Positions 1 to 64,000 of a stretch of 64,000 nt of DNA are shown here, piece after piece. The position numbers were made by a program, and so were the translations under genes. Each line of letters begins with the position of its first letter. The first letter of the stretch is position 1. The stretch comes from a virus. The notes beneath the pieces are model-generated. The model saw only the letters and a list, made by a program, of their open reading frames with translations, was not told the origin of the DNA and searched no databases. The stretch spans positions 1 to 64,000 of the IMG/VR virus record IMGVR_UViG_3300021960_000043, one strand, 5' to 3'.

Positions 1-229
1 TACTTATATTATTATTATGTATAGATATAATAATGAATGATTATAATAATGTATGTTAGTTGCCCTTTACTTCACCTACTTACATATCCTTATTCTCTTA
101 TACACGTATAGGGTTCTTACATTTACCTATGATATATGTTCAACCTTCTTGTCATGGGTATGATGTATGTGATTCATTTATTATAGGCACATCAGCGAGC
201 CTGTCTCTCTCACACACTCAGAAATATAT

Positions 230-373
230 CCCCAACCATACGGTTGTGCGGAACGATAGTGTGCGTAGGGTGGATTCGGGGCTATGATTTGAGTACGAAG
301 CCGCGTGAGCATGGGTACGAAGCCAAAAAAAAAGCCCCACCCCGCAGAGGGGTGAGGCATAGTATGGTTGGGG
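230..373. repeat. Inverted repeat, 12-bp arms
   Basis: Arms ccccaaccatac (230-241) and gtatggttgggg (362-373) are exact reverse complements, 120 bp apart. A third, direct copy of the longer string cccaaccatacggt (231-244) occurs at 1414-1427, on the other side of the leftward gene. The placement around one gene suggests operator or replication-control sites. That is inference from position only. Confidence 0.55.
325..358 (-). terminator. Intrinsic-type terminator of the leftward gene
   Basis: Read on the minus strand, gcctcacccc, a five-base loop and ggggtggggc form a 10-bp GC-rich stem with one mismatch, followed directly by nine T residues. It lies about 170 bp past the stop codon of the leftward gene at 526-1326, in the right orientation to end that transcript. 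Archaeal termination mainly needs the T tract; the stem is additional support. Confidence 0.6.
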
Positions 374-525
374 TTGTGGTTGGCCGCGACTCTTTTGTTC
401 GCTACTGAGTGTCTTACATATTGGTTGCACTCGACCAACCACAATTGCCCCTAATGGAGACACACTTGAGTGGAATGACAAAAACCACTCAAGTGCTTAC
501 GAGATTCCGACAGACTATTGTATAC

Positions 526-1326
526 TCACAGTAAAGAAACTAAAGTTTCTTTGTTCATGAGCATAGCCTGTTTCACGTCAATTCCAAGATTCTTGGAAAC
601 AACCGCAGCCAATTCTGCTTTCGTACTCTCAACTGTGAGAGTTGCAGGTGTAGGTGTAGGCTCAGTTGGGATAGTGGTTGAGCCGTTTGCACGTAGTTGC
701 TCAAGCATATCTTCCACGGTCAAGGGCATTTGTCCCTGTGTGGGTTCTTTCACCGTAACTTTGGTGTTGGCATACACATCGAACTGAGCAGCGAAGTCAT
801 TTGCAGGTGCAGGTGTAGGTGCAACTGCCTGTGTGGTTACTTTCTCAGGTAGTGTGCCTTCAATTGCACGAAGCAAGACAGCCTCTTGGCGTAGTTGCTT
901 ATCCACTTTCCACCAATCATCACCGAATATATCTCTGCACACGCTGTTCAAGTGTTTCTTGCCACCAAACTCAGCAGACCTGTATAGGCTGTTGACTGAT
1001 GTGTGCATACGCTTTGGTATCACTAACTCAGATGCGCCGGTGTTCTTGTTCGTATGGAACATTTCAACGGATGCAATAAATCCTTGCAGGTCTTTCGTGT
1101 AACCGTTCTTGGCACGTAGGGCTTCAAGTATATCTGCAATTGCGTAGATAAACACATCATTTGTGCCTGTACGTAGAGGTGAGCAGCCAATCATACGTAT
1201 GCCTGTGAGGGCTACGTTGTCTTCTCCTTTACCTTCTGCATGGCATAGGGCAGCATACACGTCAAGTGCTATGCTTGGGCGGTCGTTCTTTGGGCTATCA
1301 TTCTTGTTGTTAGTCATGATTGACAT
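526..1326 (-). CDS. Leftward protein of unknown function (266 aa)
   Basis: I do not recognise this protein. The first ~155 residues look globular, with an acidic/aromatic segment (FGDDWWKVDKQLRQEAVLLR). A Pro/Thr/Ala-rich linker follows (APTPAPA, PTEPTPTPAT), then a C-terminal helical tail of about 40 residues. It is the only large gene on the minus strand, is more GC-rich than its neighbours, and has its own TATA-like box and terminator. It is thus a separately controlled unit, possibly a regulator of the divergent plus-strand genes. Two starts are possible: ATG at 1326, or the in-frame ATG nine bases later at 1317. With the box at 1348-1355 the transcript would be leaderless or have a leader of under 10 nt. 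Confidence 0.75.
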   Translation of the reverse strand: MSIMTNNKNDSPKNDRPSIALDVYAALCHAEGKGEDNVALTGIRMIGCSPLRTGTNDVFIYAIADILEALRAKNGYTKDLQGFIASVEMFHTNKNTGASELVIPKRMHTSVNSLYRSAEFGGKKHLNSVCRDIFGDDWWKVDKQLRQEAVLLRAIEGTLPEKVTTQAVAPTPAPANDFAAQFDVYANTKVTVKEPTQGQMPLTVEDMLEQLRANGSTTIPTEPTPTPATLTVESTKAELAAVVSKNLGIDVKQAMLMNKETLVSLL

Positions 1327-1793
1327 GGGACTCTCAATACTGCAACCTTTATATAAGAATCAAAGGCTTCGTACCCGCCCCATTATGAAGGTGATAAAGA
1401 GGGTATTGACACACCCAACCATACGGTAGGGGGTTAACGGCGTAAGGGATTACAGGCTGCATTAGGCTGGTGCAGCATGACGCTCAAAGGGGTGGTTGAA
1501 GGGTGGTTGAAGGGTACGAAGTAGCCCACACGTAGGCTTGTTGCGTGGTTGAACCCAACAGCCCAACGCTCGTACCCAACAACCCACTTCGTACCCCCAA
1601 CCCCGCTTCGTACCCCCCTACCGTACCCGCCCTTAGAAGGAGAGATAGGCCGTACCCTCCACCGTACCCTCTTTTAGTCGCGCACAGATTTCCCACATTT
1701 TTTTCGTGGAAAGGGCTTTTTGGGTGGTTGGAACGTACCTGCAAAAAAAAATTGCAGAAAAAAATTGATAACACTAACCTCTATCCGCCTAAC
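1327..1793. other. Non-coding region with iterated CGTACCC motif
   Basis: A 467-bp gap with no credible gene. CGTACCC occurs at 1370-1376, 1571-1577, 1590-1596, 1609-1615, 1622-1628, 1651-1657 and 1663-1669, twice inside the longer cttcgtacccc. The inverted form gggtacgaag is at 1512-1521, and gtggttgaaggg is repeated in tandem near 1492-1513. At 1739-1757 ctgcaa and ttgcag flank an A run and can form a small hairpin. The density suggests iterated binding sites, either an operator array or origin iterons. The sequence cannot tell which. Confidence 0.55.
1348..1355 (-). promoter_or_regulatory. Archaeal-type TATA box
   Basis: Read on the minus strand the sequence is TATATAAA, centred about 25 bp upstream of the ATG at 1326. 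This is the spacing between an archaeal TATA box and its transcription start, so the mRNA would begin at or next to the start codon. A gtacgaagcc-type element (1365-1376) lies just upstream, where a regulator could contact TBP/TFB. Confidence 0.55.
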
Positions 1794-2108
1794 ATGAGTG
1801 TCGCCTTTACTGAAGCGTGGGCTGTTTTGAAGATGGGTATGCCATCTATGCCTTCACCGCCGTCAGATATGGGTGAAAAAAGCCCAAATGGTGGCGGAGA
1901 TGAAGAATACAGCCACAAAGATTTGGATGCTGAAGCACTCATTGATTTCTTAGTGCAGACCTTAGGAATGGAATATCAGGATGCAAAAGTCTTGGTTACA
2001 CACCACAAAACTAAAGAAATGGCTAGTGCAAGTAAAAGAAAGGCAAAAATGGCAGCCGAAAATATGGCTGATGAAGCACCAGCACCACCACAAATGGGGG
2101 GATATTAA
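1794..2108 (+). CDS. Small acidic protein with AFxxAWxxLK N-terminal helix
   Basis: A 104-aa protein of unknown function. Residues 4-13 read AFTEAWAVLK, the first copy of a motif shared by several neighbouring genes. Residues 14-40 are Met/Pro/Gly/Asp-rich, and the C-terminal half holds a helical, UBA-like segment (AEALIDFLVQTLGMEYQDAK) and a basic stretch. An open frame runs upstream to 1545, but that part crosses the CGTACCC array and has unnatural composition. The ATG at 1794 also places the motif at the N-terminus as in the next two genes. The stop codon overlaps the next start (TAATG). It may be packaged in the virion; that is inference from the shared motif. Confidence 0.7.
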   Translation: MSVAFTEAWAVLKMGMPSMPSPPSDMGEKSPNGGGDEEYSHKDLDAEALIDFLVQTLGMEYQDAKVLVTHHKTKEMASASKRKAKMAAENMADEAPAPPQMGGY

Positions 2109-2470
2109 TGACAGCATTTGAAACAGCATGGAATATATTAAAAAGCAATACACTAGAAAAACAATCGTATCATCCAGCGATACACGGTTTAATGAACAGA
2201 AAAAGAATTGCTGATGGTTTTAATGTTGATATGGAATCTCCATATTACCAACCTAGTGATTTTGTAGATGAAGCGGAAGGTATGGGTTATGAGCCGAAAG
2301 GTGCTAGTGGGCCTAATTCACTTAGAGCCGCAGAACAATCAGGTGAATTAAAAAGACAATCTACGGGTTTTAGACAAGGACAATACCCACAATATACCCC
2401 TGAATTATACAACGCATTAATGAGTTTACAACAACCTAATGACCCTTCTAAAGCAATACCGCGTGATTAA
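2108..2470 (+). CDS. Small protein with AFxxAWxxLK N-terminal helix
   Basis: A 120-aa hydrophilic protein. It begins with the shared motif (AFETAWNILK, residues 3-12), followed by a basic, Gln/Pro/Tyr-rich region without a recognisable fold. Outside the N-terminal helix it shows no obvious similarity to the proteins on either side, so only the helix is shared. The start codon overlaps the upstream stop (TAATG), indicating translational coupling in one accessory operon. Confidence 0.7.
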   Translation: MTAFETAWNILKSNTLEKQSYHPAIHGLMNRKRIADGFNVDMESPYYQPSDFVDEAEGMGYEPKGASGPNSLRAAEQSGELKRQSTGFRQGQYPQYTPELYNALMSLQQPNDPSKAIPRD

Positions 2471-2471
2471 A

Positions 2472-2936
2472 ATGACAGCATTCGATAAAGCATGGGATTT
2501 TCTCAAAGCAGATGAGTCATACACAGGGCAACCAAAGTTTGGTGGAAACCAAAAACAACCCCTTGATATGCACGAATATCCTCCCGGCTCAGGTAATTTT
2601 ATGTCTTTACAAGACATGTTAATGGCTAGAAACGCAGATGCTCGCAAAAATATGCAAAGAATGGATAATAACATGCGTGGGAGAAGAGGGCCAAATGTTG
2701 GTGGACAACCTTCTACAAATGCTATAGCGAGTAGATTACCCATAACCCCTAATCCACACACAGAAGTAGGAAGGAGAATAATAGAAAATTACCCACCAAT
2801 TCCAAATACAATCACGGTGGATGGAAAAGAGATGGACAGAAAAAAGTTTTTTAATCAAAATAGAAACAACATTATGGTGAGTCCAACGGGTAATTTAAGC
2901 GATATTCCTGAAGAGCAAAGATGGAATCCTTTGTAA
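2472..2936 (+). CDS. Small protein with AFxxAWxxLK N-terminal helix
   Basis: A 154-aa protein opening with AFDKAWDFLK (residues 3-12). The rest is basic and Gly/Pro/Asn-rich, with ITPNPHTEVGRRIIENYPPI in the middle. The frame is open further upstream (to 2439), but starting at 2472 puts the motif at the N-terminus exactly as in the preceding genes and leaves a 1-bp gap after the upstream stop. Function is unknown. The pattern of one conserved short helix followed by unrelated sequence fits a targeting signal on cargo proteins. Confidence 0.7.
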   Translation: MTAFDKAWDFLKADESYTGQPKFGGNQKQPLDMHEYPPGSGNFMSLQDMLMARNADARKNMQRMDNNMRGRRGPNVGGQPSTNAIASRLPITPNPHTEVGRRIIENYPPIPNTITVDGKEMDRKKFFNQNRNNIMVSPTGNLSDIPEEQRWNPL

Positions 2937-2957
2937 AAACACGATTTAGGAATGTTT

Positions 2958-2965
2958 ATTTATAA
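2958..2965 (+). promoter_or_regulatory. TATA-like box before the 60-aa gene
   Basis: TTTATAAA lies 26-33 bp upstream of the ATG at 2991 in an otherwise unoccupied gap after the previous gene. The spacing predicts a transcript starting within a few bases of the start codon. No Shine-Dalgarno sequence is seen, consistent with leaderless initiation. Confidence 0.45.
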
Positions 2966-2990
2966 ACCCCCTCTCGTATTTAACCCGTAA

Positions 2991-3173
2991 ATGACTATGG
3001 CAACACCATTTGAAAGGGCTTGGTTACTAATCAAAGGACAACCTCTCGGTATACCTTTTACCGAACAAGAAAACATTTTTATCAACAAAACTCTATACGA
3101 AGCCATGAGTAGTTCTGATGAATTAAAAAAGAGAGAAGCCAAAGAATTATGGCATCATTTTTTGAGTTATTGA
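2991..3173 (+). CDS. 60-aa protein with PFxxAWxxIK N-terminal helix
   Basis: A short helical protein. Residues 5-14 read PFERAWLLIK, a fourth variant of the shared motif. The remainder is charged and ends in a segment rich in Glu, Lys and aromatics. Two nearby starts are possible (ATG at 2991 or 2997). A TATA-like box 26-33 bp upstream suggests its own leaderless transcript. Its 3' end overlaps the 3' end of the convergent gene at 3167-3490 by 7 bp. Function is unknown. Confidence 0.65.
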   Translation: MTMATPFERAWLLIKGQPLGIPFTEQENIFINKTLYEAMSSSDELKKREAKELWHHFLSY

Positions 3174-3490
3174 CCGAAACCAGCGGTTGTACTTTGTTGA
3201 CTTGAGGCTTTATCTGCCGTTCTTCTACGCATTTCTTCGTCAGATTGGCGATTTCTTTCAGCAGATGCATTCAAACTAGACATCGCTGCATCCATTGGGT
3301 CAAAGTCTGCTACCTTTTGAGCAGCAACCACACCGACCTTTTTTGCGCCTTTTTTACCAAGTTCTTTTGCACCTTGCGTAAGTGCTGCTCGACCTGCTGC
3401 TGTGCCGACAGCAGTAGCAGTTGAAGCAGCGGCACTACTAGCCAAACTACCTAATGCCCCAAGTGCTGCTCCTATAAATGGTATCGGCAT
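3167..3490 (-). CDS. Gly/Ala-rich hydrophobic protein, antisense orientation
   Basis: A 107-aa protein. The N-terminal ~45 residues are small and hydrophobic with GxxxG-like spacing (IGAALGALGSLASSAAA), a glycine-zipper pattern suited to membrane insertion or helix packing. A basic linker and a polar Ser/Gln/Arg-rich tail follow. Such proteins are common among small virion or membrane-active phage proteins, but I recognise no family. It runs against its neighbours and overlaps the preceding gene tail-to-tail by 7 bp. No clear promoter or ribosome site is seen, which keeps confidence moderate. Confidence 0.5.
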   Translation of the reverse strand: MPIPFIGAALGALGSLASSAAASTATAVGTAAGRAALTQGAKELGKKGAKKVGVVAAQKVADFDPMDAAMSSLNASAERNRQSDEEMRRRTADKASSQQSTTAGFGQ

Positions 3491-3544
3491 ATGATATTCG
3501 GAGATAGCGTAACATCAAAAACGTGTTGCTTCTTCCGCTAAAGC

Positions 3545-3754
3545 GTGAATGAAGATTTCGTTTTAGTATTCAAGGCAAAATCTTACATTCAAGATAGACC
3601 AAAAAGACTTGCTCAGGCTAAAGTTCAGCGTTTATCCCGTAAAACTAAGAATCGTAAAACTAAGAAAAGATATGCTCGTAACCTTTCTAGAGGAAATATC
3701 AGACCAAAGATGCGTAGACAAACAGGCTTAGTAAGGGTGGTGAGGCAAAGATGA
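3545..3754 (+). CDS. Very basic small protein, likely nucleic-acid binding
   Basis: 69 residues, about 40% Lys and Arg from residue 18 on (RPKRLAQAKVQRL, KTKNRKTKKRYAR). The charge fits binding to packaged DNA or RNA; no fold is recognised. An in-frame stop lies two codons upstream, so the GTG at 3545 is the only early start. The stop overlaps the next ATG (ATGA), linking it to the ART-like gene. It could be a DNA-condensing virion protein, by composition only. Confidence 0.55.
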   Translation: MNEDFVLVFKAKSYIQDRPKRLAQAKVQRLSRKTKNRKTKKRYARNLSRGNIRPKMRRQTGLVRVVRQR

Positions 3755-4530
3755 AAATACAACCTCACGAATATGGCCCTGTAACAGAATATCATGGAAC
3801 TATAGATTTACCAAAAGTTCTTTCTGAAGGGATTAGAGGTGGAAACCCGAAAACTCGCTCAAATCGCTATATACCTGAAGGTATGAGAGAAGAAGAATTG
3901 ATTTCTTATACTCACCCAAATAGAGAAATGGCTTTAGCCTACGCACAAGACAGGGCAAATAGAATGAAACTTGACCCGAAAAAAGTTGGCGTTGTTGGTG
4001 TTAGAGGTACTCAATTACCTGAAGCAGTTGAACACCAAGAGCCAAAAGAGGGCATTTTTGCAGGTACAAGTAGTTTAGTTAGACCGGGTAGTATATCTCC
4101 TGAATATCTAATTCAAGCATCTGAGGATAAGATGAAACCAAAGAAAAAGAAAGGTGTTGTTTTGATAATTTCAGTTGGCCCGAAAATGCCACGTAAACCA
4201 ACAGATGAGGCCACACCTAATAAAGAAGTCAAAAAATCATTTAGTAAACCAATGGACATAGCCTATCAACTATTGAAAAGAAATCTATCACCAGCAGCAC
4301 GAAAACATAAGTTGGAATATGACACAAAATATCAGTCTAGCCCGGAACGGGTCAAGTACAGAGTAGGTTTGAACCGTGAGCGTAGACGCAGGGGGATTTA
4401 CGGTTCAGGCAACGGGAAAGATGTCAGTCATACCGAGGGTGGGAAACTCACTTTGGAAAATGAGCATGATAATCGGGCTAGGCACTTTAAGAATCGGGGT
4501 ACACTTCGTAAGGTCAAGGTGAAAAAATGA
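3751..4530 (+). CDS. ADP-ribosyltransferase-like domain fused to basic viral domain
   Basis: 259 aa in two parts. The N-terminal ~125 residues show the outline of an ADP-ribosyltransferase/KptA-like fold: YHGT (14-17), an Ile-x-x-Gly turn (GIRGG), ISYTHPNREMALAYAQ (51-66) where ART folds place the second catalytic strand, and a possible third motif SPEYLI near 116. At residue 168 is MDIAYQLLK, an internal relative of the shared AWxxLK helix. The C-terminal part (about 176-259) is basic with GNGKDVSH and NRARHFKNRG, a pattern seen in many marine phage proteins and loosely HNH-like. Overlaps on both sides are ATGA. T4 packages an ART (Alt) to modify the host; a comparable role is possible but inferred. 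Confidence 0.6.
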   Translation: MKIQPHEYGPVTEYHGTIDLPKVLSEGIRGGNPKTRSNRYIPEGMREEELISYTHPNREMALAYAQDRANRMKLDPKKVGVVGVRGTQLPEAVEHQEPKEGIFAGTSSLVRPGSISPEYLIQASEDKMKPKKKKGVVLIISVGPKMPRKPTDEATPNKEVKKSFSKPMDIAYQLLKRNLSPAARKHKLEYDTKYQSSPERVKYRVGLNRERRRRGIYGSGNGKDVSHTEGGKLTLENEHDNRARHFKNRGTLRKVKVKK

Positions 4531-4700
4531 ACAGTTGTGATTGCGGTCATTGTGTTGGTATGGACACAGTTTGGAAAAAATTATGCCCTGCTGGAAAAGC
4601 AGCCGCTAAGAAAAAGTTCGATGTTTACCCATCTGCGTATGCAAACGGTTGGGCTGTACAATATTGTCGTGGTAAGTTTAAGGGGAAGAAGAAGAAATGA
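4527..4700 (+). CDS. 57-aa marine-virus protein with YPSAYANG motif
   Basis: The small protein has an N-terminal Cys cluster (CDCGHC, residues 4-9), then a basic segment with KKKFDVYPSAYANGWAVQYC and a Lys-rich tail. The YPSAYANG signature recurs in small proteins of marine phages and giant viruses, often upstream of a WFKEKWVD segment in the same polypeptide (DUF5872-like, name from memory). Here that second half is in the separate gene at 4855. Function is unknown. The start overlaps the upstream stop (ATGA) and its own stop overlaps the next start (ATGA). Confidence 0.65.
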   Translation: MNSCDCGHCVGMDTVWKKLCPAGKAAAKKKFDVYPSAYANGWAVQYCRGKFKGKKKK

Positions 4701-4858
4701 AACTCAAAAAAGACAAATGTTGTTGTGGTGGTACTAAGAAAACACCTTGCGTTTGTATGATTGAGGGTAATCAATGTTCAACATCTTCTCCTAAATGTCC
4801 TTGTTATGCTTTGATAGACAAACAAAAGAACATTAAAAAAATGGTAGGAGTAGTATGA
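4697..4858 (+). CDS. 53-aa Cys-rich protein
   Basis: Nine cysteines in 53 residues: a CCC triplet at 8-10, CVC at 18-20, then single Cys, CPC at 34-36. Such a composition suggests metal binding or a disulphide knot. It contains no other recognisable feature. It is bracketed by ATGA overlaps with both neighbours, strong support that it is translated although very short. It sits between the two halves of what is elsewhere one composite marine-virus protein. Confidence 0.6.
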   Translation: MKLKKDKCCCGGTKKTPCVCMIEGNQCSTSSPKCPCYALIDKQKNIKKMVGVV

Positions 4859-5439
4859 CACGATGTACTTGTCATGATGTGCTCATTGTAAAGAACTTAA
4901 ACCGCTGGTTTAAGGAAAAATGGGTAGATGTGTCACGTACTAAAGATGGCAAGCACCCACCATGTGGTAGAAGCAAGGGAAAACTTTCAGGTAAAGGTTA
5001 TCCTAAATGTAGACCTTCAATCAAAGTTTCAAGTAAAACGCCTAAAACATCAGGTTCTATGTCATCGGGTGAGAAGCAAGCGGCGACAAAAAGAAAACGT
5101 GCAAAAAAGCAAGGTGTGGGTGGGAAACCAACAATTGTTAAGACAGACTACACTATGCGAAGCGACATGGATGCTTTTACCGCAGCGTGGGATATACTCA
5201 AAGCATCAACAGAAAGAAAGAAATTAAGTCTGAACAGAAGGCCAAACACCGGGCCAATTTCTTTTACTAACGAAAGACAGAAAACCCGTGAACAAAGAAT
5301 GATACAAGACATGATTAATGAAACAGGAAATAAACAACCACTCGATGTGATGAATCAAAAGGGTAGAGAACAAACCCCAAAAGAAGAAGAGTACCATTAT
5401 CAACAAATGTTACAAGATTATCAAGATGAAGGGTATTAG
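4855..5439 (+). CDS. WFKEKWVDVSR-domain protein with internal AFxxAWxxLK motif
   Basis: 194 aa. Residues 13-95 match a widespread marine-virus small domain: RWFKEKWVDVSRTKDGKHPP, then CGRSKGKLSGKGYPKCRPS and KRKRAKKQGVGGKPT (DUF5872-type as far as I recall). At residue 105 begins MDAFTAAWDILK, the shared helix, here fused behind the first domain; a charged Gln/Glu-rich tail follows. The fusion shows that the helix travels as a module. The start overlaps the previous stop (ATGA). Function is unknown. Confidence 0.65.
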   Translation: MTRCTCHDVLIVKNLNRWFKEKWVDVSRTKDGKHPPCGRSKGKLSGKGYPKCRPSIKVSSKTPKTSGSMSSGEKQAATKRKRAKKQGVGGKPTIVKTDYTMRSDMDAFTAAWDILKASTERKKLSLNRRPNTGPISFTNERQKTREQRMIQDMINETGNKQPLDVMNQKGREQTPKEEEYHYQQMLQDYQDEGY

Positions 5440-5441
5440 AA

Positions 5442-5939
5442 ATGAATGATTTTAACATATGTGATTGTTGCACACCTATGCAACAAGCATCAGCGGCTTT
5501 GTTAGATTCTGTTTTTGAAAAAGCCTCAAAATATGATTTCCCATGTCCTCATTGTGGGAGTGAAAACCCAATGGTTGCTTACACTCCTGATTATACAGGG
5601 TATCATGGAAGTTGTGCAAACTGTCATCAAGAAATTACTTCACCAGCAGGTAGCACTAGATATGTCGCTAAAGGTGAAAAGCCATTTCATGGCTACAACC
5701 CAAACAGACATAGTAGAAGTGGTGGACTAAATGCAAAAGGACGTGCAAAGTTTAAGCGAGAAACAGGTGCAAACTTGAAAAGACCTGTTACAAAGAAGCC
5801 AAGTTCACTAAAACCCGGCAGTAAAGCAGCAAAAAGAAGAAAGTCATTTTGTGCTAGAATGGGTGGAAGTAAAGGTCCAACTAGTAAAGATGGGAAATTA
5901 ACACCAAAGGGTGCTGCTCTAAAACGCTGGAATTGTTAA
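5442..5939 (+). CDS. Zinc-ribbon protein with SGGLNAKGRAKF-type C-terminal domain
   Basis: 165 aa. Residues 7-10 hold a CDCC cluster. Residues 33-65 form a zinc ribbon (CPHCGSEN, then CANCHQE). The C-terminal ~75 residues match a family common in marine phages and large viruses (SRSGGLNAKGRAKFKRETG, RRKSFCARMGGSKGP, ending KRWNC), which I associate with DUF6321 from memory. It is rich in Lys and Arg and likely binds nucleic acid, but no activity is known. The fusion of a zinc ribbon to this domain is unusual to my knowledge. Confidence 0.65.
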   Translation: MNDFNICDCCTPMQQASAALLDSVFEKASKYDFPCPHCGSENPMVAYTPDYTGYHGSCANCHQEITSPAGSTRYVAKGEKPFHGYNPNRHSRSGGLNAKGRAKFKRETGANLKRPVTKKPSSLKPGSKAAKRRKSFCARMGGSKGPTSKDGKLTPKGAALKRWNC

Positions 5940-5941
5940 AT

Positions 5942-6007
5942 ATGATTACCAACGCTTTTCTTTCTATTATGCCGAATTGGTTAAAGGCTTTGATAGCATT
6001 ATTTTAA
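5942..6007 (+). CDS. Possible 21-aa hydrophobic peptide
   Basis: An ATG two bases after the preceding stop opens a 21-codon frame encoding a hydrophobic peptide (MITNAFLSIMPNWLKALIAL plus Phe). It could be a membrane peptide or simply chance coding in an AT-rich spacer. The close spacing to the upstream gene is the only support. Confidence 0.25.
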   Translation: MITNAFLSIMPNWLKALIALF

Positions 6008-6135
6008 TTATTCAATATTACTTATATATATAATAATAATATATTTATATGTTATATAATAACAATGAAATAATGAAAACATTTTCGCACATTTCTTATA
6101 CTAACCCCTAGTGCGGTCAAACAAGAGGTCATATC
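6008..6135 (+). promoter_or_regulatory. Promoter region of the EF-hand/GTPase cluster
   Basis: An AT-rich stretch of TAT/TAA triplets (6008-6075) is followed by a TATA-like tcttatact (6094-6102), which predicts transcription starting near 6122-6128. A GAGGT ribosome site (6125-6129) lies six bases before the ATG at 6136. The break from the upstream overlapping genes supports a new transcription unit here. Confidence 0.5.
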
Positions 6136-6768
6136 ATGGATTGGAATGCCGATGGAGAAATAGATAACTCAGAATTAAGATTAACAGGACTGATTTTAGC
6201 ACAATCAGCACTCATTGGAGTGGCAGTAGGGGTTTTTGACTCCGGCGTTTGGTTGCCATCGGGTGAAAGCCAAGACTCATGGGTCAACGGTATGACCTAT
6301 TCTATGGCAGCCTTAGCAGTTCAAATTGTGGCATTTTACTTATTCAAAATGTTCTTTGAGCAATCAATGAGACAAAGAGTTAGTATGCAAAATCGTCAGA
6401 AAGAATATGAAATGAGGATTCGTGGTATGCAAGGCGACCATGAACAAAGAAGAATGGAACTTCAGTTAAGGGTACAAGAAATGCAACTAGAAAGAGATTT
6501 AGCCGCATTTAAGCAAAATCCGACAGGATATTTTCAACAACCCACTTCACCTCCTGAATTACAACAACATAGCACTCCTTCAGGTGCTATGAGTTTAGGG
6601 TTAGATGCTTTAGCACATCAACCTCAATCTGTAGTACCACCTAGAAACTTAGATGAAATATATCAATTAGCAGATTCACTTCAAAATATGCCAACACCAC
6701 CTGCTGATGGAAAACCAACAACGAGGTTGAAAAAGGATGGTACACCTGACCTCAGATACAAGAGTTGA
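6136..6768 (+). CDS. EF-hand membrane protein with coiled coil
   Basis: 210 aa. Residues 2-13 form a textbook 12-residue EF-hand/dockerin loop (D2, N4, D6, G7, I9, D10, E13), predicting calcium binding. Two hydrophobic segments follow (about 17-36 and 54-72). Next come a long charged coiled coil (75-125, with repeated Arg/Glu/Met/Gln heptads), a Pro/Gln-rich linker and a basic C-terminus. It is therefore an integral membrane protein with a large soluble tail. Ribosome site GAGGT lies at 6125-6129. It heads a cluster with a second membrane protein and a small GTPase, and a joint role at the host membrane is inferred. It could also be a holin-like or virion membrane protein. Confidence 0.65.
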   Translation: MDWNADGEIDNSELRLTGLILAQSALIGVAVGVFDSGVWLPSGESQDSWVNGMTYSMAALAVQIVAFYLFKMFFEQSMRQRVSMQNRQKEYEMRIRGMQGDHEQRRMELQLRVQEMQLERDLAAFKQNPTGYFQQPTSPPELQQHSTPSGAMSLGLDALAHQPQSVVPPRNLDEIYQLADSLQNMPTPPADGKPTTRLKKDGTPDLRYKS

Positions 6769-6773
6769 ATTAG

Positions 6774-7031
6774 ATGGGTAAAATATTCAAAACACCAAAA
6801 GATGATTCTGTGGAAGAAACACTTAGAGCCATGCATTTAGCAAATACATTTGATAACACATACGAATGGACAGTTGGTTGGGTTAGAACAATTATTGTAG
6901 CAGGTGTAACTGCTTTAGCGGTTAGTGCTGCTGAATCTTATACAGAGTTCACATTGTGGGGTTGGACTGTTGAATGGTTTTTAGAAAAAGTCGCTAATTT
7001 CGCACAATGGCTATCTGATTTAGTGAGTTGA
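6774..7031 (+). CDS. Small membrane protein
   Basis: 85 aa with one clear transmembrane segment (WVRTIIVAGVTALAVSAAES, about 36-55) and an aromatic, amphipathic C-terminal helix (WGWTVEWFLEKVANFAQWL). The N-terminal ~30 residues are charged and likely cytosolic. It starts five bases after the upstream stop and ends four bases before the GTPase gene, so the three genes are probably co-translated. No family is recognised. Confidence 0.65.
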   Translation: MGKIFKTPKDDSVEETLRAMHLANTFDNTYEWTVGWVRTIIVAGVTALAVSAAESYTEFTLWGWTVEWFLEKVANFAQWLSDLVS

Positions 7032-7035
7032 ATAA

Positions 7036-7749
7036 ATGTCAATGACAGGTAGCGTATTGGTGGGGGCTGCCCTTTTTGGACAAAATCTATACAATTCTTG
7101 GCGACCTAGAAAAATAGGAGTTTATGGGACTAGCATGGTGGGTAAAACCACTCTTGATAGATATATGACAACACCGGGTGAAATGGAAGAAATACCTGAA
7201 GAAGAAAGAACCTCTCATGCTAAAATATTAGGTAAGTTTCTTTTACCAAAACCTACTAGAAAAAGAGTAAAATGGCAAGGTGAAAGAAGATTAGTTCATT
7301 CTGCTGATATGGGAGGACAACAAAGATTTTGGAATCTTTGGATGGATGATGCCGTAGCAAGACAGGTCGAAGCAATTGTTTACATGTTTGATGATAGAGC
7401 ATTCAAAGGTGGTGGTGAAGGAATGGAACAAGTTGCTGGATTTACATTCTTAGTAGATAATATAATTAAAAGACAGTATCGTTATAGAAACGTAAAGGCT
7501 TGGTGGAAAGGTAGAAAATATTCTCCTAAAGTAATTATGTTAGTCGCTAATAAAGCGGATAGATATTTCGATGATACTGCTGCTAGGTTATGGCCTCAAG
7601 GAAGAATTGGTGAACATAAAATATTTGACCCTTTTAGAGATGATTTAATTCGTTTACAAAAAGCAGGTGTACCAACTAAAAGGTCTTTCATGGCTACTAG
7701 AATAGGTTGGAATGTTGAGCCAACATTGATAGAACTTTTAACTTCGTAG
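7036..7749 (+). CDS. Arf/Ras-like small GTPase
   Basis: 237 aa with the GTPase motifs in order: G1 GTSMVGKT (31-38), G3 DMGGQ (91-95), G4 NKAD (172-175) and a G5-like ATRIGWNVE (220-228) matching the SAxxGxNVE pattern of Rab/Arf proteins. The DMGGQQRFWNLW segment resembles the Arf form of switch II. The N-terminal ~20 residues are hydrophobic (GSVLVGAALFG), suggesting membrane attachment. No cysteine lipidation signal is seen. Ras-superfamily GTPases are known in archaeal genomes but are unusual in tailed viruses. It lies directly after two membrane proteins, so a GTP-switched process at the host membrane is plausible. Switch I (the effector Thr) cannot be assigned by eye. Confidence 0.8.
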   Translation: MSMTGSVLVGAALFGQNLYNSWRPRKIGVYGTSMVGKTTLDRYMTTPGEMEEIPEEERTSHAKILGKFLLPKPTRKRVKWQGERRLVHSADMGGQQRFWNLWMDDAVARQVEAIVYMFDDRAFKGGGEGMEQVAGFTFLVDNIIKRQYRYRNVKAWWKGRKYSPKVIMLVANKADRYFDDTAARLWPQGRIGEHKIFDPFRDDLIRLQKAGVPTKRSFMATRIGWNVEPTLIELLTS

Positions 7750-7757
7750 GTGGAAAA

Positions 7758-7934
7758 ATGAGTAGGAATAAAACAACATTAGTAGGCACAGGTGGTGGCT
7801 CTAAGAGTTTGAGAACTACAGTACCTTCTTGGATAGTTGAACAATTTGGTTTAAAATCAGGCAAAAAATTGTTTTGGAGACTAGAAACTAGTGAAAATGG
7901 GGAATTGTATATCAAGGTGAAGCCTGAGGGATAA
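7758..7934 (+). CDS. AbrB/SpoVT-type DNA-binding protein
   Basis: 58 aa. SLRTTVPSWIVEQFGLKSGK followed by two strands (KLFWRLE, GELYIKV) is the swapped-hairpin AbrB/MazE pattern: a strand, a VPxxIVxxFGL turn, then a hydrophobic beta hairpin. Proteins of this kind dimerise and act as transition-state or antitoxin-type regulators; no toxin partner is present next to it. It sits eight bases after the GTPase gene and three before the next gene. Its target may be the viral promoters, by inference. Confidence 0.65.
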   Translation: MSRNKTTLVGTGGGSKSLRTTVPSWIVEQFGLKSGKKLFWRLETSENGELYIKVKPEG

Positions 7935-7936
7935 AC

Positions 7937-8938
7937 ATGGTTTTAGATGTACCCGATAATATGTATCGTGCTGTAACAGGCACAAGAATACAACCAAATC
8001 AATCTTTAGCAGCCATAAATGAAGCCGCTATGGTGGCTTTGTCACAACAAGGAAATAATAACTTAAATTATGCTGCTTTAATGGAACAGGCTGTAGCACA
8101 ACAACAGATGCAAGCGTTAGCCCAAACTAAAAATCTTGAAGTGCCAAAAGTTAATTTTTACCCTAGCACACATCCTGATGGTAGAAAAGCAAGGAAACAA
8201 GACATAAAACAAGCCTATCGTTTACTTACGCCAGCAAAAAGATTTATGTTAAGCCCTGCTAGATTGTTTGGTAGAAAATATATTTACAATAAACAAACAA
8301 ATCTTTGTGTTGTTGATGGTTGTGATTGTGCTGAGTTAATAAAAAGTGATAATTTATATCAAAGAATTACTGATGATGAAACAGGTAGAAGTCTTTGGGA
8401 GATGTATTGGAACAATCCAATTACAGGGGAAGTTGAGGCTTTTTTAGCACAAGATAGAGTTACTAGTGGTAGAAGAATGAAAGGAACATACTGTCCTGAA
8501 CATTTACATCTTTATCATTTGTTATGTAAATGGGAATCAGAACAAGAAAGAGAAGATGAATTAAAACCATCTAGGTTTAGAGATAAAATGAAAAAAGGTG
8601 TTAGTTTAGTAACAGTTCCTGTTACAGCCTTAACAAACACATCACAACCCACTCATAGTTTAGTTGAAAAATATCAAGTCTTTTTTGAAGAAATACAAAA
8701 AGATTCTAACAAATCAAAAGGCATAAATATTTGGCATATACCAAATCCTGAAAGTGGAAACAATGATATTACTATGATACAGTTTGATATGAGAATGTTT
8801 CAAAAAGAAATACTTGAAGCCTCATTACCCACACCCGCTTTTTCTAACATGTTAAATCAAGCCAATATACCTAATATAAACCAACAGCCTCAAACCATGA
8901 CACCTGTTCCCCTTAATCAAGAGGTGGCACAACAATGA
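7937..8938 (+). CDS. Protein of unknown function with Cys/His cluster
   Basis: 333 aa. The N-terminal ~65 residues are Gln/Ala/Asn-rich (LMEQAVAQQQMQALAQ). The central part carries a possible metal site: CVVDGCDC near 123-130 and TYCPEHLHLYHLLC near 190-203. Basic segments around 85-115 and 210-225 could bind nucleic acid. The C-terminus returns to Gln/Asn/Pro-rich low complexity. It overlaps the next gene by four bases (ATGA). I recognise no family. Confidence 0.65.
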   Translation: MVLDVPDNMYRAVTGTRIQPNQSLAAINEAAMVALSQQGNNNLNYAALMEQAVAQQQMQALAQTKNLEVPKVNFYPSTHPDGRKARKQDIKQAYRLLTPAKRFMLSPARLFGRKYIYNKQTNLCVVDGCDCAELIKSDNLYQRITDDETGRSLWEMYWNNPITGEVEAFLAQDRVTSGRRMKGTYCPEHLHLYHLLCKWESEQEREDELKPSRFRDKMKKGVSLVTVPVTALTNTSQPTHSLVEKYQVFFEEIQKDSNKSKGINIWHIPNPESGNNDITMIQFDMRMFQKEILEASLPTPAFSNMLNQANIPNINQQPQTMTPVPLNQEVAQQ

Positions 8939-9552
8939 CATTAGGAATAGGTACAAACCAAACTCAAAATAACGGCTTTACAGGTTTGGGATTAGGTGCT
9001 GCAACACCATCAACTAATCCTTTTGGTGCTCAACAAAGTCAACAAATGAATCCCCTTATGGGCGGAATGTTGCAAGGTGCTGGTTTTAATCCCGCCCACG
9101 CTCAAGCACCTATAGCCCCTCCCTCAGATACACAGATACTTGCAGCGATGATGAATACAATACAACCTATTGATAGATTTTTCATTGGACAAAGTATGCC
9201 TATATTTGTAGAAATGATTTCTAATATTACAGCGTTTTCTTTGTTGAATGTGTTAAAAAACTCATCTTTCAAAATAGACGATGATGGGAATATGAAAATG
9301 GATGTATCTTCTTTACCTAGTGATTTACAAACTCTTTCTGCTGAAAACATAATAGCACAATTGAACACTTTACAAAATATTTCACAACAAGCGGTTACAT
9401 CTGCTTTACAAGAAAGAGATAGAATAATTGCTATCTCTGAACAAAGTCTATTACAATCTGCACTCACAGGTGCTTTAACAGACCAAACTTTCCTAGAAAA
9501 TGCGGGCAACGCTATGGGTACAACAGCCCGAAGTTTCTTTGGACTAAGGTGA
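8935..9552 (+). CDS. Gly/Gln-rich protein with helical C-terminus
   Basis: 205 aa. Residues 1-65 are low complexity (Gly, Asn, Gln, Pro). The rest is predominantly helical and moderately hydrophobic, with IDDDGNMKMDVSSL interrupting two helical blocks and a Gln/Ala/Leu-rich C-terminal coil. It shares its Gln-rich style with the preceding gene and overlaps it by ATGA, suggesting the products act together. A virion or membrane-associated role is possible but there is no direct evidence. Confidence 0.6.
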   Translation: MTLGIGTNQTQNNGFTGLGLGAATPSTNPFGAQQSQQMNPLMGGMLQGAGFNPAHAQAPIAPPSDTQILAAMMNTIQPIDRFFIGQSMPIFVEMISNITAFSLLNVLKNSSFKIDDDGNMKMDVSSLPSDLQTLSAENIIAQLNTLQNISQQAVTSALQERDRIIAISEQSLLQSALTGALTDQTFLENAGNAMGTTARSFFGLR

Positions 9553-9806
9553 TTAAAATGAAAATAACCCCGACAGAGTATATACCAAAAGAGTTTGCAG
9601 AAGTTTCTATGCACTTTTTCTCTCCAAAGAGAAGTGTGATTATAGATATGGTAATGGTACAATTAATTAGTGCTATGATTGTTGGATTACTAATTCTTTT
9701 ATTCAAAGGTGGGGAATTAAATGCATCTGAAACATCCATGTACATGATTGGGATTTTTGTATCTTTTATTCTTTTGACTACGGTTTATGCTAGAATAACT
9801 AGATAG
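9549..9806 (+). CDS. Small two-pass membrane protein
   Basis: 85 aa from the GTG at 9549, which overlaps the upstream stop; an ATG at 9558 would give 82 aa and is equally possible. Two hydrophobic segments, IIDMVMVQLISAMIVGLLIL (about 30-50) and YMIGIFVSFILLTTVY (about 65-80), are separated by a short polar loop. Two-helix proteins of this size include holins, but no lysin is found nearby. It closes the membrane/GTPase cluster. Confidence 0.6.
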   Translation: MIKMKITPTEYIPKEFAEVSMHFFSPKRSVIIDMVMVQLISAMIVGLLILLFKGGELNASETSMYMIGIFVSFILLTTVYARITR

Positions 9807-9838
9807 TATTATCAAATGTACGCCTCATCGACTATTAC

Positions 9839-10516
9839 ATGGGGGATGCCGTAACCAAACGCTCATGTTCTTTTTGTATGTCCTCTGAAAGAGAGGTATA
9901 CGAAGAAGCCTTGTTAAATGGAGACATGAATCCTAAACAAATAGATAAAGAAATGGGTTGGAGAACTAACACTTCTGAAAGACATTATAGAAACCATATG
10001 GGAGAGTTTCACCTAGCATCGAATCACACGTGTAAAATATGTACAGACCCAAAAAGAGCAGAATATGAATCTCGATATTTTGCTGATGGTACAGAATCTG
10101 AAGCCATAGCGGAAGAATTAGAAATACCGGAAAATAGTGTGTACCATCATATGAAGTTTCATTTTCAACCGTTGGTTCAAAAATCAGCAGCAACTGAGGT
10201 CGCAATTCAAGTCGGAACAGAAATGACAACTCTAAGAGAAAATGTCGAAAGATTAAATCAAAGACTTAACACTTATCTTGATGAAACTAGTGTACATGAA
10301 GATGGGTTTGTCAAAGATGCTGTAAGTTTACACAAAGAAGTTAGAGAATCTATTAAAGACTTAATGAAAATGCAAGACCAATGGGGTACTAAAAATGAAA
10401 CCCCACAAATTAATCAAACAATCAACGTGTTAAAAGTGGAACTATCTAAAGAATCACCTGAAACATGGAAGAGAATTAGAGAGTCTTTGTTGGAAAGTGG
10501 AGAGGATGCCACTTGA
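9839..10516 (+). CDS. Probable small terminase subunit with tandem zinc/HTH modules
   Basis: 225 aa. Two copies of one module lie in series. Module 1 (C10, C13, H53, H58) encloses a helix-turn-helix-like GDMNPKQIDKEMGW. Module 2 (C65, C68, H104, H108) encloses DGTESEAIAEELEIPENSV. A coiled coil (about 125-185) and a charged C-terminus follow. DNA-binding modules plus an oligomerising helix, placed at the head of the packaging gene block about 5.5 kb before TerL, fit the small terminase role of DNA recognition. It could instead be a transcription factor. The gene follows a 32-bp gap and begins a chain of overlapping genes. Confidence 0.5.
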   Translation: MGDAVTKRSCSFCMSSEREVYEEALLNGDMNPKQIDKEMGWRTNTSERHYRNHMGEFHLASNHTCKICTDPKRAEYESRYFADGTESEAIAEELEIPENSVYHHMKFHFQPLVQKSAATEVAIQVGTEMTTLRENVERLNQRLNTYLDETSVHEDGFVKDAVSLHKEVRESIKDLMKMQDQWGTKNETPQINQTINVLKVELSKESPETWKRIRESLLESGEDAT

Positions 10517-10533
10517 TTTCTATAGGAGATTTA

Positions 10534-10920
10534 ATGCAAATAACACACCCCGGTCATAGACATTATAATTCTGATAATTCATTACACGATAGTGATTTAC
10601 CTTTATTTTTAGATTATTGTGTTAATGTTATAGAGAAGTTCAATTATCATCATTTTAATTCTTATAACAATAAATTAGAAAATGTAGATTGTATAATAAG
10701 AATAGTAGATTTAACTACACGATTACAACAAAGTGATGAACCAAAAGAAGTTTTTGATATTCGTGCTGAATTGAGAAAAGAATTATCTAATTTTGAATAT
10801 CTTTGTGATACGATGGCTAGGTGTTTTGTAAGTCCTAATTTTGTCATAGAGTTCTATCATAGGCTTTCTAATAAACTCAACAATGAAATAAAAGTATATG
10901 CGGGGTTAGACTATGACTGA
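10534..10920 (+). CDS. Helical protein of unknown function
   Basis: 128 aa from the ATG at 10534. This start is chosen because GGAG (10525-10528) lies five bases upstream; the frame is also open from a TTG at 10513 that overlaps the previous stop. The protein is acidic to neutral and largely helical, with aromatic residues spread throughout and no recognised motif. Its stop overlaps the next gene's start region by 8 bp. A role near packaging is suggested only by position. Confidence 0.65.
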   Translation: MQITHPGHRHYNSDNSLHDSDLPLFLDYCVNVIEKFNYHHFNSYNNKLENVDCIIRIVDLTTRLQQSDEPKEVFDIRAELRKELSNFEYLCDTMARCFVSPNFVIEFYHRLSNKLNNEIKVYAGLDYD

Positions 10921-12925
10921 CCGTAGGGTGTACATTTCCAAGTCGGGAATGACAGGTACGGGTACAGACACAAGAATGTATTCACCACGTTCAGAATCTT
11001 CCCATATGTACCGAAATAACCACGAAGAGGACACTTATGGTATGGAGGATGGAAAAGTTCGTGATGATAAATATGAAAGAAAACTCCAAGAAAAAGAAAA
11101 AACAAAAGAGAAGAGAAATAAAATAAAACATATTCGTATAAAACCTAGTGATTTACCTGAAGAAGAAGATGAAGAAAGAGATGATTCAGAAAAAATAGAT
11201 GTAGATAGAGAACTTTCTGCACAAACAGGCCCACCGGGTAATTTAGGTTTTGAGACTAGTCTTGCTATGGGTGCAAAAGGGCCGGGTGCAGCCGCTGGTA
11301 ATTTATTTGCTATGGGAGAAAGCATGGATATTATTCAATTACTTAAAATGGGTAAATATGGTAGAAGAGGTGTTGGTAGTGATAGAAGTTTTGTGCCTAC
11401 AACTAGACAGAAGGATGTTGCTGTAACAAAAAGAAAAACACCTAAAGAGTTGCTAATGCAAGCACTTACAGGCACACTTGGTTTAGAACCTAGTTTGACT
11501 CAAGCACAAAAAAGAGATTTAGTGGCTGTTAGACGAGCGTTAGATAAACACGGAAACAGTCTTAATATTCCTAAAACAACCATGATTAGAGATTTAAGTA
11601 ATTATATGCCTATTTCTCAAACTACAAAAGATAAACGTGGTGAAAAAGGAGATAGAAGATATACTTCTGTTGTACCCGGTCAAAAAGGTATGAATATCAG
11701 TACAGGTCAACCTACATTTAGAAATCTTACATCTAGACAAAGAGATATTACAGGTTTAGAAGGTATGGATTTAGTGCAAGCATTAGACCATGAAAATTAT
11801 ATGGATGCTTTATCTAATATGTCAAGATACACACAAGCACAAAACTTACCTGAAAGTGAACCTGAAAGTGAACCTGAAAGTGAACCTAAGAAAAAAACAG
11901 GCATTTTACCAAAAATGAGTTCTGAGTATGAAAGAAGGATGAATGAATACTTTAATGCTAATTCAGGCTCAGATAGCAACATATCTACAGGTGAACCTAT
12001 GGGAGATGCTTGGTCTACTTTAATGAAAGCAACAGAAAAAGAAATGGAAAAAAGAAGAGCCAAAGAACAAAACAAGAAATGGCGACCATCAACAGGTCAG
12101 TTTGACACACCACCGGGTGGTAGTCTAGGGCCAAAAGGTTCTACAGGAAGAAGAGATAAGGCTTTACGTTCATCTATTAAACAAGGTAAAAAAACAGGTT
12201 TAGAGTTAGCACATGTGGCTGTGGAGAGAAGCCATAGAGGTAGAAAAGTCAAACAACCGCTTTCAAAAGACCCGCAAAAGTATAGGGAATATCAAGGTAC
12301 AATGGAAGCGAGGAAAAGAGTAGGTAATGTTAGAGTACCAACCGCATCACAAAGAAGATTCGGACAACGTAAATATTTCGCAGGGCCAACGGGCGGTGGT
12401 AGATTACCTGCGGGAGTTGGGGTGAAAAGACCAAGAATCCATTCACCGAGAATGTCATCAGCCCCCTCAGTACCTCATCTGAATAGAAGAAGCACTCCAT
12501 CTGCTGGTTTATCGGTTGGAAAAATGGGGCTTAGAAGAATGGGCGCACCACCTGTTGCTGTGTCAGCACCACCTGTACCACCACCACCACCACCACCACA
12601 ACCACCTATTCAAGACCCATCACAAATACAAATGAGTTCTGATTTAGTGGCGGTTAGTAATCTGTTAAAAGCAGGGCCAACTCATGCAGACATAGTTGAA
12701 TTGAGAAGTTTAGTAAGACAAATGAAAAGGGCTTTGAAAACTAAAGACACGACATCGAAGGGTATGGGTACAAAAGATACTAGTGGGGCAGGTGAAGATA
12801 AACCGAAATATAATTCTGCTAGTTTTAGAACTACATCAAGACCTGAGGGGGCAACTGAAGATGCTACAAATGATTCTCAGGCTTTTGGTGTTCATCCTGA
12901 AAATCGTGGAGGCCCAACTCCATGA
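10913..12925 (+). CDS. Large basic low-complexity protein, probable virion component
   Basis: 670 aa, highly charged and mostly disordered. The N-terminal quarter is Lys/Glu-rich. ESEPESEPESEP is a short repeat near 306-317. GEPMGDAWSTLMK (about 360-372) is a variant of the shared AWxxLK motif. The C-terminal third is Arg/Gly/Pro-rich with a run of prolines (PPPPPPP) near 560. No enzymatic domain is visible. The composition resembles internal head proteins or DNA-associated proteins. It overlaps both neighbours (8 bp upstream, ATGA downstream), placing it firmly in the late operon. Confidence 0.65.
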   Translation: MTDRRVYISKSGMTGTGTDTRMYSPRSESSHMYRNNHEEDTYGMEDGKVRDDKYERKLQEKEKTKEKRNKIKHIRIKPSDLPEEEDEERDDSEKIDVDRELSAQTGPPGNLGFETSLAMGAKGPGAAAGNLFAMGESMDIIQLLKMGKYGRRGVGSDRSFVPTTRQKDVAVTKRKTPKELLMQALTGTLGLEPSLTQAQKRDLVAVRRALDKHGNSLNIPKTTMIRDLSNYMPISQTTKDKRGEKGDRRYTSVVPGQKGMNISTGQPTFRNLTSRQRDITGLEGMDLVQALDHENYMDALSNMSRYTQAQNLPESEPESEPESEPKKKTGILPKMSSEYERRMNEYFNANSGSDSNISTGEPMGDAWSTLMKATEKEMEKRRAKEQNKKWRPSTGQFDTPPGGSLGPKGSTGRRDKALRSSIKQGKKTGLELAHVAVERSHRGRKVKQPLSKDPQKYREYQGTMEARKRVGNVRVPTASQRRFGQRKYFAGPTGGGRLPAGVGVKRPRIHSPRMSSAPSVPHLNRRSTPSAGLSVGKMGLRRMGAPPVAVSAPPVPPPPPPPQPPIQDPSQIQMSSDLVAVSNLLKAGPTHADIVELRSLVRQMKRALKTKDTTSKGMGTKDTSGAGEDKPKYNSASFRTTSRPEGATEDATNDSQAFGVHPENRGGPTP

Positions 12926-15216
12926 ATTACATAATGTTACATTCAACAAACCTAAAGAAAAGCGATGGGAATGTAATTGCATGGGATGGACAATACCACG
13001 CACAAAGACATCCTCCTATAGAATCGTTTCAATCTCCTGACCCTAAGTTTCCTGAATTACATGCACCTCCTTTTGCTCATACAGGTGGACATGGAGAGAA
13101 AGACACAGGAATGCCGGGTGTTGGTAATCTAATCAAAGGTGGATTTGATTTAGAAAAAACAGATAGTGGAAAAGTAATACCTGTGTGGAAAGATGATTTT
13201 GGTGGAACACATTATCATGGTATAGACGGGGTTGCACATCATTATGGTAATTTACTTAGAAAAGCAGGTGTGGGTGGGTGTCCTATAGATGATATAGATG
13301 AAGCGATAAAACGCACAAACGCTGAACACGCAAATGTAGAAAACCATTTACCTAATTTTTATGACCCTGCATGGAGAAAAATTGCACTTAGTGATTATCA
13401 AGGTAATAATGAAGAAGGCTCAAGACAACATTACATAGAACACGGTGGAGGAAAAAAATTAGTAACGGGGTACACAAATTACCACAAGCAAAGAAGTCCT
13501 TTTGGGACATTCATTGATTCTTTATCTGTACCTTTTCAAAAACATTTGAGAAATATTGCAATAGAAAAAGGAATAGACCCACAAAGAATTGGTGGTAAAT
13601 TAACACATTTTCTAAAATATCCACACATTAAAAGAAATCTACTTTCTTACGCCGTTCATCCGAAAGAAGGCCATAATGTGCTTAGTGGAAATGTGTTCCC
13701 ATCCGGGCATTTTCAAGGAGGGAAAGGACACGCTGCTAATGAAGAAATGGTTACAGGTTTAACTAATTTAGGTCATAGTGTAGATAGAAGTATAGAAGGG
13801 TTAAGTGCTCATTCAGGTGCAGCGCATAAACTACCGGATGACTTTTATAAATTAAAAACTAGAAAAGGTGGAAGCACAGATGGTGGGGCTTATTCTGTTG
13901 TAATGAATGAACTTTTAGATACTTTTGACCCTACCCGTATTGGGGATGCTTTAGCCACAGGAAGAATAAAACAATCATTAAGCCCTATAAAACACCCTGC
14001 TTTAATGAATACGATGTTTAAGGGAAGAAGGCTTGCTGAGTGGGTACTAGACCCGAATATGAGACAACAATTACTAAGTGAATTACAAGGTACTTCTGCT
14101 TTTAACAAATTAAATGGTAGTACGAAAAAACATTCTGCTCATCAAAAACTTATGAATGCTTATACTGAACTTCACACAGGTGTACCCACCGAAGAAGAAT
14201 TAGAAAACACAATGGATTTTGATAGTTATAGAAGTACAATTGGAACTATGAATGGGAGAAAAGGCACTCATCATACTGCTGGAAACATTTATGCTTTGGC
14301 TATGTTAGCAGGTAAAAATGAAGAAGTAGGAAACATGGTTGGAAACACTAGACTTAGAAGTTCAGAATTAACTCCTGAGTTAGCAGCAAAACATGGGATA
14401 AGTTTGTTACAAGAAGCACCTGAAATCACAGCAGAAAGAAGAAGAGTGATTGAAGCGTTGCATGATTATCTAGGTGAAGCACAAGGGCATAATGTTAGAG
14501 TTCCTTTACCTGAGGTTCTACCAACACAAGCAACATCAACACATTCAGTAACAGGTGGTAGGTATCAAGGTGGTACATTGGCTGATTATATTCCTTATCA
14601 AGCCACATATAATTCACCAGCATTAGGTGATGCTGAAAGTCGAACAATGGGAAATACAATTCAAACTAATAAAAATCCAATATTAGAACAACAAGCGGTG
14701 ATGCAACCTCAACCACCGCAGACACAACAACCTCAAGGCCCGATACCTTTACCTCCGGGTGCAGCAGCAACAAGGATGGCGGCTGCTGGAATGAGTGATG
14801 AGCAATTACAACGTATTGCTGCGGCAGGTGGAGAAAGAGTTTCGACTCCTGAAAATATCGCTAGATATAGGCAAACTTTTTCAGACCCGCAGCAGACTTT
14901 TTTAAGTCAGTTCACTAAGGGGGGTAATAACATGACTAGTGCTCAGGACAGAATTGTTAAAGCATTAGAAGATGTACAGATGAAGGATGCATTAAGTGAT
15001 GATAGTGTTTTGAAGCATTTAACAAACTCAAAATTATCAATAGAGTCTAGTGAAGATATTGCTATTATTTCTAAAAAATTAGGTTTAGCACCTCAAGATG
15101 TTAGATTGATTCACAACGCTAAAGGTGATTGGATGAGACTAACAAAATCTTTTGGATATACAGAAACAACAATCAAGGTAGTTAAGGCATCATTTAGGAG
15201 TGGTTTGAATGAGTAA
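12922..15216 (+). CDS. Large protein of unknown function, probable virion component
   Basis: 764 aa. The N-terminal half is His-rich and looks globular (THYHGIDGVAHHYGNLLRKA; RQHYIEHGGGKKLVTGYTNY). Residues ~590-640 are Gln/Pro/Ala-rich. The last ~85 residues form a compact helical domain (SAQDRIVKALEDVQMKDALS to KASFRSG). Its style and position before TerL resemble the 1,804-aa protein at 21907, and both may be internal or injected virion proteins. No catalytic motif is assigned. Starts ATGA-coupled and ends overlapping the next gene by 8 bp. Confidence 0.65.
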   Translation: MNYIMLHSTNLKKSDGNVIAWDGQYHAQRHPPIESFQSPDPKFPELHAPPFAHTGGHGEKDTGMPGVGNLIKGGFDLEKTDSGKVIPVWKDDFGGTHYHGIDGVAHHYGNLLRKAGVGGCPIDDIDEAIKRTNAEHANVENHLPNFYDPAWRKIALSDYQGNNEEGSRQHYIEHGGGKKLVTGYTNYHKQRSPFGTFIDSLSVPFQKHLRNIAIEKGIDPQRIGGKLTHFLKYPHIKRNLLSYAVHPKEGHNVLSGNVFPSGHFQGGKGHAANEEMVTGLTNLGHSVDRSIEGLSAHSGAAHKLPDDFYKLKTRKGGSTDGGAYSVVMNELLDTFDPTRIGDALATGRIKQSLSPIKHPALMNTMFKGRRLAEWVLDPNMRQQLLSELQGTSAFNKLNGSTKKHSAHQKLMNAYTELHTGVPTEEELENTMDFDSYRSTIGTMNGRKGTHHTAGNIYALAMLAGKNEEVGNMVGNTRLRSSELTPELAAKHGISLLQEAPEITAERRRVIEALHDYLGEAQGHNVRVPLPEVLPTQATSTHSVTGGRYQGGTLADYIPYQATYNSPALGDAESRTMGNTIQTNKNPILEQQAVMQPQPPQTQQPQGPIPLPPGAAATRMAAAGMSDEQLQRIAAAGGERVSTPENIARYRQTFSDPQQTFLSQFTKGGNNMTSAQDRIVKALEDVQMKDALSDDSVLKHLTNSKLSIESSEDIAIISKKLGLAPQDVRLIHNAKGDWMRLTKSFGYTETTIKVVKASFRSGLNE

Positions 15217-15997
15217 GGTGCTTGTAATTAGAAAACAAGATGCGGGGGCTGTTCAAACTGCCGTTACTTCTCAAGGTATAGCACCACAAATTAATTTATC
15301 AGGTGGAAGCAACATACCAATCTCTTCTTACTTTAGACCTTTTGACCCAAATCTAGGATATACAGGACAAAGACCTGATGTGCAAAATATGGGTACAGCC
15401 GATGAGCCAATGTATAATTTCGCAGGTCAAAACTATGCTGATAAAAATCAAGCACAAGCAGCATACGACCAAGCACCTGCTTACAACTTGACAACTGCTG
15501 GAAAGGTTGCTGGTGCTGCTACAACTGCTTTACCCGCAGCATGGTCTTTTTTGAGTGCGCTATCAGATGATTCTCAAGGAGATGTATTTTCGGCTGCTGG
15601 TAGAGGGGCTTTAGGAGCGCAAGCAACAAGAGCCACTTTGGGTGGTGCTGAAAGAGCAGCAGCAAATCTTGGAAATACCGTTAGTGGAAAGTTTGCTGAT
15701 TTTATGGACTCTACTGCTGGTAGCACATCAGGTAATGTTCATCAAAATAACTTTGAAGCAGAAACAGGAAAAAATGCTGACAGTGGTATGCACCTTTATA
15801 ATGATAGACAATCAATTAATGACCCTGTTAATGCTCAGTTAACAGAAGCGAATAAAGTGATAGCAGAAAAACCAAGTGTTGTTCCCGGTCAAAAAGCACA
15901 AGACGCAGCATCAAAAACTGTGGATGATGTTACAAAACCTCAAGAAGATTTACAAAGGCGAGTAGTAAAATCTGTAAGACATTGGAGATATTACTAA
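15209..15997 (+). CDS. Ala/Gly-rich protein, possible virion component
   Basis: 262 aa. The middle (about 95-165) is a run of small residues with a potentially membrane-active helix pattern (GKVAGAATTALPAAWSFLSA; GRGALGAQATRATLGGAERA). The ends are polar and Gln/Asn-rich, and the C-terminus is basic. Such Ala/Gly helices are frequent in phage ejection or pilot proteins; this is a composition argument only. The stop overlaps the terminase start (TAATG). Confidence 0.55.
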   Translation: MSKVLVIRKQDAGAVQTAVTSQGIAPQINLSGGSNIPISSYFRPFDPNLGYTGQRPDVQNMGTADEPMYNFAGQNYADKNQAQAAYDQAPAYNLTTAGKVAGAATTALPAAWSFLSALSDDSQGDVFSAAGRGALGAQATRATLGGAERAAANLGNTVSGKFADFMDSTAGSTSGNVHQNNFEAETGKNADSGMHLYNDRQSINDPVNAQLTEANKVIAEKPSVVPGQKAQDAASKTVDDVTKPQEDLQRRVVKSVRHWRYY

Positions 15998-17481
15998 TGG
16001 TAAAAGATGTTGAAGCCTTTATTCTAGAAATGGACAGGGAGATGTCTAAGAAATCTTTTCGATATTTTTTTGTAGATATTATGGGGATGCTTTACAGCGG
16101 GCATCATGAAACTTGGGATAAAGGTTTAGAAGAAAACCAATACTACTGTGTTAAAGCATCTCGCGACCACGGTAAATCTGTATTTTTTATGTCATATGCT
16201 TTATGGATAGCGGCATTTAATCCCGGCACTCATATAATGATTTTTTCTCACTCTATGGAACAGACTCTTGAACATATGAGATTTATTAGAAGTAATATAG
16301 ATACTGTTGAGATACTTCGTGATTTGAAACCAACATCAGGAAAACCGTGGGCTAAATCATATTTTGAGTTGACTAATGGTTCTCGTATCATGGCAAAGTC
16401 GGTTGGTGGTGCTACTAGAGGTTTCCACCCCGATGTGGTTGTTTGTGATGATATTCTATGGGGTACTACAGGAACTGAATTACAAAGAGCAGCCGATTGG
16501 TTTTATGGTGTTTTACTTCCTGTTCTTCACCACAGTTCTAGGTTGATGATGGTCGGTACACCATTCAGTTACAATGACTTATATGCTGAGTTAGAACAAA
16601 AAGAGACATTTTTGGTTGAAACTTTCCCTGCTATAAATATGAAAGGAGAGGCTCTTTGGCCTGAGAGATGGGATTTAGAATCTTTGGAACAAAGACGTTT
16701 ATCTATGCCAGCGATACAATTTAGCCGTGAGTATCTATGTGAACCGATTCACGATGTAGCGAGTATGTTTCCTATGGATATTTTAGAAACCGCTAGAGAC
16801 AAAGATTTGGTTTTGTTAGATAGGGCTGATACTAATTTTAATGAAGAAGGGCAACCTGATGGTATTTGGGGTCAACATTTCATAGGACATGACCCTGCTA
16901 TATCTTCTGATAAAAATGCTGATTTTACCGCTATGACTGTGATGAGAATGTTACCAAATGAAGATGTAAAACAGATTGTACACGTTGTGCATGAAAGGGG
17001 AATGTCGTCATTAGCACAAAAAAGAATGATGGTTATTCTAAATAATAAGTTTCAACCTGATTTAATAGAATTAGAAGGCAACAATTTTCAAAGAATGTTA
17101 GAAGCAGAAATGAGAGAAATGGCAGCGGATATGCCAATAAAAGTCTTTATGACAACAAGAACAAAAAAGGAATCACTTTTCATGTCTTTATTACTCGCAT
17201 TTGAACAAGGCCATATCAAGTTACCTTATGGTAATGAGAGAAGCCGTGAGTATACACATAAGGTGGAACAAGAATTGAATCGTTTTGGTATGCAAAAGAA
17301 TGGTAGACTAGAGAGTGTTGGTGTAAACGATGACTTGGCGATGAGTCTAGCACTTGCTAATTGGGCGACTAAAGAGTTCAAAGGTAAAGTGGTATTACTT
17401 GATGATGTCATGGAAAACTTTGAAAATTGGTTTGACGGGAATCAAAACAATAGAGGGAACGGGGGTTGGATGATACCATGA
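15997..17481 (+). CDS. terL: Terminase large subunit (TerL)
   Basis: 494 aa motor protein that packages DNA into the prohead. The N-terminal ATPase has Walker A ASRDHGKS (54-61), Walker B VVVCDD (147-152) and a coupling motif MMVGTPFS (184-191). The C-terminal RNase H-like nuclease shows IGHDP (D299), D309, LIELEGNN (E358/E360) and VNDDLAMS (D445/D446), the acidic residues that bind metal. The length is typical. ATG 15997 is chosen over the in-frame TTG at 15982 because GGAG at 15984-15987 is well placed and the ATG overlaps the upstream stop. No intein or disruption is seen. Confidence 0.95.
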   Translation: MVKDVEAFILEMDREMSKKSFRYFFVDIMGMLYSGHHETWDKGLEENQYYCVKASRDHGKSVFFMSYALWIAAFNPGTHIMIFSHSMEQTLEHMRFIRSNIDTVEILRDLKPTSGKPWAKSYFELTNGSRIMAKSVGGATRGFHPDVVVCDDILWGTTGTELQRAADWFYGVLLPVLHHSSRLMMVGTPFSYNDLYAELEQKETFLVETFPAINMKGEALWPERWDLESLEQRRLSMPAIQFSREYLCEPIHDVASMFPMDILETARDKDLVLLDRADTNFNEEGQPDGIWGQHFIGHDPAISSDKNADFTAMTVMRMLPNEDVKQIVHVVHERGMSSLAQKRMMVILNNKFQPDLIELEGNNFQRMLEAEMREMAADMPIKVFMTTRTKKESLFMSLLLAFEQGHIKLPYGNERSREYTHKVEQELNRFGMQKNGRLESVGVNDDLAMSLALANWATKEFKGKVVLLDDVMENFENWFDGNQNNRGNGGWMIP

Positions 17482-17540
17482 ATTATAAGAATAATACAAC
17501 AATAATAGTAGATGATAATAATAGTTTTACTTTAATATGA
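17478..17540 (+). CDS. Possible 20-aa coupling peptide
   Basis: The frame begins with an ATGA overlap on the terminase stop and ends with an ATGA overlap on the next gene's ATG, encoding an Asn/Ile-rich 20-residue peptide (MNYKNNTTIIVDDNNSFTLI). Exact tiling at both ends suggests that ribosomes pass through it to reach the LAGLIDADG gene. The peptide itself need not have a function. Confidence 0.3.
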   Translation: MNYKNNTTIIVDDNNSFTLI

Positions 17541-18697
17541 GAGAGATTGAGATGACAGAACTTTTTTCTACAACAGGGGAGGGTTGGTTTGAAACACATG
17601 TGGGGTGTTCTGCTTCTGATATTGTAAAAAGATTAAGAAAAAATAGAAGAGTCAACAAAAGCCAAAAAAATGACATTGATGATTTAATTGGAGACATTCG
17701 CACAATCAAATCTTTAGAGTTTGATTCAACCATTACAATGCATTCATGGTTAGAAGATTACAAAAATGTAATAAAATCTTTTTCACCTTCAGAAAAAGAC
17801 ATGAAAGCATTAAGAAAGTTTGGTGATTCTAGAAAGGTTACTTTACAAAGAGCATGTATTCAATGGAATCAATCTAATGAAATACTCAAAATGCTTGATG
17901 AGTTTGAAGGAGTGTGGGGTCAAGATGAAAAAGACTCTTGGGTAAAAGCCATGCAACAAAAGAAAGATGCAAAGAAAGTTTGGAAAACCACTTTACATCA
18001 AATGGATAGGTTGAACGAAAAAGATGCAGAGGTCTTGAAAAAAAGCGCATCTATGTTGGAACAAAAAGGTGCTATGACATCTAAAGCAATTTTTCAAACT
18101 TTACATGAAAATAAAGATATTACCAAAAGTATGACTGTGGGAAAATTAGGAAAACTACTAGCCATGTATGGTGAAGAATTAGATATTTTAACAGGTAACA
18201 CACGCTCTACATTTGTAAAAGCAGACAATCATGGTTTGATTCTCAAAGACCCTTTTGCTTACGCTGCTGGATTTTTAGATGCTGATGGTTATATTAGTAT
18301 CACAGGAAGGGGAGAACCAAGAGCAGGTTTCATAGCAACGGGTACTAGAGGGAGAATACATTGTGAACATTTACAAAAAACTTTAGATTGTGGTCGTTTA
18401 CAATTAGACCAAAAAGTGTACAAAGACAGTCAAAGGAGTCAACACCGCTTGCAATTCTATTCTAAAGCAGATATACGAAAGTTACTAACTTCCTTATTAC
18501 CTCATTTGCAAATGAAAAAAACACAAGCCAAAGCGGTGTTAGCCTACATAGAAGAAGATGATAAAATGAGAAAAGAGGAACTTAAAAAACTAGTTAAATA
18601 TAATAATTGGTCTGACGATACATCCAAGTCTGATGCCTTACTCGCTGAGTGGGGAGTACAAGCAGATACTGTTGCTAAATGGGGAGAGGGATTATAA
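17537..18697 (+). CDS. LAGLIDADG-domain protein between terminase and portal
   Basis: 386 aa. The first ~225 residues are charged and helical without a known fold. AAGFLDADGYISI near 243-255 is a LAGLIDADG motif, followed by the beta-rich pattern of that fold (GRIHCEHLQKTLDCGRL; HRLQFYSKADIRKLLTSLLP). Only one motif copy is seen, so it would act as a homodimer if it is a nuclease. Such proteins are homing endonucleases or derived DNA-binding proteins, and insertion between terL and portal is a classic landing place. It is not inside an intein. An ATG at 17552 is an alternative start. Confidence 0.7.
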   Translation: MREIEMTELFSTTGEGWFETHVGCSASDIVKRLRKNRRVNKSQKNDIDDLIGDIRTIKSLEFDSTITMHSWLEDYKNVIKSFSPSEKDMKALRKFGDSRKVTLQRACIQWNQSNEILKMLDEFEGVWGQDEKDSWVKAMQQKKDAKKVWKTTLHQMDRLNEKDAEVLKKSASMLEQKGAMTSKAIFQTLHENKDITKSMTVGKLGKLLAMYGEELDILTGNTRSTFVKADNHGLILKDPFAYAAGFLDADGYISITGRGEPRAGFIATGTRGRIHCEHLQKTLDCGRLQLDQKVYKDSQRSQHRLQFYSKADIRKLLTSLLPHLQMKKTQAKAVLAYIEEDDKMRKEELKKLVKYNNWSDDTSKSDALLAEWGVQADTVAKWGEGL

Positions 18698-20538
18698 TGG
18701 CAGAAGATGATAGTAGGATAAGTCGTTTTCTAACAAATCTCTCAAAACCCTTCCGTAGACGTTCAACTCCTGAACCTACAATGCCCTTGTACACTACAGG
18801 TATACAAGAACCTGTAATGGCGCAAGGAATCACATTACCTGCTCTTTATGCGGTGGCTCAAGAAAATCTAGTTCTTAGAACTATAATATCAAAATTAACA
18901 CAAGAAATGTTCAGAAGAGGATATTATTGGGAAAAGAAGTTTCAATTTTGCTGTGTGTCATGTGGTGAAGAATATAGTGATAGCGTTGACGCTTGTAAGT
19001 TATGTGGCTCTCCTGTGAGAGAACCTGATGTAGAACAAATGCTTTATCCTAAATGGTTGTTAAAACAAGAAAACTCAATGGAACAATCTTTCTTACATAT
19101 ATTATATGAAATAGAAAATGATTTGAATATTGTTGATGATGCGTTTTTGATATTGATAAAAGAATACCATGTAGACCCTGACACTAGTGAAATAGCATTT
19201 TATAGAATCAAAGAAGTAATTCGTGGCGACCCTATTTTTATGCGTATAGTTTCTGATAAAAGAGGTGTAAGAGGTGGTAGGTACAAAGTCTGTGCATTAC
19301 ATCGTGACCAAATTGCATATCCCGGTCAAAATGAAACTTGTGAAGTGTGTGGGAACGAAATGCAAGATGTACACTATGTCAATATGGCAGGTAGTGGTAA
19401 AACTCAATATTATATTGAAGGTGAGGTTATACATCTTAGTAAATATAACCCAAGTAAACTATATGGTAAGTCTCCTGTAAATACTATGTGGAGGCAAGCG
19501 ATGTCTCTTACTGCTATGGATAATTATATCTACACAGCGTATCAAAAGAGAAGGTCGCCAAAAGGTATAATTTCAGTTACCACAGATAATCTTGAATCTA
19601 TGAAGTCTTTTTGGAAATCTGTAGATGAAAAAATGGAACGTGACCCGCATTACATACCTAAAGTTGGTATAGAAAGTTCCACCGGAAGAGGGGGTGTCAA
19701 TTGGGTGAAGTTTATGGACACATTAGATGAGATGCAATATATTGCTGTGAGGGATGAGATTCGTGCTAGAATGTCTGCTTTTTATGGTGTTAGCAATATT
19801 TTCATGATTGATAATGGTAAAAGTGGTGGTTTGAATAATGAAGGTATGCAGATATTAGTAACTAATAGAGCAGTTGAGTTTGGACAAAAAGTTTACACAG
19901 AAGTATTATTCCCTAGAATATTAAAACAATTAAATGTTACAGATTGGAAATTAACTCTTTATCCGAATGAAGAAGAAGATGAAATCACTCGTTTGAGAAG
20001 AGATGAGATGGAAGTTAACCTTGCACAAAGAATGATGATGCTCGGTTATAAACCTGAACTCATGGAAGAAGGAGAAAGAGATATTAGATTTACTTATAAA
20101 AAAATAGACCCACAACAAGAAATGCCGGGTGGACAACCGGGAATGCCACCGGGAATGCCACCGGGAATGCCACCGGGAATGCCACCGGGAATGCCACCGG
20201 GAATGCCACCGGGAATGCCACCGGGAATGCCACCGGGAAAGCCACCGGGAAGGCCACCGGGAATGCCACCGGGAATGCCACCGGGAATGCCACCGGGAAT
20301 GCCACCGGGAATGCCACCGGGAATGCCACCGGGAAGAGGGCCGTTACCACCGGGAATTGTAAATCCGGGCGGTCAAGGAGTTGGAATTAGAAACAGAGGG
20401 CCAGCCTCACCTCAGTCTAGAACAAGCATGGGTGCAGGTTCTCCTATAACTAGTGTACAACAAAGAGGGCCACAACCTACGATAGCCCAACAGAATCAGA
20501 AGAAATTAGGCGATGCAGGGCGTTTGAAAGGGGCATAA
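18697..20538 (+). CDS. Portal protein with zinc ribbons and collagen-like tail
   Basis: 613 aa. It forms the dodecameric vertex through which DNA enters. Portal features include the N-terminal clip/stem region ([20 protein letters not shown]), the central [18 protein letters not shown] and the helical [12 protein letters not shown]. Unusual are two Cys-pair insertions (about 85-104, CVSC with CKLC; about 198-220, with CEVC) that probably bind zinc. The C-terminus has an MPPG repeat (about 481-546) followed by a Gly/Pro/Gln-rich tail. ATG 18697 is preferred over 18679 because ggggagagg precedes it and it overlaps the previous stop (TAATG). The position after terL fits. Confidence 0.85.
20137..20336 (+). 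repeat. Tandem 12-bp repeat encoding MPPG units in portal
   Basis: Sixteen consecutive copies of ccgggaatgcca plus a partial copy, in frame and nearly perfect. Two central copies are changed to Lys (ccgggaaagcca, 20233) and Arg (ccgggaaggcca, 20245). The product is a Pro-Pro-Gly-Met chain. Its near-identity at DNA level implies recent expansion and probably variable copy number between strains. Confidence 0.95.
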
Positions 20539-20556
20539 TTAATTAGTGGGTATATA

Positions 20557-20940
20557 GTGGGCTACAACAGAGTTGGTATTATGGAACTACGGAAAATGAA
20601 TCCAATGGCAAGAAAACTTACGTTACATGTTGAAAGTCTTAGTAAAAGTTTAGACGATAATGATTCTGCAAGTAGCAGACACCATTTGAATGAAATACTC
20701 AAATATGCAGACTTTATGCAGAATGATTTAACAAGCGAAATCCGTAAAAGCGAAAGTGTAGAAGATTACGCTGGTGTTAATCAATTTGCAGGTGGAGTTC
20801 CTGTTGTGAAATACAATGAAAGAGGAAGTAAGTTTGATACAGGTCAAAGAAGTTCTGTGTTAAAAGGTACAGTAATTCCATCTCGTACTAACACTAACAT
20901 GCGTAGTGTATCAGGTACATTCGGTAGAAGAGTGGAGTGA
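20557..20940 (+). CDS. Small protein after portal, unknown function
   Basis: 127 aa from the GTG at 20557; the in-frame ATG at 20581 would give 119 aa and is the alternative. Neither has a strong ribosome site. The N-terminal two thirds is helical and charged (LTLHVESLSKSLDDND; HLNEILKYADFMQNDL), the rest basic and Gly/Ser/Thr-rich. It lies between the portal and capsid blocks with other small genes, suggesting a head-assembly role. No family is recognised. Confidence 0.6.
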   Translation: MGYNRVGIMELRKMNPMARKLTLHVESLSKSLDDNDSASSRHHLNEILKYADFMQNDLTSEIRKSESVEDYAGVNQFAGGVPVVKYNERGSKFDTGQRSSVLKGTVIPSRTNTNMRSVSGTFGRRVE

Positions 20941-20945
20941 GTATA

Positions 20946-21272
20946 ATGAGTGAGAGTGATTCTGACAATGCTCAGAAACTTTTGAATGCTCTCATTAACA
21001 AAATGGAAAGCATGGATGAAAGAATGCAATCTATGGAAAGAGAAATGAACTCTCCACATAAAATCCTTAAGAAAGCAGGTTATGTTACTATGAGAACTCC
21101 AATGACTGAGATTTCACTCACCGATGGTTTTAGAGGTAATTCTATTCCTGAAAATAATCAAATACTTAAATCACCTCAACAAGAATATAGTAATGAAGAG
21201 ATTCACAAAATGTCATGGGAAGAGATTCACGAAATGGCAGAAAACTACGAAGAAAGAAAGGAGTTGTATTAA
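20946..21272 (+). CDS. Coiled-coil protein sharing HKMSWxEaH motif with scaffold
   Basis: 108 aa. Start ATG 20946 is chosen because GGAG (20934-20937) is eight bases upstream; a GTG at 20937 overlaps the previous stop. Residues 8-35 form a Met/Glu-rich coiled coil (INKMESMDERMQSMEREM). The C-terminus reads EEIHKMSWEEIHEMAENY, nearly the same as the end of the protease/scaffold protein (DMHKMSWDEVHALADRAF). This is a possible second scaffold-like protein or partner of the capsid, inferred from the shared tail. Confidence 0.65.
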   Translation: MSESDSDNAQKLLNALINKMESMDERMQSMEREMNSPHKILKKAGYVTMRTPMTEISLTDGFRGNSIPENNQILKSPQQEYSNEEIHKMSWEEIHEMAENYEERKELY

Positions 21273-21755
21273 ATGGTTAGACCAAGATTCACACAAGTAA
21301 GCGATGAAGTTAGTGTTATGTTACAAAAAGCACAAACTATAGCAAATAGATTAGATACTTTAGAAAAGGCAAAGTGTCCTCATTGTGATGGTGATGCTGC
21401 AAGAAGTAAGTGTATTTGTGGTAAAGTTGAGAAAGAAGATAAGTGTCCTTCTTGTGGTATGAAAAAATCTGAATGTTTGAATAAAATGGGTTGCGGTATG
21501 AAAAAATACGGCAGTATGAAAAAAGGTGAGCATCACAAAGCAACAACATTTGACACAAGACCGGGTGGTGTACAATTTATGTCTGAAACAGGCGGTCAAA
21601 CTTACAATGCTCAATATCAAACTAATCAATCATTATTAGATTCAGATGATGTAGCAAATAAAGGTGCTAGAAGATTTAGTGTTAATCTAGATGCTCTTGC
21701 ACCTAACATGAATCCTCATGAGTCAGCCGCAATCGGCCATCTTACTGAGGGATGA
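21273..21755 (+). CDS. Zinc-ribbon protein
   Basis: 160 aa. A short helix (1-33) is followed by dense Cys pairs between residues 35 and 75: CPHC, CIC, CPSC, C and C. They probably bind two zinc ions. The C-terminal half is polar (GGVQFMSETGGQTYNAQYQ) with no recognised fold. It begins directly after the upstream stop (TAAATGG) and its stop overlaps the next start. It is one of several Cys-rich proteins in this viral operon. Confidence 0.65.
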   Translation: MVRPRFTQVSDEVSVMLQKAQTIANRLDTLEKAKCPHCDGDAARSKCICGKVEKEDKCPSCGMKKSECLNKMGCGMKKYGSMKKGEHHKATTFDTRPGGVQFMSETGGQTYNAQYQTNQSLLDSDDVANKGARRFSVNLDALAPNMNPHESAAIGHLTEG

Positions 21756-21910
21756 ATGTGAAAGTTGGTATTGTGAAAGGGGTTTCAACCACCGAACATT
21801 GTCAACTATGCGGAGGTAATACATCCACAGGATGTTTAGCACCTGAAAATCAGGGTGGGAGTTTGCTGTCCTGTTCTATTAGGCAGAACCCCGCAATTGG
21901 AGGGAGGTGA
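21752..21910 (+). CDS. 52-aa Cys-rich protein
   Basis: The peptide contains CQLC (17-20), then C28 and C41, a spacing compatible with a single zinc site. Its ATG overlaps the previous stop (GATGA) and its stop overlaps the GTG of the next gene, so it is tightly coupled on both sides. It is too short for any fold call. The 3' end supplies the strong ribosome site of the following gene. Confidence 0.6.
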   Translation: MNVKVGIVKGVSTTEHCQLCGGNTSTGCLAPENQGGSLLSCSIRQNPAIGGR

Positions 21911-24900
21911 ATGATTTGGATTCAGACCAAAATATTCATCTTCAAGCAAGAGACAATTTGTTAAAATCTTTCATCTTTGCACAAGAAGATATAGACCATG
22001 AATTGAATGACTATGTTTTATCAGTCATTAATTTGTTCAATAAAGGCATATATGAAGAAAATTACATTGATAGATTTTTCATTGATAAAAGTCTTTTAAT
22101 TTTGAAAGACGAAGATGTTAAAAGACAGATTTTAGATTTAGATAGATTCAAAGAATTAGAAGAAAGTCTACCATTAGATGGAAGAGAACAAGAAAGAAGA
22201 AAGAAACGAGAATCTTTCAAACCTACCTATGAGTATATGTTAAGTGGTAGAAAAACCGGACATAGAGATAGACTTGATTTTGAAAATGAAAAAACGGTAC
22301 AAAGACCAGCAAAAATGTACCCTGCTAAACATAGATGGGCTGGAAAACATGTAGTGTCAGATGATATGATTTCTAGATGGCCTAAAAGTGTAACAGACTC
22401 ATCTAGTTATAGAGACAATCCTTTTTCCAACATTTTACATCCTTTATTAAAAATTAATTCTAAACACGGTTATCCTGAGTTTGTTGAGAAATTAAAAAAT
22501 TATTATTTGTCTAGTGAAGATGACACACCGCTTTCACAACTTCACGGTGAAATAGAAATGAGGCATAACAACTATCACAAAAAAAATGGAGATATGGTGT
22601 TAGACAACAAATATTTAGGTGATTTAAGTGAACATAGTGAAGGACACGGTGCTCTTGAACACACATTATATGAAAGGGCTTATCAAAAATGGATAGAAGA
22701 TAACCGAGTTTCTGTTGATGAAATGATTAAAAATGGCTCTACAGATAAAGATGTTAGAAATAAACATTTTGAAGAGGCTGCTAATAAATGGACTAGTGAC
22801 GACTATCAAGAAGTCGAAGGGAGTAATTTACAAGATAATAGATTATACGCTGATATTCAAAAATTAATTAATAGTGGCGGTTTCAAAGAAAGTGAAAATG
22901 CTAGAGATTATCTTTTAGAATATAAAAATAAAGGTAAATACGGTGAGGGAGAAATTGAACATTATGATAAACAAAAATACCCACTAGGTGTTTTAGAAAA
23001 CCACTCTCATAAATTAGGATGGTTAGGGTATAATTTAGGTTTAGAATGGTTAGAACCTAAAGACAGAAGTAAAGTTATTGAACATTTATTAGAACACCGA
23101 AGTGATGGAAAAGAATCTCACCAATCACATGTTACGTTAAGTGATGGTGTTAAGTTGCCTATGGCTAGATTAAAAAGAAATGCAGCAAAAAGGGCTATGC
23201 CTGAAATGTTGTGGGCTATAGGTAGTCATGATAGAGCATTACCTAACACTAAAGCACATAGAGAAAACAAAGAAGAAATTGGTGACTTTGATACTGATAA
23301 AAGAGTTCATTTCTTTAACACAGGTATGAAAGAAACAATGGTAAAGACAGGTAAAGGGGATGAACAAATATCTCTTAATGAATCTTTACTTAAAAATATA
23401 AATGATAAATTACATAAAAACATGTACGACCAAGAAGATTTTCTTGAAAATCCCGCAGCCGAGCAGGGGATTAAAGATGCTAACTCATTAAGATTTTTAC
23501 CTATAACAGATTATGAAATGCAAGGTGTTAAAGAAAATTATCAAAAAGGGTTGCGTAATGCATTCAAAAATCAAATGTTCACAGATAAAATGGGTCAAAG
23601 ATTACCACTTGCTGAAATGAAAAGGGTAGATGCAAAGATACTTCATGCTGCTCTAAAAACCTTCAATCGAAATGTAAAAAACAGGAGACAAACTTTCCAT
23701 GCTACAAGTAGTATAGAAGATTTGAAAAAACATTATGCTGTAGAAGAAGGTAAACACCCAATTCATGAGTTATTAGGTAATTCACTAGATGGCTCATTGA
23801 TAGATGCAGAACACATTGAAAGTTTAGAAAAAAGATTAGAGCAAGGTTTTAGTGTAGGAGATACACAAAAAAATGTATCAAATCACTTACAACCTTTTAC
23901 TAGAATAAAAGGTCCAACTGAAGAATCAGTAGATAGTGATACTGCAACTCATTTTCATAAAACTAAACACGGTTTAGAAGGATTACAAAACTTTTGGGCG
24001 CATGGTTTTCAAAGAGGTGGATTATCAACTTCTCCTGAAACTTACATGGATTTTTTACATGAAATGACAATAAATCCTGAAGAGCCTAATCAATCACTTT
24101 TTGGAGTGAAAAATGAAAAAAGCGGCATAATAGATTTACATAGTAATATTGCTGGTTTATTCGGTTTAATAAATAGTGAAACTTTACCACCTTATCAAAA
24201 GTTTGCTCACACACCAAAACAAGTCCTATCTATACATGACAGTTCTCAACCTAAAATGAAAAAAAGAATAAGAATGGATATGCCTAGAAATCTAAAAAAT
24301 CATAATATTTCTGAACATAGTAGAACACCGGGTGTATCTCATAAGATTAAAAACTCTGAGATTGGAAAGTTATCACATTTGGGTATTGGCATGGCTGACA
24401 ACGGATTACATAGCAACATAAACCCAACTGCTAGGGTAGGTAGTACACTAGGTTATACTTTTGATACTACTATATCTTCCAATTCATCGGGTATTCTTAG
24501 AGATTCTATATTAAGAGGTATAGGTCATAATCCGGGTGATAAAGACATAGCAACAGGAAGAACAAAATTAGGCTCACCTGTTTCTATGTATGGTCTAGAA
24601 GATTTATTCACAGAAGGAAAAGTTCCTTTACCTAATATTGGTGATAAATCAGACTTTTTGCAATTCATGACTGATAAAAACACATTTGCACGTTCTGAAA
24701 GTGAGCAAATGAAAACACTTAATTTAGACATGGAACAAATAATTGAAGAATTAAATTATTCTGTATTACAAGAAGAAAATAATATGGGTGGTCTTTCAGA
24801 AGTAGAAAAAGAACATCTTACTGATAGATACCAAGAACTTGAAAATCAAAAACTAGAAATCATTAGACAAATGAATAATATTGATGATAGTGATACAGCC

Positions 24901-27321
24901 TTAGGTGTAGAAAATGGAATCATGTTAAGAAATCTAAGAGAGAAAAAATCAGACTTAAACGCTATACATGACATAGCAAGAGAACACATCATACCGGGTA
25001 TGAAAAAAGCAAACCCCGATGCTTTTCCTTTGGATAACCCATCTCAATTTTTAATTGATTCAGCACAAGCGTTACACGATGCTGAGTTATTTGCTTTACA
25101 CTCGGATGGTTCAATACATGGGAAAAATAGTTTAGGTTTGACCCATAATGAAATAGAGACTGATAGTATACAAACTAAATTGGGCCAATCACCACATCGT
25201 GATATGGCTCAAAGTGTTAGAGATAACGGCATAAATCTAGATTTAGAAAGAGAAGATAAAGATGAATATATTAATGAACTTTTTGAAGAACTAAGTATAC
25301 CTCCTTCAAATTACAATAAAAAAATAATAGAAGGAGTGTTACAATCAGGTAAAACACATCTTACTACTATGGGTAATTTATTAGCACAAGAAGAGCATGT
25401 TCCTAACCACGTTAAAGACCACAAAAGTATGATTGAACATTATGAAGAACAACTTAACCAATCTACATACGGTGAGGGTAGAAAAAACCTAGCATTAGAT
25501 AAAAGCCATCTTTTGAATCGTATGCCAGCAAGAAAACATTTGTTGTTAAGTCAAGCAACAAAAGATGAATTAGAACATTGGGGTTTGGATTATCACCAAT
25601 TACCAAGAAATATTTACGGTAATGAATCAAAAGGAACTAGTGTGAAAGATTCAGGTATACCTAGTAAAACTAAAAGATTCATGGATAGTTTAGTTAGTTA
25701 TGATGAGGGTGCATCTCCTGATATAGAAAATACCGAAGATGTAGGTAGAGTAACAAGAGATGAAGTAACTCATGGCTCAGATAAAATTAATTCTGTGCGT
25801 TCTAATGATGGTATAAACCCCTATCTATATTATTCTAGTAGTGCTCAAAAATTACACAATGGAAAAGTAATGTTTCCTCCAAGCACTAGTATGAATATAG
25901 ATAGAGATGGAAATGCACAATGGGGAAATAACACACAGCAGAGTTATATGATACCCGCTTCGGAAGAAGGTTTAGTTGCCATGCATGGAGAAAACACCAT
26001 ATCACAAATACAAGGTTTAGCAAATCAGCAGGGTTTAGACACTATGTATGTTAGTCCTACTAGTAATTTAGATAGAATTAGTCCTGAAAATCCTATAGGT
26101 GAAGCAGTCAACTATGAGACTATAGCCACTAGTTTTGATAAGATAACCAATAGTAGTCTATTGAAAAACTTACCAAAAGAAATGCCATTACTTGACCCTT
26201 ATCACAAAGTTTTCGATTATGAGAATGTGGAAGAGTTGAAAGGATTTACAGGAGATTGGGTTGTTGCTGCTATGGAAGTAGGTCAAAGAGTCAAAGTTAC
26301 TCGTAAGGGTACATTCATAGAAGTCAAGTCTAACGATGGGGATAAAATAGGTTTATCTGATTCTATGCGCACATCTATTAGAAAATTAGGAAGTAAAAAC
26401 TTCATTATGGATGGGGTTCTTAATGATAAAGGAATTACTATGATGGATTTGATGTATTATGATGACACCGATGTAACAGACATGGATGTAAGAGAAAGGA
26501 TGAAATTATTAAGAAGTCAATTTGATAGCCATGAAAATATTTTCATCCCTAGTCCTTCTACTCTAAGAATGACAGACGAAGATGGTTTAGAAGAAGCAAT
26601 AAAATATTTGAGAAGTGAAAATAAAGATTGTAAAATACTTATTAGAGATGCTAAATCAACTTATATGAAAGGGGAAGAAAAACATCCTAAGTGGATTTTA
26701 CTTACTAAATCTGATGATGACTTTCACATACCCTTTACTATGGAGTTAGAAGAAAATGTATTTATTATCAATTATGAACATGATATAGTTAAGTTTGATA
26801 TTGTTGATGAAGAACCTATCAACCCACGGGCCATATTAGGAGAGTTAAACAATAGCGACTATACATTAACTTTAACTAAAAGTTTAGAAAAGTATTGGCG
26901 ACCTGCATTTTACGAAATGGTGAAAGAAGAAAAAGATGAAGATGATACTGAAGATGATGAAGATGATGAAGTTATTTCAGACCGTAGAGCAGAAGTTATG
27001 GAACAAGAAAGTGCTGGAATATTAAAACCTAAGAAAGACCCTAATCTCTTACTCAAACCAAACATGATGAAAAATATTATAGAAATTATTGAAAGAAGCA
27101 TGGATGCTTTAGAAAAAGGGCATTTCCCAATGTCGGGTGGAAAAGGCTTAGGTATTGATGTTGGTAGTGATATAGAAAGTCCTAGAGGGCCGACTAAACT
27201 TACCAATGAGGCTTCTTTACCTGATTGGGATATGAAAGAAAGACCACAACAAGACCCTGAGAAACCTGAAAAGTACCCTAATAGGGAAAAGAAAGCATTG
27301 GAAACAAAAAGAACAGATTGA
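21907..27321 (+). CDS. 1,804-aa virion-type protein with degenerate DNA-ligase domain
   Basis: A giant hydrophilic protein. The first ~1,400 residues are helical, His/Lys/Glu-rich and not recognised. Residues ~1430-1600 follow the order of an ATP-dependent DNA ligase adenylation domain: GDWVVAAMEVGQRVKV (1449-1464, motif I place), FIMDGVLN (1499-1506, motif III), MMDLMYYDD with RERMKLLRSQF (IIIa), ILIRDAKSTYMKGEE (IV) and KWILLT (V). The adenylated Lys is replaced by Met1456, Asp of KxDG by Val1458 and Glu of motif III by Val1504, so it should be inactive. An acidic stretch (1680-1700) and a polar tail follow. GTG 21907 overlaps the previous stop; TTG 21916 is a good alternative because GGAGGTGA (21903-21910) lies five bases upstream of it. 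Confidence 0.7.
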   Translation: MNDLDSDQNIHLQARDNLLKSFIFAQEDIDHELNDYVLSVINLFNKGIYEENYIDRFFIDKSLLILKDEDVKRQILDLDRFKELEESLPLDGREQERRKKRESFKPTYEYMLSGRKTGHRDRLDFENEKTVQRPAKMYPAKHRWAGKHVVSDDMISRWPKSVTDSSSYRDNPFSNILHPLLKINSKHGYPEFVEKLKNYYLSSEDDTPLSQLHGEIEMRHNNYHKKNGDMVLDNKYLGDLSEHSEGHGALEHTLYERAYQKWIEDNRVSVDEMIKNGSTDKDVRNKHFEEAANKWTSDDYQEVEGSNLQDNRLYADIQKLINSGGFKESENARDYLLEYKNKGKYGEGEIEHYDKQKYPLGVLENHSHKLGWLGYNLGLEWLEPKDRSKVIEHLLEHRSDGKESHQSHVTLSDGVKLPMARLKRNAAKRAMPEMLWAIGSHDRALPNTKAHRENKEEIGDFDTDKRVHFFNTGMKETMVKTGKGDEQISLNESLLKNINDKLHKNMYDQEDFLENPAAEQGIKDANSLRFLPITDYEMQGVKENYQKGLRNAFKNQMFTDKMGQRLPLAEMKRVDAKILHAALKTFNRNVKNRRQTFHATSSIEDLKKHYAVEEGKHPIHELLGNSLDGSLIDAEHIESLEKRLEQGFSVGDTQKNVSNHLQPFTRIKGPTEESVDSDTATHFHKTKHGLEGLQNFWAHGFQRGGLSTSPETYMDFLHEMTINPEEPNQSLFGVKNEKSGIIDLHSNIAGLFGLINSETLPPYQKFAHTPKQVLSIHDSSQPKMKKRIRMDMPRNLKNHNISEHSRTPGVSHKIKNSEIGKLSHLGIGMADNGLHSNINPTARVGSTLGYTFDTTISSNSSGILRDSILRGIGHNPGDKDIATGRTKLGSPVSMYGLEDLFTEGKVPLPNIGDKSDFLQFMTDKNTFARSESEQMKTLNLDMEQIIEELNYSVLQEENNMGGLSEVEKEHLTDRYQELENQKLEIIRQMNNIDDSDTALGVENGIMLRNLREKKSDLNAIHDIAREHIIPGMKKANPDAFPLDNPSQFLIDSAQALHDAELFALHSDGSIHGKNSLGLTHNEIETDSIQTKLGQSPHRDMAQSVRDNGINLDLEREDKDEYINELFEELSIPPSNYNKKIIEGVLQSGKTHLTTMGNLLAQEEHVPNHVKDHKSMIEHYEEQLNQSTYGEGRKNLALDKSHLLNRMPARKHLLLSQATKDELEHWGLDYHQLPRNIYGNESKGTSVKDSGIPSKTKRFMDSLVSYDEGASPDIENTEDVGRVTRDEVTHGSDKINSVRSNDGINPYLYYSSSAQKLHNGKVMFPPSTSMNIDRDGNAQWGNNTQQSYMIPASEEGLVAMHGENTISQIQGLANQQGLDTMYVSPTSNLDRISPENPIGEAVNYETIATSFDKITNSSLLKNLPKEMPLLDPYHKVFDYENVEELKGFTGDWVVAAMEVGQRVKVTRKGTFIEVKSNDGDKIGLSDSMRTSIRKLGSKNFIMDGVLNDKGITMMDLMYYDDTDVTDMDVRERMKLLRSQFDSHENIFIPSPSTLRMTDEDGLEEAIKYLRSENKDCKILIRDAKSTYMKGEEKHPKWILLTKSDDDFHIPFTMELEENVFIINYEHDIVKFDIVDEEPINPRAILGELNNSDYTLTLTKSLEKYWRPAFYEMVKEEKDEDDTEDDEDDEVISDRRAEVMEQESAGILKPKKDPNLLLKPNMMKNIIEIIERSMDALEKGHFPMSGGKGLGIDVGSDIESPRGPTKLTNEASLPDWDMKERPQQDPEKPEKYPNREKKALETKRTD

Positions 27322-27333
27322 TTTCCGCTTCAT

Positions 27334-27342
27334 TCATATAGT
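27334..27342 (+). promoter_or_regulatory. TATA-like box before the protease/capsid block
   Basis: TCATATAGT sits in the short gap after the giant gene. Counting ~26 bp from its centre gives a start of transcription at 27364-27365, exactly the in-frame GTG that I prefer as the protease start. An internal late promoter here would raise expression of scaffold and capsid, the products needed in largest amounts. Confidence 0.4.
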
Positions 27343-27364
27343 ATTGCATTATACATTATGGTGT

Positions 27365-28753
27365 GTGTTATCCACAGCAAGCCTTTATGGTGATGATACA
27401 ATCACCTTGCTCAAAGCAGGGAATGATTTGGTAGTGGCAGGGTACGCAAGCGTAGAATTAGTAGATAAACAGGGGGATTTAATAACAAAAAACGCTTTGA
27501 AAGACGGATTCAAAAAGTTCATGACCGACCCAAAATACAGAAACGTACAATTAGCACACTCAAATATACAAGTCGGAGAAGTTATTCCAAATTACACAGA
27601 TAGCGAAGGGAGGGTATGGAAAAGCGAAGTTGATGATGTCGGAATGTTTGTAGTAATACAGTTACGTGATGACATCGAGAAAGCAAAAGAAGTTGCTGCT
27701 GAAATCAGAAAAGGAAAACTAAGAGGTTTTAGCATCGGTGGACAGGCATTCAAAAGAGTAAGAAAAAGTGACCCAAAACACGGCGACTACCAAGAAATCA
27801 GCAAACTAGAATTACACGAAATAACAATCTGTGAAAAAGGAATAAACCCTGAAGCAACATTTAGAATATTAAAACAAGATAAAACAAAGGAAGGAAATAA
27901 AATGACCGAAGAAAACGAAGATATGACGAAGCAATTGGGAGATGTTCTCTCTCGTCTAGAAGGCAGACTTGACGCTATGGAAAAAGGCTCTATGCCACCA
28001 GCACTCAAAGAAGCAATCGCAGACAAGAAAGAATCTTCTGAAAAGAAAGACGACAAAGAAAAGGCATCTGCTGATAAGAAAGATGAAGATAAAGACGATA
28101 AAGAAAAGTCTGAGTTTTCTGACGTTATCACATCAGATTACTTAGATTGGATGGAAAACACCCTAAAAAGCGGCGGTGTAGACATTGATGGTGCAAGAGC
28201 ACACTTCGATGACCTCAACAAAGCAAACTTAGGTTCAGACCTAAAAGACGATGGTGCGGAAAGATTCGCAGCACAAGTCAAAGGTCGAGTGCAAGAAAAT
28301 GGCGCACCTTCCACTAATGCTATTTCCCGTACAACAGGAAGTGGCGGAAAGAAAGATGTTAAGAAATCTGATTTCCTAACACCCGATTCAGTGAGTGATG
28401 CAGATGTAGAAGCAGCATATGAAGTCTACAAAGCAGCGGCTATGGAACAAGAGTTCCGTGGTTCTCTAGAATCAAGTTTTGCAAACCGATTTGCTAATGA
28501 AAGGCAAGAAGAAATTGCAAAAGCACAAGCACAACAATTTGATGCTCGCGGCCCACTTGATGAAGTAATGAAGGCTCTAAACTCTCTTAATGAGAGAATT
28601 GACGGTATGACTTCAGCAGACGGTACAACAACCATCGCTAAGAGTGCAAACACAACACCACAAGTAACTATTCCATCAACTCAGGACATGCACAAAATGT
28701 CATGGGATGAGGTTCATGCCTTAGCAGATAGGGCTTTTGATAGGGGAGAGTGA
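27365..28753 (+). CDS. Prohead protease fused to scaffold (XkdF/S78-type)
   Basis: 462 aa from the GTG at 27365; the frame is open to a TTG at 27344. Residues ~15-170 form a caudoviral prohead serine protease: GYASVELVDKQGDLI, His65 in LAHSN, Ser123 in GFSIGG, and HEITICEKGINPEA near the third catalytic site. Residues ~180-462 are a scaffold region, very charged (Lys/Glu/Asp/Ser), helical, ending in DMHKMSWDEVHALADRAF. The protease guides shell assembly, then degrades the scaffold and trims head proteins. Fusion of the two is known in several phages. It lies directly before the major capsid gene, five bases apart. Confidence 0.85.
   Translation: MLSTASLYGDDTITLLKAGNDLVVAGYASVELVDKQGDLITKNALKDGFKKFMTDPKYRNVQLAHSNIQVGEVIPNYTDSEGRVWKSEVDDVGMFVVIQLRDDIEKAKEVAAEIRKGKLRGFSIGGQAFKRVRKSDPKHGDYQEISKLELHEITICEKGINPEATFRILKQDKTKEGNKMTEENEDMTKQLGDVLSRLEGRLDAMEKGSMPPALKEAIADKKESSEKKDDKEKASADKKDEDKDDKEKSEFSDVITSDYLDWMENTLKSGGVDIDGARAHFDDLNKANLGSDLKDDGAERFAAQVKGRVQENGAPSTNAISRTTGSGGKKDVKKSDFLTPDSVSDADVEAAYEVYKAAAMEQEFRGSLESSFANRFANERQEEIAKAQAQQFDARGPLDEVMKALNSLNERIDGMTSADGTTTIAKSANTTPQVTIPSTQDMHKMSWDEVHALADRAFDRGE
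27902..28753 (+). CDS. Nested scaffold protein (internal start)
   Basis: An in-frame ATG at 27902 (Met180 of the fusion) follows AAGGA (27891-27895) at six bases spacing. It starts a 283-aa scaffold without the protease, exactly at the domain border. This mirrors the nested scaffold starts of phages such as lambda (Nu3 within C). The internal ribosome site is seen in the sequence; its use is inferred. Confidence 0.6.
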   Translation: MTEENEDMTKQLGDVLSRLEGRLDAMEKGSMPPALKEAIADKKESSEKKDDKEKASADKKDEDKDDKEKSEFSDVITSDYLDWMENTLKSGGVDIDGARAHFDDLNKANLGSDLKDDGAERFAAQVKGRVQENGAPSTNAISRTTGSGGKKDVKKSDFLTPDSVSDADVEAAYEVYKAAAMEQEFRGSLESSFANRFANERQEEIAKAQAQQFDARGPLDEVMKALNSLNERIDGMTSADGTTTIAKSANTTPQVTIPSTQDMHKMSWDEVHALADRAFDRGE

Positions 28754-28758
28754 ATTAA

Positions 28759-29931
28759 ATGGCAAGAGATTATGTACGCACAATAACAGATATGGAAAGA
28801 TACTACTATGGGGCAGGTAACTCAATGGGTTACTCCTACACAGGTAGTGAATTACTCAAGGCTGATAGCCCTATGCTATCAACTACCGCTGGTACTTACC
28901 AAGCAATCTACGGTAGAAAAGTATGGTCGCAACTGAACCAAGAGTTCAATGCGTTCTCTATACTACCTAAGAAACCGTGGGATAGAAGCGGATGGCGTGT
29001 TATTACTGCAAAGCCTAACGGCGGTGCTCTACATGGTGGAGTTGCAGAAAACGCAACATTACCTGAGACTGTAAAACCTACATTCCAACACATCGGTGCA
29101 AAACCTAAGACAATTGCTCATACATTCGATATGTCTGAAACAGCAATTTTCCTAGCAGACCGTGATGATGGTCTTGGAGACATCAGAGCAGTTCTGAAAG
29201 AAGAAATGGGTAAACACCACGCTGAAATGGTAAATAAAATGCTATTAGGCGATGTTGACACACCAGCAGCAAACAACTTCGAGTCATTAGACCGTATTAC
29301 TGCTGCTGACGCAGGTACAACAGGATTAACAGGATTGAAAACATCAAGCAGTGATGCACACGTTAGTGCTGCTGCTGACTTAGACATCTATTCAATTGAT
29401 AGAAGTGCTAACTCATGGAGTCACGCTGAAATGGATTGTGCTGCTGATACAGCAGATGCAAGCCGCAGAACTTTCAGCCTAGACCACTTAGATACGCTAT
29501 TCCAGCGTATTTGGGAACGTGGAGGAAACCCTAAGGTTATTCTAACAGGTTACGACACTCTAATGAGATTACAACAACTTCTACAATCACAACAGAGATT
29601 CATGGAAGAGAAGAGAGTTACCCCTACCTACAACGGTGTAAAGGGTGTACCCGGAATCGAAGCAGGTTTCATCGTAGCAACATACAACGGTGTACCAATC
29701 ATACCAACAAAGGATATGCCTGATGATGGTGGAATCAGCCGTCTATACTTCTTAGACACTGATTACATGTATTTCAGTACAGCAATACCGACTCAATACT
29801 TTGAGTCCGGTATCGAAACAGGCGACCCATTCGCAATTAACAGACTAGGACAGGAAGGACTTTACCGAACTATGGGTGAAGTATGGACTACTTTCTTTGG
29901 GGCGCAAGGCTCAGTGAGGGATTTAGTCTGA
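28759..29931 (+). CDS. Major capsid protein, HK97 fold
   Basis: 390 aa. It forms the icosahedral shell. The pattern fits HK97-type capsids: an N-terminal arm, KVWSQLNQEFNAFSILPKKP (E-loop/spine start), the conserved GGVAENATLPET, then LDTLFQRIWERGGNPKVILT (the spine helix and A-domain strand), and the C-terminal domain with IIPTKDMPD and SRLYFLDTDYMYF. Codons here end in C or G far more often than in surrounding genes, which fits very high expression. GGGGAG lies 10 bases upstream. No proteolytic delta domain is obvious. Placement after the protease/scaffold supports the call. Confidence 0.85.
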   Translation: MARDYVRTITDMERYYYGAGNSMGYSYTGSELLKADSPMLSTTAGTYQAIYGRKVWSQLNQEFNAFSILPKKPWDRSGWRVITAKPNGGALHGGVAENATLPETVKPTFQHIGAKPKTIAHTFDMSETAIFLADRDDGLGDIRAVLKEEMGKHHAEMVNKMLLGDVDTPAANNFESLDRITAADAGTTGLTGLKTSSSDAHVSAAADLDIYSIDRSANSWSHAEMDCAADTADASRRTFSLDHLDTLFQRIWERGGNPKVILTGYDTLMRLQQLLQSQQRFMEEKRVTPTYNGVKGVPGIEAGFIVATYNGVPIIPTKDMPDDGGISRLYFLDTDYMYFSTAIPTQYFESGIETGDPFAINRLGQEGLYRTMGEVWTTFFGAQGSVRDLV

Positions 29932-29968
29932 GATTCGTGGAGAATTGAAGATACAGGAGGAATAAGAT

Positions 29969-30373
29969 ATGGCAGATACATTAACAGTAACAGCAGCAGG
30001 TGGAAGCATGACAGCAACCTTAGTCGGTGCATGGGAACTTAGAGCAGGTTCTCATGACACCACTGAGTGGTTAGACGGGGCAGCAGATGTAGGTTATCCG
30101 GGCGGAGGTCCGGGTACATTCAATGCTTCAAACTCAGACGGTGCAAACGGATATGACGCAGCACCTAAGATGGCAATAATTACACTAGGAACAGTAGCAA
30201 ATACTGACACCGTGACATTAAGCGGTGGTGTAAGTGCAATACTTGGAGTGTTCGCTTCAAACGGTACAGCAGCAAGCGCACAAACATTAGCAACAACCAC
30301 TAGTGGTCTAGTAATTACAATGGCAACAAGCGGCGCAGTAACAGCCGGACAACTACTTGTACTATACAATTAA
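29969..30373 (+). CDS. Probable capsid decoration protein
   Basis: 134 aa, Thr/Ala/Gly/Val-rich and beta-stranded (DTLTVTAAGGSMTATLVGAW; TLSGGVSAILGVFASNGTAA), with almost no charged residues in the C-terminal half. This composition and the place right after the major capsid gene fit a shell-stabilising decoration protein. Ribosome site AGGAGG (29955-29960) is eight bases upstream, the strongest in the capsid block. Alternatively it could be a head fibre. Confidence 0.55.
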   Translation: MADTLTVTAAGGSMTATLVGAWELRAGSHDTTEWLDGAADVGYPGGGPGTFNASNSDGANGYDAAPKMAIITLGTVANTDTVTLSGGVSAILGVFASNGTAASAQTLATTTSGLVITMATSGAVTAGQLLVLYN

Positions 30374-30384
30374 GGTGGTTTTGA

Positions 30385-30789
30385 ATGCCTATTATAAGAT
30401 ACAATGGGCCTTCATTCTACGGTAGATGTCCTGACCCAAGAATGGCTGACTTCACTCGCGGAGAAGAGAAAGAAGTCAGTCAAACTTGGGTTGATGAATG
30501 GCGTAGAGTCATTGGAGAGCCTAAGTTCACTTTAATTGGTGATGAAGGTGTAACCGTAGACGCTGGTTTAGACGGCATCCCTGATGCTGGATGGAGAAAC
30601 AGTGACATAAAAGCATGGTTGACTGAAAGAAATGTAACAATTTCTAGAGGTTATACTACAAAGAGTGGTTTGCTTACATTAGTTGAGCAAACTCTAAACC
30701 CACCTGCCCCTACCCCTGTTGTAGAAGAGGCAGTTGAAGAAGCGGTTGAAGTACCGATAGAAACAGAAACATTAGAAAACGGAGAGTGA
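30385..30789 (+). CDS. Head-associated protein with HeH/LEM- or SAP-like segment
   Basis: 134 aa. The N-terminal half has MPIIRYNGPSFYGRCPDPRM and a conserved-looking DEWRRVIGEPKF. Residues ~68-108 (AGWRNSDIKAWLTERNVTIS followed by GYTTKSGLLTLVEQTL) form a two-helix module of the SAP/HeH/LEM type, which binds DNA. The C-terminus is an acidic Val/Glu/Pro tail. Small proteins with this arrangement follow capsid genes in many phages. A second such module is in the gene at 37409. Confidence 0.6.
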   Translation: MPIIRYNGPSFYGRCPDPRMADFTRGEEKEVSQTWVDEWRRVIGEPKFTLIGDEGVTVDAGLDGIPDAGWRNSDIKAWLTERNVTISRGYTTKSGLLTLVEQTLNPPAPTPVVEEAVEEAVEVPIETETLENGE

Positions 30790-30796
30790 AAATAAA

Positions 30797-31078
30797 ATGG
30801 CATTTACAAGTACACAAGATACAAGACCGCATTACATAGGCGACCTTATGATGGTAACAGGAACTTTCACTAATGGCGGAGGCGATACAGGTGGAAACAT
30901 TGACCTCTCTTCTATGCTTGCAACAATAGTGGGGGCTGGCGCAAATGCTGGCTCTTCTACTGCTGGCACAGGGGCGGGGGTTGACGGTGTTTTTACATTG
31001 ATTAACGGTTCAACATTAGTATTACAAACTGTAGCCGGACAAGACGGTACATGGTACGCATTTGGTCGCCGCAGTTAA
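30797..31078 (+). CDS. Small structural protein, decoration-like
   Basis: 93 aa, beta-rich and Gly/Thr-rich (MMVTGTFTNGGGDTGGNIDL; TLINGSTLVLQTVAGQDGTW). Comparable small proteins sit near capsid genes of marine phages and form head or tail decorations. Its GC-rich codon style matches the capsid genes, implying high expression. The start lies seven bases after the previous stop. Confidence 0.6.
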   Translation: MAFTSTQDTRPHYIGDLMMVTGTFTNGGGDTGGNIDLSSMLATIVGAGANAGSSTAGTGAGVDGVFTLINGSTLVLQTVAGQDGTWYAFGRRS

Positions 31079-31091
31079 GGCGGTGAAATAA

Positions 31092-31286
31092 ATGGTTAAA
31101 GCAATACAAGTTATTGGCCCATATAGCCCTAAGGAGTTTTCCGGGGCAGGTAATGACGGTGCTCTAAGCACTAGTATGACAACGGACATAGAAGCATTAA
31201 CAGGATATGTTAGTGCTAACATAATCTCCGTTGAACCTATAACAGTATTGGGTAATATATTTTTAGTGGTATATCAGAAAGAATGA
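31092..31286 (+). CDS. Small beta-rich structural protein
   Basis: 64 aa. MVKAIQVIGPYSPKEFSGAG is followed by two short hydrophobic strands (YVSANIISVEPITVLGNIFL). It resembles the preceding protein in size and style, and the two may be partners or diverged copies. A weak GGTGAA ribosome site is seen upstream. No family is recognised. Confidence 0.55.
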   Translation: MVKAIQVIGPYSPKEFSGAGNDGALSTSMTTDIEALTGYVSANIISVEPITVLGNIFLVVYQKE

Positions 31287-31302
31287 ATGGGTGGGATAAT
31301 GA

Positions 31303-31587
31303 ATGAGTTTTGGCTTAAAGCACTTAGATGTTGAAGATATAGAAAGACTTCAAAAACAAGGTGTGAGAGCAGAAGAGCATTACCATCCTAACATAGTTAC
31401 TGATGAAAAAAATCCTTTGAAGGGTGTTATCACTAAACAAAGAGCCAACGCTCAAAAAGCATCTGATGTACTAAATATCAAATCCGGTACTAGATGTACT
31501 CATTGTGGTATGCTTCATTTCATGTGGAGGGAAAATTGTGCTACTTGTAAGAAACCAATGAATTATAACTTAGGGGTGAAAGAATGA
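31303..31587 (+). CDS. Small zinc-ribbon protein
   Basis: 94 aa. The C-terminal part contains CTHCGMLHFMWRENCATC, a four-cysteine zinc ribbon. The N-terminal ~60 residues are charged and helical (LDVEDIERLQKQGVRAEEHY). The stop overlaps the next start (ATGA). Located between the capsid and connector genes, it may be a head-completion or assembly factor; this is inferred from position only. Confidence 0.6.
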   Translation: MSFGLKHLDVEDIERLQKQGVRAEEHYHPNIVTDEKNPLKGVITKQRANAQKASDVLNIKSGTRCTHCGMLHFMWRENCATCKKPMNYNLGVKE

Positions 31588-33011
31588 GTGATTTTTTTGA
31601 AGTTTTGAAAGCAAGACGTAAAAGAAAAGATTACTTATCTAGAAAGTACAAAAAAACATATGTCCACCATCCCGAAACAGGATTCAAAGGCACTGCGGGT
31701 CAATTTGCTAACAGACTAATGAATCAAAGGTTTGCAGAATTAGGTATAAATCCTAAAGATTTAACTAAAGAACAAAGAGAAAATTATCGAAAAAAGATAG
31801 AAAATGATATTCTAAATATACCTGATATGACCGACCACACGTTCAATGATTTTGGTCTAAAACAAATTGATAAACCTTCTAAAGAAGAAGAACCAATCAA
31901 GTATGTTTCACATGCTGATGGCTTCAAAGGTACTATAGGTCAAAGAGCCTTTAGAATGATTCAAGATGGTATCAAAGGGGGTATGGACATCCCTGAACAT
32001 CAAAAAGAAGCATTAAGACAAAACTTAGTCTTAGACATGCAACAAAACCCTGAAAAGCATGGGCTTACTGAGATAGTTGGGGCGAAGCGGTCTGACTTTA
32101 GGAAGCCAAAATCCAAAAAAACACCCCAAGCCGCTTCTACCCCACCAAAAATTGCACCAATTTTGCCAAAAGAACCTCAACAGTCTACTCCTGATGGTTT
32201 GAATATGCAAAAAGTTATGCAAGCGATGAAATTATTACAGGATAATAATTTACCTGTAACCGCGGAAAGCATAGAGGCTCTCTTACCACATCTACCTGAA
32301 CAAGACAGTTCACCTGTACAAAGTAGGTCAAATCAAAGTGGTAATCCATATCCTACGGGCTTGACTCCTGAGGGTAAGTTCCAACCACAAAGATTGGGCC
32401 TTTCTTTTAGAGGTGATGAAGTAGAAACACCAGCACAAAAAGAAAAGATGTTGGAATACTTTAGAAATAATCCTGATAAAAGAGTTCAACATAGAAGAGA
32501 AGGAGATGAGTCAGAACAATTTTTGGCTTCATTAATGAACAACATGAGTGCTGAAAGCGATGCAAAAACTGATTTTACTCAATACTTCCCTTCTAGATAT
32601 GATGAAGAAGGTTTAGTAGGTGCTGACACTAGAAGTGCAACTGATGATATGGATAGACCTGAGATACCTGATTATTTAGACCCTGTGAAAAATAAAAAGC
32701 GAATAGAAAATATAGAACGTCAACAAAAAATATTCGATGCTAAAAGTGGTATGACTGAAGAACAATTGAACCAACAAAGAGTTAAGACGATGGCAGCACT
32801 TCAGGGTAAAAAAGTTGCTGATGATGCGGCTAGAGAAAAAGCGATGGCAGATGAAACTAAACCAGCCGAGCAAATGACAATGGCTGATTGGGAGAACCGA
32901 TTAAAAATAAGTGCTGCGAATCCTACAGGCGCACCTCCACCAACATTGAATAGCAATTTTGATAATAATATGTTTGATGAAAACGGAAACTTGAAAGAAG
33001 AATACCAATGA
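31584..33011 (+). CDS. Charged helical protein with two internal repeats
   Basis: 475 aa. Residues ~30-82 (GFKGTAGQFANRLMNQRFAE and on) and ~112-155 (GFKGTIGQRAFRMIQDGIKG and on) are two copies of one helical unit. Each is followed by a short conserved helix pair (QRENYRKKIENDI; HQKEALRQNLVLDM). A Pro/Gln-rich linker and a long charged C-terminal half follow. No enzyme motif is visible. It lies between a zinc-ribbon gene and the connector gene, so it is probably a virion protein. Starts with an ATGA overlap. Confidence 0.6.
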   Translation: MSDFFEVLKARRKRKDYLSRKYKKTYVHHPETGFKGTAGQFANRLMNQRFAELGINPKDLTKEQRENYRKKIENDILNIPDMTDHTFNDFGLKQIDKPSKEEEPIKYVSHADGFKGTIGQRAFRMIQDGIKGGMDIPEHQKEALRQNLVLDMQQNPEKHGLTEIVGAKRSDFRKPKSKKTPQAASTPPKIAPILPKEPQQSTPDGLNMQKVMQAMKLLQDNNLPVTAESIEALLPHLPEQDSSPVQSRSNQSGNPYPTGLTPEGKFQPQRLGLSFRGDEVETPAQKEKMLEYFRNNPDKRVQHRREGDESEQFLASLMNNMSAESDAKTDFTQYFPSRYDEEGLVGADTRSATDDMDRPEIPDYLDPVKNKKRIENIERQQKIFDAKSGMTEEQLNQQRVKTMAALQGKKVADDAAREKAMADETKPAEQMTMADWENRLKISAANPTGAPPPTLNSNFDNNMFDENGNLKEEYQ

Positions 33012-33020
33012 GGATGAAAT

Positions 33021-34589
33021 ATGCCACAAGTGTTTAGTCCGGGTGAGGGAGAAACAAGACCTCTTGACCCCGATGCTATAGTTTACACAACTGCTCAAAA
33101 AGTAGCAGATTTACTTGAGATTGGCCCACAGGAAGCAGTTGCTGTTGCTCATGATAGTGATGCTGATGGTGTATATGTCACAGGAAGTGATTATAGAAAC
33201 TTAGGTTATACTGTAGGTGATACGTTACTCATCTATTCAGATGCAGACCCATTAGGATTAGAACGTACAATCACTTCTATCACTACATCTATTAATGGTG
33301 TTAAACTCAACTTCACTAGTAACATAACTGCTGCTGACTACCAATCTGCTGATAACACATATGTGCAAAATCTAGCCTCGTTCACCAATGGTAGAACAAG
33401 AGGCGTGAAGAGAAGTAAAGTGGAAGATTTAATCAAAAGGTGTCAGGATAGAATAGATAATATTACTCATAATTCGTGGAGGCCAAACTTAGTCTCAGCA
33501 GAATATATTAATTTTGACACTTACAAACCGTATAGGAGAAGATATTACACAGATTATGTTGGTACAACCCCCCTATTATTCAGAAATGTTCAACAAATAC
33601 TCCGTCTAGAATTATGGCAAGGGGATGACTATAGAGAAATAGGCGCATCTGAGGCTCGTATTGCTTTACCTGATAGTGTTAGAGGTTTGAGTGGTTCTAT
33701 AGTTGTATCACCCGGAAATGGAAGTGCTGGTGTTCTTACAATAGGAACAGGCACAGGTCAATGGAGAGCAGATTTTGATAAAATAACATCAGCACAAAAC
33801 TTGGTTGATTTGATAAATAAAGAAGATAGAGTTAACAAAGCGGCTGTTGATTTCAGCCCTGCTTTTACTTTAGAAGGTAGTACCGATAATGTTGGTGTAC
33901 ATAATGAGTTCTACGCTACGGCTAATTCTGATTATGGTGCGGGTAAAGTGAAGATAACTAGTATGCGGTCTACTCAAGCAGGTGAATCTTGCAGCATCGT
34001 ATCAACTAACACTAACTTAGAAATTAGCCAAACACAAAGCCATGTTGCTACTTTTAGTAGCCTTTCTTCAACTACAATTACTGTGAGTGATTCTACCGGA
34101 AGTTTTACCGATGCTGGTGTTGCGGTTGATGTTAATGGAAAGGTATTCAGTTATACAGGTAAAACAGACACCACTTTCACAGGTTGTGTAATTGTGGTTG
34201 GTTCTGCTTTGACTGAAATCACAGGAGTGCTAACTCAACATATTTTACAAGTTGATTTACACGGTGGTAGTGCTAGTGGTGACAGAGGAAGATTGAGAGA
34301 TTGGTGGATAGACAATGAAATGGGTATTATCTACTTTAACAATTCATATCCTTTCTTTGAGTGGAATGCTGTTAAAGTTGCATACATCTATGGTGAAAGA
34401 TATTTAGAAAAGGCAATAGAAGATGTCTGTACAAAAATGGTAGCCATTGATATTTTAATGTCTGATGATAGAAGTGTACTAATCCCTGAAGGTACACAAA
34501 ACATAGACTTAGCATCTAAGGTACAACTCTACAAACAAGATATTGATAAGATATTACCACGTTACATAGAGGTGGTAACTTTTGAGTGA
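33021..34589 (+). CDS. Head-tail connector/adaptor protein with inserted beta domains
   Basis: 522 aa. The core resembles a gp6-type adaptor: KVEDLIKRCQDRIDNITHNS near the middle of the N-terminal half and, at the C-terminus, VKVAYIYGERYLEKAIEDVC followed by a helical end. Large beta-rich inserts separate these parts, including FSSLSSTTITVSDSTGSF and DVNGKVFSYTGKTDTTFTGC, a module common in phage structural proteins. Adaptors are usually far shorter (100-200 aa), so this one is enlarged by inserts. Position before the tail-completion genes fits. Confidence 0.6.
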   Translation: MPQVFSPGEGETRPLDPDAIVYTTAQKVADLLEIGPQEAVAVAHDSDADGVYVTGSDYRNLGYTVGDTLLIYSDADPLGLERTITSITTSINGVKLNFTSNITAADYQSADNTYVQNLASFTNGRTRGVKRSKVEDLIKRCQDRIDNITHNSWRPNLVSAEYINFDTYKPYRRRYYTDYVGTTPLLFRNVQQILRLELWQGDDYREIGASEARIALPDSVRGLSGSIVVSPGNGSAGVLTIGTGTGQWRADFDKITSAQNLVDLINKEDRVNKAAVDFSPAFTLEGSTDNVGVHNEFYATANSDYGAGKVKITSMRSTQAGESCSIVSTNTNLEISQTQSHVATFSSLSSTTITVSDSTGSFTDAGVAVDVNGKVFSYTGKTDTTFTGCVIVVGSALTEITGVLTQHILQVDLHGGSASGDRGRLRDWWIDNEMGIIYFNNSYPFFEWNAVKVAYIYGERYLEKAIEDVCTKMVAIDILMSDDRSVLIPEGTQNIDLASKVQLYKQDIDKILPRYIEVVTFE

Positions 34590-34980
34590 TGCCTTCATAG
34601 AAAGACAATTAGATGATTATATTTGGGTCATAAAAGAATCTTATAAATCAAGTGAAATGCAAGAGTTATTGCAGAACTACATAAAAGGCTCGCCTCCTGA
34701 TTATAGGGAGAAAATTAAAAATCAAGAATTATCAACGTATGGTATGAAAACACAAGATGGTGTTGTCATAAAAGGTAATGGGGAAGAAGCAAAACCCGAA
34801 GATTTGCAAAAAATTGAAGATAATGTTGACAAAAGAATGTTAACAGAATCCCCTGCACTTAGAGAACAGAATCTACAATTAGAAGGCACTTACTTGTTTC
34901 CTGATAAAAAAGAGTTGAAAAAGAAAGCATATGAAGAATTGAAGAAAACTAAAAAACTAGCGAAGGATGGGATTAACTAA
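34582..34980 (+). CDS. Small charged neck-region protein
   Basis: 132 aa, Lys/Glu-rich and helical, with a Lys-rich C-terminal coil (DKKELKKKAYEELKKTKKLA). The TTG at 34582 is accepted as start because GAGGTGG (34569-34575) lies six bases upstream and it overlaps the previous stop; the next gene starts on its own stop (TAATG). Between adaptor and tail terminator, head closure is a possible role, but I cannot recognise a fold. Confidence 0.55.
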   Translation: MSDAFIERQLDDYIWVIKESYKSSEMQELLQNYIKGSPPDYREKIKNQELSTYGMKTQDGVVIKGNGEEAKPEDLQKIEDNVDKRMLTESPALREQNLQLEGTYLFPDKKELKKKAYEELKKTKKLAKDGIN

Positions 34981-35429
34981 TGGTGGCGACTTATAGTGAA
35001 GCATTAGATGTCATCATAGACCTTTTTTCAAGTAATTGGAATAGAGGAAATACTGATAATATCAAACCGATAGTTGTTGATATTGCTAGTACAGACCCTG
35101 AAAGGGGTAAAAGAATTGATATGAAGAAACATGACTATGTATTATGTTTTGAAACAGCACACAATGAAGAAGTTCCTGAGATATTATATGACTTTGTAAC
35201 CACTAGAATCAACATAACGGTTGATATTAGAACCACAAGAAGTAGAGACAGATTGAAGAAAATGGAGAACGAAATTAGAAGATTAGTTCACTCAAAACGC
35301 AAAGGAGATGGGGTAAATTACGATAGGTTAGTATACAAAACACGAACAGACCTATCCGATAGGAGTAAGCAATTGTTCAGAATGACCTTCCAAATAGAAG
35401 TAATTGTGTTTGCAGAACTAATACCATGA
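34980..35429 (+). CDS. Probable tail terminator/completion protein
   Basis: 149 aa of alternating strands and helices: FVTTRINITVDIRTTRSRDR, a helix (KKMENEIRRLVHSKRK), then DRLVYKTRTDLSDRSKQLF and a final strand (RMTFQIEVIVFAE). That order is the tail-terminator fold, which caps the tail tube and joins it to the head. It directly precedes the tail tube gene, as expected. Coupled by TAATG to the gene before. Confidence 0.6.
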   Translation: MVATYSEALDVIIDLFSSNWNRGNTDNIKPIVVDIASTDPERGKRIDMKKHDYVLCFETAHNEEVPEILYDFVTTRINITVDIRTTRSRDRLKKMENEIRRLVHSKRKGDGVNYDRLVYKTRTDLSDRSKQLFRMTFQIEVIVFAELIP

Positions 35430-35440
35430 GGTGAAAAAAA

Positions 35441-37399
35441 ATGCCATCAACAGTCTATAAGGGTGATTTAACAGAAATATCATTCGGCCACGAAGCCACA
35501 GTAAAACTACCAACTTATTTTGATGAATCGTTTGTCTTTTCAGTACAGGCTGAAGATGCTAGTGCAGACACTACCACAGTCAGGTTAACAGGTTCAGGAA
35601 GCGCCACAGCGCCTATTTATAACGGTCAATTATCATTCCCTATAGGTATGCTTGTAGGTTCAGAATTAACATTTTCTGATTTGGGTACTAGTCAAAACTT
35701 CAATTTAGATGACAACTTTGCTACATCAGGTAGACGTTATACTATTGTTAAGAATGAAATAGGCTCTAATTATACAGACATAACAATTACACCAAAGATG
35801 CTTAGTGGTACATCTGCTGCTACTACAGCCCTTGGAAATGGTACATTACACATTCATGCTTTCAAAACACCCGCTATGGAAGTGGATATGGAATATTCTG
35901 TTAATGCTAATGCATCATCTGAAAGTGTTGCTACAGACCAATTTATGGGTCTTATTAACACAATATCTCTTCCTGAAACAAAAGTGGATTTGAAGCGTTA
36001 TCACGTTATAGGTCTAGGCCGAGATGTGGCTGTTCAAGTGCCGGGTAGATTCACTAATGTTGGTGGTAGTTTTGAAACCACAATGCACAATGCTAGGTGG
36101 TTGTATTATGGTTTAGGAGAAGAAACTGTTTCTTTCACACCTGATGGAAGTGCGCCTACTTTCTCAACAGCATCTGCTACATCTATTGGTGAGACTTTGA
36201 TGACAACATCTACTGATTTAACATCGCCTTTAGGGAAATATGTTTACATTCAAGATGAAACGACTGTGCCTATACATTTGTATAAAGAGGTAGGAACACA
36301 GGAAACTTACGGTGATTCAGGTGTTGGGCCTGAAGATTTAGTTACAGACACTCAAAGTAAAGAAATGAGAAGAATTGTTGCTTACTATGAAAATGACACT
36401 ACTAACACTAACTACATATGGTTAGATGAAGGTCTAAATTATGTACACGCATCAGGTAAAACTGTAAAAATGGTAGATTATTCAGCCGCCGCCGCTGCTA
36501 ACAGTACACCTGTTTTGGACAATTCGACAAAAACAATTACTAATCCTGTTAACAGAATGTTATATTCTAAGAGTACAGTTCCATCTTTTGCTATGGAAGT
36601 TAGCATTAGAAGGTTAGACAATCAAGAAGAAGATGATACAGCAAATGAAGTTGTAGATGGTGGTGCTAGTGATTCTCAACAATTAACTAGAGTTTTCAAA
36701 GGTTGTAAAGTCAAAGAGTTCTCTATGGTGGCCGATACAGATGCTGCTGTGAGATTGAATGTTGGATTCGATGCTGCACTTTGTTACACTGATACAGGTA
36801 GACTTGAGGCTAGTAATAAAGGTGATAGATTTGATGTACATAGAATCTTTGAAGATACTGCTGATACAGTAGCAAAAAGAAGAGAAGCGGGTATTGGAAA
36901 AGGTACACAAAAACCATTCATGTTTTACAACGGTCAAATACAATTAGGTGGTGTAACACTTGGACAAGTTATCTCCTTTGATTTGAAGGGTAAAACAGGG
37001 GTTGAACAATACTACACTATTTCAGGTAACAGAATGGCTGACGCAGCAACAGACCAAGTTCCTTTTGCTGGTGCTAGAAACGCTAGTCTTGCTGTAGAAG
37101 GTAAGACTGAATATGAATTAGATATGGAAATCATAGTGGATAATCCTACTTTATTCCATCAAATGAGAAGAGCAGTTAGAAACTTCGACAATGCTAACAA
37201 GATGGTTAGATTGTCTTTCGTTAAACAAGGTACAGCAGCAGCATCAGGTAGAGAAAGTATGGACATTGTAATAGATGATTATTTCATTACAGAAGCCTCT
37301 TTACCACTTCCTGACGACCAAGCCCCAATAAAATCCACCTTGAAGATTCTACCTAAGTCCATTAGAGTGTTTGCACAAGATACAGTTTTCCATTATTGA
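35441..37399 (+). CDS. Probable major tail tube protein (enlarged)
   Basis: 652 aa, mostly beta strand. The first gene after the terminator and the last large one before the chaperones, which is where tube proteins lie. The N-terminal VYKGDLTEISFGHEATVKL and C-terminal segments (YELDMEIIVDNPTLFHQMRR; SMDIVIDDYFITEASLPLPD) fit tube or tube-like folds. The length is 2-4 times that of usual tubes, so it either carries inserted surface domains or is a tail sheath. With no second tube candidate, tube is favoured. GAGGTGA gives a good ribosome site before the ATG. Confidence 0.55.
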   Translation: MPSTVYKGDLTEISFGHEATVKLPTYFDESFVFSVQAEDASADTTTVRLTGSGSATAPIYNGQLSFPIGMLVGSELTFSDLGTSQNFNLDDNFATSGRRYTIVKNEIGSNYTDITITPKMLSGTSAATTALGNGTLHIHAFKTPAMEVDMEYSVNANASSESVATDQFMGLINTISLPETKVDLKRYHVIGLGRDVAVQVPGRFTNVGGSFETTMHNARWLYYGLGEETVSFTPDGSAPTFSTASATSIGETLMTTSTDLTSPLGKYVYIQDETTVPIHLYKEVGTQETYGDSGVGPEDLVTDTQSKEMRRIVAYYENDTTNTNYIWLDEGLNYVHASGKTVKMVDYSAAAAANSTPVLDNSTKTITNPVNRMLYSKSTVPSFAMEVSIRRLDNQEEDDTANEVVDGGASDSQQLTRVFKGCKVKEFSMVADTDAAVRLNVGFDAALCYTDTGRLEASNKGDRFDVHRIFEDTADTVAKRREAGIGKGTQKPFMFYNGQIQLGGVTLGQVISFDLKGKTGVEQYYTISGNRMADAATDQVPFAGARNASLAVEGKTEYELDMEIIVDNPTLFHQMRRAVRNFDNANKMVRLSFVKQGTAAASGRESMDIVIDDYFITEASLPLPDDQAPIKSTLKILPKSIRVFAQDTVFHY

Positions 37400-37408
37400 G
37401 GTGAATAA

Positions 37409-38074
<666 letters not shown>

Positions 38075-38371
38075 ACAGAAATATGATATTAGTGTAGACC
38101 CTGATAATCCTGACCTAATTATGGAGGTTTGGATAAGGGATATTAATTTCTTTGATGTTCAGAATGCTGCTCAAAGCATGTTCATCATTAAACCAAATGG
38201 TGAAACAGAACTTAACCTAGAAGGGTATTGGACATACGCTTTCACTAATTGGGTGGTTAAAACCAACCCATCTTTAACACCAACAGAAATGACACAACTA
38301 CAAGCACATGTAGCGAATCAAATAGTAGCCCACTTGCCTAAGCCTGATGAAATGGCGGAGATGATGCAAGG

Positions 38372-38378
38372 GGGTTTT
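38372..38378 (+). promoter_or_regulatory. -1 ribosomal frameshift slippery site
   Basis: GGGTTTT, phased G_GGT_TTT in the chaperone frame (codons GGT TTT), is a canonical X_XXY_YYZ heptamer 16 bases before the zero-frame stop. Slipping back one base continues at TAC (38378) into an open frame that reaches 38677 without a stop. A second T run (38407-38412) lies after the zero-frame stop and cannot serve. Confidence 0.75.
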
Positions 38379-38677
38379 ACGAAGGCGAGCAACTGAGGAT
38401 TAAGGGTTTTTTGAAGCATCGGAGAGTAAGAAACTCAGATGATTACAAAACCCAAAGTCAGTTGTTCGCCTACTTCGTATCGAAGCATTATAACATATCA
38501 ATATGGGAGACACTAAACATGCCGTTAGATATTTTTTATCAATCTTTAAATTGGGCTATTGTTATGGAAGAACGGGAACAACAAGAAAGAAGTAAAGAAC
38601 GTCTTGGAAACGAGACATCAAACGAAACCATTACACTTGACTACTCTTTCCTGAACTCGGAGGATGAGGAATGGTAG
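38378..38677 (+). CDS. Tail assembly chaperone extension (T-like, by frameshift)
   Basis: Open -1 frame encoding 99 residues after the slip. The fused product from 38028 would have 216 aa. The extension is helical and charged, with YKTQSQLFAYFVSKHYNISI and a Glu/Arg-rich tail (MEEREQQERSKERLG). The only internal start is a TTG at 38411 without a ribosome site, which supports expression by frameshift as in the lambda G/GT pair. It overlaps the tape measure start by 7 bp. Confidence 0.75.
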   Translation, partial: YEGEQLRIKGFLKHRRVRNSDDYKTQSQLFAYFVSKHYNISIWETLNMPLDIFYQSLNWAIVMEEREQQERSKERLGNETSNETITLDYSFLNSEDEEW

Positions 38678-39570
38678 CACCACTTGTAGCATTAGGTCTA
38701 GCGTTGTCTAGAACTCAAACTGTCACAAAAGCCGCAATTGGTGGTGTTGCTATACTATCTACTGCTGTTTCAGGAATAGGCACAGCATTCAAAAAAGTCT
38801 TTGATATGGGAATTAAGTTTGCTAGTAAAGCGTTTACTTTCATGAAAGATTTTTGGACTGAACACATACGCCCTTTGTTTGAACCTATAATTGGTGTTTT
38901 TGAAACTATATTTTCTACAGTCGGAACTTTGTATGAGGGTTTTGTTAATCTATTGGTAGACCGTTGGGAGGCTTTCAAAAAAATAGTCTCAAGTCTTAAA
39001 GATACACTTGATAGTGCATTTGAGTTAATCACAAACCCATCTTTCGATGCATTAAAAACTCATTTTGGAAATGTACTAGTTTTCTTTGAAACTGTTTGGG
39101 ATGAAACATTTGGTAGGATGTTTGCGTTTATATCTGACATTAATGTGTTTGACGGGATTAAAACCGCATTCACCACTATGTCAAATGGTATATCTTCCAT
39201 ATATGATATGACTCTAGCACCTGTGTTTTCTATGATGCAAAGTGCTGTTGATACTGTGGTAAACGGTCTTACAACAGTTGCTAACAAAATAGCAGATGTT
39301 TTAGGTTCTGTTGCTGGCACTATATTAGATATAGGAGGTAAAGGTGTTGATTTTGTCGCTGGTATAATACCCGGCGGTGGTGGCGGCGGCGGTGGTAGTA
39401 CCGATACTGTTGCAGGTGGTGGTGGTGGACACACATTCAACATCACAGTCAACGCTGGTGGTATTACAGATAGAACGGATAAATTAGCATTGGCTAGAGA
39501 AATAGCATCATTATTACAAACAGAAGTTGCTAAAAATATTGGTGCTACAACAAGTGCGATGAAGTATTGA
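38671..39570 (+). CDS. Short tape measure protein
   Basis: 299 aa. Follows the chaperones directly, which is the normal place. It is helical and hydrophobic-rich, with membrane-like stretches (VALGLALSRTQTVTKAAIGG; TTVANKIADVLGSVAGTILD), a poly-Gly linker near 231-250, and a C-terminal HTFNITVNAGGITDRTDKLA then ALAREIASLLQTEVAKNI, a typical tape-measure end. At about 1.5 angstrom per residue it predicts a tail of only ~45 nm. The protein sets tail length and is ejected into the host. Confidence 0.75.
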   Translation: MVAPLVALGLALSRTQTVTKAAIGGVAILSTAVSGIGTAFKKVFDMGIKFASKAFTFMKDFWTEHIRPLFEPIIGVFETIFSTVGTLYEGFVNLLVDRWEAFKKIVSSLKDTLDSAFELITNPSFDALKTHFGNVLVFFETVWDETFGRMFAFISDINVFDGIKTAFTTMSNGISSIYDMTLAPVFSMMQSAVDTVVNGLTTVANKIADVLGSVAGTILDIGGKGVDFVAGIIPGGGGGGGGSTDTVAGGGGGHTFNITVNAGGITDRTDKLALAREIASLLQTEVAKNIGATTSAMKY

Positions 39571-39579
39571 GGTATTAAG

Positions 39580-40695
39580 ATGGCTGCTAGTGGAACACCT
39601 ATTCGCCTTGTAAGAGAGGATGGCGAACTCATTGAGTTAAATGCCACTAAAATAGTTATGAGTACAGATAGAAGGTTTGGGCCAAAATCAGTACCCTTCT
39701 CAGGAAGCAATAGAGTTTCTCTAGATTTGAACTTGAATAAGGCTGTTATCTTAATTCAAGGTTTTTTCTCAGACGATGAGATAGCAGTTGGTGGAAAAAA
39801 AGCAGTTGCTACTATAGATTTTAATACATCAACTAGGGCTGGTTATTTTCCAAAAAATCCTTTTGCTACAGAAAGCAATATAAGAAAAGTTTTTGCCTCA
39901 GACCAAAATACTAAATTAACTCTCAAAGACTCTAATGGTACAGATAGAGTTTTGAATATGGTGTTGGGTGGTAGTAATGCATATAATAGTGGTACAAAAA
40001 CTGTTACAGTTACTGCTACAGCCACACCTGCTCAAATAGCAACACAGGTAAAATTAGGCTTAGATACTTCTTATTCTAGTTATTTTACAACTAGTATAGT
40101 TAATGGTACTACGGCGGTTGATGGAAATATTCTTAATTCCAAACTTATAATTACTCAAACTAGTGATGGTGCTGGTGGAAATAGTAGTTCTCCTTTTTTC
40201 ACTTTAGATAATAAGTTGATAGGTATGCGTATTCCAACTACAGAAGATTTTGCTGGTGGAAAAACTGCTAGTAGAAAGTCTGCTGGTGATAAAGCACAAG
40301 ATATGTACAGTATAATGAACAATAGTAGTAGAAAAACTTTGAGAGCAGCAGGTCGAAGATTAGGTACTATATTTAACTCAACTAAACATGGAAATCCGTC
40401 TAATTCACTCTTAGGTAGCACAGGAAGCGATTACATTGTTGGTATTCTCATACCTTTTAATTCTATATTAACTGATGGTGATTATACACCTAGAAACTTT
40501 TTCATGCCAACAGGGTTTTTTGACAAAGGTGAAAAAACTTCTAAAAATGCAAAAGCAGCAGGTACTCAGTTTAACGAAGTGGATAATTTCACAGGCATAA
40601 GCGGGGGTATGAAAAGTATGGAAATAATGTACGATGCTGGTGAAGCAATATATACTTTCGATATGCAATTCTTACCTTCGGATGTGATGTTATAA
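39580..40695 (+). CDS. Tail tip/distal tail protein, unknown family
   Basis: 371 aa, beta-rich. Begins IRLVREDGELIELNATKIVM and includes FPFxG-like PFSGSNRVSLDLNLNKAVIL, then an inserted Thr/Ser-rich region and a C-terminal part with GDYTPRNFFMPTGFFDKGEK. It lies between tape measure and giant tail protein, where distal tail proteins are found. The fold is not recognisable by eye. Its 3' end overlaps an open frame that continues the next gene's N-terminus upstream (see findings). Confidence 0.5.
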   Translation: MAASGTPIRLVREDGELIELNATKIVMSTDRRFGPKSVPFSGSNRVSLDLNLNKAVILIQGFFSDDEIAVGGKKAVATIDFNTSTRAGYFPKNPFATESNIRKVFASDQNTKLTLKDSNGTDRVLNMVLGGSNAYNSGTKTVTVTATATPAQIATQVKLGLDTSYSSYFTTSIVNGTTAVDGNILNSKLIITQTSDGAGGNSSSPFFTLDNKLIGMRIPTTEDFAGGKTASRKSAGDKAQDMYSIMNNSSRKTLRAAGRRLGTIFNSTKHGNPSNSLLGSTGSDYIVGILIPFNSILTDGDYTPRNFFMPTGFFDKGEKTSKNAKAAGTQFNEVDNFTGISGGMKSMEIMYDAGEAIYTFDMQFLPSDVML

Positions 40696-40754
40696 CACTC
40701 ATTGGCACTAGTAATCACGCTTTCTTTTTCGATGGAATAAGCGATAGTATTGTT

Positions 40755-43700
40755 GTGCCACAAGGTTACTTTTCTTCTATAGGTAATAAGAACATAGATT
40801 CTGAACACGATATTAGAAGTCTTTTGAATGCAAAAGCAAAAGGTGGAATTGAGTCTGTTACATCAGGTCTTTACAGTAGACACATAGCAATTGAAAGTTG
40901 GTTGATGCCTGATTTTGGTGGTGTAGTTGTTGAGAAAAGAAATCAGTTTTCTCTCAAAGTTGGTGAAGTGCATGAAGCAGCACCTATCGTATTTACAGTT
41001 AGTTTGCTAAATAAAGGTAGAGTAGAAGAACATACTATAGAAACAGGTTATCATGATGGTAGTCGCTATGTTGGTGCTATATATCCTAAAACAGAAAGTA
41101 GTGGTATATTCAACACTCAACCATCTGATTTGAATAGAAATCACAGAGAGTTAATCCACGTTGTTGCAACATTTTATGGTAATAAAATAGAGATATATGT
41201 CAACGGTATTTTGATGGCACACAAAACGCTAAACAATCCTGATTACATTTTGAATGTTAGTGAAGAGAATATTTTCATTGGTGGTAAAGGCGGTGAGTTT
41301 AGAGGTGTAATCGAAAGTTTACATTTGGCTGCAAACTTTAGACCGCAGATGATTAATCCTTCAGTTCCGCTTAAAGGTGAAGATACTTTACTTCTTTACC
41401 GTTTTGAAGAGCCAATAACCGTTTTTGATGATGTTTTCAAACTAACGAGTAGTGCATCTTCAGGTGCTACAACAATAAACATCGGAACAACCGCTGCTGC
41501 TAAACTAGCCACGCTTCTCAAAGGTGTGAGTGTTACAAGCGGCACTATTGACTTCACTCAATCCCCGTTTAGTAGTGGAAATTACAAAGTTATACAAAGC
41601 ACTTCCTCAGGGATTACAAAACACGATGTCGCCCATGTACCTTACAATTTACTTCTAAGACCGGGTGGCTACGACTATACAACGAAGAAACCAAATGGTA
41701 GTCCACCTGAAAGAGTTAGACTAAAAAGCATCAATGTTGATACAGGTGTTTTAACTATAGCGAGTATACATTTAGACTTCAACACAGCCAATAATGGTGC
41801 TAGAGGACTTCTTCACGTTCACACCACAGATAGCAGATTGGTTGTTGTGGGTGCTGATTTACTGATAGATTCGGGTACAGGTAAACCGTATCAACCACCA
41901 CATTATTCTTCTAGAGCAATAGATAGAACAGGTCAAATGGTGATAGATGAAAGCACATACGAACAACATGGGTTTGTGTATTCTTCTAGAATGGCTCTTT
42001 CAACAACAGATACAGACAATCCATATGCAGCAACTTGGCCTACTACTATTTCTACAGACTTTAGCATAGGTCATTCAGGTAGACACATCAATAATCATGT
42101 TGAAGGTCATCATTATCTTAGAAAGTTTCCTAAGGCCAATGAAGAGATATTAGATTCTCAAAGTGACGGTAGTGCTGATTTAATAAGTGCAATTTACGAT
42201 GTGCCTTTAGATGGTATGAAAGAGCAACTGAGCATTAATAGCAAAGTAGACTTATACAAAGAAATAGGTGATTACACTGTTATTGATTTTGTAAACTCAT
42301 CTACTGTCAGTAGTATATACAGCAACTATGAACTTACTAGTAGCCCCGGCTCAGGAGTACAAGAAATAATTGCTATAGGTGGTAGCGGGTTTAATTACAC
42401 ACCTTTCCTTCTCAAATCTCCTGTTATATCTCCAACTGCGACACCAAATGAAAACACTAGGTCGCATCATCTAAGACCTAGTAAAGAAAGCAGAGTAGCG
42501 TTGTTACATGTTCCGGTATTAGCATCTACTTACAATTTAGCACCTTATGTGCAAATACATTACAATGCTATAGATTTGACAGGTGCTTCAATGAATAGTA
42601 GCAATAGTAGTGTACCTTTATTGATGGTTGAAAAAATGATACCTTCAGGCACTACTGTAATTGCTGAAGGTGTTTTTCTTTTTGAGACTATAAAAACAGC
42701 ATTGAACTCAGGTGATTTGACTCTATACGCACCGGGTGGTTGTATATTATTAGACAGCGGAGAAAACGCCAATGCAAGAGATTTACTAGAAGTTCATGCA
42801 CTATCATCAGACAGTAGTGAAGGATATGATGCCGACACACTTCTTGATGAATCCAACACACCACCTAATCTAACTCCTTATGTCGGTGATACTCTTGTTA
42901 ACACACCGCCTTCTATTATTACAGATTCAACAAGTAAAACAACACAACATGATTCTTCATTCCATAGAATGATGTTTGAAACTGTTAAATCTACAAAAAG
43001 TCTAGGAGATTATTCAGATTACAAAACTATGGATGTGGTTGCTACAAACAGTTCCGCAGAACCTGACACCATAGTTACATCATCCTCATCCCCTGTGTTT
43101 GAGTCTTTTGATATTATAGATAACGTAAGTATTGCTGACACACACGCAGACACAATGCTAATTGTGCAACCTTCACAACGCTCTAGGTTTTATCAATTAA
43201 AGAATGTAAAAAGCCAAAGAAACACCCTTGACAACCCAAATATAATTAGTTTGCATTATCTTCTAAGTAGAGGTAGGTTGAGAAGTGTAGATGAAACAAA
43301 AGAAGATGAAGGTGCATCTTATACAACAATACAAGCAATAGGATTACAAAACTCACTTTCGGGCAGAAATGTATCTTTCACAGGTTCAGGTAGTAACGAT
43401 TCACACATTGTCAAAGAAATAGAACCTAACGCGCCTGTTGTTAGTGTAACTTTAGGTGGTGTGGGGCAAGGTGCTGTTGATACTAAACCGACATTCTTAG
43501 AGAGTGAGTTCAGTCGAGAACCATATTCAACAAGAAGAGATTATGTTGTTACAGCAATAAAGTATGATGCAACCAACAAGAGAATATACGTTAACCCGAT
43601 AAACAACAATTCTGCAAATATGAAAAGTTGGGGTACGTTTGGATTCCCAAAAGCAGGTAAGATATATTTTGAAGATGGTTCTCATGCCAAGTATGATTTT

Positions 43701-46700
43701 AAAGCGTCAACTTATTTTGAGTTTTCAACTGCTACAGCAGGTAGTAGTGACTTTGTTAGCGGTGGTAGAGAGTACACTGAAATCTATCAATTGTTACAAA
43801 GTAGAAATCTACTTTCAGGTGTAACGTCATCAACAACAGGAGATTTGAGCATTACCGCTGTTATATCTAGTGAGCCTGATTTTGGTGTTGAATCTCAAAT
43901 AGAAGATGGAACAACTGTGAATGATAGAATGTTCCACAGTTTAAACGATGTATCACAAGATTACCAACTAGGTACTCAATATGCTTCTACTAGGGCTTTG
44001 GTGGAGATACCATTCTTCGCTAATCAATTCTTTGATAATGAGAGCGTAGGCACTTTAGTAGATGGTGATAACTCTTTCAAAATACATCTTGATGCTACTA
44101 ACACAGCACACACGTATAATCCAAGTCCTGTAGGTAGAAGGCCAAAAAGTGTAGAACAAACAGATAGAGAGGCACTATCGGCTTATGCACACGCTATAGA
44201 GAACAACACTTACATTTCTTCTGCTAAGGTTCTTTCATACGATGGTACAATAACCATCACTGTTGATGATGCTAATATATTCCCTGATGCTAACTCTTCT
44301 GATATTGGTACTGATTTTAGAAATATAGGTGGTAACGGACAAGTTCTAAGGAATAGAAGGGCTTTTACTAAAACAGGAGAGTGGGTAGTTTATACCGATG
44401 TTGATTACAGTGCTAACACCCTTACTGTTACAGACGGTGATTATTTCTCTTCTGTTAATTTCTTCAATGAGTTAGAAAACAATGAAGGCGATTTACGCCT
44501 TTATGTTGGACAAACATTACCAACAGAATTGATAGAACCAATAGGTTCTGATAAGAGTACACCTTCGGCAGACTTTGAGAGCCGTTCTGAATATTATCAC
44601 GACCAAGCAAGTATGATGACTCAGGGTGGAAATGTTGATTATGGTTTGAGGCAATATGTCAGCGCAATCGAAATCAAAGCAGGGCCGGAAAGTAACCCAC
44701 ACGCAGAAAAAGTTACAACAAAAAGGGCTAAAGGGGATATTCAATCAATTCGTTCTTTTGGTGCGTCAGACGTTAATACGGTTGTTGTCTCACTTTCTCC
44801 TGATGATTTACTTCTTTTTCCTAGTTTGGGAAATCGTTCAATAGATGATTTTACTCTTGGTACAGGAGAATTGTTTTACGAAGCCACAATAGATTACAAC
44901 GGTACTGATTACAAGTTTCATTACTACGGCCATCTTGAAGAAATAAACAACTATGATAACACAGGTGCTGCTGCTGTGTCATCTGATATAGCAAAAAATA
45001 GCATAGTGTTGGTATACTATACTTCGGGTACATATCCTACGGCTACTCCAACGGCAACAAGTGGTCTTGATTGGGTTGATTTTATCGGTAGTGAAGTTAA
45101 ATTAACAGGTAGGAAAAGAAGAGTATTCTTTGATGAATATGTGAATAATGCAACAGGAAGTGTGTTACAATTTGAAAATGAAAAGAATCCGTTGTATTCT
45201 GAATTAATAGCGAATACTAAGTTTAGTTCAGGGCTTGTGTGGGCTAGTACAAGTTCAAAAACAATAACCGTAACTAATACTACTACTTCAAAATCTTTGA
45301 ATGATTATTTTGACATGAACTTCAAAGAAGGAGATTTATTGTTTTTCAAATATTCAGGTAGTATTAGTAGCGTAAACAAAGATGAAATTGGTTATTTAGG
45401 TGTTGTGGATTATGTTACAGGTGGTACAAGTATAACTCTCAAAGCAAATGTACCTGCTTGGATGAGAGAAGAAACGACAGCACAAATAGGCGTTGCTGTA
45501 AATGATTTCAATGATTTTGATGCTGTTCTTAATTCTAGTTGGTTGCACCCTTATTGTAATGGTGGACTACGACAAGGAGATACTGTATGGGCTAATATGT
45601 CATATAGCAATCCTCATGCTATGGAAGGTTTGTTTTCAAAGAGTAGAGGTATACATAATGAAGGTCTTGTATGGAAAGGTTTCAATGGTGGTGAGGGTAG
45701 TTTAGATGCTACAAACCCAAGAGACAGTATACCGATGGAGAACTTCTTGATTGGTGATACATGTATAGAAACAGCAAGAAACCTAGCACAACACATCAAT
45801 AAGACTGTTGAAGAGAATTACAAATCTTTAGGGTTAAATGATGTAATAACAGCAGATTCATTTATCGTAGGGAAAAAATACAAAATAGTTTCTACAGGTG
45901 ATACAACATTTACATCTATAGGGGCTATAGATAATGAAGTGAATACTACATTCACAGCAACAGGTGTTGGTAGCGGGACAGGTACAGCAACACAACTTGA
46001 TGCACCAACAGTAGCATTCGTAGACCCGTATCTAGCAGGTGAGAATCATGCTAGAGTTCTGTTATACGATGCTGAACACGATAGAGAATACATCGCTTTC
46101 CAAGACATACACATGCAAGTGCAATCATCTGCTGAGACAACTAAGATTGGTTGGGATAGAAATGTGGTTGAAGGTACAAACACATCATCTACTGATTTAG
46201 TAAAAAGACTACCTGAGATAAACGGTGCTGCTGCACATGGTTATACAACACAAATAGACGTTGCTAACGGCTATCCATCACAAAACAAGTTCATTCGCTC
46301 AACTCAACAATCTAAGTTTATTGAGAGTGCATATGCACACGACTTAGCCAATAAGCAAACTGATGATTTAATTTACAGCACTTTGTATGATGACACAGTT
46401 AGACAAAATAACTTTTCAAGGTTATATGGTAAAGCACACGGACACCATGTACATGTCGGTTTGAGTATAACAGGTAATGCAGACGGGTATGCTTATTCAT
46501 TCAGTACACCACTTCGTAACAATGAATCTGTAGCATCATGGAAAATAGCAAACTCTTACCATGTGCTAAATAGAAAATTGACAAATGGTTTCATAGATGG
46601 TTTGTCTAAAAACATTTCAGATTCATTAAGAGATAGAGGCACATTCTTTGATACCCCTGATGGTACAAGAGTCATTCCAGCATTTTTGTGTTTGAAGGGC

Positions 46701-49700
46701 ATAAGAGCAGAATCTCTTGATTTAAGTGATGCTAGGATGAAACTCTTACCTCAATGGACACAGATGGACTTTGTAAGAAGATTAACAATATCTACAGGAG
46801 AGGTTGCTGAAAGTGAAAGTGTAGTTGATGTTGAAAGTGCTGTCAATGAAATTGTTAGAAAAATAAACCAATACGGTGCATTACAGGCTAGATTGTCTAA
46901 TGGTGCGTCTGCACACGACCCTTCTCCGTTTTGGGATTCAGATAAGGCATTTGCTAATCAAGATAGAGGTTCTCACATGGGCTATCTTAGAGCGCATATT
47001 GGTAGAAGCGTAGAGGATAGACAAGGAAATCAAGGACATACTATAGTAATACACAGTACAGTACCGGGCGCTACGGGTAGAAACTTTTGCGTTTGGTTAG
47101 ATAACAGTACGTCACAGACATCTTACAACCCTCAATTCTTAGTAGGACATGGAGGTAGATGGCGTAACTTTTGGGCTTTACCTGAAGAGAAGCAAGGTGA
47201 AAATATGCACCCTGCCCCTATGCCTCTTGACAAAAATGGTAGACCGTTTGCACCGATTACCACATTAAGACAATACATACAATCAGATGAAAGTGGTGAA
47301 GATGTATTATCAGTTGCTGATTTTGGTGCTTCCAAAAATACAGACCTTTTGGCTCTCAGCGATGTGTTAAGTGGAAAAAATCACAATTCTGTAAACCCTG
47401 ACTCTTTTGATTTAGAAGCATCTGCTACCATTGTTGAAGGGTTGAAAACAGGAACAGCAGCAATTGGTAGAGTAAACTTTGGTGGTCTTGTTGCAACAGG
47501 TGTACCGGGTTTTTCACCTAAAGCCGGACTTTACGGATTTGGGAAAAGAGGCGATACAACATTTGCTAATAGATATGGTGTGAGTGATATTGCGGATAAT
47601 GATTACACTTCACACATATCAACATCCTCATTAGATGAAGAAAATATAGGCTCACAAAACATATATGGTTTACAATTAAAAGACCATAAAAACAATACAT
47701 ACGGTGTTAGATATATCTATAGTAAATTAGGTAGAAGTTTTTCAAATGAAAATACTATTTTACCTGATACTTTCCGAGATGAAGTACAAGTGTATTTTGA
47801 TGATTCAAGTAATGAAGAAGGTGGGTTTACCATTGGAAAACATATGCGTGGCACAGGAGATGCAACAGGTAGGTTGTCTAGTTCTCTTACAGCATCTGAT
47901 TGGAGAGGGAATAGATGGAATGCTGTGCCTTCTCCAAATCTAGGTGTTAAACTAAGTTTTGTTGTTTCGGGAAATAATGTAACAGTAGACGATGGTAACG
48001 GTTCGGGTACAGGGTATATAACACCATACACAAGTTCAGATTTCACACATCCTGATAAATTAGGTTACTTAGGATTTCCAAAAGAAAACGGTGTCTTTCA
48101 AACAACTAAAGTGGCATCAGGTTCAACAGAAGGTGATGTTACTAGTTACGAATATAGAATTGGTGATACTTTTTACAATTGCACTAATGCACCAGCAACA
48201 GGTGATTATATTGTATCTCCGACTATGAATTGGACTACATTAGTTACAGATGAATTATTGGCTGCTGTCACAGCATTTGCAATTAACTCATCGTTTAATT
48301 CTAATAATGATGTTATAGATTATATTCCGTTTGATTGCACATCAATGTATGCTGCTGATGGTAGAACATTTGGTGAACACGGTGTTAGGCGTGATGCCAT
48401 TCGTATAAAATCATCAAAACAAATATCCAAGATGTTTTCAGCATCTACACACAAAGACTTCGGTATACAAGCAGCACATCTAGAGTTTGGTGAAGTAAGA
48501 AAAGCAGAAGTAGACACAGATGGTAATTGGACTTTTGGCACATCTAGAGCGCCTAGTAATACACAAGTGGACACAGGTAGAAGTGTTGATTGTGGTTATA
48601 TTCCAAGTACAATTCTAAGAGTTAAAACTAAGTTTTGTGGGCCTAATTCCAACACTGTTACACCGATTATAGTTGGTAGTGATAACAAACCAATAAACAC
48701 ATCTCGGTGGAAAAAGAATCTATCAGGTGAAGATTATGTTGATGTATCAGGTGATAAGATATTACCAAAAATAGACAATCCTATAGTTAGAACTGATGTT
48801 TCACAAAGTAGTCATTGGAATCACCAACACGTAATTTTAACTAATGACATGTATCATTTCCTCAAACCTGCTACCGATTACACATCAAGCGATAGTAGTG
48901 CTAGTCATATACAACCATTTGGTGAAAGAAAGAATATATACATAAACAAAGATACCTATGTTACAGCAGAGGCTTTTGTAGGGGATAATACCACACATAC
49001 ACTAAACAACACAATACGATGGACAGCAAATAGTGAAATCAATTGGCCTTCTTCTGTTGTAGACGCATTCTTACATTTACACCTATCTCAAGAGTTTGAT
49101 GGTATACGCTCACTTGGTAGTGTGCTATCTGAACCTATAGTACATTTCAAAGGTGGAAAATCAAGCCCCGACCATAGCGTACCGTTATTCTTCGGTGGTG
49201 GTTTTAGTGGGGTTGTGTTGGATGTTAACGATGGTTCAATGAATGACTATTCAGACTTCTATACACATCCTTACTCAAATGGGCCAACAGGAACTGCGGG
49301 TATACAGAATGCAAATGAAATATCTACAAGTTTTGCCATGTTAGATTGTAATGCTATCTTCTCTTTCTTCCCCGGTGCTGCGTTATGTAACCAACATCGA
49401 GGTAGTCCGTTACCACCTGTGTTCAACAAACAAAACGTGTTGTCAACAGATTTGGATAGAGGCGGTACTCTATGTGATACTAATGGTGTTGTAAAAGCCA
49501 AACCTGTACCGTTGGTCTTGAGATTCCCACACCCAACAGCCCGTTATGAGGATTACAAAAACGATGTAGATAACAAAACAACATACTTGGTGTTTGGGCC
49601 GGGTCAAGCATTCCCTTTCCATAATGAAAGAACTACATCTAATGGTGAGACTACTAACCCTACAGAACCACATCCGGGTAGAGTTGTAACAACAGGTAAT

Positions 49701-52700
49701 GGTTGGAACAAAGTACCATACTATGATGACCGATTTCACAATCAAATAAACAACAAAGATACAGGTAATTCTTGGAAAGCATATAGACCGAGATTGAAAT
49801 CAAATTATCTTGCAGAAGCGATGTATCATTGGCGTTGTGTTATCAATTGGGAATCACCTGCTGGTTACTCTCTAGGTAGAACCCATAGACAATACCCCTC
49901 ACATGGAAGAAACTACGGACAGATGATTGATGTAGACACCACTTATGATAACCGCACACAACCACTAGGCTACACACCTTTCATTGGTTACGGTATAGCA
50001 ACAGCCGCAGATACTGTGTTTCACATGGATGGTGGTTTCCATCCCGGCGGTCATTGGATGGATGAGATAATTACCTTCAACCCACCAAAACAAACAACAG
50101 AAAAAATCAGCGTTTCAGGATATAGTGAGATTAACCCAACAGCATTCAGAGTAGGTGCTGCTATGGTGACTGCTTACATAGATTGGACACAAACAACAAA
50201 CCTAGCAACAACCGATGTAGATACTGAATACATTGTTGTGGATGGAACAAGATGTCAGAACGGTGAAGAGTTAGCATCCGTTATCAGTTCGGCAATCAAT
50301 TCATTCCCCGGCAAAGGTGCGTTGAAATCTATAGGTGGCACACACCATCCTTCAATGGGTACGTCAAACAGACAAGACCGTTACGGTTGGGTTGATGTTG
50401 CTAATCCCAACTTTACAGATTCTACTTGTGATACTACTAGTGGAGATGCTACTGTAACTATGGATAGCACTGCTGAATTATTTGTTAGTATGTCTGTGTC
50501 CGGCACAGGTATTCCTAGTGGTGCGACAATATCTAGTATAACTAACTCTACCACTTTTGAATTAAGTGCAAACGCTACTGCTTCTAACACCAACACTACT
50601 TTAGTATTCGGTACAGTAAACTCATCAATTACAACAATGGGAGATATGTGGATTGAGAGTGCAGAAACAACAGACCAAGACATGTTGAATAATTTACCTG
50701 CATCGGGTTGGTTAAGAGCAAGTACCACAACAAGTCCAGCATACGCTTGTTATTACATGAAGCAAGTAATACCCGGTAGTGGTAGTAACTTCAAGGCTAG
50801 ATTCTACTTTGCCCCAAATCAATTTAGAGGCTCGGTAAGTTCAACAGCAGATAAGAAAACATTGAGAGGCTTCTTCCATGATAACGGTGCGGTAACACCT
50901 GCTACTGATGATAAATTATGGGTGTGGTCTAAGACAGGTGTTATTCGTTTCAACAATGAGAATGCAAGCACACGCGACCACATGACACAGGTTCATTTCT
51001 CAGGTATAGTAGATGCTATTGATAGAACCAAACCAATAGGTGCTGTTGGTTGGCATGGTGAAAGATATTCATATCTCAACAGTTTGAAAGTAGGTACAGA
51101 AGGTTATGCTGCTGGTTTAGGTGCATACCATCCATTCCTCAATTTTACACCATATGGTACTGCTTCAACTGTAATGAACGTGTATGGTTCTTTACCACTA
51201 ATAGCACCACTTACTGATTCTCCTGAAAGCGGTGCGATTATCAATGACGGTGAAACTACAGTCGCCACAAGAAAGTCTTACATTAGCACACCTTACACAA
51301 GTAACACGTTTACAACTGCTGCTGCTAGTTTAAGAAATTACGATTATACAGACCCAAAAAACACAACACAAAGGTCGGTAAAACCACCAAACTATGTGTT
51401 TAGTTACGCTAATACAGATACTAATAGTGTGATGGAAGATTCGTTACATCACCCACAAGGGGTATACTCATCTGCATTTTTAGTGGTGTCATATGAAAGC
51501 GAATTGTCAATGGTAGCAAAACACGATAGAGATGGTGTGGATGCTTTTGGTGATTGGTTGTACGCAAAACATGGCACTAGTGCAGACATATCAGATGGTG
51601 GCACTACCAAGTGGGATGAGAGATTTCACGGACAAGACCGTTTCATAGCACCTGCAAATGCAGGGCCAAACGTAGAGGCTTTGATAGTAGATGGAACACA
51701 AGTACCACAAGGTACAGTAGGTTCTAATTGGATTGATTCATTATTCCCACCTGCTAGTGGTGATTTCGTACATCTACATTCTGCTGTTTCTAATGACCTT
51801 TCGTTACACAATGCAGTACCCGGATTCAAAGCAACAGGAGATTTGTTGTATGACTTAGACCACTCTGTGGGGTCTTTCAATTTACAAGCAAGTGGTGTTG
51901 AAAGAAATGTATCAGAAGATTATCATTCTTCAACTTACACTTCATTGTTACATGGAGATGCAAATAAGTTTTGGATGTCTGATATAAACGGTTATCAAAC
52001 TTACAAAAATAGTCCTGTTAAAAACTTCACAGTAGAGAATGTTGTGTGGAAGAGAATGGATGGTGGCAACCTCTCATTACCCGCAATCAACGCTAGAGGT
52101 ATGGGTGCTGTACCTTTCGTTACAAGAGTCAAAAATAACACAGCATATCTAACAGGTGAAAAGATATATGGTAACGTGAGGTTTAGTTTTGAAACAACCA
52201 ATTCTGTTATGATGCCTACAATAGAAGCACAGGAACTAAAACAACCCGGTTTACCAAATTACAAAGTAAACAACGTGCTACAGATACCAAATGAAGAAAT
52301 ACAATTCCAAGAGATAACAGTAGTTGATGATAGTGGTAAGGAACACACCATAGAAGGCGGTAGTCCGTTTGGTACTGTGATTAGATGCTTTGATGTCAAG
52401 AGAGGTAAACCATCTCTTGCTAACAGCGGTGAAGCGCCCAACCTAGCAGTTAGACTACCTAATCCTGATAGCATACCCGGTAACATTGTTGTGCGTTCAG
52501 GATTTGACCCTATACAAGCCTATCAGAATGAGACACTCGGTGCAGGTGGTATGCAACATCCCGGCAAAGGCTCAACACGCTTAGGAGAGTTATTTGAGAG
52601 GACAACGCAACATAACCCAGTAAATCACCCATTGTATGAAGAATACGGTTGGGAACACTTTGATGAAGAATCAGGTGAGAGTAAGATTGGTGGTTTCAAC

Positions 52701-55700
52701 ACCAACAGTTTAGATTCTGCTTACGAACTACATGACAGGATGCTTTTATTCCATGTGTGTAAAGTCGGTGTTGGACACACTCATCGTTACCCAACTGCTT
52801 ATGCACACGCTGTTACAAATACTGTGGGTGGTGGTGTTGTTAATCAGGCTCTAACTGTATCTTCTTTCTCTAGCGGTACGTTAACAGCGAGTGCTACAAT
52901 AGATACAACAATTTTTGCTGCTGACTTCGGCACTAAAGAAGAAGATGATAACAGGCGTTACATTAGAGTATACAACGCTAGTGGTGAAAGCGGTCTAGCA
53001 TCCTACACAGGTGTTAGTGGAACTACGTTTACAACAGTCAAAGGGGATGCAAACTTCGTATCACTTGTAGCGAAAACCGACACACTAACGATAGTGCCAT
53101 CCTATCCTATTCCAGCGGGCTCTGCTAGATTCTATGCAGCAAACAGATTACGCGACCACGCAGAAGTGAGTGGTAACTCTCCTGATATGGCACACACAAA
53201 ATACGTTGACGGTAGTGAAACGCCATATCAAAGATACTCAAAACCAATAATGACACCTATGGCTTATCCTAGAATGGGGCATCACTATGTCAATGCAACA
53301 CAACCTATGCTACCCGGTCATTGGGCGCACCCTGCATATCAATCACTTTACAAGAAACACAGGTTTGAACAATCGGTAAACATTGGAAGAAAAGACAGTA
53401 AGACAATGAAAGACGCTGTTGTTGCATCATCTGAAGAAGTACCTGTAAAGGCTGATTTATCAATAGGAGACAGCCTTAACCCTGTGGAAGCAGAAGTTGT
53501 GTTTGGCTCTCTAAACGCTGCACCGAGTCCACCATCCGATTTACATGGCGGTGCGTTCACACTAATGTTTGAAACATCTGTGAAGTGGGATGGTTACGGT
53601 GTGTTAGCAAGTTTGGGTAATGCTGGTGTTATCAATAAAGCAGGTGGACATAGGATTGTGTTGGCCGCCGCTGCTAACTATACACTAGCAAATCATTTCC
53701 CTGACCCATCGGAAGTCGGTGCTTACCAAATAGTCATACAACCAAACATGTTTAGGGGGCAATTCGGCGGCGTTATAGAAAGTGAGAGTTATGCATTTAC
53801 AGGTCAACAAGTAAACACAGTAATTGGTATTAAAAAATACGATAGTGAGTTTGGTGGTTTAGTGTTAATACTAGCAAAAGCGACACAATTTGATTGTAGA
53901 GGTTGTGAAGTATTCGTAAATGAGTTGATGTTAGACGTATCTCCTGATTTTGGTAGTCAATTTACAAAAATACCACCTCTATTACTTTACAATTCATATG
54001 GTGTTAACTTAAATGAAACCCCATCGTTCACTAGAAGGAACTTCCCATACTCCCCAATGATGGTGAAGTCAACACCTTCACACACACTTAACGTGCCGTG
54101 GTGGTCTATATTGTTTGGAAAGATAGATAGTAGCACAGAATTAATTACAGATAATTCAAATTACATGGGATTGTCTCAATATGCACCTCATAATTATGAA
54201 GTGTTTGCAAAAAGTACCTATGGAAGTGTCGGACATATATTAGGAATGCAAGGGCATAATACAAAATACCCAAATATATATTCAAGTATATTAGAAAATA
54301 CATCTCCAATTGCAAAAAGTATAGTAGCAACTAAGACAAGTAATGGTGAGTTTACTGTAAATGATGGTAGTGGATTTCCCGCTAATCCTCAATTTGGACA
54401 AGAAATATACTATACAGCAGCAAATGGTAGGGTTTATTCTACTACATATACCCGCACAGGGTATGCAACAGACGGTATTAATTTAAGAAATACCTTTAAT
54501 GTAACTAATAGTAGTCAATTTTATTCTAATTTAACTACAGGTGTTACAATATATCTAAGTACAAATTATAATTCATATACTTCTAAGCAATATAGTAATG
54601 ATAAAACTATATCTAATTATGCAAAAACAATTAGTACATTATCTTCAGGTAGTAGAGATACAAATACATTACACCCGCCTGATGCATTCTTATGTTTATG
54701 GAGTCATAATTTAGGTAGACCTATGACATATTTCTCAGATACTAGAAGTGCTTGGGATAGTCAACCATCAGTTCAAGCAAGATACAACGCTGTGCCTGAG
54801 CATTATGAAACAATACATTATCATTCTGCTAATTATCAAATGAGTTTTGGCCCATTTAGTTTTATGATGAAAGCACAAAAAGCATCTAATGGTGATGGAA
54901 CGGTCAATACCATAGATAACGACCTTAATACTTATGATATATCATCAGGTATTTATGGCGCTACTCTATATGGTGGTTATTGGCCTTGTGGTAGTAGAGG
55001 TGGCCCACAAGTTAGTTGTTTGGATAGTTATACACAAAGCAGCGTTTCTTGGGCGTTACCGGGTTTTGCATCTAATGTGACAATGAATTGGGAAGATGAA
55101 GGTTGGAATAGTCTTAACAACATATACACAAGAACAACAGGTCTTACCACAAGAATTAGTAATGATACAGTTAGAAGAAACTTCGGCTATAGAGTTGGAT
55201 TAAAACAAGCATACAACCGCCCTGCTTGGGGCATTATACCTGCTCGCGGCGCTTTAGAAAAAACCGCCACAGGTTCTGCATACAACACTACTAGTTACGA
55301 TTCAGGGCCGATAGTGCAAATAGAAACACATGGTAATCTTTCATCCAAATATAATGGGATTTTAGGCCGTTTAAGCAACTTTACAGGTATGTTAAACTCA
55401 GATGTGCAAGGTGAACAAGTGCGTTACGCACAAGGCACAAGGATGACTAGACCGTTTGGTGTGCCTGTAAGAACACTATCTAACAAGAGTACAGTTGAAA
55501 GAGATTGGTGGGGTGATGTAGAAGGTTTGGAAATCACAGATTTGGCGTTAGCATCCAAACATTACCTAGTAGATTGGTGGGGTAACGATAGGGGTGAAGA
55601 TGTGAGAAAATCACCTGTGCGTGGATTCGGTATTAGACCTGCTTGGGATTGCGGTAACGCATACAAAGAAGGCACTAACACACCGTTTGATAGAGTGTGG

Positions 55701-57098
55701 AATAGTGGCTCTCCGTTATTCAATGTGAAGAACATACTCAACAGCAGCGGTCAAGTTAGCATCACTAACAGTAAAACAATACCGCGTTTTGGCGGTGTTG
55801 TAAATGATGCAAATAACGATAGTAGTAGCACCTTAGTGGATGTGTTTGCACCATTCCATTCTTTGAGAGTGGGTGATATGGGTAACGGTAGAGGTGTTAG
55901 ATACCCGACTTTCTTCAACCAATGTGTGTATACCGATGTTAGTCAGGCTGTGGTTAACACAGGTTTGGTTCTAAGCAAGCACACATCTGAACCGTTGTTT
56001 GGTGAGGGTTTGTTACGCCCCCGTAACGCTGTACTGCAAGCCGATGAAGTCAAGAGAGGTATAAGCAATTCACTCAATTTATCAGATGATGGTTTGTTGA
56101 AACCCGAAGCAACGGTCAGTAGTAGAACAGAAACAATAAGCGGAAGTTCACAACACGTTGATGCAATCAGTAGAACAAGCCCAAGAATCGGTATTGATGC
56201 ACCGTTGTTTGACACAACCGAAGAAAACTTTGTTGCTCTAAACAGCGAAGCACATAGTCTACATACAGATAGAAACGTAGGTCAAAGAGTTGTGTTGCAA
56301 AACGCATTCAAGAGAAACAGTAACAGCACAACTAACGATTTCATCACACCTACGTCTTTCACTAGACAACCGGGTGGCTCTCCACAATCAGCAATATTGA
56401 GATTTAGCCACACTAACGTATTCCGTAGTTATGGCGGTTCTTACATCTTAGAAGCAAAGAATTATTCGACTATAGTTGATGATAGTGGTTGGGGTAGAGA
56501 CAACATAGCATCACCTAGTAAATCAAGTAATCCTTATCAAAACTCAGTTAAGAAAAACAACAATCGAGCAAACAATGAAACTGATAAGTCAGTAAGATTC
56601 TTACTAAGACCGATTAGAGTGTTGGATAATAAACACGTTGAATTGTATAGAATGAACGACCAATTACATTCTGATAGTCCTCAAGAAGTTGACACGGAGA
56701 AATCTTACTACGCTGTCACATCAGGTAACAAATATGGGTTGTTTAACTATGAAGTAGATACACCTTCCACATCATCATTCTATGTGGGTGGTACAGCAGG
56801 TGCAAATGCAAACGGGCCGTATTATCCTGTGGTGTTGTTTGATGATGCTTCTTTCACAAATACTCGTTCAACAGGTCCAACAATACCAACTAGTGAATCT
56901 TCAAACTTCACCACAAATGTCAAACAAACTGTTGCTAGACTTATTGTAACAGAAAACACATTACAACATCACCGTTCTGATTCTGTAAGAAAAGGTGATT
57001 TCACAGTCCAACCAAGATTCTCTCAAACGCTGCATCCTAAAGGACACAAAGGAGATGTAAGTTTCAACACAGACGACCACACAGGTGATGCAACATGA
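40755..57098 (+). CDS. 5,447-aa giant tail protein with LamG domains
   Basis: One frame of 16.3 kb. Residues 1-205 are LamG/concanavalin-like (IEIYVNGILMAHKTL; ENIFIGGKGGEFRG), a carbohydrate-binding fold. A second lectin-like part lies near 4256-4400. Most of the protein is beta-rich with many Ser/Thr/Asn/His and few Cys. Two known wandering modules occur near 1696-1752 (VGKKYKIVSTGDTTFTSIGA) and 3217-3293 (SGDATVTMDSTAELFVSMSV). Residues ~4459-4650 are a very AT-rich insert. Position after the tape measure suggests a baseplate/central fibre that binds the host surface. The GTG at 40755 is the first standard start, but the LamG pattern extends upstream. The stop overlaps the next start (ATGA). 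Confidence 0.75.
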   Translation: MPQGYFSSIGNKNIDSEHDIRSLLNAKAKGGIESVTSGLYSRHIAIESWLMPDFGGVVVEKRNQFSLKVGEVHEAAPIVFTVSLLNKGRVEEHTIETGYHDGSRYVGAIYPKTESSGIFNTQPSDLNRNHRELIHVVATFYGNKIEIYVNGILMAHKTLNNPDYILNVSEENIFIGGKGGEFRGVIESLHLAANFRPQMINPSVPLKGEDTLLLYRFEEPITVFDDVFKLTSSASSGATTINIGTTAAAKLATLLKGVSVTSGTIDFTQSPFSSGNYKVIQSTSSGITKHDVAHVPYNLLLRPGGYDYTTKKPNGSPPERVRLKSINVDTGVLTIASIHLDFNTANNGARGLLHVHTTDSRLVVVGADLLIDSGTGKPYQPPHYSSRAIDRTGQMVIDESTYEQHGFVYSSRMALSTTDTDNPYAATWPTTISTDFSIGHSGRHINNHVEGHHYLRKFPKANEEILDSQSDGSADLISAIYDVPLDGMKEQLSINSKVDLYKEIGDYTVIDFVNSSTVSSIYSNYELTSSPGSGVQEIIAIGGSGFNYTPFLLKSPVISPTATPNENTRSHHLRPSKESRVALLHVPVLASTYNLAPYVQIHYNAIDLTGASMNSSNSSVPLLMVEKMIPSGTTVIAEGVFLFETIKTALNSGDLTLYAPGGCILLDSGENANARDLLEVHALSSDSSEGYDADTLLDESNTPPNLTPYVGDTLVNTPPSIITDSTSKTTQHDSSFHRMMFETVKSTKSLGDYSDYKTMDVVATNSSAEPDTIVTSSSSPVFESFDIIDNVSIADTHADTMLIVQPSQRSRFYQLKNVKSQRNTLDNPNIISLHYLLSRGRLRSVDETKEDEGASYTTIQAIGLQNSLSGRNVSFTGSGSNDSHIVKEIEPNAPVVSVTLGGVGQGAVDTKPTFLESEFSREPYSTRRDYVVTAIKYDATNKRIYVNPINNNSANMKSWGTFGFPKAGKIYFEDGSHAKYDFKASTYFEFSTATAGSSDFVSGGREYTEIYQLLQSRNLLSGVTSSTTGDLSITAVISSEPDFGVESQIEDGTTVNDRMFHSLNDVSQDYQLGTQYASTRALVEIPFFANQFFDNESVGTLVDGDNSFKIHLDATNTAHTYNPSPVGRRPKSVEQTDREALSAYAHAIENNTYISSAKVLSYDGTITITVDDANIFPDANSSDIGTDFRNIGGNGQVLRNRRAFTKTGEWVVYTDVDYSANTLTVTDGDYFSSVNFFNELENNEGDLRLYVGQTLPTELIEPIGSDKSTPSADFESRSEYYHDQASMMTQGGNVDYGLRQYVSAIEIKAGPESNPHAEKVTTKRAKGDIQSIRSFGASDVNTVVVSLSPDDLLLFPSLGNRSIDDFTLGTGELFYEATIDYNGTDYKFHYYGHLEEINNYDNTGAAAVSSDIAKNSIVLVYYTSGTYPTATPTATSGLDWVDFIGSEVKLTGRKRRVFFDEYVNNATGSVLQFENEKNPLYSELIANTKFSSGLVWASTSSKTITVTNTTTSKSLNDYFDMNFKEGDLLFFKYSGSISSVNKDEIGYLGVVDYVTGGTSITLKANVPAWMREETTAQIGVAVNDFNDFDAVLNSSWLHPYCNGGLRQGDTVWANMSYSNPHAMEGLFSKSRGIHNEGLVWKGFNGGEGSLDATNPRDSIPMENFLIGDTCIETARNLAQHINKTVEENYKSLGLNDVITADSFIVGKKYKIVSTGDTTFTSIGAIDNEVNTTFTATGVGSGTGTATQLDAPTVAFVDPYLAGENHARVLLYDAEHDREYIAFQDIHMQVQSSAETTKIGWDRNVVEGTNTSSTDLVKRLPEINGAAAHGYTTQIDVANGYPSQNKFIRSTQQSKFIESAYAHDLANKQTDDLIYSTLYDDTVRQNNFSRLYGKAHGHHVHVGLSITGNADGYAYSFSTPLRNNESVASWKIANSYHVLNRKLTNGFIDGLSKNISDSLRDRGTFFDTPDGTRVIPAFLCLKGIRAESLDLSDARMKLLPQWTQMDFVRRLTISTGEVAESESVVDVESAVNEIVRKINQYGALQARLSNGASAHDPSPFWDSDKAFANQDRGSHMGYLRAHIGRSVEDRQGNQGHTIVIHSTVPGATGRNFCVWLDNSTSQTSYNPQFLVGHGGRWRNFWALPEEKQGENMHPAPMPLDKNGRPFAPITTLRQYIQSDESGEDVLSVADFGASKNTDLLALSDVLSGKNHNSVNPDSFDLEASATIVEGLKTGTAAIGRVNFGGLVATGVPGFSPKAGLYGFGKRGDTTFANRYGVSDIADNDYTSHISTSSLDEENIGSQNIYGLQLKDHKNNTYGVRYIYSKLGRSFSNENTILPDTFRDEVQVYFDDSSNEEGGFTIGKHMRGTGDATGRLSSSLTASDWRGNRWNAVPSPNLGVKLSFVVSGNNVTVDDGNGSGTGYITPYTSSDFTHPDKLGYLGFPKENGVFQTTKVASGSTEGDVTSYEYRIGDTFYNCTNAPATGDYIVSPTMNWTTLVTDELLAAVTAFAINSSFNSNNDVIDYIPFDCTSMYAADGRTFGEHGVRRDAIRIKSSKQISKMFSASTHKDFGIQAAHLEFGEVRKAEVDTDGNWTFGTSRAPSNTQVDTGRSVDCGYIPSTILRVKTKFCGPNSNTVTPIIVGSDNKPINTSRWKKNLSGEDYVDVSGDKILPKIDNPIVRTDVSQSSHWNHQHVILTNDMYHFLKPATDYTSSDSSASHIQPFGERKNIYINKDTYVTAEAFVGDNTTHTLNNTIRWTANSEINWPSSVVDAFLHLHLSQEFDGIRSLGSVLSEPIVHFKGGKSSPDHSVPLFFGGGFSGVVLDVNDGSMNDYSDFYTHPYSNGPTGTAGIQNANEISTSFAMLDCNAIFSFFPGAALCNQHRGSPLPPVFNKQNVLSTDLDRGGTLCDTNGVVKAKPVPLVLRFPHPTARYEDYKNDVDNKTTYLVFGPGQAFPFHNERTTSNGETTNPTEPHPGRVVTTGNGWNKVPYYDDRFHNQINNKDTGNSWKAYRPRLKSNYLAEAMYHWRCVINWESPAGYSLGRTHRQYPSHGRNYGQMIDVDTTYDNRTQPLGYTPFIGYGIATAADTVFHMDGGFHPGGHWMDEIITFNPPKQTTEKISVSGYSEINPTAFRVGAAMVTAYIDWTQTTNLATTDVDTEYIVVDGTRCQNGEELASVISSAINSFPGKGALKSIGGTHHPSMGTSNRQDRYGWVDVANPNFTDSTCDTTSGDATVTMDSTAELFVSMSVSGTGIPSGATISSITNSTTFELSANATASNTNTTLVFGTVNSSITTMGDMWIESAETTDQDMLNNLPASGWLRASTTTSPAYACYYMKQVIPGSGSNFKARFYFAPNQFRGSVSSTADKKTLRGFFHDNGAVTPATDDKLWVWSKTGVIRFNNENASTRDHMTQVHFSGIVDAIDRTKPIGAVGWHGERYSYLNSLKVGTEGYAAGLGAYHPFLNFTPYGTASTVMNVYGSLPLIAPLTDSPESGAIINDGETTVATRKSYISTPYTSNTFTTAAASLRNYDYTDPKNTTQRSVKPPNYVFSYANTDTNSVMEDSLHHPQGVYSSAFLVVSYESELSMVAKHDRDGVDAFGDWLYAKHGTSADISDGGTTKWDERFHGQDRFIAPANAGPNVEALIVDGTQVPQGTVGSNWIDSLFPPASGDFVHLHSAVSNDLSLHNAVPGFKATGDLLYDLDHSVGSFNLQASGVERNVSEDYHSSTYTSLLHGDANKFWMSDINGYQTYKNSPVKNFTVENVVWKRMDGGNLSLPAINARGMGAVPFVTRVKNNTAYLTGEKIYGNVRFSFETTNSVMMPTIEAQELKQPGLPNYKVNNVLQIPNEEIQFQEITVVDDSGKEHTIEGGSPFGTVIRCFDVKRGKPSLANSGEAPNLAVRLPNPDSIPGNIVVRSGFDPIQAYQNETLGAGGMQHPGKGSTRLGELFERTTQHNPVNHPLYEEYGWEHFDEESGESKIGGFNTNSLDSAYELHDRMLLFHVCKVGVGHTHRYPTAYAHAVTNTVGGGVVNQALTVSSFSSGTLTASATIDTTIFAADFGTKEEDDNRRYIRVYNASGESGLASYTGVSGTTFTTVKGDANFVSLVAKTDTLTIVPSYPIPAGSARFYAANRLRDHAEVSGNSPDMAHTKYVDGSETPYQRYSKPIMTPMAYPRMGHHYVNATQPMLPGHWAHPAYQSLYKKHRFEQSVNIGRKDSKTMKDAVVASSEEVPVKADLSIGDSLNPVEAEVVFGSLNAAPSPPSDLHGGAFTLMFETSVKWDGYGVLASLGNAGVINKAGGHRIVLAAAANYTLANHFPDPSEVGAYQIVIQPNMFRGQFGGVIESESYAFTGQQVNTVIGIKKYDSEFGGLVLILAKATQFDCRGCEVFVNELMLDVSPDFGSQFTKIPPLLLYNSYGVNLNETPSFTRRNFPYSPMMVKSTPSHTLNVPWWSILFGKIDSSTELITDNSNYMGLSQYAPHNYEVFAKSTYGSVGHILGMQGHNTKYPNIYSSILENTSPIAKSIVATKTSNGEFTVNDGSGFPANPQFGQEIYYTAANGRVYSTTYTRTGYATDGINLRNTFNVTNSSQFYSNLTTGVTIYLSTNYNSYTSKQYSNDKTISNYAKTISTLSSGSRDTNTLHPPDAFLCLWSHNLGRPMTYFSDTRSAWDSQPSVQARYNAVPEHYETIHYHSANYQMSFGPFSFMMKAQKASNGDGTVNTIDNDLNTYDISSGIYGATLYGGYWPCGSRGGPQVSCLDSYTQSSVSWALPGFASNVTMNWEDEGWNSLNNIYTRTTGLTTRISNDTVRRNFGYRVGLKQAYNRPAWGIIPARGALEKTATGSAYNTTSYDSGPIVQIETHGNLSSKYNGILGRLSNFTGMLNSDVQGEQVRYAQGTRMTRPFGVPVRTLSNKSTVERDWWGDVEGLEITDLALASKHYLVDWWGNDRGEDVRKSPVRGFGIRPAWDCGNAYKEGTNTPFDRVWNSGSPLFNVKNILNSSGQVSITNSKTIPRFGGVVNDANNDSSSTLVDVFAPFHSLRVGDMGNGRGVRYPTFFNQCVYTDVSQAVVNTGLVLSKHTSEPLFGEGLLRPRNAVLQADEVKRGISNSLNLSDDGLLKPEATVSSRTETISGSSQHVDAISRTSPRIGIDAPLFDTTEENFVALNSEAHSLHTDRNVGQRVVLQNAFKRNSNSTTNDFITPTSFTRQPGGSPQSAILRFSHTNVFRSYGGSYILEAKNYSTIVDDSGWGRDNIASPSKSSNPYQNSVKKNNNRANNETDKSVRFLLRPIRVLDNKHVELYRMNDQLHSDSPQEVDTEKSYYAVTSGNKYGLFNYEVDTPSTSSFYVGGTAGANANGPYYPVVLFDDASFTNTRSTGPTIPTSESSNFTTNVKQTVARLIVTENTLQHHRSDSVRKGDFTVQPRFSQTLHPKGHKGDVSFNTDDHTGDAT

Positions 57099-58495
57099 CT
57101 TTGATAGAACCTGCTAACGGGGCTTTCACCGAATCTCCAAATGAGATTATGTATGATGTTAGAAAACCTGTGTTTGTAGACAACGCACTTCATTTAGGAA
57201 AATACGAATCACAAAAACTAGGTTTGCCAAAGGTAAGTTTTACCGCAACACCACACACATTGGCTACTGAAAAGAAATACAGCGTTGTTGAAGAGCAATC
57301 GTCAATGTTATTATCCCACAACAAAACAGCAGGGCATACATCTAAAGTTAGCGTTTATTCCCCTAGTGGTGTTAACACAACATCTAGATTGCTATATGAC
57401 TCTAATGATGTAAGTAAAAGGCTCTATAGAGATACTGTAGAAAATCTTCCTGAGCAAATTAGACTCAATTTATCCAACATGGAAAATCAAACATTTGCTG
57501 ATTTAGGGTTGAGTAACACATTCCATCTAGGCCAACCCGTTGACGTTGGACTAAGAACTAGTGATTTAGCACTAGAGTTAGCATCTGAGGTTGATGGTGT
57601 ACTATCTTCCGTATCAATAGGCACACCTTTGACTGTAACAAACGCAGATTCACAAAGGAGAAAACACAGTAACACTTTCTCAGCCTTTAATTTCAATAAC
57701 TTCAATCTGATGGTCGCTCTAAAGATTCTTTCAAGAAGAGACAATAGAGTTTTAGAGTTTGATAACTTTGGTAATCTATTGTTTGTACCATTTAACTTTT
57801 CTAAACAACATCACAGAGTATACAAAGATTTACGATTTGGCCCTGAGAAGAATAACCCTATAGATGACACTTTGAATAGAGTAACTGTCAAAGGTAGCGT
57901 TATTGCTTTGAATGACAAGAATATTGTAACACTTAACGATGGTGGTAGACAAAAAGGCCGCTTCAATAGTAACGTCATAGAAAATACAACCCCAATAGTG
58001 GATTTGTCTTTAATGGGTCATAATGAAGTAAGTAAAGCAGCAAGACAGATTTTGAAGGCTAATAATTTACTTAGCAAATCAATAGAGACAAAAGGCCATC
58101 CTGATTTGTGGTATCTAAGACCGGGAGATGTAATGATGTATGGTGAGAAAAGATATGTTATTATGGAAGCACAACATAGTTTAACAAATAGAATGAGTGA
58201 TTTTAATTTGCTTTCATTACAAGCGGGTATAGAAAATATATTACAATCTATTGATGAGAGTGCTGTAAGTTCAATTGATGTGAAGAGTGAAAATCTGAAA
58301 GAGCAAATAATTAAAGAAAATCTCAATTTCTTTGATGAAATTAGAGTAACCACTAAAGTCAACATAATCACAAATATTGTGGAGGATGCTAAGTTAATTT
58401 TAGGTGGTAATTCCAATAGAGTTGGTTTAGGGGCAAGTGCTAAAACAATCGGAATGAATAAGAGTGTTCCCTTAGTGGATGTAGGTGATGAATAA
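57095..58495 (+). CDS. Baseplate/tail hub-like protein
   Basis: 466 aa. The C-terminal two thirds follow the order of gpD/gp27-like hubs: VLEFDNFGNLLFVPF, TLNRVTVKGSVIALND, a helix pair with KAARQILKANNLLSK, then LWYLRPGDVMMYGEKRYVIM and EAQHSLTNRMSDFNLLSLQA. These are the strands that build the hub ring under the tail tube. The N-terminal ~150 residues are an extra domain. A helical tail follows. Starts with an ATGA overlap on the giant gene and ends in a TAATG overlap. The family call is by pattern only. Confidence 0.6.
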   Translation: MTLIEPANGAFTESPNEIMYDVRKPVFVDNALHLGKYESQKLGLPKVSFTATPHTLATEKKYSVVEEQSSMLLSHNKTAGHTSKVSVYSPSGVNTTSRLLYDSNDVSKRLYRDTVENLPEQIRLNLSNMENQTFADLGLSNTFHLGQPVDVGLRTSDLALELASEVDGVLSSVSIGTPLTVTNADSQRRKHSNTFSAFNFNNFNLMVALKILSRRDNRVLEFDNFGNLLFVPFNFSKQHHRVYKDLRFGPEKNNPIDDTLNRVTVKGSVIALNDKNIVTLNDGGRQKGRFNSNVIENTTPIVDLSLMGHNEVSKAARQILKANNLLSKSIETKGHPDLWYLRPGDVMMYGEKRYVIMEAQHSLTNRMSDFNLLSLQAGIENILQSIDESAVSSIDVKSENLKEQIIKENLNFFDEIRVTTKVNIITNIVEDAKLILGGNSNRVGLGASAKTIGMNKSVPLVDVGDE

Positions 58496-58839
58496 TGGCC
58501 GTTAATGATTATCTAAAACGACTCATAGTAGAAACGATAGCCAATAACATCAATGAAGTTATAATTGGATTTGACAACACACCCCCTACAAGTAGTGATG
58601 GGAGTGCTGGTAGACCTGCTATTACAGTAACACCAACTGTTAAGATTTTAGACAATTCATCTATACTAGTGGAAGCCGAAATACCTATCACAGAAAAGTT
58701 CGATGAAACGCTAAAAGAAGTATACATTCAAATGAAAGACAGCACAGGCTTTACACCTGTGAGTCGCCACGTTTTCAGACCCGTTGTGAAAGATGACAAC
58801 ACAGAAATGAAAATACAGATTCTATATGAGGTGAGTTAA
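58495..58839 (+). CDS. Small baseplate or fibre-attachment protein
   Basis: 114 aa. An N-terminal helix (DYLKRLIVETIANNINEVII) is followed by strands (ITVTPTVKILDNSSILVEAE; EVYIQMKDSTGFTPVSRHVF). Small proteins of this type occur between hub and fibre genes in marine tailed viruses and may anchor the fibres. TAATG overlaps on both sides show tight coupling. No family is recognised. Confidence 0.55.
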   Translation: MAVNDYLKRLIVETIANNINEVIIGFDNTPPTSSDGSAGRPAITVTPTVKILDNSSILVEAEIPITEKFDETLKEVYIQMKDSTGFTPVSRHVFRPVVKDDNTEMKIQILYEVS

Positions 58840-61250
58840 TGTCCAATCCGCTAAAAACACACACAGACAATTTACAAGATGGAGACTTTATTTTCTCATC
58901 CTCGCTAACTAACATGCTAGAAGGTGTTCATGGTAATGGTATACTGTTGTTAGAGGACTACGCTGTAGGTGAATCTAGAAGAGTTACACCATCTGCTTTA
59001 CCGGGTGCGATTGCTTATGCTAGTGCTAACACTATAACAATCAAAGGTGGTCATGGTGTTCTTGATGGTACATTGATAGATTTTGCTGGTGGTTATAGTA
59101 GTAATACACCCAACACGTTAACTCTTGACTTAGATAATTCAAACTATGGTTCTGCTTTAACTTCAGGACAACAATGCCTATTCGTAATCTATGTTACAAC
59201 TGATAACTCTTCAGGTGTTAATAGAATTGGTGTTGAAAGAAGTAGTGCGGGTGCAAGTTTTCCTAATACACCAACTGATTTCTTGGATGAAGGAGGCTCT
59301 CTAGATGTAGACCAAACCTTTGTTTTAGGTGTAGTGAAGGCTGTTCACGCTGCTAATTCGACAACCATGCAGATAGACATAGAAAGTGATTCTAACATTT
59401 ATGACCTAAGAAGTTACGTTAGACCATCACCTTTGTATTTAGGGAGAATGTCAACAGGTACTGTTGGTGCTACTGCTAGTGATGCTAATAGAATCAACAG
59501 CCATACTGACCTTGACGGTGTACATGGTGGTGGAACAGAAAATGGTACTTTTTCAGCATCTAAGTTAGGTGGCCTATGGATGGGTGCTGATGAGAGTGAC
59601 AATGATGTGTTATTCTTCTCAGGTTATCAAGATTCAACAAGAAGAACACATAGACTTGGGCCTAACTTGGTTTTAGTTCAGGCTAATTCAGACGACATAA
59701 CATTTCAATTTGATGATTACAATTACTTCATATTAACGCCATCAGGAGACATTAATCTCACGGCTGATACAAACGATTCCGCTTTTCCGCCCGGTCATAC
59801 TATCTTTGTGTCTAACAAACATGCTAGTAATGCAGTAACATTTGTAACTTCAACTACCCCTAGTAGTTACTCTATTGGAGGTAACACTAGTGCTGTATTT
59901 GTTTTTGATGGTGCTAATTGGCAACAAACCATGCTTTCCTCAACAGCAACCACGACATCTAGTGGTACATCAGGGCTAGTGCAATTATCTGATGGTGCAA
60001 GTGGCTTCACTAGCGACTCTACATTTAGTTTCAACACCACATCGAATAAATTAACAGTTACAGGTGATGTTAGTATTACAAATCTGTTAAGCGACCCTAA
60101 AGCGATAGAGTTTACACCACATAGTAGTAACTTAGGAGGAACAGCAAATCAAACACTATGGATGGATAGCGGTGATTCAAATAAACTAAAATTGGGTAAT
60201 GATATTATTCTTCATAGTGGTAATACAACTAGTGCTAGTTACAGTTTTGCGGGTCTATCAGATACACCTGCTAACTTCGACAGTGCTTCTAATAAGTTCC
60301 TTCAAGTCAATAATGGTGATGGGACTGATGGAACTGCTGTAGAGTTTGGTACTATAGTTGAGGGCGATTTACCCACCACACTACCTAGTGTAACTTCTAT
60401 TGGTTCTAATGGAATTACTCTCACAGCAGCAGGTAATGTATTGATTAATGGTACGTTGGAAGTGTCAGGTGGTACAACAACTATCAGTTCAACAACCATT
60501 ACAGTTGATGACAAGAATATTGAATTAGGTTCTGTGGATTCACCTGACGATAGCACCGCAAACGGTGGTGGTATAACACTCAGGGGTGCTGGTGATAAAA
60601 CAATTTCATGGAGTAGCACCACAGGTGCTTGGGAGTTTAACAAGGGTGTATTTCCAAGTGGAAACAACACGTTAGATTTAGGTAGCAGTTCAGTAAAATG
60701 GGCTAACGGTTATTTCACCACAGTACACGGTGCTGGTAATTTCACTACAATAGCGGCTTCAGGTGATGTGGCTATCAATACTAATGACTTCGTGGTAGAT
60801 ACTGATGGGTCTAATCCCGCTAAAATCGGTATCAACCAAGCAACACCACTAGCCCCCTTACAAATAGCAAATGTCGGTTATGGTGAAGCCACAGGTTCTA
60901 TTACTTATACTAATAACAACGGTGATGGTAGTTCAGACGACCATATGGACATTATTCTTTACCCTATTGCTAACTTCAGGTCAGGTAAACTCTTGATAGA
61001 GTTTGATGGTGAAGATACAATTAATGGTGGTGGTAATAGAGTCTTTGAAACAGCCGAGGCTGTTGTAACCCATGATGGTGCAAATGCATCCATCACAGTA
61101 TACGGTTTAGTCCAATCCAACTCCGACGAAACTTTACAAGGTATCTACGATACCAAGATAGAAGGCGGTAATTTGATATTGGTGGTTACACCGCAGGTTA
61201 CAGGAATAGACTGCGATGTTAGAGTAAGTTGGCAAGCGATGGTGGCATAA
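58839..61250 (+). CDS. Tail fibre protein
   Basis: 803 aa, nearly all beta strand with Gly/Ser/Thr/Asn repeats. The N-terminal ~200 residues (DGDFIFSSSLTNMLEGVHGN; NTITIKGGHGVLDGTLIDFA) probably attach it to the baseplate. From ~390 on, fibre repeats follow, including TTITVDDKNIELGSV (about 550), also present in the next protein. The C-terminal ~130 residues (from PLQIANVGYGEATG) form a separate, likely receptor-binding, domain. Coupled to both neighbours by TAATG. Confidence 0.7.
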   Translation: MSNPLKTHTDNLQDGDFIFSSSLTNMLEGVHGNGILLLEDYAVGESRRVTPSALPGAIAYASANTITIKGGHGVLDGTLIDFAGGYSSNTPNTLTLDLDNSNYGSALTSGQQCLFVIYVTTDNSSGVNRIGVERSSAGASFPNTPTDFLDEGGSLDVDQTFVLGVVKAVHAANSTTMQIDIESDSNIYDLRSYVRPSPLYLGRMSTGTVGATASDANRINSHTDLDGVHGGGTENGTFSASKLGGLWMGADESDNDVLFFSGYQDSTRRTHRLGPNLVLVQANSDDITFQFDDYNYFILTPSGDINLTADTNDSAFPPGHTIFVSNKHASNAVTFVTSTTPSSYSIGGNTSAVFVFDGANWQQTMLSSTATTTSSGTSGLVQLSDGASGFTSDSTFSFNTTSNKLTVTGDVSITNLLSDPKAIEFTPHSSNLGGTANQTLWMDSGDSNKLKLGNDIILHSGNTTSASYSFAGLSDTPANFDSASNKFLQVNNGDGTDGTAVEFGTIVEGDLPTTLPSVTSIGSNGITLTAAGNVLINGTLEVSGGTTTISSTTITVDDKNIELGSVDSPDDSTANGGGITLRGAGDKTISWSSTTGAWEFNKGVFPSGNNTLDLGSSSVKWANGYFTTVHGAGNFTTIAASGDVAINTNDFVVDTDGSNPAKIGINQATPLAPLQIANVGYGEATGSITYTNNNGDGSSDDHMDIILYPIANFRSGKLLIEFDGEDTINGGGNRVFETAEAVVTHDGANASITVYGLVQSNSDETLQGIYDTKIEGGNLILVVTPQVTGIDCDVRVSWQAMVA

Positions 61251-63808
61251 TGACGACAAATAACGCAGATTTCAAAGTGAAAAAAGGATTAGTAGTGGCT
61301 GATGGTGATGTAACAGTTGCCAGCGACCATTCAGTAAAAGCAGGTACATTCGATACCAATGTTGCAGCACAGGGTGTAACACTCACAGGTGTGACACTTT
61401 CAGCAGATGGTACTGATACAAACATACCAATCAATATCACACCAAAAGGTAATAGTTCAGTAGTTATTTCTAAGGCTGACATAAATGCTGGTACGATAGA
61501 TGCTACTACTGTAGGTGTTAGTTCACAGGCTTCAGGTGCTTTTACTACTTTACTTGCTACAAATACTGCTAAGATTACGGCAACAGGTCAATCACTAACA
61601 ACAAAAGGTAAAGTTTCAGTTGTAAATGCTGACGAAGATAATCCCGCAATAGAAACTAACACTCAATTTCAAGTAAATGGCCCTCCTTTATCAGGTAGTG
61701 ATGCAGCATCAAGCAAGAATTATGCGGAAGCCCGTATTCATACTGATATTGGCAACGATGATGTTGCAGGTACTACATACAACGGAATGGGTAATGCTTT
61801 AGTTTTAGACCAAGCAGAAAACATACATACTGGACAAGGTATTGCTATCTCAAAAGGTCGAAGTTCTACGGGAGACTCATGGGCTTTAGGTAGAGAAGCA
61901 AACCGTGGAAATACTGGTAATACAGACCAATTTACTATCGGTTATATCAATAAACCGTGGGATGATGCTGTGAGTCTCACAAACAACCCATTACTTGCAG
62001 CACAATCTGTTCTTTCTATAAGCACATCAGGTAATATTCTTGTGGCAAAATCAGGTGCTACTCTTGGTTTTGTTAGCAACAGTCAAACTACAAAAATTAA
62101 GGGTAGTGCTTCCGCTTCATCATCTGAAACTTACACATTACCACCTACTGATGGAAGTAATGGTCATGTTTTACAAACTAATGGTAGCGGTGTCCTTAGT
62201 TGGACTCCATCTTCATCAGGCGCAGACGGAATGGGTGCAGGTTTCCAATTAGAAGATGATGATGGCACAGAATTAACAATCACCACAAGTAAAGAAATAA
62301 AGTTTATTGGTGCGGGAATTACTACCAATTGGACAGACACAGATAATGGTACAGATGCTGACCCATACGATATGACTTTCACTTTAGATGTTGATGACCT
62401 CGGTACATCAGCCAACTTTGCAGCGGGAGATTTAATCGCCTTTGGTGATTCAAGCACAGCAGGTAATGATACTGTAAAAGGTACAGTTAACACTTTAGCA
62501 ACATTATTTGCTGGTGCGGGTCTTACTGCAACTAGTGCTGTAATCGCTGTAGATGCAGACCAAAGCGGCCAAATTACAGCAGTTGGAACTCTTACAGGTC
62601 TTACTGTAAGTGGTGCAGCAGATTTGAATAATAATCTAACAGTTGATGGTGCAACAATTTCACTAGACGCTACTACTTCTTTGAATATAGACAACTCAAA
62701 TACCACTAACGGTATCACTATAGGAACAGCAACAAGTGGTGTCCCGGTTTCTATTGGACACACAACTTCTGAAGTTACAATTAATGATAATTTAACTGTT
62801 ACAGGTGATTTAACTGTAAATGGTACACAAACCTTCATTAATTCAACAACCATAGAACTTGATGACAAGAACATAGAACTCGCTAAGGGTCTAGGTAATG
62901 ATGTTGCTGTAGACGGTGGTGGGGTAACACTAAAATCAACTGAAGGCGATAAGACATTTAACTATGTAAACACAAATACCGCTTGGACTAGTTCTGAAAA
63001 CTTTGACATAGTATCAGGTAAAAAATACAAACTTGGTGGTGCTGATATATTCACCAATGCTACAACATTAGCATCCGGTGTAGTAACATCAAGTCTAACT
63101 CAAGTTGGTGATTTGGCTAATGGTTCGATAGTGTCCGGTTTTGGTACAATCACCACAACAGCCGCCATTACAGGTGGCTCTCTCATAGCAGATAACATCA
63201 CTATTGATGGTAACTCAATAACAAGCACCAACATCAATGGTGACATCACACTTTCACCAAACGGAACAGGAGAAGTAAATATCGCTGCTGGTAATCTAAA
63301 CTATGCAGGTACGGCTGTTACAGCCACAGGTGCGGAACTCAATGTCCTCGATGGTGTAACAGCAGGTACTGTTTCTGCAAGCCTAGCATTAGTGGTAGAT
63401 GCTAACAAAGATTTAGCGACAATTAGAAATCTAACTTCAAACGGCACAGTACAAGCCGCTGCTGTTAGTGTAGACGCAGTTGCTGTATTAGACACATCAA
63501 GAGGCTCAGGTACAGATGTTTCAGGGGCTACTGTTCTTGCTAGTTACGCTGCTGCCACTTACAAAACCGCCAAATACATCTATCAAATCAAGAAAGATAC
63601 TGCGGATGACACAGACGTTGGTGAGATACTCGTTACATACGAAGGTACATCCAATGATGTATATATTCTTGAATATGGCATGATTAGCACAGGTGCTTCG
63701 ATTGGTGCTTGGTCGGTGAATTACAACTTAGGTACTGTGGAATTGAAGTACACACCTGCTAATGACGGCGACCATACTTACACAATACTCAATACTCTAC
63801 TAATATGA
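61250..63808 (+). CDS. Tail fibre protein (long)
   Basis: 852 aa. ATG 61250 is chosen because it overlaps the upstream stop (TAATG) and gives MTTNNADFKVKKGLVV, matching the start of the next gene (MATNNADFKVKRGLIV); the frame is open to a TTG at 61229. Fibre shaft repeats include TTIELDDKNIELAKG and GAELNVLDGVTAGTV, both classic in cyanophage-type fibres. The C-terminal ~120 residues (TYKTAKYIYQIKKDTADDTD) form a different tip domain. It probably binds host surface sugars. Confidence 0.75.
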   Translation: MTTNNADFKVKKGLVVADGDVTVASDHSVKAGTFDTNVAAQGVTLTGVTLSADGTDTNIPINITPKGNSSVVISKADINAGTIDATTVGVSSQASGAFTTLLATNTAKITATGQSLTTKGKVSVVNADEDNPAIETNTQFQVNGPPLSGSDAASSKNYAEARIHTDIGNDDVAGTTYNGMGNALVLDQAENIHTGQGIAISKGRSSTGDSWALGREANRGNTGNTDQFTIGYINKPWDDAVSLTNNPLLAAQSVLSISTSGNILVAKSGATLGFVSNSQTTKIKGSASASSSETYTLPPTDGSNGHVLQTNGSGVLSWTPSSSGADGMGAGFQLEDDDGTELTITTSKEIKFIGAGITTNWTDTDNGTDADPYDMTFTLDVDDLGTSANFAAGDLIAFGDSSTAGNDTVKGTVNTLATLFAGAGLTATSAVIAVDADQSGQITAVGTLTGLTVSGAADLNNNLTVDGATISLDATTSLNIDNSNTTNGITIGTATSGVPVSIGHTTSEVTINDNLTVTGDLTVNGTQTFINSTTIELDDKNIELAKGLGNDVAVDGGGVTLKSTEGDKTFNYVNTNTAWTSSENFDIVSGKKYKLGGADIFTNATTLASGVVTSSLTQVGDLANGSIVSGFGTITTTAAITGGSLIADNITIDGNSITSTNINGDITLSPNGTGEVNIAAGNLNYAGTAVTATGAELNVLDGVTAGTVSASLALVVDANKDLATIRNLTSNGTVQAAAVSVDAVAVLDTSRGSGTDVSGATVLASYAAATYKTAKYIYQIKKDTADDTDVGEILVTYEGTSNDVYILEYGMISTGASIGAWSVNYNLGTVELKYTPANDGDHTYTILNTLLI

Positions 63809-63833
63809 TGGAAAGTGAAATCATGGTGATACA

Positions 63834-64000
63834 ATGGCAACAAATAATGCGGATTTTAAGGTAAAAAGAGGCTTAATAGTAACAGAGGGCATAACCCTCG
63901 GTGGGCATACTTTCGACGACATAGACATAGGAACTGAGTTTGTTGATACTGATGACCACATTATGTCATCCGGTGCGATTAGAGAAAAGATTGAGTCTTA
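63834..64000 (+). CDS. Third tail fibre protein, cut by the window edge
   Basis: The first 55 codons are visible. MATNNADFKVKRGLIVTEGI is paralogous to the start of the preceding fibre gene, and DDHIMSSGAIREKIES resembles the shaft start of T4-like phage fibres. A GGTGAT ribosome site (63825-63830) precedes the ATG by three bases. The rest lies beyond position 64000. Confidence 0.7.
   Translation, partial: MATNNADFKVKRGLIVTEGITLGGHTFDDIDIGTEFVDTDDHIMSSGAIREKIES

Follow-up and report, generated by a model that had tools for sequence, protein, structure and literature searches.

A ligase-fold domain without catalytic residues in a giant protein encoded between portal and prohead protease of magroviruses

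What are the closest described counterparts of a ligase domain that no longer ligates? Within the nucleotidyltransferase-fold superfamily, the standard non-catalytic member is snurportin-1, an adaptor for nuclear import in eukaryotes, which recognises RNA caps through its m3G-cap-binding domain (PF21974). Archaeal and eukaryotic ATP-dependent DNA ligases of the LIG1 type (PF01068; the structures 4eq5 and 9dfa, human LIG1 and LIG3) carry motifs on this fold in the order I-III-IIIa-IV-V; the Ser-Arg positions of motif Ia hold the 5′ phosphate of the nick in ligases, and a S-x-Y-x-x-G-x-[RK]-x-x-x-W segment lies near the DNA in the active enzymes.

Across the surface ocean, magroviruses are widespread, and a nearly complete replisome with a ligase has been ascribed to them. 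An (ATP-dependent) DNA ligase appears among their replication genes in ICTV profiles and in a 2023 survey (PMC12999244, PMC10768690, PMC10160649), the survey (among these sources) reporting it in almost all magrovirus genomes, and one sentence in one paper of PMC12999244, PMC10768690, PMC10160649 and PMC7318539 puts the ligase gene adjacent to that of the prohead protease. A further point of reference comes from the Druskaviridae, a related family with the haloarchaeal viruses HVTV-1 and HCTV-5, in which the interval between portal and protease genes encodes large proteins (HVTV1_113-115, HCTV5_109-114) with fused enzyme-like domains, namely ADP-ribosyltransferase, MuF-like and zeta-toxin domains, and has no ligase domain. 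Here, we describe a protein from the same interval of a magrovirus, of which the C-terminal part holds a ligase fold stripped of its catalytic residues.

A giant protein in the structural module

The window analysed here, 64,000 nucleotides long, corresponds to bases 1-64000 of the 95,231-bp virus record IMGVR_UViG_3300021960_000043. Its source is a magrovirus, that is, a virus of marine Poseidoniales archaea: the Magrovirales gene set is present, with a module of HK97 major capsid protein (MCP), portal, large terminase subunit (TerL) and S78 protease next to an archaeal replisome and a thermosome, and this content matches that published for the group (PMC10768690, PMC12999244, PMC10160649). 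The left part of the window holds the tailed-virus structural module, with the terminase large subunit at 15982..17481 (phrog_38, 7.6e-61; Terminase_6C), the portal protein at 18679..20538 (phrog_18178, 4.1e-65; 29-31% identical to the HVTV-1 and HCTV-5 portals), the S78 prohead serine protease at 27344..28753 (PF04586, 7.7e-9; phrog_80) and an MCP of the HK97/SU10 type at 28759..29931 (phrog_24667, 5.9e-55; PF17236), each on the + strand. The right part encodes PolB, and inspection of the translations by eye points, in addition, to a thermosome-like chaperonin, an ERCC4-type nuclease, a sliding clamp and a small clamp-loader subunit.

Between portal and protease lies an intact open reading frame with a GTG start (21907..27321, + strand), which encodes a giant structural-module protein of 1,804 aa. 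Portal and capsid searches of IMG/VR led to 158 ORFs homologous to it. In every locus with both genes (152/152 for giant protein and protease), the genes share a strand and are arranged as portal - giant - protease - MCP, with a median gap of 1.37 kb from portal to giant gene (131 loci) and of just 24 bases from giant gene to protease (152 loci). The original prediction had placed the ligase-like domain in a giant protein of the packaging/capsid operon, and this part of it is supported.

Conservation is unevenly spread over the giant protein. When relatives are compared with the window sequence, conservation is by far highest in the C-terminal part: median identity is ~35-50% in the ligase-like region and ~10-25% over most of residues 1-1394. 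As strongly conserved among relatives as the ligase-like domain is a C-terminal tail (GLGIDVG...ESPRGPTKLT...LPDWDM..RPTEDPE; 27124..27264, + strand), for which the searches made here returned no match. The N-terminal ~1,200 residues are predicted with moderate confidence to be mostly helical (model pLDDT 68.5) and the predicted model has no fold match in the PDB; since this portion resembles no known fold, it is gene order alone from which membership in the head was judged. Querying phage records by tblastn with the giant protein and with its C-terminal domain gave no match, and cellular relatives sought in genome contigs yielded none that was confirmed. Because magroviruses are known only from metagenomes, the literature offered no virion proteomics or biochemistry on any of them.

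The contents of the HVTV-1 and HCTV-5 interval indicate that the region between portal and protease can host large proteins with enzyme-like domains, yet by profile search the giant protein has no homology to the large proteins of these two viruses. As a side observation, HVTV1_115 (L252:18228-22169), the ‘zeta toxin’ protein of 1,313 aa from HVTV-1, also carries a C-terminal ADP-ribosyltransferase domain (PF03496, 1.4e-8) and an internal repeat, WVSDPTEQAPNRWT.T.TGEHRYQETKP.

Ligase fold and lost catalytic residues

Residues 1425-1603 of the giant protein (26179..26715, + strand) form a nucleotidyltransferase-fold domain, hereafter the pseudoligase domain. PF01068 (DNA_ligase_A_M) matched residues 1512-1596 with E = 8e-4 in a search with the full protein and reached 1.5e-4 against its C-terminal 454 residues, both below the curated cut-off; when the 95-kb record was searched, the domain was the only PF01068 match (2.7e-6). 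All of the 56 diverse homologues scanned singly matched this model (best 1.9e-7), and 40 of them matched the NCBIfam model for ATP-dependent DNA ligases. A profile of the family, searched against the PDB, found the Thermococcus DNA ligase 4eq5 (7.3e-5), 3rr5 and human LIG3 and, more weakly, snurportin-1; ligases were reached by the family profile only, as phmmer with the single window domain returned no match among PDB sequences.

Structure modelling led to the same fold. With 59 sequences, AlphaFold modelled residues 1395-1804 at a pLDDT around or above 90 over about 1425-1675, and every listed Foldseek match in the PDB was a ligase structure or a ligase-containing complex (best 9dfa, 3.4e-10; other top matches 3rr5, 4eq5, 2cfm, human LIG3 and LIG1), whole-model TM-scores being modest because the query includes disordered tails. 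Among viral models, Foldseek returned mostly DNA ligases and capping enzymes. An adenylation-domain fold with ordered ligase motifs is hence present by profile, AlphaFold and Foldseek alike. This confirms the ligase-type fold originally proposed for residues ~1430-1600: with archaeal DNA ligases as the top structural matches, a fold other than nucleotidyltransferase is ruled out, and so is a chance motif match, by profile, structure and family-wide conservation.

The snurportin-1 domain belongs to the same fold superfamily and is likewise non-catalytic. PF21974 was weakly matched by 12/56 homologues (best 1.4e-5), the alignment covering motifs I-IIIa including a W-[IV]-V-V...G-x-R stretch; overall, the pseudoligase is nearer to DNA ligases.

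Which ligase residues are left? We counted residues over 116 distinct domains from related viruses and checked the motif register with two references, 4eq5 and an intact magrovirus ligase in which K116 (of KFDG) aligns with the nucleophile slot. In the window, the degenerate motif I reads Met1456-Glu-Val-Gly-Gln-Arg1461 (26272..26289, + strand). Not one of the 116 domains has Lys at the nucleophile slot (Met1456 in the window), which is occupied by W in 40, Y in 17, L in 16, F in 15, H in 11, M in 8, Q in 5 and I in 4 domains. The slot of the KxDG Asp holds Asp or Glu in 97/116 (Val1458 in the window), the motif I Gly (Gly1459) is retained in 111/116 and Arg1461 in 116/116. With the nucleophile Lys absent from all 116, its loss is no quirk of a single sequence. 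Only 43/116 domains carry a Lys immediately upstream of this slot, and the window, which has Ala1455 there, is not among them; an intact Lys elsewhere in motif I was rejected.

The remaining motifs are degenerate to varying degrees. At the motif Ia position, which is Ser1475-Asn1476 in the window (26329..26334, + strand; placed by the 4eq5 alignment and the 116 domains), the Arg slot is mainly acidic (E in 82 and D in 8 of the 116) and the Ser slot mostly Asp or Asn in homologues. Motif III has become Asp1502-Gly1503-Val1504 (26410..26418, + strand), its Glu slot being I, V, T, A, M or L in all 116 domains. The best preserved ligase signature, apparent both from Pfam and from the 116 domains, is motif IIIa with the helix that follows (M-D1514-L-M-Y-Y-D ... 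E1530-R1531-x-K-x-L-x-R1536; 26443..26514, + strand), in which Asp1514, Arg1531 and Arg1536 are found in 116/116. In the family alignment, motifs IV-V (26629..26706, + strand) include the conserved D-A-K-S-T-Y-M-K-G-E..H-P-K-W. Here, Cys1575-Lys1576 stand in place of the motif IV Glu-Gly, 113 of the 116 domains have R and 3 have K at the motif IV Lys slot (Arg1580 in the window), Leu1598 and Thr1600 occupy the two motif V Lys positions, and a segment D-x-x-S-T-Y-M-x-G-E-x-[RK]-H-P-K-W is nearly invariant. Residues invariant across the 116 domains are W, R, D, S, Y, G, H and K.

Compared with LIG1-type ligases, the pseudoligase thus shares the motif IIIa D-x-L-x-x-D...ER and the S-x-Y-x-x-G...W segment, whereas the nucleophile Lys, motif III Glu, motif IV Glu-Gly and Lys, motif V Lys and motif Ia Arg are all replaced. 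It also differs in context, as it forms part of a structural-module protein of 1.7-2.0 kaa that has no recognisable N-terminal DNA-binding domain and, in the clade of the window, is missing the OB region. The residues named in the original prediction all agree with the translation, with small corrections for Arg1580, which is not a retained ligase residue and instead replaces the motif IV Lys, and for the motif V Lys positions, which align with Leu1598 and Thr1600. With the catalytic residues lost family-wide, adenylation chemistry would indeed not be expected.

Is the domain decaying? Between related viruses, residues 1425-1603 had a dN/dS of 0-0.08 in 29/29 close pairs, and in every one of these pairs it was lower than over residues 1-1394. 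Such values speak for a functional domain that is not decaying, and together with the same loss in all relatives they rule out a ligase recently decayed in one genome. Catalytic residues lost in a domain kept under purifying selection is what marks a pseudo-enzyme of the nucleotidyltransferase superfamily.

The family falls into two clades. In 62/98 sequences, ~110 extra residues follow motif V; the 36/98 without this region include the window, where the insertion point falls at 26695..26715 (+ strand) by alignment and tree. On the tree, a single gain or loss accounts for the distribution of this region (SH-aLRT support 100). Scattered weak matches to OB families and its position after motif V suggest that the ~110-residue region is probably the ligase OB domain, although it matched neither ligase OB models nor PDB ligases. 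The net charge of the pseudoligase domain is acidic (median -5), and the window protein carries -22 over residues 1604-1700.

A non-catalytic module and its alternatives

How can a ligase fold, family-wide catalytic loss, purifying selection and a fixed place between portal and protease, all established here by sequence and modelling, be reconciled? We consider it likely that this is a pseudo-enzyme, i.e. a DNA-ligase adenylation domain whose chemistry has gone and which serves, without catalysis, as a binding module of a giant protein for head morphogenesis or of the head interior. The loss would date back to the common ancestor that these magroviruses share, or further, with the domain retained at the C-terminal end of the protein, which may act in head assembly or be packaged in the head near the portal. 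A reworked pocket, composed of the invariant Arg1461, the Arg at the motif IV Lys slot and a usually aromatic or hydrophobic residue at the nucleophile slot, would bind a partner together with the nearly invariant STYMKGE..HPKW loop; candidates for this partner are a nucleotide-like ligand, a nucleic acid or a viral protein. The domain itself would not ligate, and most magroviruses would use a host ligase. A more far-reaching version, in which the magrovirus order turned a replicative-type ligase domain into a non-catalytic part of head assembly or virion that recognises the genome end or a nucleotide ligand, with most members devoid of a ligase of their own and the rest of the archaeal replisome kept, is a tentative proposal and on balance doubtful.

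Alternatively, the domain may be purely architectural, a folded block for protein-protein contacts with portal, protease or capsid protein to which the old pocket is irrelevant. The gene order fixed between portal and protease fits this, as do the tolerated OB loss and the fact that the most strongly conserved stretches comprise the C-terminal tail and the motif IV-V loop and not the old catalytic residues. However, Arg1461 without exception and Arg at the motif IV Lys slot in nearly all domains suggest that the pocket still matters, which renders this option rather unlikely. It is unlikely, too, that the domain still clamps DNA at a nick, gap or genome end, with no sealing, while the genome is packaged or injected. 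Such a clamp would be in line with top structural matches that are DNA ligases only, with the conserved S-x-Y-x-x-G-x-[RK]-x-x-x-W segment and with a probable OB domain kept in one of the two clades, but the nick-gripping positions of motif Ia are D/N and E in most relatives and the domain is net negative (about -5), features that disfavour canonical nick recognition, and the window clade has no following domain, the window protein being strongly acidic there (-22 over 1604-1700). For the same reasons, the DNA-end or nick-binding role suggested in the original prediction is not supported.

Two further scenarios carry less weight still. As injected cargo, it could interfere with or borrow replication or repair proteins of the host, in the manner of a ligase decoy; the ADP-ribosyltransferase, MuF-like and zeta-toxin proteins of HVTV-1 and HCTV-5 tell us that the locus can carry host-acting domains, but the giant protein has no sequence relation to them, and we regard this as quite improbable. 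Least credible, and indeed very improbable, is an active enzyme that works by another route, be it through the upstream Lys (S-K-W-Y-D-G) or a different transferase chemistry. Some supposed pseudo-enzymes did prove active, USP53 being an example mentioned in PMC12037411, and the Lys directly before the nucleophile slot in 43/116 and an Asp/Glu at the KxDG Asp slot in 97/116 domains may be read in this direction. Most members, the window included, nevertheless do not have that Lys, and motif III Glu, motif IV Glu-Gly and motif V Lys are gone as well.

With respect to novelty, the pseudoligase is not the first of its kind in the wider sense, as snurportin-1 exemplifies the known non-catalytic superfamily members, and the initial statement that there is no described example goes too far in this regard. 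What holds is that the setting is new: the literature searched had no report of a virion or structural protein, of tailed viruses or otherwise, with a ligase domain that is catalytically dead.

The ligase ascribed to magroviruses

The pseudoligase was found in 36/42 long, possibly incomplete virus records, including 27/27 of those of 79 kb or more; none of the other six records reaches 75 kb, and the structural region may be missing from them. Only one of the 42 (G002) also carries an intact PF01068 ligase. RNA_ligase (PF09414) was absent from the 22 virus records searched for it and the NAD-dependent ligase (PF01653) from the 18 searched. The search for a further functional ligase alongside the pseudoligase, made with these three families, was positive in G002 only; being Pfam-based, this absence covers what these models reach, and an unrelated type or a more distant ligase could escape.

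Together, this bears on the published gene lists. The adjacency of ligase and protease reported in the literature is the position of the giant gene, from which we infer that the published ligase is the pseudoligase domain. Judged by that one sentence and by the record counts, the published ‘ATP-dependent DNA ligase’ of magroviruses is probably the giant gene, and what these viruses are often said to possess as a ‘DNA ligase’ probably does not function as one. The literature treats it as a replication enzyme, whereas the domain described here is without catalytic residues in all relatives. If the annotated ligase is this dead domain, the replisome statement needs correcting and most magroviruses would depend on a host ligase. 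If true, this also adds an unrecognised, conserved family of head-module proteins with a pseudo-ligase domain as a target for structure determination and virion proteomics.

The ligase of G002 (L166:642-1781) is a protein of 379 aa with the motif KFDGVR and appears intact; close relatives were found in only two other virus records. The window itself holds three more ORFs worth a remark. A 237-aa P-loop protein at 7036-7749 weakly matches a Roc/Ras-like GTPase family (7.5e-4, below cut-off), and a Ras-like GTPase would be unusual in an archaeal virus. Between terminase and portal, the ORF at 17537-18697 has a LAGLIDADG_3-like match (0.0055, below cut-off) and is possibly a free-standing homing endonuclease. 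Finally, the tail region contains an ORF of 5,447 aa (40755-57098) with a weak concanavalin-like lectin match near its start (Laminin_G_3, 6.4e-5), possibly a giant tail fibre or adhesin.
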